Source: an uncultured Bacteroidota bacterium
GTDB taxonomy: Bacteria > Bacteroidota > Bacteroidia > Bacteroidales > VadinHA17
DNA: 44,666 nt
Direction: 5' to 3'
Assembly (NCBI GenBank): GCA_903844815.1
Contig: CAIMVD010000069.1
Location: 1-44,666 of the forward strand
Shown: piece by piece, positions 1 to 44,666 of the stretch
Layout: each line of letters opens with the position of its first letter
How positions within the stretch are numbered: the first letter of the stretch is position 1
Translations under genes and position numbers: made by a program
The notes under the pieces: generated by a model
The model's input: only the letters and a program-made list of their open reading frames with translations
Told to the model about the DNA's origin: nothing
Databases searched by the model: none

Positions 1-216
1 TTGATGTTAATTATCATATATTAAGTATATTACATCACATAACCCAGAAATATTCTAAATAGAATATAAATTATATTTTATTATTTTACCCTTTAATCCG
101 TCTTTTTTGGAGCAAAAAGCAGGTTGAAAAATAATCTGTTGTCGTTGCTGGCTGGAAAAAAATTACTTCAGTTATGGATTTTACATTCAACTTTTGTATT
201 TTTAAGAAAAAATGCA

Positions 217-1038
217 ATGGATTTTAATATTAAACTGAAAAGCGGGCAGATACTGAGAGGTATGATACAAAGCCCGGGTGAGAACACGAAGGCAGTTGTC
301 ATAATTGTTCACGGTCTTGGAGAACATGTGAATCGTTATAATGAATGGGCTGCTAAGTTCAGCAGGGAAGGTATCGGGTTTGCAGGTGTCGATCTTCCGG
401 GGCACGGGAAATCTGACGGGAAGCGGGGAAGTATTAAAAACTACGACACCCTCTTCGAGATGATAGATATTCTTTTGAACAGTTGCAGGAAGACTTTTCC
501 CGGGACGCCATTGTTTTTATATGGTCATAGCCTTGGAGGAGGCATTGTTCTTAATTACCTCCTTCATAAAAATCCAAGAATAAAGGGGGCAATAATTACG
601 TCACCGTGGCTCAGACTCTCCTTTGAACCTGCTCGCGCCAAGGTTTTGCTGGCGTCTGTCATGAAATTTTTGTTGCCTGGCCTCACTCAGCCTTCCGGCC
701 TGATTGTAGACCATATTTCACAGGATGCGAATGTTGTTGAATTATACAAAAAGGATCCGCTTGTGCATGGTAAGATTTCCGTAGGCCTGTTTCATAGCAC
801 AATGAGTGCCGCAGCTTACTCTCTTGATCACGCAAAAGATCTGAAAGTAAATACCTTATTGATTCACGGTAGCAACGATATGATATGTTCACCGGAAGGC
901 AGCAGGGAATTTGCATCGAAAACCAGTTTTGCCGAACTTAAAATAAGGGAAGGCGGATTTCATGAATTGCATAATGAGCCTTTCCGCGAGGAGATTTTCA
1001 CCTTAATAAAGGACTGGATAAACAAACAGATCAGTTAA
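217..1038 (+). CDS. alpha/beta hydrolase, monoacylglycerol lipase-like (serine aminopeptidase S33 fold)
   Basis: A cytoplasmic serine hydrolase of 273 residues with no signal peptide. The complete triad is visible: HGLGEH (32-37, oxyanion side), nucleophile Ser105 in GHSLGG, Asp221 in HGSNDM and His249 in GGFHE. This order and spacing match lysophospholipase/monoacylglycerol lipase proteins, which release fatty acids from mono-acyl glycerolipids; the true substrate cannot be read from sequence. The frame is open upstream to a TTG at 124, but that would add 31 hydrophobic residues unlike the family, so ATG 217 is chosen. The next gene begins 22 bp downstream on the same strand, so the two are probably co-transcribed. 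Confidence 0.88.
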   Translation: MDFNIKLKSGQILRGMIQSPGENTKAVVIIVHGLGEHVNRYNEWAAKFSREGIGFAGVDLPGHGKSDGKRGSIKNYDTLFEMIDILLNSCRKTFPGTPLFLYGHSLGGGIVLNYLLHKNPRIKGAIITSPWLRLSFEPARAKVLLASVMKFLLPGLTQPSGLIVDHISQDANVVELYKKDPLVHGKISVGLFHSTMSAAAYSLDHAKDLKVNTLLIHGSNDMICSPEGSREFASKTSFAELKIREGGFHELHNEPFREEIFTLIKDWINKQIS

Positions 1039-1060
1039 TACTTTTTTGTAAAAACATTAA

Positions 1061-2047
1061 TTGGAACTAAGAACCACTTTCCGTCTAGAGCCTTCGGCTG
1101 ATAAGATCACCTATGATCATCCTGTAATGTTCCTGGGATCGTGTTTTGCCACATCTGTCGGCATGAAGCTGTTAAGAGGCCGTTTGCCCGTGATGATTAA
1201 CCCGGCCGGAGCGGTTTATAATCCGGTTTCGGTTAGTCTGACTCTTGATAATGTTGTTTCAGGACGGGAGTTTGTTCAGGAAGATCTTTATTATTACGAT
1301 GGAGAATGGTTAAGCTTTAGCCATCATACAGATTTTTCTGATGAGGATCCGAATGGTTTGCTTGCGAAGATAAACAGCAAATCAATAGAAGCGTCGGCTT
1401 TTTTCAGAAAAGCCAGATTCCTTTTTATTACATTTGGTACTGCCAGGGTCTTCAGGTTCATTGATACAGGGAAAATAGTTTCAAACTGTCACAAAGTTCC
1501 GGCTGACTCTTTTCATCGCGAATTGCTTACTGTTAATGACATTGTTGAGGTATGGACCGCCCAGCTCGACAGGCTGTATACTCTGTTTCCTGAGGTGAGG
1601 GTAGTATTCACAATCAGCCCTGTACGACACTGGAAGGATGGGGCGCACGGTAACCAGATAAGTAAAGCCGTATTATTGCTTGCAGTTGAGGAGCTCCTTA
1701 ACCATCACACGAAACCGCACTATTTTCCAGCCTACGAAATTCTTCTGGATGATTTGCGCGACTACAGGTTTTACTGCGACGATATGCTTCATCCGTCTGA
1801 GACAGCCATTGATTATATCTGGCAAGCATTTTCCTCGTGTTATCTCCGGGAAGAAACCATAGGATTGATTAATGAGGTGACTAACATTACGAGCGCCTGC
1901 GGGCATCGTTTCAATACAGGATCTGCATTAAAGCGAGCAAGATTTGCCGAGACGATGATCAGGAAGATCTCAAAAACCATGAAGAAAATACCCTCAGCCG
2001 ACCTGTCGGCAGAAATGAATTATTTCAGAAGCCTTCTTGGAAATTAG
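1061..2047 (+). CDS. GSCFA domain-containing protein
   Basis: This 328-residue protein carries the family-naming GSCFA motif at residues 26-30. Near residues 240-244 it has Asp-Met-Leu-His followed by Pro-Ser-Glu, which resembles block V (DxxH) of SGNH hydrolases. GSCFA proteins are thought to be distant SGNH-type esterases, so an ester substrate is plausible but unproven. The start is TTG: the first ATG-coded Met lies only three residues before GSCFA and would remove the N-terminal strand (MELRTTF) that family members normally have. It follows the alpha/beta hydrolase by 22 bp, which suggests a two-gene operon of hydrolase-like proteins. Confidence 0.87.
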   Translation: MELRTTFRLEPSADKITYDHPVMFLGSCFATSVGMKLLRGRLPVMINPAGAVYNPVSVSLTLDNVVSGREFVQEDLYYYDGEWLSFSHHTDFSDEDPNGLLAKINSKSIEASAFFRKARFLFITFGTARVFRFIDTGKIVSNCHKVPADSFHRELLTVNDIVEVWTAQLDRLYTLFPEVRVVFTISPVRHWKDGAHGNQISKAVLLLAVEELLNHHTKPHYFPAYEILLDDLRDYRFYCDDMLHPSETAIDYIWQAFSSCYLREETIGLINEVTNITSACGHRFNTGSALKRARFAETMIRKISKTMKKIPSADLSAEMNYFRSLLGN

Positions 2048-2114
2048 TTTAATTTTTACTTGCTGGTGAACAAACAAATTAGATTGATTGTTTGAAGGGA
2101 AAATCTATACCATT

Positions 2115-4508
2115 ATGAAGAAGTGTGTTATATCACTTGTTGTATTGTATCTGTCGCTTTCTGCTGCATTTGCCCAGCAGAATTCAGGTGAAATAAAAGG
2201 CAGGGTCTACAATGCAACCACAAATGAGGGAGTGCCTTTTGCAAGCATTGTAGTGTGGGGTACAAACATCGGGTCGATGACTGATGCTGAGGGTAAATTT
2301 GAGTTTAAAGGAATAAAGCCTGGTTTCGTGGAGATGAGAGTCTCCTCGATAGGATTCAAGCCATACATTTCGGGAGCGGTTATGGTAACCAACATCAACC
2401 ATGTTAATCTTGAAATACCGCTTGAAGAGGCGCAAATAGGTATTGGAGAGGTAGTGATTAAGGCATCTCCCTTCACAAAGAAGATTGAAACGCCTCTTTC
2501 AGTGAGGATCATAGGCATAGATGAAATAGAAAAGAACCCGGGCGGGAACCGCGATATATCAAAGGTTATTCAGTCTTTCCCTGGCGTAGCTTCCACGCCT
2601 GCCTTCAGGAATGATGTGATAGTAAGGGGTGGTGGTCCGAACGAAAACAGGTTTTATATTGATAATATTGAGATTCCATACCTTAATCACTTTTCTACTC
2701 AGGGTGCATCAGGCGGACCAGTCGGAATAATAAATGTTGATTTTGTACAGTCGGTGGATTTCCTTTCAGGTGCTTTTCCTGCATCAAAAGGCAACACCCT
2801 GAGCTCTATTCTTAATTTCACCTTCATCGATGGCGATAATGATAAAATGAAATACCGTGCAACGGTTGGCGCATCCGATCTTGGCATAACGCTTAATGGT
2901 CCTGCCGGTAAGAGAGGAACCTTGCTTATGTCGGTAAGGAGGTCGTACCTGAAGTTTCTTTTTACTGCACTTAAACTGCCATTTCTTCCGGCTTATACCG
3001 ATTTTCAGGTAAAATACAAGATCCGTTTTAATACAAAGAATGAATTAACAGTGATCGGCCTCGGGGCAAAGGATGATTTCACACTGAACCTGAAGGCTGA
3101 TGATACTGAATTTCAGCGGTATCTGCTTGATAATATTCCTATTCAGGAGCAATACAGCTATACGGCAGGCCTGGTTTTCAAACATTACGGTGAGAAAGGC
3201 TATGATACCTGGGTTCTCAGCCGTAATTATCTTAATAATTCGCAGTACAAATTTCTGGGTAATTTAGAAACTGACGCGAACAAGATACTGGATTACCTGT
3301 CGGGTGAAGGAGAAATAAAAGCGCGGTACGAGAAGAACCTGACTAATGTAAAAGGATTCAAGATCGGATATGGAGCCGGTTATGAATATGCTCATTACAG
3401 GAACTCAACTTTCAGACGCGTTTATTATGCAGGAGGAGAGAGTTTAATTGACTACGATACAGATTTAAAGCTGGGCAAGTTCAGCTTATTTGGCCAGGCA
3501 AGCCGGTCATTCCTGAAAGAAAAACTGCGAATTTCATTTGGAATACGTACCGACGCAAACACTTATTCAAAGGATATGTCGAATCCCCTTGCGCAGCTTT
3601 CACCAAGGCTTTCTGCATCATATTCGCTTACCGATAAGCTCAATCTGAATTTCAGCACCGGAAGGTATTATCAGCTTCCCCCCTATACTTCTCTCGGGTA
3701 TTCAGGCGGGGCAACTGAATATATTAACAGGCAGAACAATCTGAAATATATAGCAGCTGATCATTTTGTGGCAGGACTGGAACTTTTGCCATCCGAGAAT
3801 ATACAGTTTACAGTGGAAGGCTTCTATAAAAATTATTCGCGTTATCCGTTTTCAGTACTTGACTCAGTGCCACTGTCAAGCAAAGGCACCGGCTATGGGA
3901 TTTTCGGGGATGAGGAATTGACGTCTACATCAGATGGAAGAGCCTATGGTGTTGAGCTTCTTGGGCGTGTTAAGGAATTTAAAAAGATCAATCTTGTGTT
4001 TTCCTATACCTATGTGAGGAGTGAATTCATGGGATTATACGGACAGATGATTCCTTCGGCGTGGGATAATCTTCATCTTTTTAATATTACAGGTACCAGG
4101 AAGTTCAAAAATAACTGGGACTTAGGCTTTAAGTGGAGATATGTAGGAGGGGCTCCATATACACCTTACGATTATGAAAAATCATCATTTAAGGAAGCGT
4201 GGAATCTGACGGGCCAGGGATATCTCGATTATTCTCTTTTCAATACCATCCGGCTAAAGGCCTTTCATCAGCTTGATATACGTGTTGACAAGCAGTACTT
4301 TTTCAGAAACTGGTCGCTGATGGCTTATATTGACATTCAGAATGTTTATAATCATAAAGCAGATCAGCCTCCGATACTTTATCAGCAGGAGGACAGCAAT
4401 GGTGTTCCTCTTACAGATCCTGCTGACCCTTCAAAATATCTTTTGAAATATGTTAACGCCGAGTCGGGCACAGTCTTGCCGACTATTGGAGTTATCATTG
4501 AATTCTAA
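2115..4508 (+). CDS. TonB-dependent receptor with carboxypeptidase-regulatory-like N-terminal domain
   Basis: An outer-membrane receptor of 797 residues. It has a signal peptide (about 1-20, ending AFA), a carboxypeptidase-regulatory-like beta-sandwich (about 24-105), a plug domain (about 120-235, with IVRGGGPNENRFYIDNI) and a long beta-barrel ending in an aromatic residue (IIEF). At under 800 residues it is shorter than SusC proteins (about 1000), and there is no SusD partner, so it is more likely a generic TonB-dependent transporter for a siderophore, metal or small ligand. The frame extends to a TTG at 2088, but ATG 2115 begins the signal peptide. An inverted CACAGAG repeat follows the gene. 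Confidence 0.9.
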   Translation: MKKCVISLVVLYLSLSAAFAQQNSGEIKGRVYNATTNEGVPFASIVVWGTNIGSMTDAEGKFEFKGIKPGFVEMRVSSIGFKPYISGAVMVTNINHVNLEIPLEEAQIGIGEVVIKASPFTKKIETPLSVRIIGIDEIEKNPGGNRDISKVIQSFPGVASTPAFRNDVIVRGGGPNENRFYIDNIEIPYLNHFSTQGASGGPVGIINVDFVQSVDFLSGAFPASKGNTLSSILNFTFIDGDNDKMKYRATVGASDLGITLNGPAGKRGTLLMSVRRSYLKFLFTALKLPFLPAYTDFQVKYKIRFNTKNELTVIGLGAKDDFTLNLKADDTEFQRYLLDNIPIQEQYSYTAGLVFKHYGEKGYDTWVLSRNYLNNSQYKFLGNLETDANKILDYLSGEGEIKARYEKNLTNVKGFKIGYGAGYEYAHYRNSTFRRVYYAGGESLIDYDTDLKLGKFSLFGQASRSFLKEKLRISFGIRTDANTYSKDMSNPLAQLSPRLSASYSLTDKLNLNFSTGRYYQLPPYTSLGYSGGATEYINRQNNLKYIAADHFVAGLELLPSENIQFTVEGFYKNYSRYPFSVLDSVPLSSKGTGYGIFGDEELTSTSDGRAYGVELLGRVKEFKKINLVFSYTYVRSEFMGLYGQMIPSAWDNLHLFNITGTRKFKNNWDLGFKWRYVGGAPYTPYDYEKSSFKEAWNLTGQGYLDYSLFNTIRLKAFHQLDIRVDKQYFFRNWSLMAYIDIQNVYNHKADQPPILYQQEDSNGVPLTDPADPSKYLLKYVNAESGTVLPTIGVIIEF

Positions 4509-4571
4509 TCAGGGAGTCAGAAACGAAACAAAGGAATAAGCCCCGATTACAAATCGGCGCTAGCGGGAGAA

Positions 4572-4630
4572 ACCTCTGTGTCCTCTGTGTCAGTTCTTAA
4601 CTTTTTGTTACACAGAGTTCCACAGAGGGT
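4572..4630. repeat. inverted CACAGAG-type intergenic repeat
   Basis: The left arm (4572-4590) contains CTCTGTG twice. The right arm (4610-4630) contains CACAGAG twice, so the arms are imperfect reverse complements about 20 bp long around a T-rich centre. It lies between convergent genes, the receptor ending at 4508 and the MerR-type gene ending at 4699, where the transcript could fold into a hairpin and stop transcription from both sides. A small palindrome, CCGATT-ACA-AATCGG, lies just upstream at about 4544-4558. Related heptamer repeats occur at 24.2, 29.7, 33.2 and 36.15 kb. Confidence 0.6.
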
Positions 4631-4698
4631 ATTTAATAACAACTCTAAATAATTTGACTGTTTAGGAGGCTTGTTACCAGGATAATAATGTTATTCGA

Positions 4699-5598
4699 CT
4701 AGCCCAGTTGTTGAATAGCCTTCAAAAAGTCAAACGGATCCCTTGTAATAATCAATTTCTCATTTCTTATCGGCGTAGGTTCCTCAGGTGAATCAGATAG
4801 TATTATCTTCTTCAGCATCAGTTCCTTGCTGATAGTACTGAAATAATTGATTTTCTTTTCATCAAAATCGAAAGAGCTTGAGTTAACCACCAGATAATCA
4901 AATGATTTTATCCTGTGTATTTCAACCACTTCCGAAGCAGGGAGGATACCCCCTGTAAAGATGACATCGAAGCCTCTTTTTCTAAGGGCATATTTATAAA
5001 AAAGGAAGTTGTTGTCAGTGATGCTGTCAGATGTATTTATCATAGCTATTGACATCCTGCTTTTACCTGTTACCGGTTTTACAAGGTCATCTTCTATGAT
5101 TATTATCTGTTTAACAGTATTCCTGACAAACTGTTCCTGTGCCCTTGAAAGGCTGCCTGTCTGCCACAAGATTCTTGCTTTTTCCAAAAGCGGGTGAAGG
5201 TATTTCACATATGCCTCCTCGATGCCATGGAATTTAATAAACGGAGCCAGAGCATCCTTGAATGCGCCCTCGTTGAATCTTATAGCCGACATAAGAATTT
5301 TTCCGGGCTGAAACTCCTGGTCGATGTCGTCGTGACGGCTGCTAACCATCATTACCTGCTGTGTAAGCTCATCTTCATCGAGCCTTGCTATCTTTGATAT
5401 CTTTAGCCCGTTACGGTTAAGATACGCGACATTAAGGATCTTTTTAAGCTCTGATTCAGTGTAGGTTCTGATGTTTGAATCGGTTCTGTCAGGTTCAAGA
5501 ATCTTGTACCTCTTCTCCCAGATCCTGATCGTATGGGCTTTTATACCCGAAAAATTCTCAAGATCTTTAATTGAAAAAACGTTTACCCCTTCTTCCAT
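4699..5598 (-). CDS. MerR-family transcriptional regulator with a degenerate B12-binding-type C-terminal region
   Basis: The 299-residue product has an N-terminal MerR winged helix (SIKDLENFSGIKAHTIRIWEKRY region, residues 9-31), a helical linker, and a C-terminal half shaped like CarH/LitR light- or cobalamin-sensing regulators. The helical W-x9-E motif is present (Trp145, Glu155), but the next residue, His in CarH, is Gln156. The DxHxxG cobalamin-binding motif is also not visible around residues 188-200. It therefore probably does not bind B12 through the usual ligands and may sense something else or act constitutively. An AGGAG Shine-Dalgarno lies shortly upstream of the ATG. It is transcribed away from the T9SS protein gene and its target is unknown. 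Confidence 0.82.
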   Translation of the reverse strand: MEEGVNVFSIKDLENFSGIKAHTIRIWEKRYKILEPDRTDSNIRTYTESELKKILNVAYLNRNGLKISKIARLDEDELTQQVMMVSSRHDDIDQEFQPGKILMSAIRFNEGAFKDALAPFIKFHGIEEAYVKYLHPLLEKARILWQTGSLSRAQEQFVRNTVKQIIIIEDDLVKPVTGKSRMSIAMINTSDSITDNNFLFYKYALRKRGFDVIFTGGILPASEVVEIHRIKSFDYLVVNSSSFDFDEKKINYFSTISKELMLKKIILSDSPEEPTPIRNEKLIITRDPFDFLKAIQQLG

Positions 5599-5764
5599 AT
5601 TACTTTCTCTCCTATTGTTTAGGGAATTTTAGATAATTAAAAAATTAAACACGATTTCTATTTAAATGATTAGCGAGATCTCCCTTTTACCTCTAACAAG
5701 TTTTACCAATACCTGTCTTCATTTATTCATTTTAATTTTGAGTGTCCGTATCCGTTGAATATAT

Positions 5765-6136
5765 CTACTCCGATTCTTCAACCATAATTTTCCTGACCAC
5801 TTTTGTCCCGTCACTGAAAATAATTGCAACAAGATACATCCCTCTCTTTGGATTATCAAGAAAGAGTTTTGTATATTGCTGAGGACTATTGTATTGCATT
5901 CTTAGGATATCCTGACCTATAATATTTGTCACCTTGACATACGACATATCCCTGTCGGCTTTTATTGTAAAACTATTCTCCCTGACAGGTACAGGGAATA
6001 TTGTCACATTAATGCCCGAACCTTCCCTTGTAATGGTTTTTTGCGGAATAGCTCCGATAACATTAACCGTATCCTTCTGTGCCTGACTAGTTAAAGCAAA
6101 GAGAAAAATAATAAGACTGAGTATGCTCTTTTTCAT
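5765..6136 (-). CDS. small T9SS C-terminal sorting-domain protein
   Basis: A 123-residue exported protein. It starts with a signal peptide (MKKSILSLIIFLFALTSQAQ), then about 25 linker residues, then a domain of about 80 residues resembling the type A T9SS sorting/adhesion domain: IFPVPVRENSF, a VTNIIGQ turn, a GMYLVAI strand and a short charged end. In this family the domain normally ends a large secreted protein; here almost no cargo precedes it. The frame opens further upstream, but Met at 6136 starts the signal peptide. kdsB lies upstream on the same strand, 53 bp from this start codon, so co-transcription is possible. Confidence 0.72.
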   Translation of the reverse strand: MKKSILSLIIFLFALTSQAQKDTVNVIGAIPQKTITREGSGINVTIFPVPVRENSFTIKADRDMSYVKVTNIIGQDILRMQYNSPQQYTKLFLDNPKRGMYLVAIIFSDGTKVVRKIMVEESE

Positions 6137-6189
6137 GGTTGCTTTTAAATAATCTACAACAAAAATTATGCTAAAGTTAATCATTTATT

Positions 6190-6963
6190 TCAAATAAACT
6201 GATCTAAAATTAGTTTTGCTTTTTCAAGGTCAGCGGGGGTGTCAATTCCAATGCTTTCCCAGGGTGTAACCGCAGTCCTGATCCTGAATCCGTTTTCAAT
6301 CCATCTGTTCTGTTCCAGCGATTCTGCTTTTTCAAGAGGGCTCTGTTCCAGACAAGTAAGCCTGTGAAGTACTGTTGTTCTGTAAGCATACAGGCCTATA
6401 TGCTTAAAATAAACATGTTTCGATGTCCAATTGTTCATTTCCACATCCCTTATGTAAGGTATCGGTGTCCTGCTGAAATAAATTGCATCCCCCTCCCTGT
6501 TGACGATTACTTTAGGCTGATTCGGATTGAAAATGTCTTCATCCTTTTCAACTTTTCTGATCAGGGTGGCTATTTCAACATTTTGGTCGTTGAAGCAATT
6601 CATGAGCAGTTCAATCTGTTCCGGCCTTACAAAGGGTTCATCTCCCTGAATATTAATAACTATATCAATCGGTTTGCCGGTTTCTTTACTGATAGAAGCT
6701 GCTGCTTCAGCACACCGGTCAGTGCCGCTCTGATGATCGGGACTTGTCATAATCGCCTTTCCTCCAAAGCTTATGACGGAATCAAAGATTCGCTTGTCAT
6801 CGGTTGCGACATATACCAGCCCGAGGCGTTTTGAAGCCTGTTCATAGACTCTTCGTATCATTGTCCTGTTGCCGATCATAGCCAGAGGCTTTCCGGGGAA
6901 CCGGGATGATGCAAAACGGGCAGGGATGATTCCTGCAAAATGGACGATCTGATCAGTTATCAT
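6190..6963 (-). CDS. kdsB: 3-deoxy-manno-octulosonate cytidylyltransferase (CMP-KDO synthetase)
   Basis: Activates KDO with CTP to CMP-KDO, the donor for lipid A inner-core synthesis in the cytoplasm. The 257-residue length is typical. The N-terminal nucleotide-binding signature is clear (IIPARFASSRFPGKPL, residues 13-28), followed by ATDDKRI and by QGDEPFV, which holds metal- and substrate-binding acidic residues. The C-terminal half has the expected YFSRTPIPY segment and a WESIGIDTPADLEKA end. It is transcribed divergently from the sigma-54 activator across a 73-bp gap that must hold both promoters; a near-consensus TAAATTCG box precedes the ATG on this strand. Confidence 0.96.
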   Translation of the reverse strand: MITDQIVHFAGIIPARFASSRFPGKPLAMIGNRTMIRRVYEQASKRLGLVYVATDDKRIFDSVISFGGKAIMTSPDHQSGTDRCAEAAASISKETGKPIDIVINIQGDEPFVRPEQIELLMNCFNDQNVEIATLIRKVEKDEDIFNPNQPKVIVNREGDAIYFSRTPIPYIRDVEMNNWTSKHVYFKHIGLYAYRTTVLHRLTCLEQSPLEKAESLEQNRWIENGFRIRTAVTPWESIGIDTPADLEKAKLILDQFI

Positions 6964-7010
6964 GGTGCGAATTTACGAAAAATGGATTTCCCGTTAAATT
7001 AAAAAAAAGT

Positions 7011-7018
7011 TAAATTTG
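7011..7018 (+). promoter_or_regulatory. TAnnTTTG -7 box for the sigma-54 activator
   Basis: TAAATTTG matches the Bacteroidota -7 consensus TAnnTTTG, with TTTC 20 bases upstream in the -33 position. It lies 18 bases before ATG 7037, so the in-frame TTG at 7016, inside the box, is unlikely to be the start codon. Confidence 0.55.
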
Positions 7019-7036
7019 CACAATTGGATAAAGGAA

Positions 7037-8281
7037 ATGAAAGATTTACAAAATATTAAACAGAGGTTTGGCATTATAGGCAATTTTGAAGGCCTCAACC
7101 GGGCAATTGACATCGCGGTACAGGTTGCACCCACCGATCTTTCAGTTCTGATAACCGGTGAGAGCGGAACGGGAAAGGAAATCTTTCCTCAGGTTATTCA
7201 CAGTTATAGTGCCAGAAAGCATGGTCAGTATATTGCAGTAAACTGTGGCGCCATTCCTGAAGGTACAATTGATTCAGAGCTTTTTGGTCACGAAAAGGGC
7301 TCATTTACAGGAGCTACCGACAGCAGGAAAGGCTATTTTGAAGTTGCCGACGGTGGGACAATTTTTCTCGATGAAGTTGCTGAACTGCCCTTATCTACTC
7401 AGGTCCGGCTCCTGAGGGTACTCGAAACAGGTGAGTTCATCAGGGTAGGATCTTCAAAGGTTCAGAAGACAAATGTAAGGGTTATTGCCGCAAGCAATGT
7501 GGATGTTCCCGGAGCAATAGATAATGGTAAATTTCGCGAAGACCTGTTTTACAGGCTGAATACTGTTCCCATCAGGATACCTGCTCTCAGGGAAAGAGGG
7601 GAAGATATTTTTCTTCTTTTCAGAAAGTTCTCCGTTGACTTTGCTGAAAAATACCGGATGCCTGCAATCAGGCTCGATTCGGAAGCAAAACAGGCTCTCA
7701 TCGATTATTCCTGGCCGGGAAATGTGAGGCAACTTAAGAATATTACAGAACAGATATCCATAATAGAGAGCGAAAGAGAGATTGTCGTTGCCGGACTCAG
7801 AAATTATCTTCCCGATTATGGCAAAACCAAGCTTCCCGCAGTTATAAGGAAGGAGGAAGACAAGTCGTTCTCCTCCGAAAGAGAGATTCTTTACAAGATC
7901 CTTTTCGACATGAAGAGCGATATGAATGACCTGAAAAAACTTGTCTTTGATCTTATAAGGAACGGAGAGGTCGATATCGCTGTCCAGAAAACAAGCCCGG
8001 GGTTCATAAAGAATCTTTTCAGGGAAGCTGATCCCGGGGAAGATGTTGCGACTGACACCAGAACTGAAACTGTTGAATTTCAGCAACACCAAACAAGAAA
8101 CGACATTCAGGATACGGAAGAGATTATAGAAGAATCTCTTTCTCTTTCGGGCAAAGAGGAGGAGATGATCAAAAAAGCACTCGAGAAATACAACGGAAAA
8201 AGAAAGATGGCAGCCACTGAGCTGGGCATTTCGGAACGGACACTTTACAGAAAAATAAAAGAGTATGGGATTGAATCGTAA
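7037..8281 (+). CDS. sigma-54-dependent transcriptional activator without a receiver domain
   Basis: A 414-residue AAA+ activator of sigma-54 RNA polymerase. It has Walker A GESGTGKE (41-48), the sigma-54-contact loop GSFTGA (88-93, Ser instead of the commoner Ala), Walker B GTIFLDE (107-113), and a Fis-type helix-turn-helix in the last 40 residues (KMAATELGISERTLYRKIKEYG). There is no N-terminal receiver or sensory domain, so control must come from expression level, partner binding or the linker of about 130 residues before the DNA-binding domain. It heads the lptE-secG cluster and its last 17 bases overlap lptE, which implies translational coupling. Confidence 0.92.
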   Translation: MKDLQNIKQRFGIIGNFEGLNRAIDIAVQVAPTDLSVLITGESGTGKEIFPQVIHSYSARKHGQYIAVNCGAIPEGTIDSELFGHEKGSFTGATDSRKGYFEVADGGTIFLDEVAELPLSTQVRLLRVLETGEFIRVGSSKVQKTNVRVIAASNVDVPGAIDNGKFREDLFYRLNTVPIRIPALRERGEDIFLLFRKFSVDFAEKYRMPAIRLDSEAKQALIDYSWPGNVRQLKNITEQISIIESEREIVVAGLRNYLPDYGKTKLPAVIRKEEDKSFSSEREILYKILFDMKSDMNDLKKLVFDLIRNGEVDIAVQKTSPGFIKNLFREADPGEDVATDTRTETVEFQQHQTRNDIQDTEEIIEESLSLSGKEEEMIKKALEKYNGKRKMAATELGISERTLYRKIKEYGIES

Positions 8282-8807
8282 AAACAATGCTGCCGTGTAC
8301 GGTAAAATGGTTTTCATTCTGGCTGTGACTGCCATTCTGGCTTTAAACTACGGCTGCAAAGTGTCGTATTCCTTTTCAGGAGCAAGCATCTCACCATCTG
8401 TCAGGACTTTCAGCGCCCAGTATTTCCAAAACAGGGCGCCACTTGTTCAGCCGGGGCTCGGACAGTTTATCACTGATGAACTAATTGATAAGTGCAAGAC
8501 CCAGACGAGTCTTAAATATGTTACGGGTATCGGCGATGTAAGCTTTGAAGGGGAGATAACCGATTACAATACCCGTCCTCTCACCGTATCGGCCGATGCA
8601 AATGCTGCAACCAACAGGTTTACAATTACAGTTAAAGTCAAATTTGTCAATTCAATTGATCCTGATAATAGCTATGAGCAGACATTTTCGCGTTATGAAG
8701 ACTACGATAGCAATCTCGATCTGAGCCAGGTGGAAACTGATCTCTCCAGGAAGATTGTCGAAATGATTGTGGAGGATATTTTTAATAAGGCTTTCGTCAA
8801 CTGGTAG
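8265..8807 (+). CDS. lptE: LptE-family LPS assembly lipoprotein
   Basis: A predicted outer-membrane lipoprotein of 180 residues. The lipobox ends LNYGC (Cys31) after a hydrophobic stretch. The body matches the Bacteroidota LptE type: YSFSGASIS just after the lipobox, then an alternating strand/helix core (GDVSFEGEITDYNTRPL, RFTITVKVKF, SYEQTFSRY). LptE plugs the LptD barrel and helps deliver LPS to the cell surface. The start overlaps the preceding activator by 17 bp; Met15 (8307) is an alternative that would shorten the signal peptide. The gene product following it begins six bases downstream. Confidence 0.85.
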   Translation: MGLNRKNNAAVYGKMVFILAVTAILALNYGCKVSYSFSGASISPSVRTFSAQYFQNRAPLVQPGLGQFITDELIDKCKTQTSLKYVTGIGDVSFEGEITDYNTRPLTVSADANAATNRFTITVKVKFVNSIDPDNSYEQTFSRYEDYDSNLDLSQVETDLSRKIVEMIVEDIFNKAFVNW

Positions 8808-8812
8808 CAGAC

Positions 8813-9613
8813 ATGAGAAGAAGCGACTTTTTGAGTATGTTGGGAGGGACAGCTCCGGTGAACCGGGGTGTGCTTGGGGAATTGTATGAGCTGATAGGGG
8901 TGTTCCCGTATTTTCAAAGCGCTCACCTGTTGCTTCTGAAAGGGCTTCATGATAATTCGGATGTGAAATTCGAAAGCCAGCTCCGTAATTCAGCGATACA
9001 AATCGCCGACAGGGAGATTCTCTATTATATTCTTAATCCCCGTTCTGTCTCTGAAATCCTGCCGGAAGAATCATTGCCTGAGAATTCTGTCCCTGAAGAA
9101 ACCATTGACCATAGCGCACAGACGGTTATTGAAGAAGTATCGGAGGTCATGATCCTTGACGAAAGCAACGACATCTCAGGCGAAGATCAGCCTTTTTATT
9201 CCGATCCGGGTATTTTCGAGCATGAAAGTGCCGATGACCTTCTTGAATTCGAGACAGGGTCTGAACAGCAGGAAACAGAGGAGGAAGCCGGGACAAAAGA
9301 AGGAACCTCGTCCTTAGAGGAAAAACCGGGCAGCAAGCAGCTTCAGGCAGAGCTGATTGAAAAATTCATTATTACAAATCCGCGTATTGAACCGTCGAGA
9401 GAAAAGGTAGCCGGGCCTCTGGAGGATATTTCCAACGCAGATACCGGGGAGGAGGGAGGTTTTGTTACTGAAACTCTTGCAAAAATTTATATCGGACAGA
9501 GTTATTACTCAAAGGCTATTGATATTTATGAAAAATTAAGTTTGAAATTTCCGGAAAAAAGTAGTTACTTTGCCACTCAAATTGAAAAAGTTAAAGAGTA
9601 TTTAAAAAAGTGA
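8813..9613 (+). CDS. conserved acidic protein with C-terminal TPR-like segment
   Basis: I do not recognise a named family. The 266-residue product has no signal peptide or membrane segment. An N-terminal helical region (about 1-85, with FPYFQSAHLLLLKGLHD) is followed by a long Glu-rich, low-complexity stretch (about 85-185). The C-terminal 50 residues read as one TPR-like helical hairpin (TLAKIYIGQSYYSKAIDIYEKL) plus a third helix. It sits between lptE (6-bp gap) and secG (4-bp gap), so it is co-translated with envelope and secretion genes. From memory, proteins like this occur at the same place in other Bacteroidales, which favours a scaffold or adaptor role. Confidence 0.75.
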   Translation: MRRSDFLSMLGGTAPVNRGVLGELYELIGVFPYFQSAHLLLLKGLHDNSDVKFESQLRNSAIQIADREILYYILNPRSVSEILPEESLPENSVPEETIDHSAQTVIEEVSEVMILDESNDISGEDQPFYSDPGIFEHESADDLLEFETGSEQQETEEEAGTKEGTSSLEEKPGSKQLQAELIEKFIITNPRIEPSREKVAGPLEDISNADTGEEGGFVTETLAKIYIGQSYYSKAIDIYEKLSLKFPEKSSYFATQIEKVKEYLKK

Positions 9614-9617
9614 ACAG

Positions 9618-10004
9618 ATGGGAATATATATTTTTGTTTCAGTATTAGTAATTGTTGCTTGTTTTCTTCAGATTCTGATTGTCCTTGTACAGAATTCCAA
9701 GGGAGGAGGACTGGCTGCCAACTTTACTTCAGCAGGGCAGTCGATGGGTGTTCGCAAAACCGCTGACTTCCTTGAGAAATCAACATGGTCACTTGCAGCT
9801 GCTATACTTATCCTTTGCGTTGTTGCTACAGCTACAATTCCAAGGGGAGAGACAACAGGCCGTTCAAGGATTCAGACCCAGATTGATAATGCTGTTGATC
9901 CGAATGCAATTCCGACACTTCCTACAGCTGCTCCTCCATCAGGTTCTACAACTCCCGCCAACACAACTGTTCCCCCGGCAAATTCACCTGCCCCGGTAAA
10001 ATAG
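9618..10004 (+). CDS. secG: preprotein translocase subunit SecG
   Basis: Accessory subunit of the SecYEG channel in the inner membrane. The 128-residue protein has two membrane helices (about 2-22 and 54-75) joined by the typical conserved loop (LVQNSKGGGLAANF), with a glycine-rich turn and a conserved Phe-Thr-Ser region. The tail after residue 85 is unusually Pro/Thr/Ala-rich and looks disordered. It begins 4 bp after the TPR-like gene and is followed by a strong terminator, so it closes the operon that begins with the sigma-54 activator. Confidence 0.93.
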   Translation: MGIYIFVSVLVIVACFLQILIVLVQNSKGGGLAANFTSAGQSMGVRKTADFLEKSTWSLAAAILILCVVATATIPRGETTGRSRIQTQIDNAVDPNAIPTLPTAAPPSGSTTPANTTVPPANSPAPVK

Positions 10005-10030
10005 TTGCTGCAGTCATGAAATAACAAAAA

Positions 10031-10065
10031 AGAGTGTCAGTTTGTCACATACTGACACTCTTTTT
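10031..10065 (+). terminator. rho-independent terminator after secG
   Basis: An 11-bp perfect stem (AGAGTGTCAGT, 10031-10041, with ACTGACACTCT, 10051-10061) with a 9-base loop is followed by a T run. It separates secG from groES. Confidence 0.9.
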
Positions 10066-10249
10066 CGTTATGGCAAAACGCTGTAATTTAAGACATTACG
10101 CCGGATCACTACAATTTTATGCTTTTTATTGGCAGTAATGTCATTCCAAAACATGGCAATGTGATCAAAAATGGCACTTTTTAATGATTGGCATGGAATA
10201 TGATAATATTGAAGTCAATAAATGATGTTTAACTATAAAATTAAATAAA

Positions 10250-10528
10250 ATGACAGAATTGAAAGGAAAGATCTTAGCAGGTAAGGTTCTTGTTAAACCA
10301 AATGAAGCTGAAGAAAAAACAGCAAGCGGAATTATAATTCCCGATTCAGCCAAGGAAAAACCCCGTCAGGGAAAAGTTATTCTTGTAGGTTCAGCAAAGA
10401 AGGATGAAGAAATGGAAGTAAAAACCGGCGATGTTGTTCTTTACGGAAAGTATGCAGGACAGGAACTCACTATTGATGGTACTGATTATTTGCTTATTTC
10501 ACAGTCCGATATCCTTTTTATAGCTTAA
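10250..10528 (+). CDS. groES: co-chaperonin GroES
   Basis: A 92-residue co-chaperonin that caps the GroEL ring. The family pattern is clear: LKGKILAGKVLVKP at the N-terminus, the mobile-loop region (EEKTASGIIIPDSAKEKP, about 21-38) with the hydrophobic III patch that contacts GroEL, and the DVVLYGKYAGQEL segment. The gene is followed 29 bp later by groEL. No CIRCE operator (TTAGCACTC inverted repeat) is seen in the 184 bp between the secG terminator and this start, so heat-shock control, if any, uses another signal. Confidence 0.97.
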   Translation: MTELKGKILAGKVLVKPNEAEEKTASGIIIPDSAKEKPRQGKVILVGSAKKDEEMEVKTGDVVLYGKYAGQELTIDGTDYLLISQSDILFIA

Positions 10529-10545
10529 ATATTATAAATATATAA

Positions 10546-12192
<1,647 letters not shown>

Positions 12193-12221
12193 TTTACGAC
12201 ATAAATTAATTAATATTTTTT

Positions 12222-12258
12222 GTAGAGCCGTCATCCGTGACGGCTCTACTCTTTTTTT
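12222..12258 (+). terminator. rho-independent terminator after groEL
   Basis: A 12-bp perfect stem (GTAGAGCCGTCA with TGACGGCTCTAC) has a 4-base TCCG loop and is followed by TCTTTTTTT. It ends the chaperonin operon immediately before the lepA promoter. Confidence 0.93.
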
Positions 12259-12265
12259 ATTTTTA

Positions 12266-12273
12266 TATCTTTG
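12266..12273 (+). promoter_or_regulatory. TAnnTTTG -7 box for lepA
   Basis: TATCTTTG, continuing as GCAC, matches the Bacteroidota -7 consensus. It lies between the groEL terminator and the lepA ATG, giving an untranslated leader of about 20 bases. No clear -33 TTTG is seen because the terminator T tract occupies that position. Confidence 0.5.
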
Positions 12274-12300
12274 CACCTGATTTAAATCAACCTTTTTTTA

Positions 12301-14088
12301 ATGGACAAAATCCGGAATTTCTGTATAATAGCTCATATTGACCATGGCAAGAGCACTCTTGCCGACAGGCTGCTTGAAACGACAAACACCATTTCGGAAC
12401 GCGATTATCAGGCGCAGATTCTTGACGATATGGACCTTGAAAGGGAGAGAGGCATAACAATAAAGAGTCATGCCATTCAGATGGAATATACCCAGGATGG
12501 ACAGAAGTATTTCCTGAATCTGATTGACACTCCCGGGCATGTCGATTTTTCTTATGAGGTGTCACGGTCAATAGCAGCATGCGAGGGTGCCCTGCTTGTG
12601 ATCGATGCAACCCAGGGGATACAGGCGCAGACAATTTCAAACCTGTATATGGCAATCGATCATAACCTGGAAATCATTCCCATCCTTAACAAGATGGATA
12701 TGCCCAGCGCAATGCCTGAAGAGGTTAAGGACCAGATTGTCGACCTTGTAGGTTGCCGCCGCGAGGCCATACTCGAAGCCAGCGCAAAAACAGGAGCAGG
12801 GATCGATGAGATTCTTCGTGAGATCGTGAAACGGGTGCCGGCACCAAAGGGAAGTCCCGACGAACCGCTGCAGGCGCTTATTTTCGATTCAATATTTAAC
12901 TCTTTCAGGGGAATTATTGCTTATGTAAAAATAATTAACGGCACTGTCAGAAAAGGCGACAAGGTTAAGTTTGTAAATACGGGACATGAATATAATGCTG
13001 AGGAGATCGGTGTACTTAAACTGAAACTGGAACCAAGGGAGGTTATAGGTGCCGGGGATGTAGGTTATATAATTTCAGGAGTTAAGGCATCAGCCGAGGT
13101 TAAGGTAGGTGATACAATAACCCATGTCAAAAACCCGTGTGAAAAAGCCATTTCAGGTTTCGAGGATGTAAAACCTATGGTTTTTGCTGGTATTTACCCG
13201 GTTGATGCTGACGATTATGAAGATCTCAGGATCTCAATAGAGAAACTTCAGCTTAACGATGCATCTCTTACTTTCATCCCGGAATCGTCAGCTGCCCTCG
13301 GATTCGGCTTCCGATGCGGATTCCTCGGGCTTCTTCATATGGAGATTATCCAGGAGCGCCTCGACAGGGAATTCAACATGGATGTGATTACTACCGTTCC
13401 AAACGTATCTTTTAAAGCTTACACAACAAAGGGTGAGGAAATTGATGTTCATAACCCATCAGGTCTTCCGCCTGTAAATCATCTGGAGCGTATTGAAGAA
13501 CCCTATATTCATGCACAGGTAATTACCCTGTCAGAATACGTAGGATCAATAATGAATCTTTGTATCGACAAGCGCGGGGTGCTTAAAAATCAGGTTTACC
13601 TTACCCGTGACAGGGTTGAGCTTTCCTTTGAAATGCCGCTTGCCGAGATTGTATTCGACTTCTACGATAAGCTTAAGAGCATTTCAAAAGGATATGCCTC
13701 TTTTGATTACTATTATACAACCTATCAGAAAGCCGATCTTGTCAGGCTCGATATCCTTCTGAACGGTGAGATGGTTGATGCCCTCTCAACCCTTATTTTC
13801 AGGGGACATGCCTATGATTTCGGTCGCAGGATGTGTGAGAAGCTTAAGGAACTTATTCCAAGGCAGCAGTTTGATATAGCTATTCAGGCAGCTATCGGCG
13901 CCAAGATTATCTCGCGTGAGACTGTTAAGGCTGTCAGAAAGGATGTTACTGCAAAATGTTACGGCGGTGATATCACAAGGAAAAGGAAGCTTCTCGAAAA
14001 ACAGAAGAAGGGAAAGAAAAGAATGAGACAGGTAGGCAATGTGGAGGTTCCGCAGACGGCTTTTCTAGCCGTGCTTAAACTCGATTAG
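12301..14088 (+). CDS. lepA: elongation factor 4 (LepA), ribosome back-translocase GTPase
   Basis: A translational GTPase of 595 residues that acts on stalled or wrongly translocated ribosomes and influences 30S assembly. The G motifs are complete: G1 AHIDHGKST (11-19), G2 region RGIT (50-53), G3 DTPGH (76-80) and G4 NKMD (130-133). EF4-specific parts follow: the [19 protein letters not shown] segment in domain III and the C-terminal domain with [24 protein letters not shown]-like sequence (seen here as [14 protein letters not shown]) and the basic [11 protein letters not shown]. Length matches the family. It is monocistronic and converges with the response regulator gene 37 bp downstream. 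Confidence 0.98.
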
Positions 14089-14125
14089 TCTCTCCGGGAA
14101 AATTCCACGGAATTCTTATTCTTTA

Positions 14126-14815
14126 TTAACAGAGCAGTTTATATCCGCGTCCGTGGATATTAAGGATCTTTACAGAGGAGTCCTTCTTCAGGTATTTCCT
14201 CAATCGGGTAATATATACATCCATGCTTCGCGCATTGAAATAATTGTCATCGATCCAGATCGATTTAAGGGCATAATTTCTTTCGAGAAGATCCCTTCCC
14301 TGTCTGCATAAAAGATCAAGCAGTTCCGATTCCTTTGTGGTCAGTTTAATAGTCTGATCGCAACATTCAAGCAGTTGTTTAAGCGGATCAAAGGTGTACA
14401 TTCCAATCTTATGGATTTCCATATTCAAGGGTGAGGCAGGAGGGTTTGAGGCTCTTCTAAGTACAGCTTCAATGCGGTATATCAACTCCTCCATTGAAAA
14501 AGGTTTTGTGATATAGTCGTCGGCACCCAGCCTGAAACCTTCGATTATATCTTCCTCCTGATTTTTCGCAGTCAGGAAGATAATGGGAACATCGGGATTC
14601 AGCAGCCTTATTTCCCTTGCAAGGGTAAGTCCATCCATTTCAGGCATCATGATGTCGAGAATGCAAATATTAAAGGGTTGTCCTGAAAAAACTTCAAGCG
14701 CCTTTATCCCATTAACGCATAAGTGTGTCTCATAGTTTTTTGCAGTCAGGTAATTACTCAGCAGGAGGCCAAGGTTACTGTCGTCCTCAGCAAGGAGGAT
14801 TTTAATCTCATTCAT
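14126..14815 (-). CDS. OmpR/PhoB-family response regulator (RprY-like)
   Basis: The 229-residue regulator has a receiver domain with the acidic pocket (Glu10-Asp11-Asp12), phospho-acceptor Asp54 (CILDIMMPEMDG) and Lys in ITKPFS. A winged-helix DNA-binding domain follows (about 130-229), with LTTKESELLDLL and DDNYFNARSMDVYITRLRKYL. The last segment closely resembles RprY of Bacteroides as I remember it, so an RprX/RprY-type pair is likely; the regulon here is unknown. Its ATG overlaps the kinase stop codon by 4 bp (ATGA), so the two proteins are translationally coupled. Confidence 0.92.
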   Translation of the reverse strand: MNEIKILLAEDDSNLGLLLSNYLTAKNYETHLCVNGIKALEVFSGQPFNICILDIMMPEMDGLTLAREIRLLNPDVPIIFLTAKNQEEDIIEGFRLGADDYITKPFSMEELIYRIEAVLRRASNPPASPLNMEIHKIGMYTFDPLKQLLECCDQTIKLTTKESELLDLLCRQGRDLLERNYALKSIWIDDNYFNARSMDVYITRLRKYLKKDSSVKILNIHGRGYKLLC

Positions 14816-16368
14816 TTCAAATAGTTTTGTGGAATAAAAATAGTGAATTTTGTTCCTTTGTTTATCTGGCTTTCAGCTTTTATACGTCCATTATGGTCAT
14901 CGATGATCTTTTTGACATAACTAAGGCCTAGTCCGAATCCTTTTACATTGTGCAGATTTCCTGAAGGAACCCGATAAAATTTATCAAAGATCCTTTTCAG
15001 GTTCTCTTTTTTTATTCCAATTCCATTGTCTTCAATTGAGATCTGAATGCCTTTTTTATGATTGCGCGTAGTTATTGTGATCGCCGGCTTAATCTTTGAG
15101 TATTTAATGGCGTTATCGATCAGGTTCGATATGGCATTGAGGAAATGTGTCTCATCGATCATTGCATACGATATTGCTGCCTGATAATCTTTATATATTG
15201 TTCCGTTAAGGATTCCGATCTGAAGGGTAAAGCTCTCAACAGCCCTGTCAATTATTAAGTGTACATCGAGTTCGTTTCTGCTAAGCGACATTTTTGTCTT
15301 TTCAAAAATCGCCATCTGTAGTACCTTTTCAACCTGGAATTTCAGTCGCATGCTTTCATCATAGATAACCTTTGCCAGACCGTCGATGTTTTTGACATCT
15401 GATGGTATGGTTTTATCTCCCATCATCTGAGAGGCCAGCGAAATGGTCGAAATAGGCGTTTTTAGTTCATGAGTCATATTGTTTATAAAATCATTCCGGA
15501 TCTCAGAGAGCTTTTTTTGCCGGAAGATTACAATAAAAGTACCTGTGGAAAGGATAAGGATAAGAATAGTCAATAGGAGAGATGCAAAGCCCAGGATGCC
15601 GATCTTTTCGATTTTATATTGTTTTTCCTGAAGGCAGTAGAGTACAATCTGATTCTGGCCCGGAACGGGATCGTTAGGGAATAGCTGAATAATGAACTTG
15701 TTGGTGCCTGGTTTATCGTCATAGCCGGGGGATCTCCAGATGTTACCATAGCGACCCGAACGGATAGCAAATTCAAAATCGAGATAGATACCGTTATTGT
15801 TTAGTGACTTCCTGAGAAGCCGGTTGAGAGTCTCGGGAACTATCCTTTCACGAATATCGGGAGTGTTAAGAAGAATTTTCTCCATTATCTTTTCAAGGAA
15901 AACGATCTTATTGCTTACCCTGCCCGATATTTCCGAATTCGAGATCTGTGGCGAGGGTTCAGATGATTCATCTTCCGGGAAGGGGGATCTGTCTTCCTCC
16001 GAGATGAAGATCTTGTGACCGGCACTTGTAATTGAAAAAGGTTTTCCGGGTTTGTTAAGACCATACATGGTCAGGAGGTCAGAGTTAGGCTGGGCACCCT
16101 GAAGTTTCCTGGCAAGGGAAGAGTTGGCAGGAACAATTGCTGTTACCGAATCAGTCGATTCGGGTTCAATCTCATCCACTATATTCTTTAACAGTTCCTG
16201 TTCCTCAAGATCGAGTACAGCCGATTCAAGTGCCTTATTTGCATTATAACGAAACTGCTGATCGGTAAGGTCAACAGCATTTCTTATCCAGTATAGCTGA
16301 ATTAGGATCAGTCCGGAGATTGATAGAAAAAAAAAGATCGCCAGAAGGGCTATATTTTTCCGTTTCAT
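14812..16368 (-). CDS. membrane sensor histidine kinase (RprX-like)
   Basis: A 518-residue inner-membrane kinase. Transmembrane helices lie at about 7-28 and 256-282, enclosing a large periplasmic sensor region with a Ser/Pro/Glu-rich patch (about 125-150). The HisKA domain holds phospho-acceptor His300 (NNMTHELKTPIS). The ATPase domain shows the N box (LIDNAIKYS) and glycine boxes (EDNGIGIKKENL, GFGLGLSYVKKI). No HAMP domain is evident between helix 2 and HisKA. It is the first gene of the kinase-regulator operon. A TACTTTTG -7 box ends seven bases before the ATG, so the leader is extremely short. Confidence 0.93.
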   Translation of the reverse strand: MKRKNIALLAIFFFLSISGLILIQLYWIRNAVDLTDQQFRYNANKALESAVLDLEEQELLKNIVDEIEPESTDSVTAIVPANSSLARKLQGAQPNSDLLTMYGLNKPGKPFSITSAGHKIFISEEDRSPFPEDESSEPSPQISNSEISGRVSNKIVFLEKIMEKILLNTPDIRERIVPETLNRLLRKSLNNNGIYLDFEFAIRSGRYGNIWRSPGYDDKPGTNKFIIQLFPNDPVPGQNQIVLYCLQEKQYKIEKIGILGFASLLLTILILILSTGTFIVIFRQKKLSEIRNDFINNMTHELKTPISTISLASQMMGDKTIPSDVKNIDGLAKVIYDESMRLKFQVEKVLQMAIFEKTKMSLSRNELDVHLIIDRAVESFTLQIGILNGTIYKDYQAAISYAMIDETHFLNAISNLIDNAIKYSKIKPAITITTRNHKKGIQISIEDNGIGIKKENLKRIFDKFYRVPSGNLHNVKGFGLGLSYVKKIIDDHNGRIKAESQINKGTKFTIFIPQNYLK

Positions 16369-16375
16369 TCAGATA

Positions 16376-16383
16376 CAAAAGTA
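16376..16383 (-). promoter_or_regulatory. TAnnTTTG -7 box for the RprX-like kinase
   Basis: On the minus strand TACTTTTG is followed by TATCTGA and then the ATG at 16368. Transcription from this box would start at or within a few bases of the start codon. No good -33 TTTG is seen at the expected distance. Confidence 0.45.
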
Positions 16384-16558
16384 CTTGTATATAATTTATT
16401 ATTTCATTCTTTAACTTACTTTAACTACCAGAGGATGATTTCCTGTTTAACAAGGTTACTCATGAATTGTAAAAATAAAATATTTTAACGTTTCATTAAA
16501 TAATTGTTAATATTCAGCTCTTTAGCATAATCTATTTTTTTATATCAGGAACAGTGCA

Positions 16559-16566
16559 TACATTTG
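16559..16566 (+). promoter_or_regulatory. TAnnTTTG -7 box for a putative small RNA
   Basis: TACATTTG is a perfect -7 consensus with a T run (TTTT, 16535-16538) 20 bases upstream in the -33 position. It points into a gap where the plus strand has no gene but ends in a strong terminator. Confidence 0.45.
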
Positions 16567-16571
16567 TAAAG

Positions 16572-16685
16572 GATTTGGCATGATATTTGAATTATTGAAG
16601 ATATAGGTTTTTTTCATAGGTTAGGTTAGTTTTTAGGGTTATCGAAAAGAGGAGGGCTGCTGAACAGGCGGCTCTCTTTTTTTTT
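16572..16685 (+). ncRNA. putative small RNA, about 110 nt
   Basis: The plus strand of this 355-bp gap carries a -7 box at 16559-16566 and a terminator at 16652-16685, yet both flanking genes are on the minus strand and the next plus-strand gene (purN) is 3 kb away. The enclosed segment has no credible reading frame. Between the two signals lies a GT-rich stretch with repeated TTAGG units (about 16617-16640). The simplest reading is an independent small RNA transcribed opposite to the kinase and IPExxxVDY genes. I cannot assign it to a known RNA family; exact ends are inferred from the signals only. Confidence 0.42.
16652..16685 (+). terminator. rho-independent terminator of the putative small RNA
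   Basis: A 9-bp stem (GAGGGCTGC with GCGGCTCTC, two G-U pairs) and a 7-base loop are followed by nine T residues on the plus strand. The T tract is on the wrong side to serve the minus-strand genes. Confidence 0.82.
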
Positions 16686-16723
16686 GTCCGGATGGAGAAT
16701 TCGCAACCGTTACTTACATGGTA

Positions 16724-17176
16724 TCAGATTATAAGATGATGCAGATATTTTTCCCCTATGATGTCAATGTCAAGGTCGAATACAGCAGTAATATGATCAG
16801 CTTCTTTAAGTGAAGAAATCAGCAGGGATGAGTCGCGACCATCTCCAGTGTCAGATTCCATATCGTGGATAACGAACAGATAGTCGATGTTCTTAAGCTT
16901 CTTTACAAGGAAATTATTGCCAGTTCGGTTAGAAACAAGAATGTAAACAAGTTCGGGAGACCGGGAAGCATCGGAAAACCTGCTGAAGGATAATTCAGGT
17001 GAGGAGATTCCTGATAAATCAACCGGTGTTATATTCTTCAATGAAAGGCCAAGTTTCTTATTAATAGATAAAGAAACCCTGTAATCAGGTTCAGCAGATA
17101 CAATTCCCATAATTATAAATTCATCCGGGTTGTTCAGATCAAGCTGAATCTTCGTAATTTTTTGATTTTTCTTCAT
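16724..17176 (-). CDS. IPExxxVDY-family protein
   Basis: An uncharacterised 150-residue cytoplasmic protein. Its layout fits the IPExxxVDY family of Bacteroidota: a basic N-terminus, a YRVSLSINKKLGLSL segment, a central variable part, and a C-terminal half with NIDYLFVIHD and an acidic end; the eponymous IPExxxVDY is represented only loosely by LKNIDY. The assignment leans on position, since this family usually sits next to rnc, as here (38-bp gap). The frame extends 27 codons upstream into the rnc gene, but Met at 17176 is the natural start (MKKNQKITKIQLD). Function is unknown; co-transcription with rnc, fabF and acpP is likely. Confidence 0.66.
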   Translation of the reverse strand: MKKNQKITKIQLDLNNPDEFIIMGIVSAEPDYRVSLSINKKLGLSLKNITPVDLSGISSPELSFSRFSDASRSPELVYILVSNRTGNNFLVKKLKNIDYLFVIHDMESDTGDGRDSSLLISSLKEADHITAVFDLDIDIIGEKYLHHLII

Positions 17177-17214
17177 CACAGGCGCCTTCCCTGTAAAGTT
17201 AATCAAAAAAGATC

Positions 17215-17964
17215 TTATTGTCCTGATGTCATAGGAATATCTTTCAGGCGCGTCCATGCCTGGCAGGCAGCTTCCTGTTCTGCCTCCTTCTTGGATGCTC
17301 CGTGTCCTACTCCAAACTCCTCCTTGTCAATAATCAGGGTCGTGGAAAAAACTGATTTCTTGAGGTTGAAATCGTATTCCTCGTTATAGGTGAAAATAAG
17401 ATTTGATTTGTGCTTTTGGACCCATTCAAAAACCAGGCTTTTGTAATCAGAGTCAGTCTTCACTATCTTGTCCAGATCGAGGTATTTGTTGAGCACATGA
17501 TTAATAAAGAGTTTTTTTGTTTTTTTGAAACCCTTGTCGATAAAGACTGATCCTATAAGTGCTTCAAAGGCGTCGCCATAAAGGTTTTTTGTATTGTGGG
17601 AAGAGCTGACTTTACTGATGAGGATCAGGTTTATTCCCATCGAAACAGCAAGCTCATTCAAGACTTCCCTGTTTACAATCCTGCTTCTTATCTTTGTCAT
17701 AAATCCTTCATTGGCATCGGGGAATTTCTCGAAAAGATAATCAGAGAGAATTGCATCAAGTACCGCGTCGCCAAGGTATTCGAGCCTTTCGTTATTAACT
17801 TTTTTTCCGTGGGGAAGAGTTATCGTGGCAGAGCGGTGTATGAAGGCTATTTCATACAACTTAAGGTTTCCCGGAGTGAATCCGAGTATTTTTTTCAAGC
17901 GGGAACGAAATTCCCGCTTTTCAAGAATAAAAGTGCCGTTTTGTCTTTTATTAAACAAAGACAC
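17215..17964 (-). CDS. rnc: ribonuclease III
   Basis: A 249-residue endonuclease that cuts double-stranded RNA during rRNA and mRNA processing. The catalytic signature NERLEYLGDAVLD is at about 58-70, with acidic metal-binding residues, and the second conserved helix (NLYGDAFEALIGSVFID) holds the remaining active-site acids. The C-terminal double-stranded-RNA-binding domain is intact (GHGASKKEAEQEAACQAW). The start codon is GTG and shares its first base with the fabF stop (TAGTG), so translation is coupled to fabF. Confidence 0.95.
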   Translation of the reverse strand: MSLFNKRQNGTFILEKREFRSRLKKILGFTPGNLKLYEIAFIHRSATITLPHGKKVNNERLEYLGDAVLDAILSDYLFEKFPDANEGFMTKIRSRIVNREVLNELAVSMGINLILISKVSSSHNTKNLYGDAFEALIGSVFIDKGFKKTKKLFINHVLNKYLDLDKIVKTDSDYKSLVFEWVQKHKSNLIFTYNEEYDFNLKKSVFSTTLIIDKEEFGVGHGASKKEAEQEAACQAWTRLKDIPMTSGQ

Positions 17965-19211
17965 TAATTATCATATTTTTTGATGACTACGGAAGCATTA
18001 TGTCCGCCAAAACCAAAGGTGTTGCTTATGGCTACATTAACTATCCTTTTCTGTGCCTTGTTGATTGTGAGATTCAGATTCTGATCAATTGCAGGATCAG
18101 GAACATTGAAGTTGATTGTTGGAGGTACAACATCGTTGACGACGGACATTATGGCTGCAATAGCTTCTGTAGCACCTGTAGCTCCAAGAAGGTGACCTGT
18201 CATGGATTTAGTTGAACTGACATTGAGCTTGTAGGCATGTTCGCCGAATACCGATAATATTGCTTTTGTTTCAGAAATATCACCCAAAGGCGTTGATGTT
18301 CCGTGAACATTGATATAATCAATATCTTCGGGTTTAAGGCCTGCATCCTCAACAGCAAGCTTCATAACATTTCGCGCTCCCAGCCCTTCGGGATGCGGAG
18401 CCGTTAAATGGTAAGCATCTGCAGTAAGTCCTGTTCCCACTAATTCGGCATATATCCTGGCTCCTCTGGCTCTGGCATGCTCCAACTCTTCAACAATGAG
18501 GGCTCCGGCACCTTCGCCCAGGACAAAACCGTCGCGGGTCTGATCGAAAGGCCTGGATGCTGTTTGATATTCTTCATTGTTTGTTGACAGAGCCTGCAAT
18601 CCATTGAAGCCTCCGATACCGGGTTCGTTGATACTTGCTTCCGATCCTCCGGTAACAAAAATATCAGCTTTCCCAAGCTTGATGTAATTTACAGCATCAA
18701 TAATTGAGTTTGTTGATGATGCACATGCTGATACAGTACCGAAATTAGGTCCGCGGAAACCGTATTTGATTGAAATTGCCCCGGCTGCTATGTCCCCGAT
18801 CATTTTGGGGATAAAGAATGGACTAAATCGGGGAGTTCCATCCCCGAGGACATATGCTTTAATAGCCTGGTAAAATGTTTCAATCCCCCCGATACCTGAA
18901 GCCCAAATTACGCCAACTCTGTCCTTGTCGATCGTGTTCAGATCAAGTCCCGAATCGAGAATGGCTTCATCGGTGGAAATAAGCGCAAACTGGGAATACA
19001 GATCCAGTTTGTTCGCTTCCTTCCTGTCGAAATAGTTAGCGGAGTCGTAGTTTTTAACTTCACAGGCAAATTTAGTCTTGAACTTGGTAGTGTCGAACCG
19101 GGTTATCATTCCCGATCCGCTTACCCCTTTTATGAGGTTATCCCAATATTCATGCAAATTATTTCCAATAGGGGTTAGTGCTCCCAATCCTGTTACTACA
19201 ACTCTTCTCAT
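17964..19211 (-). CDS. fabF: beta-ketoacyl-ACP synthase II
   Basis: A 415-residue condensing enzyme that elongates acyl-ACP with malonyl-ACP in fatty acid synthesis. The Cys-His-His triad is complete: Cys163 (VSACASS), His in NVHGTSTPLGD (about 304) and His in KSMTGHLLGATGA (about 341). The glycine-rich NTFGFGGHNASVV near the end is also typical. It follows acpP by 23 bp, the usual acpP-fabF-rnc order of Bacteroidota, so substrate carrier and synthase are made together. Confidence 0.97.
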   Translation of the reverse strand: MRRVVVTGLGALTPIGNNLHEYWDNLIKGVSGSGMITRFDTTKFKTKFACEVKNYDSANYFDRKEANKLDLYSQFALISTDEAILDSGLDLNTIDKDRVGVIWASGIGGIETFYQAIKAYVLGDGTPRFSPFFIPKMIGDIAAGAISIKYGFRGPNFGTVSACASSTNSIIDAVNYIKLGKADIFVTGGSEASINEPGIGGFNGLQALSTNNEEYQTASRPFDQTRDGFVLGEGAGALIVEELEHARARGARIYAELVGTGLTADAYHLTAPHPEGLGARNVMKLAVEDAGLKPEDIDYINVHGTSTPLGDISETKAILSVFGEHAYKLNVSSTKSMTGHLLGATGATEAIAAIMSVVNDVVPPTINFNVPDPAIDQNLNLTINKAQKRIVNVAISNTFGFGGHNASVVIKKYDN

Positions 19212-19234
19212 AAATTTTTTTTTAGAAATGCAAA

Positions 19235-19471
19235 TTATTTTGCATTCTCCTCAATGTACTTGATAGCGTCACCAACGGTTCCGATGGTTTCAGCCTGATC
19301 GTCAGGAATTCCAATGTTAAATTCTTTCTCAAACTCCATGATAAGTTCTACAGTATCAAGAGAGTCTGCTCCTAAATCGTTTGTGAAGCTGGCTTCTGGT
19401 GTTACTTCTGATTCGTCTACACCCAGTTTGTCAACTATAATTTCCTTTACTCTTGCGGCAATGTCCGACAT
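19235..19471 (-). CDS. acpP: acyl carrier protein
   Basis: A 78-residue acidic carrier protein. The phosphopantetheine attachment site is Ser37 in [12 protein letters not shown], the canonical ACP motif. Helix boundaries and length match the family, and the protein is followed directly by fabF. The frame runs 23 codons further upstream to a TTG, but the ATG start (MSDIAARV) is the usual ACP beginning. It is the first gene of the acpP-fabF-rnc-IPExxxVDY cluster, so the cluster promoter should lie in the 178-bp gap to purN; a near-consensus TATATTTC is present there on the minus strand. Confidence 0.97.
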
Positions 19472-19649
19472 AATAATAAATTTAAAATTAGTATTAATTT
19501 TTGACCCCGTAAAGAAATATATTTGTACTTTATTATTCAAGAGTTTTGATGTTTTTATTTGCTATGGTGTCTAAAGTCTTGATATATAGGAAAATAAACT
19601 TTTATTTTTCAACGAGGGCGACTTTCGTAAAAATGCTAAATATCACAAT

Positions 19650-20225
19650 ATGAAGAATATAGCTATTTTTGCTTCGGGTTCAGGCACAAATGCAGAGAAC
19701 ATAATTAAATACTTTTCGACCAGAAATACGGCGAAAGTTAGTCTGGTCATGTCAAATAACCGTAACGCTTTAGTTCTTACAAGAGCTGAGTCACTAGGGA
19801 TAACTGCGATATTTTTCGACCGAAGTGATTTTTATGATTCAGGATTTGTACTCAGCCGTCTCATTTCAGAGAAAATTGATTTTATCGTTCTGGCCGGATT
19901 CCTGTGGCTGGTACCTGAAAATATCCTTGAAAAGTACAATGGCAGGATTATCAATATCCATCCTGCCCTGCTACCCGATTACGGCGGAAAAGGAATGTAT
20001 GGCGATGTTGTTCACAGGGCTGTTGTAAGCAACAGGGAGAAAGAATCAGGGATTACAATTCATTATGTTGATAAACATTATGATAAGGGCGGCATAATAT
20101 TTCAGCAGCGCTGCACTGTGGATCCTTCCGATACTCCTGAATCGCTTGCACAAAAGATTCATGCGCTTGAATATGCCTGTTTCCCTGAAGTTATTGAGAA
20201 GGTAATAATGACGCTTCCCGGTTGA
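19650..20225 (+). CDS. purN: phosphoribosylglycinamide formyltransferase
   Basis: Third step of purine synthesis: transfers formyl from 10-formyl-tetrahydrofolate to GAR. The 191-residue length is standard. The phosphate-binding loop FASGSGTNAENI is at 7-18, catalytic Asn102 and His104 lie in INIHPALLP, and the catalytic Asp is Asp145 in HYDKGG. It is transcribed divergently from acpP. Its TGA stop (20223-20225) directly abuts the stop codon of the convergent M23 peptidase, with no base between them. Confidence 0.96.
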   Translation: MKNIAIFASGSGTNAENIIKYFSTRNTAKVSLVMSNNRNALVLTRAESLGITAIFFDRSDFYDSGFVLSRLISEKIDFIVLAGFLWLVPENILEKYNGRIINIHPALLPDYGGKGMYGDVVHRAVVSNREKESGITIHYVDKHYDKGGIIFQQRCTVDPSDTPESLAQKIHALEYACFPEVIEKVIMTLPG

Positions 20226-21464
20226 TTAGTCAGCCGTCTCAAGAAGAGTGATTATAACGGTTTTTATCTTTTCAAACTTCCCGAGGTTCTCATTCGATAC
20301 CGGTTCAACTGATGGGGCTTCTACCTTGAAAGGGTCAACAGGTGTGCCGCTTTTGTAGAATCTGAAATCGAGGTGTGGCCCGGTTGAGAGGCCGCTGCTT
20401 CCAACAAAACCAATAATTTCCCCCTGCTTTACCATAGCGCCTGCAGTTATCCCCTTCGCAAAACGACTTAGATGGAGATAGGCTGTGGCATAAATGCTGT
20501 TATGCTGGATCTTTATCATTCTGCCTGAACCTCCCGACATCCCGGCAGAGATTACTCTGCCGTCGCCGATTGAACGGACCGGGGTGCCTATTGGCGCGGA
20601 ATAATCGACTCCGAAATGCGGCCTTCTGATCCTTAGTATGGGATGCATTCTGCTTGAGGAGAAGCGTGAACTTATCCTTGCAAACTCCAGAGGGGCTTTA
20701 AGAAATGCTTTCCTCAGGCTATTGCCGTCTGATCCGAAAAAAGACTCCTCTCCGTTCTGAATAAACGGTATTGCATTTATAATGGTTCCTGAACTATTGA
20801 ACCGGGCTCCGTAAATCCTTCCTGTTCCGAGCGACTTGTCATCGATAAACAATTCTTCATAGATAACCTTGAAATTGTCACCTTTCTGGAGTCCGAAGAA
20901 GTCGACCGACCATGCGAATATGTCTTCAAAGTCCGATATCAGGTTTGGGTGTAGACCGTTTCCTATCATTGCATCCCAGAGTGAAGTTTCAATGGTTCCC
21001 GATGCAAACCTTATCTCTCTTCTGACCTCCCTGGTAAACCGGGAGATGTTGATCGAGTCGTTGAAGCTGAATACAAAGCTGGTTGTGGCTGTGTGTTCAT
21101 ATACGAGGTACTGAGCCCTGGCATCACTGTCCCTGTCGCAGTAGAGTATGTACTTATTCCCCGAGCGGATATTCCTGACGTCGAATACCCCAATTGAACC
21201 CTTTATGGCCTGATCGATCTCCTGCATTGAAACGCCATGATTAACAAGGATTTCGGAGATGAAGGTATTTGGTTTGATATGACCTGAGATCTGATTGAAT
21301 GAGTCAGGAGGAATGCCATATACGGGTATAGTGCTCCTGTCGTTTTTTTTAATCTCATTCAATGTTCTTAACTCAATTGAGCCGTTTTTCCCGACTGAAT
21401 TTTTGCATGAAACCGAAATTATGACCAGTATTAAGAATACAGCCGATTTACCCCTCACAGACAT
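20226..21464 (-). CDS. M23-family metallopeptidase lipoprotein
   Basis: A predicted envelope peptidoglycan hydrolase of 412 residues. The lipobox ends ISVSC (Cys20). A LysM-like/OapA-like middle region (about 45-110, IKPNTFISEILVNHGVS) precedes a second alpha/beta region and a C-terminal M23 (LytM-type) domain. The first zinc motif is HFGVD (His and Asp), and the second reads GPHLDF where most M23 enzymes have HxH, so the third zinc ligand is Asp in place of His. Such HLD variants are, as I recall, common in Bacteroidetes M23 proteins, so activity is still possible. The start codon lies 13 bp downstream of the leuS stop on the same strand. Confidence 0.87.
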   Translation of the reverse strand: MSVRGKSAVFLILVIISVSCKNSVGKNGSIELRTLNEIKKNDRSTIPVYGIPPDSFNQISGHIKPNTFISEILVNHGVSMQEIDQAIKGSIGVFDVRNIRSGNKYILYCDRDSDARAQYLVYEHTATTSFVFSFNDSINISRFTREVRREIRFASGTIETSLWDAMIGNGLHPNLISDFEDIFAWSVDFFGLQKGDNFKVIYEELFIDDKSLGTGRIYGARFNSSGTIINAIPFIQNGEESFFGSDGNSLRKAFLKAPLEFARISSRFSSSRMHPILRIRRPHFGVDYSAPIGTPVRSIGDGRVISAGMSGGSGRMIKIQHNSIYATAYLHLSRFAKGITAGAMVKQGEIIGFVGSSGLSTGPHLDFRFYKSGTPVDPFKVEAPSVEPVSNENLGKFEKIKTVIITLLETAD

Positions 21465-21477
21465 CAGAACCCCTCTA

Positions 21478-24141
21478 TTAGTTTTTTACTACAATGTTTA
21501 CAATCCGGTTTAGAACAACAATAATATTTGAGGGCTTTGAACCCGCAAGCCATTTTGTTGTCCTGTCATCTGCCATGACAATATTTATAATTTCTTCCTT
21601 AGTCATTGTGACGGGAAAAGTAATGTTAAACCTCATTTTGCCGTTAAAGGAGACCGGGTAGTCGAAGCTATCCTCCTTAAGGTATTCTTCGTTAAACAGA
21701 GGCCAGGGTTCATAAGCGAGGCTTTGGGTATTTCCCAGCATATTCCAGAGCTCTTCAGCCATATGGGGAGAAAAAGGGGCAAGCACTTTAACAAAGGTCC
21801 GGGCTGTTTCGGAAGTCACCCTTCCTTTTTTTGTAGCAAGGTTGATGAAGATCATCATTGCCGAGATTGCGGTATTGAACCTCAGGTTCTCAATGTCCGA
21901 CTCCGCTTTTTTGATCAGATAGTGAAGTCCCTTAAGTACCTCGGCATCCTCATCGCCTTCAACAATGTTTTCACTCACGGACAGGAACCTGAATGTCCTG
22001 CCCAGGAAACCGAAAACGCCTTTAACCCCTTTGTCGTCCCATGGCTTAGTGACGTCAAGCGGGCCCATGAACATCTCGTAAAGCCTTAATGAGTCGGCGC
22101 CGTATTTTGAGGTTACATCATCGGGGTTGACCACGTTTTTCAAAGACTTTGACATCTTTGCCACTATCTGGCGAAGTTGTTCCCCTGTCTCTTTATGAAA
22201 ATGTTTTCCTTCCCTTTCCTCGACAAAATCACCTGAGACCTTGGCTCCTGCACCTGTTTCATAAGCGAATGCGAGTATCATCCCCTGATTAAACAGTCTC
22301 TGGTAAGGTTCATCAGTAGATACGATACCAAGATCGAAAAGCACCTTATGCCAGAAACGGCTGTAAAGGAGGTGAAGCACTGCATGCTCGGCACCGCCGA
22401 TATAAAGATCGACAGGCATCCAGTATTTTTCCTTTGCGGCATCAAAGATCATATCATCGTTCAAAGGGTCGATAAAACGAAGGTAATACCAGCACGATCC
22501 GGCCCACTGGGGCATAGTATTGGTCTCACGACGGCCTTTTCTCCCGTTACTGTCAGTTACCGTAAGCCATTCCGAGGAATTTGACAGTGGCGATTCTCCC
22601 GATTCTCCCGGCAGGTATTTTTCAAGTTCCGGAAGCATAAGTGGCAACTCCTTCTCATCGACAAGGGTAATCTCTCCGTCTTCCCAGTGAATGACAGGGA
22701 AGGGTTCTCCCCAATAGCGCTGCCTGCTGAAGAGCCAGTCGCGCAGTTTAAAGTTGACCCTGGCTTTACCTATTCCCTTCGATTCAAGCCATTTCGTTAT
22801 TTGTGCTATTCCTTCCTCTTTTGCCAGTCCGTTAATGTCAATGCCTGTTTCCGGATTGGAAGAGTTTATATACTTCCCGTCTTCTGTCCAGCATTCGTTG
22901 CCTTCAAGGATTCTTTGTTTCCGGTCAGTATCGGTTACGTCAGGGTCCTGGATACAGTCAATCGGAAGGCTGAATTTCTTTGCAAACTCAAAGTCCCTTG
23001 TGTCGTGGGCAGGAACGGCCATTATAGCGCCTGTTCCGTAACCCGTGAGGACGTAATCGGCGACCCAGATTGGAATCGGTTTTCCATTTACCGGGTTGAT
23101 GGCAAATCGGCCTGTGAAGACACCTGTTTTATCCTTTGAGAGGTCGGTGCGGTCGAGGTCCGATTTGAGGGAAGTAGCCTTGACATAATTCTCCACTGAT
23201 TCTTTCTCTTCCGGAGTTGTTATTGCACTGCAAAGCTGATGTTCCGGCGCGATTACCATATAGGTTGCACCGAAAAGGGTATCGGGACGAGTTGTAAATA
23301 CAGTCAGCTTTTCATTCATCCCGTCAATCTGAAAATCGACCTCAGCGCCTGTTGACCGGCCAATCCAGTTGCGCTGCATATCCTTAATTCCCTCAGGCCA
23401 GTCGAGGCTGTCGATTCCCTTGAGCAGCCTGTCGGCGTAGAGTTGAATTCGCAGCATCCACTGTTTCAGGTTTTTCTTTTCGACACGGTTTCCGCATTTT
23501 TCGTGGGAACCGTCGGTGAGGACCTCTTCATTTGAACAGACAATCCTGCAATGAGGGCACCACCAGACCTGGGCATTGGCGTAGTAGGCAAGTCTTTTTG
23601 AATCAATATATTTGACTATTTTAGCCTGTCCAAGTTCCTTGATTTCTTCCGGAACAGACAATTCTGAAACGGGTCTCCCTTTCTGAAGTGTTTCATCGAA
23701 CCAGGTGTTATAAAGACGGATGAAGATCCACTGGGTCCATCTGAAATACTTCGGATCGGTTGTGTTGATCTCCCTGTCCCAGTCGTAGCTTAGGCCGAGT
23801 TCCTTTATCTGGCGGCGAAAGGTGTCGCAGTTATTCCTTGTAGTTATTGAGGGATGTGTTCCGGTTTGAATTGCATATTGTTCCGCGGGAAGTCCGAATG
23901 CATCCCAGCCCATTGGGTGGAGGACATTGAATCCCTTCATCCTCTTAAATCTGCTGAAGATATCAGTTGCAGTGTAGCCTTCAGGATGACCGACGTGGAG
24001 GCCGGCTCCGGAAGGGTAGGGGAACATATCGAGGATATAGCATTTTTTTGGGTTTGTCAGGTCCTCGGGAGTCTTGAAGGTTTTATTGTCTTCCCAGTAT
24101 TGCTGCCACTTTTTTTCTATTTCGTGAAAATTGTAATCCAT
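21478..24141 (-). CDS. leuS: leucine--tRNA ligase
   Basis: Charges tRNA-Leu. The 887-residue class I synthetase has HVGH (49-52, the HIGH motif), an inserted CP1 editing domain with the threonine-rich site ([13 protein letters not shown]), a zinc-like Cys cluster ([12 protein letters not shown]), and KMSKS (662-666), then the anticodon-binding and C-terminal domains. The frame extends 24 codons upstream to 24213, but the ATG at 24141 gives the normal [13 protein letters not shown] start. A TACTTTTG -7 box on the minus strand (24184-24191) gives a leader of about 40 bases. An inverted repeat of about 140 bp lies just upstream. Confidence 0.97.
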
Positions 24142-24183
24142 CTTGCTCTTAATTGATAAAATATTAGCCTGATTATAAGGCGG

Positions 24184-24191
24184 CAAAAGTA
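24184..24191 (-). promoter_or_regulatory. TAnnTTTG -7 box for leuS
   Basis: On the minus strand TACTTTTG is followed by GCCGCC, and the leuS ATG lies 42 bases downstream. This supports 24141 as the start and makes the longer reading frame to 24213 untranslated. Confidence 0.5.
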
Positions 24192-24238
24192 GGCAATCTT
24201 TGGGAAAAATCATCCCGGAAAGGAAGCAATTTACTTAT

Positions 24239-24376
24239 TTAACCACGGAGTTACACAGAGTTTTTGCGAATTTCCACGGTTTGATTAAAAAGGTTTATTC
24301 CCGGATGATTTCCAGTTTTAACAGTGCACAACTCCTTGATCCCGAGTACTCGGGACCGTGCAACTCCGTGGTTAAT
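24239..24376. repeat. MITE-like inverted repeat between leuS and tRNA-Arg
   Basis: Terminal arms of about 18 bp are near-perfect reverse complements: TTAACCACGGAGTT-A-CAC (24239-24256) and its complement reading GTG-C-AACTCCGTGGTTAA (24358-24375), with one mismatch. The left arm continues into CACAGAG, the heptamer of the other intergenic repeats in this window. The interior holds a perfect 16-bp palindrome, TCCCGAGTACTCGGGA (24340-24355). No reading frame is present. No target-site duplication is obvious, so mobility is inferred only from structure. Confidence 0.62.
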
Positions 24377-24426
24377 TGATTTCATAAGGAATTGTAATTT
24401 AATTTCTAATGAGGAGTAATTTTTTT

Positions 24427-24445
24427 GATACTGATAATCAGTATC
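24427..24445. promoter_or_regulatory. perfect 19-bp palindrome, operator-like
   Basis: GATACTGAT-A-ATCAGTATC is a perfect dyad with a one-base centre, about 70 bp upstream of the tRNA-Arg -7 box. No T tract of a terminator accompanies it. The form suggests a binding site for a dimeric regulator, though no adjacent regulator gene identifies the protein. Confidence 0.4.
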
Positions 24446-24513
24446 TTATATTTTGCAATTGAACAATATGATGTAGCCTGAAACTTTTTGTTGTAAAACC
24501 GGCCATTTGGTTA

Positions 24514-24521
24514 TACTTTTG
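24514..24521 (+). promoter_or_regulatory. TAnnTTTG -7 box for tRNA-Arg
   Basis: TACTTTTG followed by GCA lies 12 bases before the mature tRNA 5' end, with a TTGTTG sequence about 20 bases upstream in the -33 position. This is a short 5' leader as expected for a single tRNA gene. Confidence 0.55.
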
Positions 24522-24533
24522 CAGAGTTGACAT

Positions 24534-24606
24534 GGTCCCGTAGTTCAATGGATAGAATGACAGATTCCGGTTCTGTTGGTTGGGCGTTCGAGTCGCCCCG
24601 GGATCA
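24534..24606 (+). tRNA. tRNA-Arg (anticodon CCG)
   Basis: A 73-base cloverleaf folds by eye. Acceptor stem GGTCCCG pairs with CGGGATC (one G-U) with discriminator A. The D arm has GTTC/GAAT. The anticodon stem ACAGA/TCTGT encloses the loop TTCCGGT, giving anticodon CCG at 24567-24569, which reads the CGG codon. The T arm GGGCG/CGCCC has loop TTCGAGT. The 3' CCA is not encoded. No other tRNA was found in the window. Confidence 0.93.
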
Positions 24607-24643
24607 CAATAAAGCTTGGGAATAAATGTAATAAAGTGCTGTT

Positions 24644-24674
24644 AAAGAGGAGGTTGAAAGACTTCCTCTTTTGT
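24644..24674 (+). terminator. terminator after tRNA-Arg
   Basis: AAAGAGGAGG (24644-24653) pairs with CTTCCTCTTT (24662-24671) through an 8-base loop, with one G-U pair, and is followed by a short T-rich tail. It ends the tRNA transcript before the convergent aminotransferase gene. Confidence 0.62.
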
Positions 24675-24727
24675 TTGGTATTCATGGATGTGAATAAATT
24701 TTACAGTGCTCTGCATCTATTGTAATT

Positions 24728-26713
24728 TTATTTCTCGTAATAGACTCTTCTTTTAACATCACTGACGAATTCTTTGATTTGCTGCCTGACCTCTTTGTCA
24801 GAAAGCAGATTAGTACCTTCCTTTGCAGAGGATAAGGTTTTGTTTTTATTAGGACCCACGTCGGAAGCAATATCCCTGAGGACTTTAATTAATCTTTCGA
24901 TATCCTTTTCGCTGTTCCCGATGCCAAAGCTCACTCTTACAACACCGGGCAGGGCTATTCCGGGAAACAATCGCAGCATAATTCCCTGAAACTTCTCCAG
25001 TGCCGGCGGAACATTGAGCAGATGCTTTATTAACAGATGAGAACAATGACATCCGTACCTGACACCGATACCACCCCGTGCTGCAAGTTGCTTTGCGACC
25101 TTGTTTGGCATAATGCCTTTCAGATTGAAAACAATGACTCCTCCCTTGCAGTCAAGCCGTGGTGATACCGGGTCCTTTATTCCGAAAATGGTGAGACCTT
25201 TTATTTTGGCCAGTCCTGCCAGGGTCATACGTGTAAGAGTTTGTTCTTCATTCCTGATCACCTCAGGTCCGATACGTTCCAGCAGCAAGAGCGATTTGCC
25301 GAGTGCTGCAATTCCGGCTGCATTTTCCTCGCCCGATGATTTAACCAACTCAAGTTCATCAGCTTTAAAGTTCATCAGACCCTTCCTTACAACCAGAGCT
25401 CCTGTGCCAAAGGGTGCATAGGCTTTATGCGCCGAAAATGCAAGAAAGTCTATATTGCACCGGTCCATTTCGATTCTGCGGTGGGCTAACATCTGAGCCG
25501 CATCCACCAGGAGCCTTGCATTGTACTTATGAACAATCCTGCTGATTTCATTCAGATCGTTGAATACTCCAAGAACATTGGATGCTCCGGAAACGGCAAC
25601 AATCTTTATTCGCTTCTGTCCGTATCTTTCGTCGCGGTTGTAACTGCCGAGTATGTTGTCGAGTTCATTCAGATCGATAAAGCCTTCTGGATCAGATTTT
25701 ATCCGGACAAGTGTAACCCCTGGAATCATGCGCCATGGCAGGTCGTTCGAATTGTGTTCCAGGAGGGTATTGAGAACCACTGTTTCCGTCTGCTGAGAGG
25801 GTTCACGGTTCATGTTTTCGGCTGCCAGATTAATAGCCTCAGTAGTATTTGATGTAAAGATAACGTCATAGAAATCAGACGGGGCGTCAAGGAATCGGGC
25901 ACAGATTGACCTGACTTCACTTATGATCTCCTTCTGCACCGAAACTGGTTGTCGCAGTGTAAGGCATACCGTTTTCCAAACCGGGAGAAGTGCAGGTGTG
26001 CTTGCGGCGTTGTCGAGATTTAAGAAAGGAACAGCTCCCTGCGTTGATGGAACTGAAAGATCTGATCCTATAATATTTTTCCTTAGTTCGATAAGCAATT
26101 TCTGACCTGCAGAGGCTTCAAATTCATCTGAATACAGGATTTGGGTCACAGTTAGTTTTTCAATCGTAGCGTTTCTGAACGCGTTTACTCCATATTGTTT
26201 GATCAGAAGAAGAGCCTTAGCGAATGCTATCACGTTGATAATAGCAGGGGTGCCTGCTTCAAATTTATCAGGCTCGTTTGCCCAGATGACCCAGGTTGGT
26301 GCAACAAGCCTTGTCGTTCCTCCGCCTGATTGAATCGGAGCTCCTTTTGGCAAGGCCTTACGGTTGATTACCAGGGCACTCACCCCCAGAGGAAGACCTG
26401 TTTCACGGCTTGTCAGTACCTTATAACTTTCAGGATTTAGTCGTGCCGAAATGGCGATTGCTCTTCTGGTTGTACAAAAGATGACAACATATTTGCCCTT
26501 TTTCAAACCAAGGTACTCCAGTACAATTTCCCGGGCATGTTCAAACAGCTGAGTCGTTGCCATAGAGAAGTGCCCGCTTCCCCGATGGACGTTTGAATAG
26601 GTTTCCAGGGCTGCGTGAATTCCCTTTTCAAGCTCATCAAATGCCCTGTTTGTTTCATAGCCTTCCCTGAGGTTGACCTTTCCAGTATAAATCTCATTAC
26701 TTCCAGTTTCCAC
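24728..26713 (-). CDS. tandem class-V aminotransferase / cysteine desulfurase-like protein
   Basis: A 661-residue PLP-fold protein made of two unequal class-V units. The first (about 1-215) has SNVHRGSGHFS (41-51), PLGVSALVINRKAL (108-121) and DKFEAGTPAI (149-158), but lacks the roughly 200 middle residues that carry the PLP lysine. The second (about 228-620) has LDNAAS (233-238), SNTTEAIN, LEHNSND, Asp404 in VDAAQ, His411 and Schiff-base Lys430 in FSAHK, plus GCHCSH near 560, where the desulfurase catalytic Cys would sit. The second unit is therefore probably active while the first is structural. The substrate is not known. The start is GTG. It is a single-gene unit converging on tRNA-Arg. 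Confidence 0.8.
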   Translation of the reverse strand: METGSNEIYTGKVNLREGYETNRAFDELEKGIHAALETYSNVHRGSGHFSMATTQLFEHAREIVLEYLGLKKGKYVVIFCTTRRAIAISARLNPESYKVLTSRETGLPLGVSALVINRKALPKGAPIQSGGGTTRLVAPTWVIWANEPDKFEAGTPAIINVIAFAKALLLIKQYGVNAFRNATIEKLTVTQILYSDEFEASAGQKLLIELRKNIIGSDLSVPSTQGAVPFLNLDNAASTPALLPVWKTVCLTLRQPVSVQKEIISEVRSICARFLDAPSDFYDVIFTSNTTEAINLAAENMNREPSQQTETVVLNTLLEHNSNDLPWRMIPGVTLVRIKSDPEGFIDLNELDNILGSYNRDERYGQKRIKIVAVSGASNVLGVFNDLNEISRIVHKYNARLLVDAAQMLAHRRIEMDRCNIDFLAFSAHKAYAPFGTGALVVRKGLMNFKADELELVKSSGEENAAGIAALGKSLLLLERIGPEVIRNEEQTLTRMTLAGLAKIKGLTIFGIKDPVSPRLDCKGGVIVFNLKGIMPNKVAKQLAARGGIGVRYGCHCSHLLIKHLLNVPPALEKFQGIMLRLFPGIALPGVVRVSFGIGNSEKDIERLIKVLRDIASDVGPNKNKTLSSAKEGTNLLSDKEVRQQIKEFVSDVKRRVYYEK

Positions 26714-26991
26714 TTTTATATGTATTTAGTTTTTTATTTGCCCAAAAGTTGCCTGACAGCAATAAAGTTAGTTAATTTTAACTGATCAGTATAGTTGGTT
26801 TTGTATAAATAGCATGTTGTTTTAAATATTCGATTCGTGTTCTTCTTGTCATCCTGCCGGTTAAAATCCCTTGACGAGGGCCAGCAATAATTCAAGAATA
26901 ACTATCTTGCAGCAGTAATTCGGCTTACAAACCAGAATTTAACGGTATTAGGTTTTTTTGAATATTAATCAATGATTTTCGCTTTTTAAAT

Positions 26992-28488
26992 ATGGAAATG
27001 GACGATTCTTTAAGGGGTAGTGAAGATCGAATCCGGAGTTCATTTGACAAGATCACTATTGGCATTTATCATTCCACTCCTGGTGGGCGAATCATTCTGG
27101 CAAATCCCGCGGCCTGCAGGATGATGGGATATAATTCATTGGAAGAATTGGCGGATCTTAATCTTGAGAACGGGAATTTTATGCCATCCTATTCGCGTGA
27201 GGAGTTTCGTCAGATCATGGAAAGAGACGGGGAAATTATCGGTCTTGAATCAAAATGGACAAAGCAAGACGGCTCAACTCTGTATGTGCGCGAGAGTGCA
27301 AGGGTTGTAAGGGATGATGAAGGAACTATACTGTATTACGAAGGGACCATTGAAGATGTTACAGACAGGAAAATTGCAGAAGATGAACTTCGAAAACTTT
27401 CCAGGGCTGTGGAGCAGTCGCCTGTCAGCATCATTATCACAAATACCGAAGGCTGCATTGAATATGCCAATCCCAAAACATTACAGACTACAGGTTATAC
27501 GCTTGAGGAATTGAAGGGGCAGAATCCCAGGGTACTCAAATCGGGAGAAACAAATGATTTGGAATACTCTGAGCTATGGAGGTTGATCAGCTCGGGCAAG
27601 GACTGGAAGGGCCTGTTTCATAACAGGAGGAAAAACGGGGAGTTGTACTGGGAATCGTCAAATATTTCTGCCATCACTGACGGGAATGGTAATATTACTC
27701 ATTATCTTGCTGTAAAGGAGGATATTACAGAGAAGAAGGCGATAGAAAAAGCGCTTATTGAAAGCGAAGAAAAATACCGGATACTTGCTGAAAATCTCAG
27801 GGAAATGAATTCGACAAAGGATAAACTCCTTTCAATAATTGCTCACGATATGCGCGGGCCAATTGGCAGTTTCATCCAGGTGCTTGATGTGCTTACAGCA
27901 GAAAAGGGAATGGATGAGATTCTTAAATACGAACTTCTGGAAGAACTTAGTAACTCATCGAAGAATATTTTCAACCTTCTCGAAAACCTGTTGAACTGGT
28001 CAAAGATCCAGAGAAGCATAATCAATCCTCATCCGGGAAAGTTTATATTAAATGATTCTCTTTCAGAAAACATTGATCTTCTTAAGCCTAATTCAAAACA
28101 GAAGGGGATAACTATAATTTTAAATGCTGAAGGGAATATTGGAGTTTTTGCCGACAAGGATAATATTAGCCTTGTATTAAGGAATTTAATTTCGAACGCG
28201 ATAAAATTCACTCCTGAAGGTGGCACCATTCAAATATCTGCAATTGACTCCGGGGAGCAGGCAGAAGTCTCAATAGCAGACTCTGGTGTAGGAATGACAA
28301 GGGATATTCTTGAGAACCTGTTCAGGCCGGGTTCATATTATTCTTCATACGGAACTAAAGGGGAAAGAGGATCAGGAATAGGTCTGGTTCTGGTAAAGGA
28401 TTTTGTTGAACGCAACGGAGGAGAAATTCGGGCAGTCAGTACGCCCGGAGAAGGCAGCCGTTTTGTTTTTACCCTGCCGAAGGGTTGA
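26992..28488 (+). CDS. PAS-domain sensor histidine kinase
   Basis: A soluble kinase of 498 residues with no membrane helix. Two PAS sensor domains (about 12-125 with a PAC-like YYEGTIEDVTDRK end; about 130-250 ending HYLAVKEDITEKK) precede a coiled linker, the HisKA domain with phospho-acceptor His285 (IIAHDMRGP), and the ATPase domain (N box LRNLISNAIKF, glycine boxes IADSGVGM and RGSGIGLVLV). No receiver domain or neighbouring response regulator is present, so its partner must be encoded elsewhere. The 3' end overlaps a convergent gene by 117 bp. Confidence 0.9.
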   Translation: MEMDDSLRGSEDRIRSSFDKITIGIYHSTPGGRIILANPAACRMMGYNSLEELADLNLENGNFMPSYSREEFRQIMERDGEIIGLESKWTKQDGSTLYVRESARVVRDDEGTILYYEGTIEDVTDRKIAEDELRKLSRAVEQSPVSIIITNTEGCIEYANPKTLQTTGYTLEELKGQNPRVLKSGETNDLEYSELWRLISSGKDWKGLFHNRRKNGELYWESSNISAITDGNGNITHYLAVKEDITEKKAIEKALIESEEKYRILAENLREMNSTKDKLLSIIAHDMRGPIGSFIQVLDVLTAEKGMDEILKYELLEELSNSSKNIFNLLENLLNWSKIQRSIINPHPGKFILNDSLSENIDLLKPNSKQKGITIILNAEGNIGVFADKDNISLVLRNLISNAIKFTPEGGTIQISAIDSGEQAEVSIADSGVGMTRDILENLFRPGSYYSSYGTKGERGSGIGLVLVKDFVERNGGEIRAVSTPGEGSRFVFTLPKG

Positions 28489-28839
28489 TATTCTTTTAGG
28501 GTCTGAATTAAGATCTCCGTGCTTTTTTGCAGCCACACTGGAAAATCCGTATAGCCCTGCAATCATAACTGCCATCGGAAAACAGGAAAAAAGGAAAACG
28601 AGAATCATTGACATACTGTTGACTTTCTGAACAGAGATTACATCGTATATAATAAAAAGTGTCCCTGCAAGACCTGTCAGACTTAAAGCCAGATAAATAA
28701 ATTTCAGAAATTCTGTCCGCAGGCTTCCGGAATTTGAAAATTTTGATTTGTTCACCAAAATAGTCCCTGCCATGTTTCTATGGACATTCCCCGATGCCAT
28801 AGCAACATTGTCTTTTTTTTCAGAATACAATTTAGTCAT
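28372..28839 (-). CDS. small two-helix membrane protein, unknown function
   Basis: I do not recognise the family. The 155-residue product has a polar N-terminus (about 1-45), two hydrophobic helices (about 48-72 and 78-103, containing FIYLALSLTGLAGTLFIIYD and MILVFLFSCFPMAVMIAGLYG) and a basic Cys-containing tail. An excellent GAGGAGA Shine-Dalgarno (28841-28847) sits just before the ATG, which supports translation. The last 39 codons or so are antisense to the ATPase domain of the PAS kinase, so the tail may be a read-through of a lost stop codon with no selected function. Confidence 0.48.
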   Translation of the reverse strand: MTKLYSEKKDNVAMASGNVHRNMAGTILVNKSKFSNSGSLRTEFLKFIYLALSLTGLAGTLFIIYDVISVQKVNSMSMILVFLFSCFPMAVMIAGLYGFSSVAAKKHGDLNSDPKRISTLRQGKNKTAAFSGRTDCPNFSSVAFNKILYQNQTYS

Positions 28840-28840
28840 A

Positions 28841-28847
28841 TCTCCTC
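28841..28847 (-). promoter_or_regulatory. strong Shine-Dalgarno of the small membrane protein
   Basis: On the minus strand GAGGAGA is followed closely by the ATG at 28839. Strong Shine-Dalgarno sequences are uncommon in this window, so it is the best evidence that this gene is real. Confidence 0.6.
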
Positions 28848-29235
28848 AATTAGAACCACATAATAGAAAATCAGGTTTCCCTATACCTTTTTAATAAAGA
28901 GTCAAGAAGTCGGATTTCATATAAATTCTCCCATTCTGAAGCAATATTAACCAATAAAAATCTAATTTCCAAATATTTTTGAAAAGACTTTGATAACATC
29001 GGATTTAGGAACGGATCTTTATATATTTAGAATAATGTCCCTGATTTGGACATTTTGAATTTGCCATTAAACCCCCAAAATCATATTTTGTAACCGGAAG
29101 CTTAATCGGGAAATTTGTGACACTCATTGTGAAGAAGGGTTTAGATCCGGCATGATTTTTGGTTTAATACTGAATTAAATTCCACATAATGAAAAGAGCA
29201 GAAAAAGTAATATTAAACGGGAAAAGTGATAATTC
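28848..29235. other. 388-bp AT-rich gap without a gene
   Basis: No reading frame or RNA gene is visible. The only structure noted is a perfect 7-bp inverted repeat, AATGTCC and GGACATT (29034-29054), around a 7-base loop. The leader of the downstream lipoprotein gene must lie here, but no clear TAnnTTTG box was found close to its start. Confidence 0.5.
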
Positions 29236-29694
29236 ATGAAATTAATTAACCTAAAAACAACAACTGCCATTCTGATCGTAACTATCGCCATCTCAACCGG
29301 CTGTAAAAAAACTGATGATAGTTTGAATTTAACTATCAAGGCCGGATTTGCATGTGGCTGGGGTAGCGGCGAAGATTCTCTTGAGATATCAAGAAATGAA
29401 ATAAAATATGTATATTTTGTTCCTTCAAAGTCGCCGGAAGCAGTGATAAGAACCTCACGTAATGTCACTGAGAGTGAATGGAATGAGATAACTGAAGCTT
29501 TCAATATGGATGAATTTTCAAGGCTTGACTATAACACCTGCAATATTTGCGTTGACGGTTGCGATGAGTGGATAAACATAAATGATGGCAGGAAAGCGCA
29601 CAACATACGGTTCACGAAGGGTCAGGGGATTCCTGAAATCAGTAAACTCCAGAAAAAGCTGGCTGACCTGAGGGCTGAATTCAATAATTTGTGA
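29236..29694 (+). CDS. small lipoprotein with a CNICVDGCDEW motif
   Basis: A 152-residue predicted lipoprotein (lipobox STGC, Cys23). The mature part has a Cys-Gly-Trp segment (FACGWGSGEDSLEI), a strand-rich middle (IKYVYFVPS) and a compact cysteine motif, CNICVDGCDEWINI, then a predicted helix at the end. I recall uncharacterised Bacteroidota proteins with the same C-x2-C-x-DG pattern before an EWI/EWIEI strand, but no function. The three or four cysteines might form disulfides or bind metal in the periplasm. It stands alone: the next gene begins 153 bp later on the same strand. Confidence 0.75.
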   Translation: MKLINLKTTTAILIVTIAISTGCKKTDDSLNLTIKAGFACGWGSGEDSLEISRNEIKYVYFVPSKSPEAVIRTSRNVTESEWNEITEAFNMDEFSRLDYNTCNICVDGCDEWININDGRKAHNIRFTKGQGIPEISKLQKKLADLRAEFNNL

Positions 29695-29728
29695 GAAATC
29701 GCCTTCTGGTTTTTCTTTCCATTGTGCC

Positions 29729-29763
29729 CCTTAAGTAAACCTTTGTTACCTTCGTGTTTAAGG
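29729..29763. repeat. degenerate CACGAAG-type repeat
   Basis: CCTTAAGTAAAC (29729-29740) and GTTTAAGG (29756-29763) flank a centre containing CCTTCGTG, the complement of the CACGAAG heptamer found in other gaps. The arms pair only partly. It lies between the lipoprotein and the pentapeptide-repeat gene. Confidence 0.35.
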
Positions 29764-29847
29764 TTTTTTTTAGAGGGTTAAAGTAAAATGAAATGTCATT
29801 TTTAAATTTTTGCAAACAGGCAGTTATATTTTGAAATAAAGAACATT

Positions 29848-30429
29848 ATGGAGGGAGGATTCTTTGAAGGAACGACGATTCAGAAAGCTGACTTTACAGT
29901 AACCCCGCTTGAAAAGGGAGAATATGAAGAATGCAGCTTCATCAGCTGTGATTTTTCGGCTTCAGATTTGTCGGGCATTATTTTTACCGATTGCCGGTTC
30001 ACTTATTGCAACCTCAGCCTGGCAGGTGTTACAATGGCTGCCTTCAGGGATGTAAGATTCATTGAATGCAAGATGCTTGGTATTGATTTCAGTACATGCA
30101 ATAAGACGGGCCTCTCATTCAGTTTTGAAAAATGCATGCTCAGCAATTCTTCATTCCGTAATATAATAATTAAAAAGACCAGTTTCGTCAATTCCCTTCT
30201 TGCTGAGGCCGATTTCACGGAATGTAATCTTTCAGGTTCTTTGTTTGAAAGTTGCGACCTTACAAGAGCTGTTTTTGAAAATACTGTAATAGAAAAATGT
30301 GACTTTAGGACCTCCTTCAATTATTCAATCGATCCTGAAATTAACAGGATAAAACGGGCGAAATTTTCACTGCATGGTGTCCCCGGACTGTTGCAGAAAT
30401 ACAATATTGAAATTGATTTTGACAGCTGA
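29848..30429 (+). CDS. pentapeptide-repeat protein (Qnr/MfpA-like fold)
   Basis: A 193-residue soluble protein built from degenerate pentapeptide repeats of the A(D/N)LXX kind, for example ADFTECNLSGSLFESCDLTR, which fold as a right-handed quadrilateral beta-helix. The C-terminal tail (SIDPEINRIKRAKFSLHG then a GLLQKYNIEID helix) is the capping and dimerisation-like end seen in chromosomal Qnr-type proteins. Some relatives protect DNA gyrase by mimicking DNA, but most chromosomal members have no proven role, so resistance should not be assumed. Many cysteines occupy repeat positions. It is a single gene with no linked regulator. Confidence 0.85.
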   Translation: MEGGFFEGTTIQKADFTVTPLEKGEYEECSFISCDFSASDLSGIIFTDCRFTYCNLSLAGVTMAAFRDVRFIECKMLGIDFSTCNKTGLSFSFEKCMLSNSSFRNIIIKKTSFVNSLLAEADFTECNLSGSLFESCDLTRAVFENTVIEKCDFRTSFNYSIDPEINRIKRAKFSLHGVPGLLQKYNIEIDFDS

Positions 30430-30544
30430 TCAGGTCCTGAGTTTCGAGTAGAAAATGATCATAAAAGAATATAAGTCCATATTTAGCTTGTTTTGAAGAA
30501 AAAATTAACTTTAGGAAACTAATTGCCGGATAAAAATTTCAGAT

Positions 30545-31798
30545 ATGACAGCTTCATCAAGGAAAAATTTTACTGAAACGATAAATCATCGTCAGCCCGA
30601 CAGGGTAGTAGTGGATTTTGGTTCGACGGGAGTAACCGGGATTCATATTGCCATTGTTGAGAAGCTGCGTAATTACTATGGACTTGAAAAGAGACCTGTT
30701 AAGGCTGTTGAGCCTTATCAGATGCTGGGTGAAGTCGAAAGTGATCTGATTGATGCCATGGGCATAGACGTGGTTGGATTATTTGGGGCTAAGAATATGT
30801 TCGGCGTCCCGAATGAGGACTGGAAGCTTCATAAAACACTTTGGGGCCAGGAGGTCCTTTTCCCGGGAAGTTTCAACTATACCTACAACAGCAACGGGGA
30901 TATCCTTATGTATCCCGAAGGTGACACTACGGTTCCTCCCAGCGCGATGATGCCCAGGTCAGGCTTCTTTTTCGATGCTCTCGACAGGCAGGAGCCGGTC
31001 GATGATGCCACCCTTAAAGTTGAAGATAATCTCGAAGAATTCGGCCATATAACACCTGCTGAGCTTCAGTACTGGAAACGACAGGCGGATTCAGTCCGGG
31101 ACGGATCCAAGGTTGTTGTAGCTTCATTCGGCGGTACCGCACTGGGCGACATTGCCCTGGTTCCTGCCATGAATCTTAAGCATCCAAAGGGTATTCGAGG
31201 TGTTGAGGAATGGTATATTTCAACTCTGATCCGTGAGGATTTCGTCAGAGAGATTTACGACCGTCAGACAGATATTGCCCTTGAGAACATGAAACTGCTC
31301 TGGGAAACTGTCGGAAACGCGGTAGATGTTGTTTTTACCTGCGGGACAGATTTTGGCACCCAGAATTCCACTTTCTGTTCGCCTGAGACATTCGACAGCC
31401 TCTGGCTGCCGTATTACAGGAAGGTAAATGACTGGATACATTCAAATACAACATGGAAGACTTTCAAACATTGCTGCGGAGCAATTGAGCCCCTTATGTC
31501 AAATTTCATTGAAGCCGGCTTCGATATTATTAATCCTGTTCAGATAAATGCTGCCGGGATGGATCCTGTGAAGCTGAAAAAGGAATATGGCGACAAGATT
31601 GTATTCTGGGGAGGAGGAGTTGACACACAGGGAGCTTTTGCCTTTGGAACACCGGCAGAAGTTAAGGAGCAGGTAAGGAGACAGTGTGAGATCCTTAACA
31701 GGAACGGGGGATTTGTTTTTAATACAGTTCATAATATTCAGGCCAATGTGCCATTTGAAAACGTTGTGGCTATGCTCGAGGCCCTGAGTGAGTTATGA
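30545..31798 (+). CDS. UroD-family zinc methyltransferase-like protein
   Basis: A 417-residue TIM-barrel protein of the uroporphyrinogen decarboxylase superfamily. It looks nearer the zinc corrinoid methyltransferases (MtaA/MtbA/CmuA type) than true HemE: a His309-x-Cys311 pair occurs in FKHCCGAIEPL. His396 in NTVHNIQ sits 85 residues later, where the third zinc ligand (a Cys in MtaA) would be. HemE's usual role in heme synthesis is therefore unlikely. The stop overlaps the sugar-porter start by 4 bp, so it is translationally coupled to sugar uptake. No corrinoid-binding partner is encoded nearby. A methyl-transfer role on a carbohydrate is inference. Confidence 0.82.
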   Translation: MTASSRKNFTETINHRQPDRVVVDFGSTGVTGIHIAIVEKLRNYYGLEKRPVKAVEPYQMLGEVESDLIDAMGIDVVGLFGAKNMFGVPNEDWKLHKTLWGQEVLFPGSFNYTYNSNGDILMYPEGDTTVPPSAMMPRSGFFFDALDRQEPVDDATLKVEDNLEEFGHITPAELQYWKRQADSVRDGSKVVVASFGGTALGDIALVPAMNLKHPKGIRGVEEWYISTLIREDFVREIYDRQTDIALENMKLLWETVGNAVDVVFTCGTDFGTQNSTFCSPETFDSLWLPYYRKVNDWIHSNTTWKTFKHCCGAIEPLMSNFIEAGFDIINPVQINAAGMDPVKLKKEYGDKIVFWGGGVDTQGAFAFGTPAEVKEQVRRQCEILNRNGGFVFNTVHNIQANVPFENVVAMLEALSEL

Positions 31799-33186
31799 AA
31801 GTGCCATCTTATAACTGGAATTATCTCATTGCTATTTCTCTTGTTTCGGCAATGGGGGGACTTCTTTTCGGGTATGACTGGGTGGTTATTGGTGGTGCAA
31901 AGCCGTTTTATGAGCCATTTTTTGGAATTACGGGGAGTGCTTTCCTGCAGGGCTGGGCGATGAGCTGCGCTCTTGCAGGCTGCCTTGCCGGTGCTGTCAT
32001 TTCAGGCTGGCTGAGCGACAGGTTTGGCCGAAAGAAGTTACTGTTGCTTTCTGCAGCTCTTTTTATAGCGGCTTCGCTTGGGACAGGCGCGGCAGAAACA
32101 TTCAGTGCGTTTGTTATTTTCAGGATAATCGGCGGCGTTGGAATAGGACTTGCTTCAAACCTTTCTCCAATGTACATAGCTGAAATAACCCCCGCAAATG
32201 TAAGGGGAAGGTTTGTTTCAATAAATCAGCTGACCATAGTTGTCGGAATTCTTGCCGCACAGCTTATTAACTGGAGGATAGCCGAACCGGTACCTTTAGG
32301 ATCAACTGTTGCGGAGATTCTTAATTCATGGAATGGACAGACAGGCTGGAGATGGATGTTTTTTGCCTGTACCGCTCCTGCAACCCTGTTTTTTATCCTG
32401 ATGTGGTTTGTTCCCGAAAGCCCCAGATGGCTTGCAAAATACCCTGCAAGACAAAGCCGTGCTTTAAAGATTCTGACTAAAATCGGAGGAACGGAATTTG
32501 CCGGGTCAGAGATGAAATATATCATTGAATCATTAAAGGCAGATACCGGGAAATCGGAACTGCCGCTTCTGAAACAACCAGGGATAAGCAAAATTCTTTT
32601 AGTCGGGATAGTCATAGCAGTATTTCAGCAATGGTGCGGCATAAATGTTATTTTCAACTACGCACAGGAGATATTCTCCGGTGCGGGATACAGCGTTTCG
32701 GATATACTTTTCAATATTGTCATCACAGGAAGTGTGAATCTCATCTTTACCTTTGTTGGTATGTTTACGGTTGACAGGCTTGGACGCAAGGCCCTTATGC
32801 TTTTTGGTGCCGGAGGCCTTGCCGGAATATTTGCAGTTACCGGAACAATGTACTTTTTTCATGTTCAGGGTCTTCCGTTACTGATAATGGTTGTCACAGC
32901 CATTGCCTGTTATGCCATGTCGCTGGCTCCTGTAACCTGGGTGGTTCTCTCCGAGATCTTCCCAAACCGGATCCGTGGAGCTGCAATGTCGGTGGCTACT
33001 TTTGCACTATGGGCTGCCTGTTTTGTGCTGACTTATACCTTCCCGTTGCTGAATGCTGTACTGAAAGCCTCTGGCACATTCTGGCTTTACGGGATGATTT
33101 GCCTGATTGGTTTCTGGTTTATACTTAAAAAACTGCCTGAGACAAAAGGGAAGACTCTCGAAGAGATTGAGAAGGAATTGACCTGA
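31795..33186 (+). CDS. sugar porter family MFS transporter
   Basis: A 463-residue inner-membrane symporter with about 12 membrane helices. Sugar-porter signatures are present: GWLSDRFGRKK between helices 2 and 3 (71-81), PESPRWL (about 204-210), the repeated VDRLGRKALML in the second half, and PETKGKTLEEIE at the C-terminus. The family imports hexoses or pentoses with protons; the exact sugar cannot be read. The ATGA overlap with the UroD-family gene and the GH2 gene following at 107 bp place it in a sugar-use operon. Confidence 0.93.
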   Translation: MKVPSYNWNYLIAISLVSAMGGLLFGYDWVVIGGAKPFYEPFFGITGSAFLQGWAMSCALAGCLAGAVISGWLSDRFGRKKLLLLSAALFIAASLGTGAAETFSAFVIFRIIGGVGIGLASNLSPMYIAEITPANVRGRFVSINQLTIVVGILAAQLINWRIAEPVPLGSTVAEILNSWNGQTGWRWMFFACTAPATLFFILMWFVPESPRWLAKYPARQSRALKILTKIGGTEFAGSEMKYIIESLKADTGKSELPLLKQPGISKILLVGIVIAVFQQWCGINVIFNYAQEIFSGAGYSVSDILFNIVITGSVNLIFTFVGMFTVDRLGRKALMLFGAGGLAGIFAVTGTMYFFHVQGLPLLIMVVTAIACYAMSLAPVTWVVLSEIFPNRIRGAAMSVATFALWAACFVLTYTFPLLNAVLKASGTFWLYGMICLIGFWFILKKLPETKGKTLEEIEKELT

Positions 33187-33196
33187 GCTCTTTTTT

Positions 33197-33255
33197 GCCA
33201 CAAAGGCGCTAAGGCACAAAGCATTAGCTCACTTCGCGAATTCGTGCCTTCGCGG
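33197..33255. repeat. inverted AAGGC/CACAAAG-type intergenic repeat
   Basis: The left arm (33197-33221) reads GCCACAAAGGC then AAGGCACAAAG. The right arm (33231-33255) is an imperfect reverse complement containing CGTGCCTTCGCGGC. The arms align with conserved AAGGC and CAC(A/G)AAG cores. It fills most of the gap between the sugar porter and the GH2 gene, so it may fold in the mRNA and adjust read-through. Confidence 0.55.
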
Positions 33256-33293
33256 CAGGAATATCAAGCTTAAAATCTGTAATATAGTTTACT

Positions 33294-36149
33294 ATGAAAA
33301 AAATACTTTTTCTCCTTTTGATAGCTGCAGCCTGCACAAACCAGAATCCTGTTGTAAGGGACACAATGCCGCTGGCCGGCGAATGGAAATTCCTGATCGA
33401 CTCTCTCGACCAGGGAATTAATAATAGTTGGTATGAGAATCTTTCTGAGGAAACAGTCACTCTCCCGGGTTCAATGGCTGAAAACGGGAAGGGAGATGAA
33501 GTATCGCTGAAAACTCCGTGGACCGGTGATATTGTTGATCAGTCATATTTCACCGAAAAGAAGTATGAGAAATACAGGCAGCCGGGGAACATCAAAATCC
33601 CGTTCTGGCTTAAACCGGTTAAATATTATAAAGGTGCTGCATGGTATCAGAAGGAATTTGAAATCACGGCAGGGTGGAAAGAGAAAAGAGTATTACTTTT
33701 TCTGGAAAGACCGCATTGGGAAACATCGGTTTGGGTCAACGGGAAGAATGCAGGTACCGAGAACAGCCTTTCTGCTCCTCATACTTATGATATTACGGAA
33801 TTTATTGTCAGCGGGAAAAACAGGATAAGTGTGAGGGTCGATAACAGGATGATAATCCCTGTAGGTGTCAATTCGCACAGTGTCAGCGACCATACTCAGT
33901 CGAACTGGAATGGGATCGTGGGAAACATATCCCTGATTGCAACATCTCCGGTTTTTATTAATAATGTCACAATCTTCCCCGAAGTAAAAGAAGGAAAGGC
34001 GAAGGTTATCGTGGCTCTTACAAATAAAACTGGTGCATCGTTTCACGGTAAGCTGACGCTCAGTGCTGAAAGTTTTAACACGTCAGATCCGGAACAGGTC
34101 AGGAGCAAAACATTTGAAGTCAGCAGCGATGCTTCAGGCACAGAGATAGTCGCAGATTTTCAGCTGGGTAAGAATATCAGGCTGTGGAGCGAGTTTTCCC
34201 CGTCATTATACCGGCTCAGGGTGAATCTTGAAAATGAAAATGGCAAGTTGATCGATTCTGAGTCGGAGGATTTTGGCATGAGGGAGTTTAAAACCTCAGG
34301 GACCAGATTTGTGGTCAACGGACAGCAGATTTTTATCAGGGGAACACTTGAGTGCTGTATTTTCCCGCTTACAGGTTATCCTCCTACTGATGTTGCATCA
34401 TGGGAGAAAGTCCTTGGGAAAATAAAGGAATATGGTCTTAATACAGTAAGATTTCACTCATGGTGCCCTCCGGAAGCTGCATTCACTGCCGCCGATAAAC
34501 TCGGGCTCTATTTTCAGATCGAATGTGCCTCATGGGCGAACCAGGGTACTACCTTAGGCGATGGAAGCCCAATTGACAAATATATTTATCAGGAGGGCGA
34601 CAGAATAATGAGGGAGTACGGAAATCATCCTTCATTCTGCATGCTGGCTTACGGCAATGAACCGGCAGGCGACAAACAGGCAGAATATCTTGGCAAGCTG
34701 CTTGATTACTGGAAATTAAAAGATAACAGGCGAGTGTATACCTCGGCTGCAGGCTGGCCATTCATCCCTGAAAATGATTATGACCTCTCTCCGGAACCAA
34801 GGATTCAGCATTGGGGCGAAGGCTTGAAAAGCGTTATCAATTCAAAAGCCCCTGAGACTATCTACGATTTCCGCGATTATGTTTCGAAGTTTACTGTACC
34901 TGTAGTGGGGCATGAGATTGGACAGTGGTGTGTTTATCCCGATTTCAGCGAGATAGCAAAATATACGGGGGTGCTTAAGGCAACGAATTTTGAGATCTTC
35001 CGGGAAACGCTTAATGATAACAACATGGGTTCTCAGGCGGACGATTTTTTAAAGGCTTCGGGAAAGTTGCAGGCATTGTGCTACAAGGCTGATATTGAAG
35101 CAGCTTTAAGGACCCCCGGATTTGCCGGTTTTCATCTCCTGCAGCTCCATGATTTTCCTGGTCAGGGTTCCGCCCTGGTAGGTATACTAAATCCGTTTTT
35201 TGAATCTAAGGGGTATATTACTGCTGAGGAATTCAGGAGGTTCTGTTCTGAAACTGTTCCACTGGCCAGAATGCAGAAACAGGTTTTCAGCAGCAATGAG
35301 ACATTCTCGGCTACGGTCGAGCTGGCTCACTTTGGGGCAGAACCCCTGAGAGATAAGGAAGTCATCTGTGTCATAACTAACCAGGCAGGTGACACTCTTA
35401 CCTCTGAATCTTTCAAAAAAGACAGGATAGAGATTGGAAATTGCATTCCCGTTGGGGTCTTATCATACGGACTCTCATCCATTACGGGTCCTCAGAAACT
35501 TTCGCTGGTAGTCTCGCTGAAAAATACTGTATTCAGAAACAACTGGGATTTCTGGGTTTATCCGGAAGTTCAGGCAGTTATTCCCGGGAATGTACTGATT
35601 ACCGACAAACTCGATGAAAAGGCTGAGAAAATCCTTGGAAGAGGAGGATCGGTTCTTCTGTTGGTTAACGGAAGAGTAGCTAAGGATAAAGGAGCCCGGG
35701 TTGCAACAGGCTTTTCTGCAATCTTCTGGAATACTGCCTGGACTAACAACCAGGCACCTCATACAATGGGCATACTGTGCGATCCGCTTAATCCTTTTTT
35801 CAAGGATTTCCCAACTGAATTCCATACCAACTGGCAGTGGTGGGACCCGGTGGCTCACTCACAAGCCATGATACTCAACGGGTTTCCTGCAGGAGTAAAG
35901 CCATTAATACAAATGATCGATACCTGGTTTGAAAACAGGAGGCTTGCTCTCGCATTCGAATCAAAAACGGGAGGAGGAAAACTCCTGGTCTGCAGCATTG
36001 ACCTGAAAAATCTTCCTGCTGAAAGAATAGTTTCGAAACAGCTTTTGATGTCGGTACTTAATTATATGAACAGCAATCAGTTTAATCCTTCAGCAGAGGT
36101 GCCGGTAAAGCAGATTTTGAGTTTAACAGAAAACAATACTTCTTTTTAA
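33294..36149 (+). CDS. glycoside hydrolase family 2 lipoprotein
   Basis: A 951-residue envelope glycosidase. The signal peptide ends in lipobox AAAC (Cys14), so it is lipid-anchored. Domains in order: GH2 sugar-binding jelly roll (about 25-215, with WHKKEFEI-like GAAWYQKEFEITAG), immunoglobulin-like sandwich (about 215-335), TIM barrel (about 340-630) and C-terminal extensions. Acid/base Glu456 lies in YGNEPAG and nucleophile Glu541 in VVGHEIGQW; their spacing suits GH2. Activity could be beta-galactosidase, beta-glucuronidase, beta-mannosidase or another; the sequence does not decide. It probably releases a sugar for the upstream porter. Confidence 0.9.
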   Translation: MKKILFLLLIAAACTNQNPVVRDTMPLAGEWKFLIDSLDQGINNSWYENLSEETVTLPGSMAENGKGDEVSLKTPWTGDIVDQSYFTEKKYEKYRQPGNIKIPFWLKPVKYYKGAAWYQKEFEITAGWKEKRVLLFLERPHWETSVWVNGKNAGTENSLSAPHTYDITEFIVSGKNRISVRVDNRMIIPVGVNSHSVSDHTQSNWNGIVGNISLIATSPVFINNVTIFPEVKEGKAKVIVALTNKTGASFHGKLTLSAESFNTSDPEQVRSKTFEVSSDASGTEIVADFQLGKNIRLWSEFSPSLYRLRVNLENENGKLIDSESEDFGMREFKTSGTRFVVNGQQIFIRGTLECCIFPLTGYPPTDVASWEKVLGKIKEYGLNTVRFHSWCPPEAAFTAADKLGLYFQIECASWANQGTTLGDGSPIDKYIYQEGDRIMREYGNHPSFCMLAYGNEPAGDKQAEYLGKLLDYWKLKDNRRVYTSAAGWPFIPENDYDLSPEPRIQHWGEGLKSVINSKAPETIYDFRDYVSKFTVPVVGHEIGQWCVYPDFSEIAKYTGVLKATNFEIFRETLNDNNMGSQADDFLKASGKLQALCYKADIEAALRTPGFAGFHLLQLHDFPGQGSALVGILNPFFESKGYITAEEFRRFCSETVPLARMQKQVFSSNETFSATVELAHFGAEPLRDKEVICVITNQAGDTLTSESFKKDRIEIGNCIPVGVLSYGLSSITGPQKLSLVVSLKNTVFRNNWDFWVYPEVQAVIPGNVLITDKLDEKAEKILGRGGSVLLLVNGRVAKDKGARVATGFSAIFWNTAWTNNQAPHTMGILCDPLNPFFKDFPTEFHTNWQWWDPVAHSQAMILNGFPAGVKPLIQMIDTWFENRRLALAFESKTGGGKLLVCSIDLKNLPAERIVSKQLLMSVLNYMNSNQFNPSAEVPVKQILSLTENNTSF

Positions 36150-36150
36150 A

Positions 36151-36190
36151 CACGAAGGGCAGAAAGGTTTACACAAAGGGCACGAAGAGA
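36151..36190. repeat. direct CACGAAG/CACAAAG-type repeat
   Basis: Heptamer-like units CACGAAG, CAGAAAG, CACAAAG and CACGAAG follow each other in the gap between the convergent GH2 and protease genes. Here the units are direct instead of inverted. They belong to the same sequence family as the repeats at 4.6, 24.2 and 33.2 kb. Confidence 0.5.
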
Positions 36191-36205
36191 AGAATCGTGA
36201 AGATT

Positions 36206-38296
36206 TCACTGTTTTATTACCTTAAACGACCTCTGGTATTCCTTGTTGAAGACTGTGAGTATGTAGACATCACGTGGAAGGTGGCTGACGTTTAAGGTGG
36301 TCTGGTACATGCAGTTGGAAAGCTCCTTCATGAGTAGTCCCATTGTGTTGTACAACCTTATCGTATAGGAGCCATCATTATCGGGGGCGATGTTGAATTC
36401 ATCAGAAGTAACTGTAGGCCATACAAAAACATCTGTGATGCTGTCGGGATTTGTTCTTTTGACATATACATAAATACTGTCGCTTATAAGGATTCCACAG
36501 GTCCCTTTCAGAGTGACTTTGTACAACCCGATATCTTTTGTATCAACATTATTTAGGAAGAGGAGTGAGTCCGTGCCATTTATCATGTCAACTCCATCCT
36601 TTTTCCACTGGAAAGTAAGTTTGTCTCCTTCAGGATTTACTTCAAGTATGGCATCTTTGCCAAAGGTCACATAAGTATCAGGGGATAGCCTTTTCACCGC
36701 AGTCAGAGGGAGTACAGTCAGATTAATATCTCCGGATGATAAGGAGCCGCAGGAGCTTGAGACAACACATTTATAGATGCCTGAGTTAGCTGCAACAGGT
36801 GCGCTGAAGTCCATTACGTTTGAAGTGCCCGATTGGATAAGGGTATTGTTCTTATACCACTTGTACACGAGATTATATCCTTCAGCGGTGGTCTGCAGAG
36901 TGACAGGATTGCCTGTACACAGAGTAGTGTCAGCAGAATGGCTGGTCATTTTCATTTCAGGAGGGAGCGTAACTTCGAGTTTCGACCAGTCCGATACAAT
37001 TGTATTCACTGTAGCTCTTACCATAACCGATACTTTGCCAAGATATGCCTGGTTCCATATTACTGTTGCATTTACAGAGTTCCATGAAATGCTGCCTGCA
37101 TTTGCAGGATAGAGTTTCCATTCATATGATGAGGCCGAGGGGACTGCAGAAACAGTATAAAAATAGGGCAGGGCAGGAGAGCAGACTACTGATTCACCTG
37201 TCGGAATTGCCGGACTGAAAATAACAATTCCCGTTTTTAATTTTATCCAGTCGGTAAACATTGAAACCCTTGTATATGCTCCATAGGTGTTACAGGCGGA
37301 ACTTCCCCAGCTTACAATTCCGGCAAGTTTATACTCTCCCAGGACAGGTACAACCAGAGGTCCCCCGCTGTCGCCGTTGCATGCATCCTTGTTCCCGTTA
37401 AGATAGCCTGCCATCATGTCGGATGCAGGAATTGAACTCCATACTGTAGAGGCCTGGCTGTTTGTAACAATCGGCAACTGTACCTTCTGCAGTTTTGTGG
37501 GGAAAACATCTGGCGATACGCTTATTAAGCCCCATCCCGTTACCCAGGTCATTACCCCTGGAACTGTTGCACCCTCCGCTACGTCGGATGCTGATACAAG
37601 CTTAATTGGTTTGGCATTCGGATAGTCTATTGCTGCTGATACCCTTAAAACCGCAATATCGTTTTCAAGGGTAGCGCCATTATAATTTTCATGAACAATA
37701 GCTTCACTGATATGATATATCTTCCCCTGAGTTGAAGAGCCCGGATTGTCAGCTCCAACAACTATACTCATCTGAGATGCCGGGATGGGGACCCCGTTAT
37801 CAGTTTCTGTGCAGTGTGCAGCAGTTATTACCCAGCCCGGGGCGATAATAGAAGCACCGCAACGGTAATTTCCGGCAATCATGTAAACCTGCCAGGGGAA
37901 GTCTGCAATGGAAGCATCGGTTCCACCTGTAATCTTTGTTACCGGTTTCCTGACGCCAGTAAAAAATTTAAAAAAGTTATCATCAGCGACTAAAACTTCA
38001 GCGATACGAAGAACAGGTTCCCCATTAATCAGCAAAGAATAAATGACAGAATCACGAATTATTGTTTCCGGCAAAGAAATCTGAAGAACGTAGAATTTAT
38101 CCTCTTCAAGTGAAAAACTAACCGGGTCCCCGTTGAGAGGCTCGTTTCCTGAAAAAACCATCTGATAATTTTCATCAAGTATCTGCCAGAATGATAATGC
38201 AACTCTTTCTTTCCTGCTTATCTGCACATTTACCTTTTGTGCACCGGCAGAAAATGAAAAAAGGGATATAAGGAATACCAGCAAATATTTTTTCAT
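36206..38296 (-). CDS. secreted trypsin-like serine protease with Ig-like and T9SS sorting domains
   Basis: A 696-residue secreted S1 protease. A signal peptide (MKKYLLVFLISLFSFSAGAQ) is followed by a pro-region (about 21-121). The catalytic domain begins ITGG after Lys121, just like activated chymotrypsin-type zymogens. The triad is His161 (TAAHC), Asp213 (ENDIAVL) and Ser310 (CNGDSGGP). Asp304, six residues before the serine, predicts cleavage after Lys/Arg. Two Ig-like modules (about 455-620) and a type A T9SS sorting domain (last 75 residues, ending SFKVIKQ) follow, so it should reach the cell surface or medium through T9SS. A -7 box almost touches the ATG. Confidence 0.91.
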   Translation of the reverse strand: MKKYLLVFLISLFSFSAGAQKVNVQISRKERVALSFWQILDENYQMVFSGNEPLNGDPVSFSLEEDKFYVLQISLPETIIRDSVIYSLLINGEPVLRIAEVLVADDNFFKFFTGVRKPVTKITGGTDASIADFPWQVYMIAGNYRCGASIIAPGWVITAAHCTETDNGVPIPASQMSIVVGADNPGSSTQGKIYHISEAIVHENYNGATLENDIAVLRVSAAIDYPNAKPIKLVSASDVAEGATVPGVMTWVTGWGLISVSPDVFPTKLQKVQLPIVTNSQASTVWSSIPASDMMAGYLNGNKDACNGDSGGPLVVPVLGEYKLAGIVSWGSSACNTYGAYTRVSMFTDWIKLKTGIVIFSPAIPTGESVVCSPALPYFYTVSAVPSASSYEWKLYPANAGSISWNSVNATVIWNQAYLGKVSVMVRATVNTIVSDWSKLEVTLPPEMKMTSHSADTTLCTGNPVTLQTTAEGYNLVYKWYKNNTLIQSGTSNVMDFSAPVAANSGIYKCVVSSSCGSLSSGDINLTVLPLTAVKRLSPDTYVTFGKDAILEVNPEGDKLTFQWKKDGVDMINGTDSLLFLNNVDTKDIGLYKVTLKGTCGILISDSIYVYVKRTNPDSITDVFVWPTVTSDEFNIAPDNDGSYTIRLYNTMGLLMKELSNCMYQTTLNVSHLPRDVYILTVFNKEYQRSFKVIKQ

Positions 38297-38299
38297 GTG

Positions 38300-38307
38300 C
38301 AAATATA
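38300..38307 (-). promoter_or_regulatory. TAnnTTTG -7 box for the trypsin-like protease
   Basis: On the minus strand TATATTTG is followed by CAC and then the ATG, with TTTC 20 bases upstream in the -33 position. Only three bases separate the box from the start codon, so the mRNA should begin at or inside the ATG region. Confidence 0.5.
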
Positions 38308-38507
38308 GTACAGCTATGTTATGGTTTGAAATAAATTCAATAGATGCCGGAAACTATTCTGCCAAATACCGTATTTTATCTCCGACAGCTGCAATTTTTA
38401 ACAAGCTTGAAAATCCCGGACAAAATTTCACTGCTGTAAATTTCCGTTTAGAGACTAAATTCTTCAGCTTCACCCCTTAAAAATCATTTTTTCTGTTCCC
38501 TGATTTA

Positions 38508-38515
38508 TATCTTTG
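38508..38515 (+). promoter_or_regulatory. TAnnTTTG -7 box for the LytS-like kinase
   Basis: TATCTTTG is followed by ATAACT and the ATG at 38522. This supports ATG 38522 over the TTG at 38513, which lies inside the box, and predicts a leaderless or nearly leaderless message. Confidence 0.5.
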
Positions 38516-38521
38516 ATAACT

Positions 38522-39598
38522 ATGATAAAGAAAGGATTTCGCCGGTATATCGCAATAGTGGCCCTGATTTCAATCGGGATGAGCCTGCTGGTTCATTTCA
38601 ATTCAGTCCTTGAGATCTTTGATGCCGGCAATAACCGTTTTCGCGGAAACTTCAGGTATGAAAATATTGATCATGTAATGGGGGAGATCATTGTTACCTT
38701 TTTTGTAGCATTATGCACCTTTCTCATCAATTATTATATAATAAATCCATTGGATGGTTTTAAAAAAGCAGGATTAAAGAAGATCATTATTTCAATAGCG
38801 GTAACACTTGCCTCTGTTTACCTGTTGAGCGATCTGTTTTTTGCACTGAAAAGTCTGATAAATCAAACTGTAAATCCTAACAAATTCGTGTTGTTGTACT
38901 TTTTCCGCGATTCATTCATGGCGGCAGTTGTTCTGATATGTATTTATATTATAAAGGGGTTTTATGAAAAACAGGCTGTTCTAATCGAAAATGAGAAACT
39001 TATCAGGGAGAATCTGCAAAGCCAGTATCAGTCGCTTAAAAATCAGGTAAGTCCTCATTTTTTGTTCAATTCACTTACGGCACTTAAAGAGCTTATTGAT
39101 GATGATCCGGTGAACGCCAGGGAATATGTCAGTCATCTTTCACAGGTGCTCAGGTACACTCTCCGCAGCAATGAGAATCAGACAGTAAGCCTTTATGATG
39201 AAATAGAATCAGTAAAGTCGTACATTTTTCTAATCAAAATGCGCTTTGGATCCAATCTGAAAATAGATTTCAGGATAAATGAAGTTTATTATAAACACAG
39301 GCTTCCTCCTATGGTTATTCAGACCCTCCTTGAAAATGCAGTTAAGCACAATGAGATAAGCAGGCGTAATCCTCTGAATATTACATTAATGACCAGTGAA
39401 AGGGATAGTTTAATTGTGACTAATGCTTTGCAGAAGAAAGTATCTCTTGAACCCGGAACGGGAATAGGTCTTAATAATCTTGTGAAGCAATACGAATTAT
39501 TATGCGGGGAGGAAGTTAGGATCTCAAATTCTGAAAATGAATTCAGGGTTGAAGTACCATTATTAAAATCAACCGGTAATGAAAACCATAATAGTTGA
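38522..39598 (+). CDS. LytS/YehU-type sensor histidine kinase
   Basis: A 358-residue inner-membrane kinase. Four hydrophobic segments (about 8-30, 45-70, 80-105, 115-145) form a membrane sensor with no large external domain. A short coiled linker leads to the His_kinase domain with His179 in SPHFLFNSL, the hallmark of this class, and an ATPase domain (VIQTLLENAVKHN, GTGIGLNNL). These kinases signal to LytTR regulators, and its stop codon lies 20 bp inside the LytTR gene that follows, so the pair is translationally coupled. Confidence 0.93.
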   Translation: MIKKGFRRYIAIVALISIGMSLLVHFNSVLEIFDAGNNRFRGNFRYENIDHVMGEIIVTFFVALCTFLINYYIINPLDGFKKAGLKKIIISIAVTLASVYLLSDLFFALKSLINQTVNPNKFVLLYFFRDSFMAAVVLICIYIIKGFYEKQAVLIENEKLIRENLQSQYQSLKNQVSPHFLFNSLTALKELIDDDPVNAREYVSHLSQVLRYTLRSNENQTVSLYDEIESVKSYIFLIKMRFGSNLKIDFRINEVYYKHRLPPMVIQTLLENAVKHNEISRRNPLNITLMTSERDSLIVTNALQKKVSLEPGTGIGLNNLVKQYELLCGEEVRISNSENEFRVEVPLLKSTGNENHNS

Positions 39599-40337
39599 AG
39601 ATGAAGCCCTGGCAGCCCGGAATCTGAATACAATACTGGGCGGGTTTGCGAAAATAGAAGTAATTGCAATTCTTGAAAGCATTGCTGAAACCGTTGAATG
39701 GTTCCAGGCAAACCCCCATCCTGACCTTCTGTTCCTCGATATTCATCTGGCCGACGGATCTTCATTTGAGATTTTTGACCAGACTGTGGTAACCTGCCCA
39801 GTTATTTTTACAACAGCTTACGATGAATACGCTCTCAAAGCCTTTAAAGTGAATAGTATTGATTACCTGCTAAAACCTGTGGATGCAGGTGATGTAGCCC
39901 GGGCATTAAAGAAACTCGAAAGTTTTTCACCTGGTAACAACATGCAGGAAGCTGTTAATAACTTAATGGCCTCCTTCAGGAAGGTTTCAAACTATAAAAC
40001 TCACTTTCTTATCCCTGCCAAAGGCGATAAGTTAATTCCTGTTCAGACAAACGACCTGGCCTGCATTTATATTGATGCAGGTATGATAAAGGCGCAGGCG
40101 TTTGATGAAAAGATATTCAGGTTCGATAATACGTTGGATGAACTGTCTGAAATGCTTGATCCTCATGATTTTTTCAGGGCTAACCGTCAGTTTATTATCT
40201 CAAGGAGAGCCATAAAGGACATTGATATCTGGTTCAACAGCCGGTTGTCGGTAAACCTTAAAGTAACTGTTCCTGAAAAGATCCTGATAAGCAAGGCACG
40301 GATACCGGAATTTAAAAACTGGTTCGGAGGCATGTGA
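39579..40337 (+). CDS. LytTR-family response regulator
   Basis: A 252-residue regulator. The receiver domain has the acidic pair Glu7-Asp8, phospho-acceptor Asp54 (LFLDIHLADG) and the conserved Lys in YLLKPVD. The C-terminal LytTR DNA-binding domain (about 140-250) shows FFRANRQFIISRRAIKDI and the SRLSVNLK strand typical of the fold. It overlaps the cognate kinase by 20 bp. The next gene on the same strand, a cytochrome b561-like protein 59 bp away, is probably in the same transcript, while the receptor further on has its own leader. Confidence 0.94.
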   Translation: MKTIIVEDEALAARNLNTILGGFAKIEVIAILESIAETVEWFQANPHPDLLFLDIHLADGSSFEIFDQTVVTCPVIFTTAYDEYALKAFKVNSIDYLLKPVDAGDVARALKKLESFSPGNNMQEAVNNLMASFRKVSNYKTHFLIPAKGDKLIPVQTNDLACIYIDAGMIKAQAFDEKIFRFDNTLDELSEMLDPHDFFRANRQFIISRRAIKDIDIWFNSRLSVNLKVTVPEKILISKARIPEFKNWFGGM

Positions 40338-40396
40338 ATTCATATTATTTTTAGTTGATTTGCTTTTATTTATTTTCACACTTAATCTTATCAGAA

Positions 40397-41059
40397 ATGG
40401 ATCAAAGTAGTACTAAGCAGGAAACAGGATCTTCTTATTTCATTCAGAAACATTCCCCGGTGATCCGTATCTGGCACTGGCTGACATTTATAATAATTAC
40501 ATCAATTATTGTAACTGTACTTTTAAACTCCACAATTATGAATCAGCGTGATAACATAAAGGTGGTTCAGAATGTTTTGAAATCAAAAGAGGTCACTGTT
40601 ACAGATGATCAGGCCTTTGCCGTAACCCGCGAGTATGAAGACAAACTTTGGGGAGTTCATAAAATACTCGGATATGCAGTTGCCATACTTCTGCTTTCAA
40701 GAATACTGCTGGAACTGGTTCAGCCCTCTGATGAAAAACTTAGTTCCAGGATAAAGGATGCTATGGGTTTGAAGAAGAAAAATGACAACAATAAAAAAGA
40801 GTACATACATTACCTGAGGGTTAAACTTGGATACCTGCTGTTTTATTTACTCTTGCTTTGCATGGCACTTACAGGGCTTGGTCTGGCTTTTGGCCGGGAT
40901 TTTGGCTTTTCCAGGGGACTTCATGATACAATAAAGGAAATCCATAGTTTAGGACAGTATTGTATGTACGCTTTTGTTTTCATTCATCTGTGCGGTGTAA
41001 TTGTTGCAGATATTAAGAATTCCAAGGGAATCGTTTCCGGGATGATTCACGGGAACTGA
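40397..41059 (+). CDS. cytochrome b561-like membrane protein
   Basis: A 220-residue protein with four membrane helices (about 22-42, 85-108, 135-155, 170-195). Histidines placed to ligate two b-type hemes occur in RIWHWLTF, WGVHKILGY, EIHSLGQY and FIHLCGV, the pattern of bacterial b561 and hydrogenase/formate dehydrogenase cytochrome subunits. It may move electrons between quinone and a periplasmic partner, but no oxidoreductase subunit lies beside it. The frame is open 14 codons upstream, yet ATG 40397 gives the usual polar N-terminus. It closes the LytS/LytTR operon before a terminator. Confidence 0.83.
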   Translation: MDQSSTKQETGSSYFIQKHSPVIRIWHWLTFIIITSIIVTVLLNSTIMNQRDNIKVVQNVLKSKEVTVTDDQAFAVTREYEDKLWGVHKILGYAVAILLLSRILLELVQPSDEKLSSRIKDAMGLKKKNDNNKKEYIHYLRVKLGYLLFYLLLLCMALTGLGLAFGRDFGFSRGLHDTIKEIHSLGQYCMYAFVFIHLCGVIVADIKNSKGIVSGMIHGN

Positions 41060-41097
41060 TAATTCAATTCCTCTTCACAGGAAACTATTTAACAATG

Positions 41098-41141
41098 CAG
41101 CCCTTCGGATCAAGGTATTCGAAGGGCTGTCTGTTTTCTTT
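41098..41141 (+). terminator. rho-independent terminator after the cytochrome b561-like gene
   Basis: A 10-bp perfect stem (CAGCCCTTCG with CGAAGGGCTG) and a 12-base loop are followed by TCTGTTTTCTTT. It separates the LytS/LytTR transcript from the receptor gene. Confidence 0.88.
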
Positions 41142-41267
41142 AAATGACTGTTATCCAGCGTAGTAATAATTCAGAGCTGATGCAAGTCAGTTCACCCTCC
41201 ATTTCGTCAGCTTCAGATTGTTTCCAATGTAACCGGTTGATGCATCGGCTAATTTAGCTTCAAAAAA

Positions 41268-41273
41268 AGGAGG
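41268..41273 (+). promoter_or_regulatory. AGGAGG Shine-Dalgarno of the second receptor
   Basis: A full AGGAGG lies eight bases before ATG 41282. Most genes in this window lack a recognisable Shine-Dalgarno, as is usual for Bacteroidota, so this one points to strong translation and fixes the start. Confidence 0.65.
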
Positions 41274-41281
41274 AATAAATT

Positions 41282-43699
41282 ATGAAAACATTAAAATCAG
41301 CATTAATAAGTCTGCTCCTGATTTCATTTCTTAATGAAACGGGCGCCCAGCAGAAACAGGCAGCTGATGCCAACTCAATAATTAAAGGGATTGTTACTGA
41401 CAATACCGATGGAAAACCTGTTGGTTTTGCCAATGTTGTTCTTTACAGACAAAAGGATTCGGTTATGGTTACATGGTCTATTGGCAAAGAAGATGGTTCA
41501 TTTGAACTTTCGAAAATTCCATTGGGAGAATATAATCTGGTCTCAACATCTCTGGGATATGAAAAAAATAGCGTAAAGGATATTATTATCAGCAAATCTG
41601 GAAGCAAAGTTGATATTGGTATGATTAAATTATTGTCAGCAACTGCGGTTTTGGGAGAAATTACAGTTGTTGGTGAAAGAAAAATCGTTGAATCGAAGAT
41701 TGACCGAAAGGTAATCAATGTTTCAAGGGATATTAATTCGACGGGAGGCACTGCAATTGATTTGCTTAAAAATGTGCCAAATCTCTCTGTTAACTCCGAC
41801 GGTTCTGTTAGTCTGAGGGGAAACACCGATGTCAGCATTCTCATCGATGGCAGGCCCACTTCGATAGATGCTGCCAGGCTGGACCAGATTTCCTCGGCTG
41901 AAATTGAAAGTATCGAAATAATAACCAGTCCTACAGCAAAATACAATCCGGAAGGCAAAAGCGGGATCATTAACCTTCGGATGAAACAAAAGAAGTCGGA
42001 GGGATTCAATGGTAACGCCATGATAAATGCCGGCACAGGAGGAAAATATAACGCCGGTCTGGGACTAAACTACAATTTCGGGAATATTAACGTCTTTGGA
42101 TCATATAACGGTATTTACAGAAAGACCTTATCTGAACGATATCTGTTGAGGGAATCATTTGTAAGCGATTCTGAGCATTTTCTGCAGCAAAATGCAATTA
42201 CAAACCTCAATAGCAGGTCAGATAAGATTACTGTTGGTGCCAGTTTTATTCTGAATACAAAAAACTCTTTGACAGCTACATACTCATATAATCCTTCAGT
42301 CAGAACTGATGCTGATTCAACCCTTTCTCAATATTTCGATAATTCCATGTCCCTGACAAAGAGTATTTACACAGACAATGCTGAAAATATAGATGCAAAT
42401 TCAAACGACTTTCTGCTGAGCTACCGGAAGACTTTTAACAAAAAAGGCGAAGAGCTGACAATTGATTATAACTATGCAGGGACTTCCGAAAAAATGGACC
42501 AGCTCCAGATTTTTAATTTCATTGAAAATTCCGAATCATCCCGCATTCTGAATAATTCAAAATCCGGCAAATCCAACCTTCAACTGAACTGGATACTGCC
42601 TGTTGGAAAATCGTCGAAACTTGAAAGCGGATTTCAAAGCATAGTAAGAGGAACAAGTATCGATTATATTCAGAATAACCAGGTGGCGGATCTTTGGATA
42701 AAAGATGAGGAGTTCAGCAATAGTTTTTCATATAATGAGCAAATACACTCTTTATACAGCACCTTCTCAGGCAAAGCCAAAGAACTTTCATTCATCGCAG
42801 GACTCCGGCTCGAGCAAACATTCGTCGATGGAGAGCAGAGTGTAAATCAAGAGAAAATCAAACAGGATTATTTCAACATTTATCCCACACTGAATTTTAA
42901 GTATTCCCCTGGTGAAAACCACGGATTTAAATTAAGCTTTGGGCGAAGGATTAACAGGCCGAATGCCCGACAGCTGAATCCTTTTATCGACAGGTCAAAC
43001 CTGGAAATGTACAGAAGCGGGAATCCCGGTCTGAGACCCGAATATGTGAATTCAGCAGAAGCAGGATACGACGGGAAATGGAAGAAGGCTAATATCGGGT
43101 TCACTATTTTTCATAACAATATTTCAGACCTTATTAACATGGTGACTGTTATGGACAGTGCAGGCATTAGCCATATGTTTCCTGAGAACATTTCATCAGG
43201 CAGGAACTACGGATTTGAGCTCACATATGAGCAGCCTTTATTAAAATGGTGGAAATTAAGCGCTAACGGGAGTTTTTACCGAAATATTATTAAGTCTGAT
43301 ACGACGGGAGTCTCAAACAGTAACTTTTCATATAACGCCCGTCTGAATAATCTGTTTACAGTTAATAAGAAAACATCCGCTCAGCTGGTTGTAATGTATA
43401 CAGGACCAATTATTTCGATCAGTTCAAAGATGGAGCCTCAGTTCTCGGTGGATCTTGCAATTAAAAGAGATCTTCTTAATAACAGACTCTCCCTGACAGC
43501 ACGGGTAACTGACATTTTCAATACTTTGAAAAACAGCTATACTGCCTGGGGAGCGAACTTTACTGCCGACAATTGGAGGAAGCCGGAAACACGAGTGTTT
43601 TACCTGGGGCTCTTTTATAATTTTGGAAATACCGGCACTTCGAAAAACACCAAATCAAATATGAATAATGAAAGTGTCCACAGCAGGGAGATAAATTAG
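41282..43699 (+). CDS. TonB-dependent receptor-like outer-membrane beta-barrel protein
   Basis: An outer-membrane protein of 805 residues with a signal peptide (about 1-22), a carboxypeptidase-regulatory-like domain (about 32-120, GIVTDNTDGKPVGFANVVLYR), a plug domain (about 135-220, with DLLKNVPNLSVNSDGSVSLRG and VSILIDGRP) and a large barrel of the OMP_b-brl_3 type (FGRRINRPNARQLNPF, GNPGLRPEY). No SusD gene accompanies it. Members of this family are often under ECF or two-component control and their ligands are seldom known; a link to the upstream LytTR system is only positional. The final 30 residues are polar and Asn/Ser-rich, beyond the last barrel strand. Confidence 0.9.
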   Translation: MKTLKSALISLLLISFLNETGAQQKQAADANSIIKGIVTDNTDGKPVGFANVVLYRQKDSVMVTWSIGKEDGSFELSKIPLGEYNLVSTSLGYEKNSVKDIIISKSGSKVDIGMIKLLSATAVLGEITVVGERKIVESKIDRKVINVSRDINSTGGTAIDLLKNVPNLSVNSDGSVSLRGNTDVSILIDGRPTSIDAARLDQISSAEIESIEIITSPTAKYNPEGKSGIINLRMKQKKSEGFNGNAMINAGTGGKYNAGLGLNYNFGNINVFGSYNGIYRKTLSERYLLRESFVSDSEHFLQQNAITNLNSRSDKITVGASFILNTKNSLTATYSYNPSVRTDADSTLSQYFDNSMSLTKSIYTDNAENIDANSNDFLLSYRKTFNKKGEELTIDYNYAGTSEKMDQLQIFNFIENSESSRILNNSKSGKSNLQLNWILPVGKSSKLESGFQSIVRGTSIDYIQNNQVADLWIKDEEFSNSFSYNEQIHSLYSTFSGKAKELSFIAGLRLEQTFVDGEQSVNQEKIKQDYFNIYPTLNFKYSPGENHGFKLSFGRRINRPNARQLNPFIDRSNLEMYRSGNPGLRPEYVNSAEAGYDGKWKKANIGFTIFHNNISDLINMVTVMDSAGISHMFPENISSGRNYGFELTYEQPLLKWWKLSANGSFYRNIIKSDTTGVSNSNFSYNARLNNLFTVNKKTSAQLVVMYTGPIISISSKMEPQFSVDLAIKRDLLNNRLSLTARVTDIFNTLKNSYTAWGANFTADNWRKPETRVFYLGLFYNFGNTGTSKNTKSNMNNESVHSREIN

Positions 43700-43750
43700 C
43701 TCTCCTGCGAAGTTTTCCGTCCCGGTTTGTGTTTGCTATCAGTCTATTCA

Positions 43751-44528
43751 TCTCTTTATGTCGGGGCCCGTTTGTATGACTCCAATCCTTCGCAGAAGCT
43801 GGTTTCTTCGAAAAAAAAGGATGAACTGGAAGCCGCCAGTGAATCGTTAATGCTTCTTCTGGATCCCGGGTGAAAGCTCACTGCTTCAGAGTCATCAGAT
43901 TGGTATCAGAACAATGGCTTATACTGATAATGCTGACAACTCGGTTCAGACCTTTGAATCGGGATTAATGTATGATTTCACGTTCAAGAGTGGTCTTCGT
44001 GGTGTGGCTATGCTCAATCATCAGTATGAAAATGTAACTGATACCTTTAATTTGTCCGATGATGTTTATATACCATCAGGCAAATACGGATTTAACCAGT
44101 TTGAGACCCACCTGAACTCGCCTCAGTCGAACCCGTTTGTCCTTGGAGTTGATTTTACCGGAGGATCATTCTATGGCGGAAGCCGGCTTTCATTCGGATT
44201 TGAGCCGCTTTGGAACATTGGTTCTACCCTGCAGCTGGGGCTCAAATATGAATATAATATTTTACAGTTTAAAAACCGCAACCAGTCATTTAAAGAGGGT
44301 GTTGCGGGTTTCAAGGCGCTTGTTATGCTTACGACAAAACTTTCGGCAAGCGTTTTTGTACAGTATAACGGGGCTGAGGATGCTGTAATCACTAACTTCC
44401 GCCTGAGGTTTAATCCATCTGAGGGTAATGATTTCTATATTGTACTAAATGAGGGACGAAATACTTTCCGTGACATTGAAGATCCCCGCCTTCCGGTGTA
44501 TAACAACAGGTCAATACTTCTTAAATAG
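43751..44528 (+). pseudogene. decayed DUF5916-family protein (CBM9-like fragment plus C-terminal barrel)
   Basis: Two pieces of one protein type lie in different frames. The first (43751-43873) encodes SLYVGARLYDSNPSQKLVSS through LLLDPG and stops; it matches the middle of the N-terminal CBM9-like domain. The second, open from at least 43866 to 44528, reads PGESSLLQSHQIGIR and then a barrel ending EGNDFYIVLNEGRN and NNRSILLK, the typical DUF5916 C-terminus. The several hundred codons expected between them are missing, as is everything before the first piece. The second frame could still be translated from ATG 43914 (204 residues), but it has no signal peptide. A deletion or an assembly join would both explain this. 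Confidence 0.72.
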
Positions 44529-44666
44529 TGTCTGTCTCTAAAGTCATGTTTTTTTAAACTTTCACATCGTTTTTTTGGTTGTCCATCATTGATAGTTTGA
44601 AAAAGGTTTCAAAAATGCATTTTCATTGCTGTAAGCACGTGACAACCCTGTTAATAACTGCCAAAA

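Follow-up and report, generated by a model that had tools for sequence, protein, structure and literature searches.

The three-gene unit described here probably encodes the substrate-specific part of a corrinoid-dependent system for anaerobic O-demethylation, which would act on a methylated monosaccharide of the galactose type, with tetrahydrofolate (THF) as the methyl acceptor. The unit lies on a 44,666-nucleotide stretch of DNA, hereafter the window, from an uncultured Bacteroidota bacterium. The original prediction described a UroD-superfamily gene, a sugar porter gene coupled to it by ATGA, and a GH2 gene on one strand. The open reading frames, their coordinates and their family assignments were confirmed; all three genes lie on the + strand, and the ATGA at 31795-31798 contains the overlapping UroD stop and porter start codons. 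The features are:

30545..31798, + strand: UroD-superfamily protein, predicted sugar-methyl-ether:corrinoid methyltransferase (methyltransferase I), 417 aa (PF01208, AF2 model, Foldseek)
31469..31477, + strand: His309-Cys310-Cys311 codons, including the first two predicted zinc ligands (HxC), in 112/112 proteins and aligned to the HxC of 4AY7
31730..31732, + strand: His396 codon, third predicted zinc ligand, in 112/112 proteins, at the Cys of GCGI in 4AY7
31795..33186, + strand: sugar porter (MFS, XylE-like), 463 aa (TIGR00879), with the ATGA overlap
33294..36149, + strand: GH2 protein with a lipoprotein-like start, likely of exo-beta-galactosidase type, 951 aa (NF049890, PDB 8u01)

A Pfam profile search matched residues 230-416 of the UroD-superfamily protein to URO-D (PF01208, 52.2 bits). 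The AF2 model of the protein had a mean pLDDT of 94.5, and its top Foldseek match was the methylcobalamin:CoM methyltransferase 4ay8/4ay7 (TM-score 0.55-0.66, E 3e-12), which ranked above UROD and MetE. The His309/Cys311/His396 triad noted in the original prediction is invariant: each residue is present in all 112 aligned proteins, a set that includes the window protein but neither the duplicate L138 nor any protein of up to 350 aa. Partial selection applies to H309 and C311, as one of the six patterns used for the search covers both; H396 lies outside all six. We infer that the predicted His-Cys-His site binds zinc.

The zinc ligands of MtaA, MtbA and CmuA are His-x-Cys ... Cys. In a profile alignment, H309 and C311 match the HxC of 4AY7, whereas His396 coincides with the Cys of its GCGI segment, such that the third ligand would be His rather than Cys. 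The protein is also longer than MtaA/MtbA (417 aa compared with ~340) and shares 16% identity with 4AY7. Models of the MtaA/MtbA/CmuA type scored far below their cut-offs (TIGR01463, 44.1 bits against 235.4; MtaA, 30.8 against 400; MtbA, 21.8 against 600), and we therefore rejected membership in the MtaA/CmuA family.

The porter matched Sugar_tr (PF00083) with 367.8 bits and the SP-family MFS model TIGR00879 with 344.5 bits, exceeding the cut-off of 237.8; it scored 307 bits against the D-xylose-proton symporter. GH2 domains were found by Pfam search in the protein encoded at 33294-36149, which matched PDB 8u01 with 1012.8 bits. It also fits NF049890, the model of the exo-beta-1,4-galactosidase BT4151, over nearly its whole length, with 1280.6 bits against an equivalog cut-off of 1500. 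By sequence comparison it is likely a BT4151-like enzyme of the exo-beta-galactosidase type. BT4151 itself belongs to the rhamnogalacturonan-I locus of Bacteroides thetaiotaomicron. The lipoprotein call was made by eye from the start MKKILFLLLIAAAC only. Because GH53 had no match in the organism's own genome, the galactan reading is based on the match of the GH2 protein together with the GH35 and GH53 genes of relatives.

We surveyed the gene neighborhoods of 31 close orthologues of the UroD-superfamily protein (at least 700 bits, window excluded; some contigs end nearby), counting same-strand genes within 7 kb that scored at least 450 bits as porter orthologues or at least 1000 bits as GH2 orthologues. 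A porter was present in 22 loci, a GH2 gene in 24, both in 18 and neither in 3. Among loci below 700 bits, a porter relative was near in 9/83 and a GH2 orthologue in 2/83, with one truncated close relative (L106) counted in both sets. The linkage of the three genes exceeds chance, with common ancestry of the gene order accounting for part of it. As the original prediction had anticipated, relatives of the UroD gene lie beside sugar genes elsewhere, though not in all cases.

Sugar-related neighbors extend to more distant relatives. The second UroD gene of the same genome has RhaT on one side and an alpha-fucosidase/rhamnose-mutarotase pair on the other. In KSB1, a relative has a rhamnosidase and a rhamnose isomerase as neighbors (the isomerase is located in L055, not L041), and a porter and GH2 gene also flank the UroD gene in L055. 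Genes near relatives encode GH2, GH35, GH53, GH29, arabinofuranosidase, GH120 and 3-keto-disaccharide hydrolase, as well as Gfo/Idh/MocA, RhaT, RhaM, RhaA and UxaC. Two observations count against the sugar link: glycosidases are frequent in these genomes in general, and a pooled scan of 98 operon neighbors revealed no dominant sugar family (at most 3/54 and at most 3/44 alike). The pool also held ATP-synthase, FtsK and histidine-synthesis genes. A 556-aa gene in L040, taken from its length as a candidate formate-THF ligase (FTHFS), was actually a sodium:solute symporter.

The window contains no corrinoid gene, and the original prediction had regarded the acceptor as unknown on that account. 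This does not hold at the level of the genome, where another contig, C200, carries a corrinoid protein, a methyl-THF:corrinoid methyltransferase (methyltransferase II), a MetF/MetV-type reductase and a MetH-type reactivation domain (PF02965) together. The corrinoid protein (236 aa, PF02310 and PF02607) is thus encoded in trans to the window UroD gene, and the methyltransferase II matched NF005719 with 267.5 bits, passing the cut-off of 259. Three of the four components of an O-demethylase are therefore represented, namely a member of the methyltransferase I superfamily, a corrinoid protein and a THF methyltransferase II; for the fourth, an ATP-dependent activator of the RACo/RamA type, RACo (PF14574) had no match in this 97.8% complete genome. 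We rejected a role of the C200 set in demethylation of methanol or of MttB-type methylamines or betaines, as neither the MtaB nor the MttB family had a match in the genome. We also rejected a split methionine synthase, since no homocysteine-binding domain was found when the four genes on C200 were scanned with Pfam; a 1216-aa open frame on contig C360, which carries both B12 domains and is presumably MetH, likewise counts against it.

The strongest link between the window genes and corrinoid proteins comes from G042, a genome of the same genus. There, a single same-strand run (locus L208) encodes the UroD-superfamily protein, a corrinoid protein, methyltransferase II, MetFV, a GH53 endo-galactanase, the porter and the GH2 protein. 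The widest gap is 70 bp, and the run contains neither an activation domain nor FTHFS. The six orthologues share 73% (UroD), 82% (corrinoid protein), 76% (methyltransferase II), 66% (MetFV), 78% (porter) and 68% (GH2) identity with their counterparts. Given this run and the corrinoid protein and THF-linked methyltransferase in the organism's own genome, there is an obvious acceptor candidate.

Corrinoid genes adjoin the UroD gene in other relatives as well. FTHFS, UroD, corrinoid protein and methyltransferase II genes adjoin in G039 (L209), and the corrinoid gene begins 48 bp past UroD in G095 (L135). In G036 (L132), a set encoding corrinoid protein, methyltransferase II, MetFV, an activation domain, a second UroD and FTHFS lies downstream of UroD at a distance of 1.35 kb; between them is one AraC-type gene on the opposite strand. 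FTHFS is immediately ahead of UroD in L058. The UroD proteins of G042, G095 and G036 are direct orthologues of the window protein (71-73% identity). Among named species, Puteibacter caeruleilacunae (L038) encodes a relative with 65% identity and Pontiella sulfatireligans (L062) one with 56%. Across all loci, a corrinoid protein was encoded within 6 kb of UroD in 16/115, nine of which belong to one rumen Bacteroidales group. At the genome level, corrinoid proteins were found in 56/61 UroD-bearing genomes compared with 38/56 others (Fisher p 0.002, kinship ignored); the 5/61 with no match at E 1e-30 are all 70-88% complete. Since 38 of the 56 genomes without a strong UroD match carry a corrinoid protein, the corrinoid set also works with other methyltransferases.

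Collectively, these data suggest the following pathway. The GH2 enzyme would free a beta-linked, galactose-type sugar bearing an O-methyl group, and the XylE-like porter would import this monosaccharide. In the cytoplasm, the UroD-family protein, acting as methyltransferase I, would bind the sugar, with the zinc of the His-Cys-His site polarizing the ether oxygen, and pass the methyl group to Co(I) of the small corrinoid protein encoded on C200. The demethylated sugar would enter catabolism. A pterin-type methyltransferase II would then transfer the corrinoid-bound methyl group to THF, and the MetF/MetV protein would oxidize methyl-THF; the carbon may exit as formate, with ATP gained via FTHFS. 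The stand-alone MetH-type activation domain may reactivate the corrinoid protein. The earlier proposal that the unit handles a methylated sugar thus gains support from the methyltransferase fold match, the sugar-gene neighbors and the corrinoid linkage, while methylation of the sugar is itself conjectural.

The same corrinoid machinery could instead take its methyl group from a methoxylated aromatic, such as a phenolic-glycoside aglycone or a lignin-type monomer, with the glycosidase and porter handling the sugar part. We consider this unlikely, though worth weighing. The genome of Lactonifactor, which O-demethylates lignans, contains 33 PF01208 matches, several of the His-Cys-His type. The UroD-superfamily methyltransferase I enzymes MtvB, OdmB, VdmB and MtoB demethylate methoxy-aromatics (PMC13222342; for MtoB also PMC8630106), and they resemble the present system in working with a small corrinoid protein, a methyltransferase II and transfer to THF or H4MPT. 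PMC13222342 also describes zinc in some of these enzymes, for example those for vanillate and veratrole, and the metal site therefore does not favor a sugar over an aromatic substrate. Arguing against an aromatic donor, the adjoining transporter is a sugar porter, with RhaT at the locus of the genome's own paralogue, and isomerases and mutarotases acting on free sugars adjoin relatives. In addition, the profile matched the solved relative CdmB at only E 0.05. Compared by description only, the MtvB/OdmB/VdmB/MtoB systems differ from ours in its sugar-handling neighbors, invariant His-Cys-His site and MetH-type activation domain with RACo unmatched.

It is improbable that the UroD-superfamily protein works on the acceptor side, in the manner of MtaA, and transfers methyl carried by the corrinoid protein to a thiol or to an acceptor derived from a sugar. 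In favor of this role, both the fold and the model matches listed point to methylcobalamin:CoM methyltransferases, and an MtaB-family gene (methanol:corrinoid methyltransferase) is in the UroD neighborhood of L063 (by scan) and L065 (by clustering). However, the pterin-type methyltransferase II at L132, L208 and L209 could fill this role, the organism's own genome has no MtaB match, and the MtaA and MtbA scores given above are low. We assign a similarly small probability to a function in sugar catabolism unrelated to methyl transfer, such as that of a zinc-dependent lyase or isomerase, with corrinoid proximity in some relatives incidental. In its favor, and against the main reading, the 28 of 31 close loci with a porter and/or GH2 gene showed no corrinoid gene within 6 kb; against it, the direct orthologues in G042, G095 and G036 lie close to corrinoid genes. 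Finally, a heme-synthesis uroporphyrinogen decarboxylase beside sugar genes by chance, already doubted in the original prediction, has a negligible probability: despite the shared fold family and alignment of His396 to the His of FNLGHGI in a solved decarboxylase, the hemE model TIGR01464 gave no match at E 1e-3, E. coli HemE lacks HxCG, and the protein did not cluster with E. coli HemE (the sole HemE, a long-branched outgroup) in a quick tree.

O-methylated sugars are present in many polysaccharides, and we know of no account of how anaerobes handle them. Corrinoid-dependent demethylation is known for lignin-type aromatics; in the open PMC literature, our searches listed no paper describing it for sugars. 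The sole sugar-methyl removal we found described there is that of 6-O-methyl-D-galactose by a P450 in porphyran-degrading marine Flavobacteriia (PMC10033563). Both routes would take a methyl group off a methylated galactose; the P450 is a monooxygenase that yields formaldehyde, whereas the sugar O-demethylation proposed here would be expected to require no oxygen and to keep the methyl on THF. The chloromethane methyltransferase CdmB (9rui) is likewise a UroD-superfamily methyltransferase I with a corrinoid protein and methyltransferase II, and PMC13222342 reports no zinc in it; as noted, it differs in its weak profile match. The bathyarchaeial lignin methyltransferase MtgB was rejected as the same protein, being described in PMC10989822 as a protein of ~300 aa that shows no homology to known MT1. 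The machinery is thus of a known kind, distinguished by an apparent sugar substrate, by the His-Cys-His site and by having no RACo activator.

The balance tips only slightly toward a broader reading, a family of anaerobic sugar O-demethylases. His-Cys-His UroD methyltransferases of Bacteroidota, Spirochaetota, Bacillota, KSB1, Planctomycetota, Verrucomicrobiota, Bathyarchaeota and others would each be matched by operon to its own methylated sugar (galactose, rhamnose, fucose or uronate), and would send the methyl group by way of one common corrinoid protein to THF and then to formate. With its named genes and their partners, the unit offers a reaction that can be tested. If the proposal is true, methyl groups of polysaccharides would be a source of energy and C1 units without oxygen, polysaccharide breakdown would be tied to corrinoid C1 metabolism in Bacteroidota, and a large number of UroD-superfamily proteins from many phyla would gain a suggested function.

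ORF coordinates and domain scans bore out the original prediction of a one-strand unit of UroD-superfamily protein, sugar porter and GH2 enzyme. The unit and two further genes lie in the window as follows.

24728-26713, minus strand: 661-aa cysteine desulfurase/class V aminotransferase-like protein with a long extra N-terminal part (found by eye)
29848-30429, plus strand: pentapeptide-repeat protein (domain scan), separated by 115 bp from the downstream UroD gene
30545-31798, plus strand: UroD-superfamily protein
31795-33186, plus strand: sugar porter
33294-36149, plus strand: GH2 enzyme

The UroD protein scored 52 bits against PF01208 and well below the cut-offs of MtaA/CmuA-type models. The UroD stop and porter start overlap in ATGA (31795-31798). 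The porter exceeded the SP-family cut-off, and its nearest solved relatives are D-xylose symporter structures. The nearest model for the GH2 enzyme, under its equivalog cut-off, is exo-beta-1,4-galactosidase BT4151, and the nearest solved structure match is PDB 8u01. The pentapeptide-repeat protein had no clustered relative beside other UroD loci. By eye, the porter-GH2 gap (33187-33293) contains an imperfect inverted repeat, GGCGCTAAGGCAC ... GTGCCTTCGCGGC.

We predicted the UroD structure from a 38-sequence alignment that included the window's protein (mean pLDDT 94.5). The top Foldseek match was the Methanosarcina mazei methylcobalamin:CoM methyltransferase (4ay8/4ay7; E 3e-12, TM-score 0.55-0.66, 16% identity), followed by uroporphyrinogen decarboxylases and then cobalamin-independent methionine synthases. 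Aligned by profile with 4AY7, H309 and C311 coincide with its HxC and H396 with the Cys of its GCGI. All 112 proteins in the family alignment carry these three residues, whose counterparts in MtaA bind zinc. In a quick tree (60 rows, family rows thinned to <62% identity, SH-aLRT only, several long branches), the protein falls among His-Cys-His relatives of many phyla, apart from an own-genome paralog with an MtaA-like Cys (C72) and from the second UroD protein encoded at L132, a locus in a relative. It is also set apart from Escherichia coli HemE and had no hemE match at E 1e-3, in keeping with the expectation that it is not a heme enzyme. Its group label changes six times on the tree and is not a single clade, because Lactonifactor and KSB1 paralogs, several with the same motif, fall inside. 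The Lactonifactor longoviformis genome (G412, source of locus L094) has 33 PF01208 matches of several metal-site types.

Within the window's family, UroD relatives were detected in 72 of 117 genomes at E 1e-30 and in 61 at E 1e-80; an even draw of the phylum yielded 3 of 296 at E 1e-80, own genome counted. A single GTDB genome scan returned 86 relatives, of which 80 were kept, mostly from MAGs, with record titles naming Bacteroidota, Spirochaetes, Clostridia, Sedimentisphaerales, KSB1, Opitutaceae, Acidobacteria, Gemmatimonadales, Flexilinea, and archaea. This patchy distribution suggests horizontal transfer.

Among 31 close loci, the porter is present in 22, GH2 in 24, and both in 18; several also encode a 3-keto-disaccharide hydrolase, Gfo/Idh/MocA oxidoreductase, xylose-isomerase-like protein, or GH35. 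A second own-genome UroD of His-Cys-His type, on contig C310 (L155:9254-13896), lies in the one-strand order RhaT, UroD, alpha-L-fucosidase, rhamnose mutarotase, likely a sister unit for a methylated 6-deoxysugar. The KSB1 locus L055 reads GH2, rhamnose mutarotase, porter, UroD, alpha-L-rhamnosidase (906 bits against the BT4145 model, cut-off 1300), L-rhamnose isomerase. A distant relative (32%) in Flexilinea (L114) has glucuronate isomerase at its locus. UroD relatives scoring 250-700 bits account for 80 loci, some of them still within the window's genus. In 65 of these loci, one or more genes lie on the same strand within 200 bp, and nine of the 80 have porter relatives. Three ABC-transport-like clusters (ATPase, permease, binding protein or LacI-like) occur six times each in this set, the scan covering a binding protein only. 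Counting against the sugar link, no single family dominated a pooled Pfam scan of 98 of the remaining neighbors, which also included some housekeeping genes; these neighbor counts are raw.

The original prediction reported no corrinoid protein and an unknown acceptor. We found a corrinoid partner encoded in trans, in a single run of genes on own-genome contig C200 (L163).

9067-9777, minus strand: corrinoid protein
8213-9055: pterin-type methyltransferase II
6725-8179: MetF/MetV fusion
5963-6664: stand-alone MetH-type activation domain (PF02965)

The genome also encodes formate-THF ligase, and MttB, MtaB, and RACo models had no match in it. The stand-alone PF02965 domain, together with the lack of a RACo match, suggests that this catabolic corrinoid protein is reactivated SAM-dependently instead of ATP-dependently.

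We compared the C200-type set across ten further fetched regions. The four-gene order is kept in six genomes of the genus (G087, G076, G063, G045, G040, and G068); the G103 region has the set without MetF/MetV, and in that of G010 the corrinoid protein alone was recognized. In genome G042 (locus L208), orthologs of the window and C200 sets form a single same-strand run, with a largest gap of 70 bp and no activation domain.

1-2786: GH2, cut by the contig end
2812-4203: porter
4227-5654: 475-aa protein matching GH53 endo-beta-1,4-galactanases (7osk, 220 bits)
5704-7143: MetF/MetV fusion
7143-7997: methyltransferase II
7987-8655: corrinoid protein
8726-9982: UroD

G039 (L209) has a contiguous block of formate-THF ligase, UroD, corrinoid protein, and methyltransferase II; UroD and the corrinoid gene behind it are 48 bp apart in G095 (L135). 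In G036 (L132), a set of corrinoid protein, methyltransferase II, MetF/MetV, activation domain, second UroD, and formate-THF ligase starts 1.35 kb downstream, with one opposite-strand AraC-type gene between. A strong UroD match and a corrinoid protein lie within 1.5 kb on one strand in these four of 61 genomes (Poisson P of 3e-7 to 6e-5, with a roughly guessed expectation of 0.05-0.2). Counting all 115 loci, 16 have a corrinoid protein gene no more than 6 kb from UroD, nine of them from one rumen Bacteroidales group; such a gene is present in 13 of the 80 loci at 250-700 bits.

Rumen Bacteroidales loci L068, L073, L076, L077, L079, L085, L089, and L111 share a run of UroD, corrinoid protein, an activation-domain cluster in some, second UroD, and MFS, the MFS of L076 being closest to a galactonate-transporter model, under cut-off. 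In a Tannerellaceae bacterium (L063:1813-3189), MtaB (methanol:corrinoid methyltransferase) stands beside UroD and a corrinoid protein; with its clustered relative (L065:7376-8729), it hints at methanol use in Bacteroidota.

Passages of PMC10989822 and PMC8630106 describe known O-demethylases in which methyltransferase I methylates Co(I), methyltransferase II passes the group to THF, and an activating enzyme acts on oxidized cobalt. Modeled on these, the UroD protein would transfer a methyl group to Co(I) of the corrinoid protein, methyltransferase II would hand it on to THF, and an activating enzyme would rescue oxidized cobalt. We infer that the invariant predicted metal site may help to cleave an alkyl ether, which has a poorer leaving group than phenol. 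The site is no proof of a sugar substrate, since vanillate and veratrole O-demethylases are reported with zinc, and CdmB and the Moorella enzyme without, in part of PMC13222342. The window's sugar is probably galactose-like, given its BT4151-type GH2 and the GH35 and GH53 of relatives; this is the weakest step. Open PMC literature, including portions of PMC10418091, PMC13222342, PMC8630106, PMC10989822, PMC12915777, PMC3727330, and PMC10033563, yielded no description of corrinoid-dependent sugar demethylation.

Collectively, the three-gene unit is real, and a methylated sugar as UroD substrate, the bold part of the original prediction, is the best-supported reading. Three of four O-demethylase component tests were positive for the window and C200 system, which is predicted to work like an anaerobic O-demethylase. 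What sets it apart is the enzyme for reactivation, the third position among the metal ligands, and the apparent substrate. Recovery of ATP from the methyl group is suggested by formate-THF ligase, whose gene is next to UroD in L209 and L058 and, in L132, sits 6.4 kb away within the same set.
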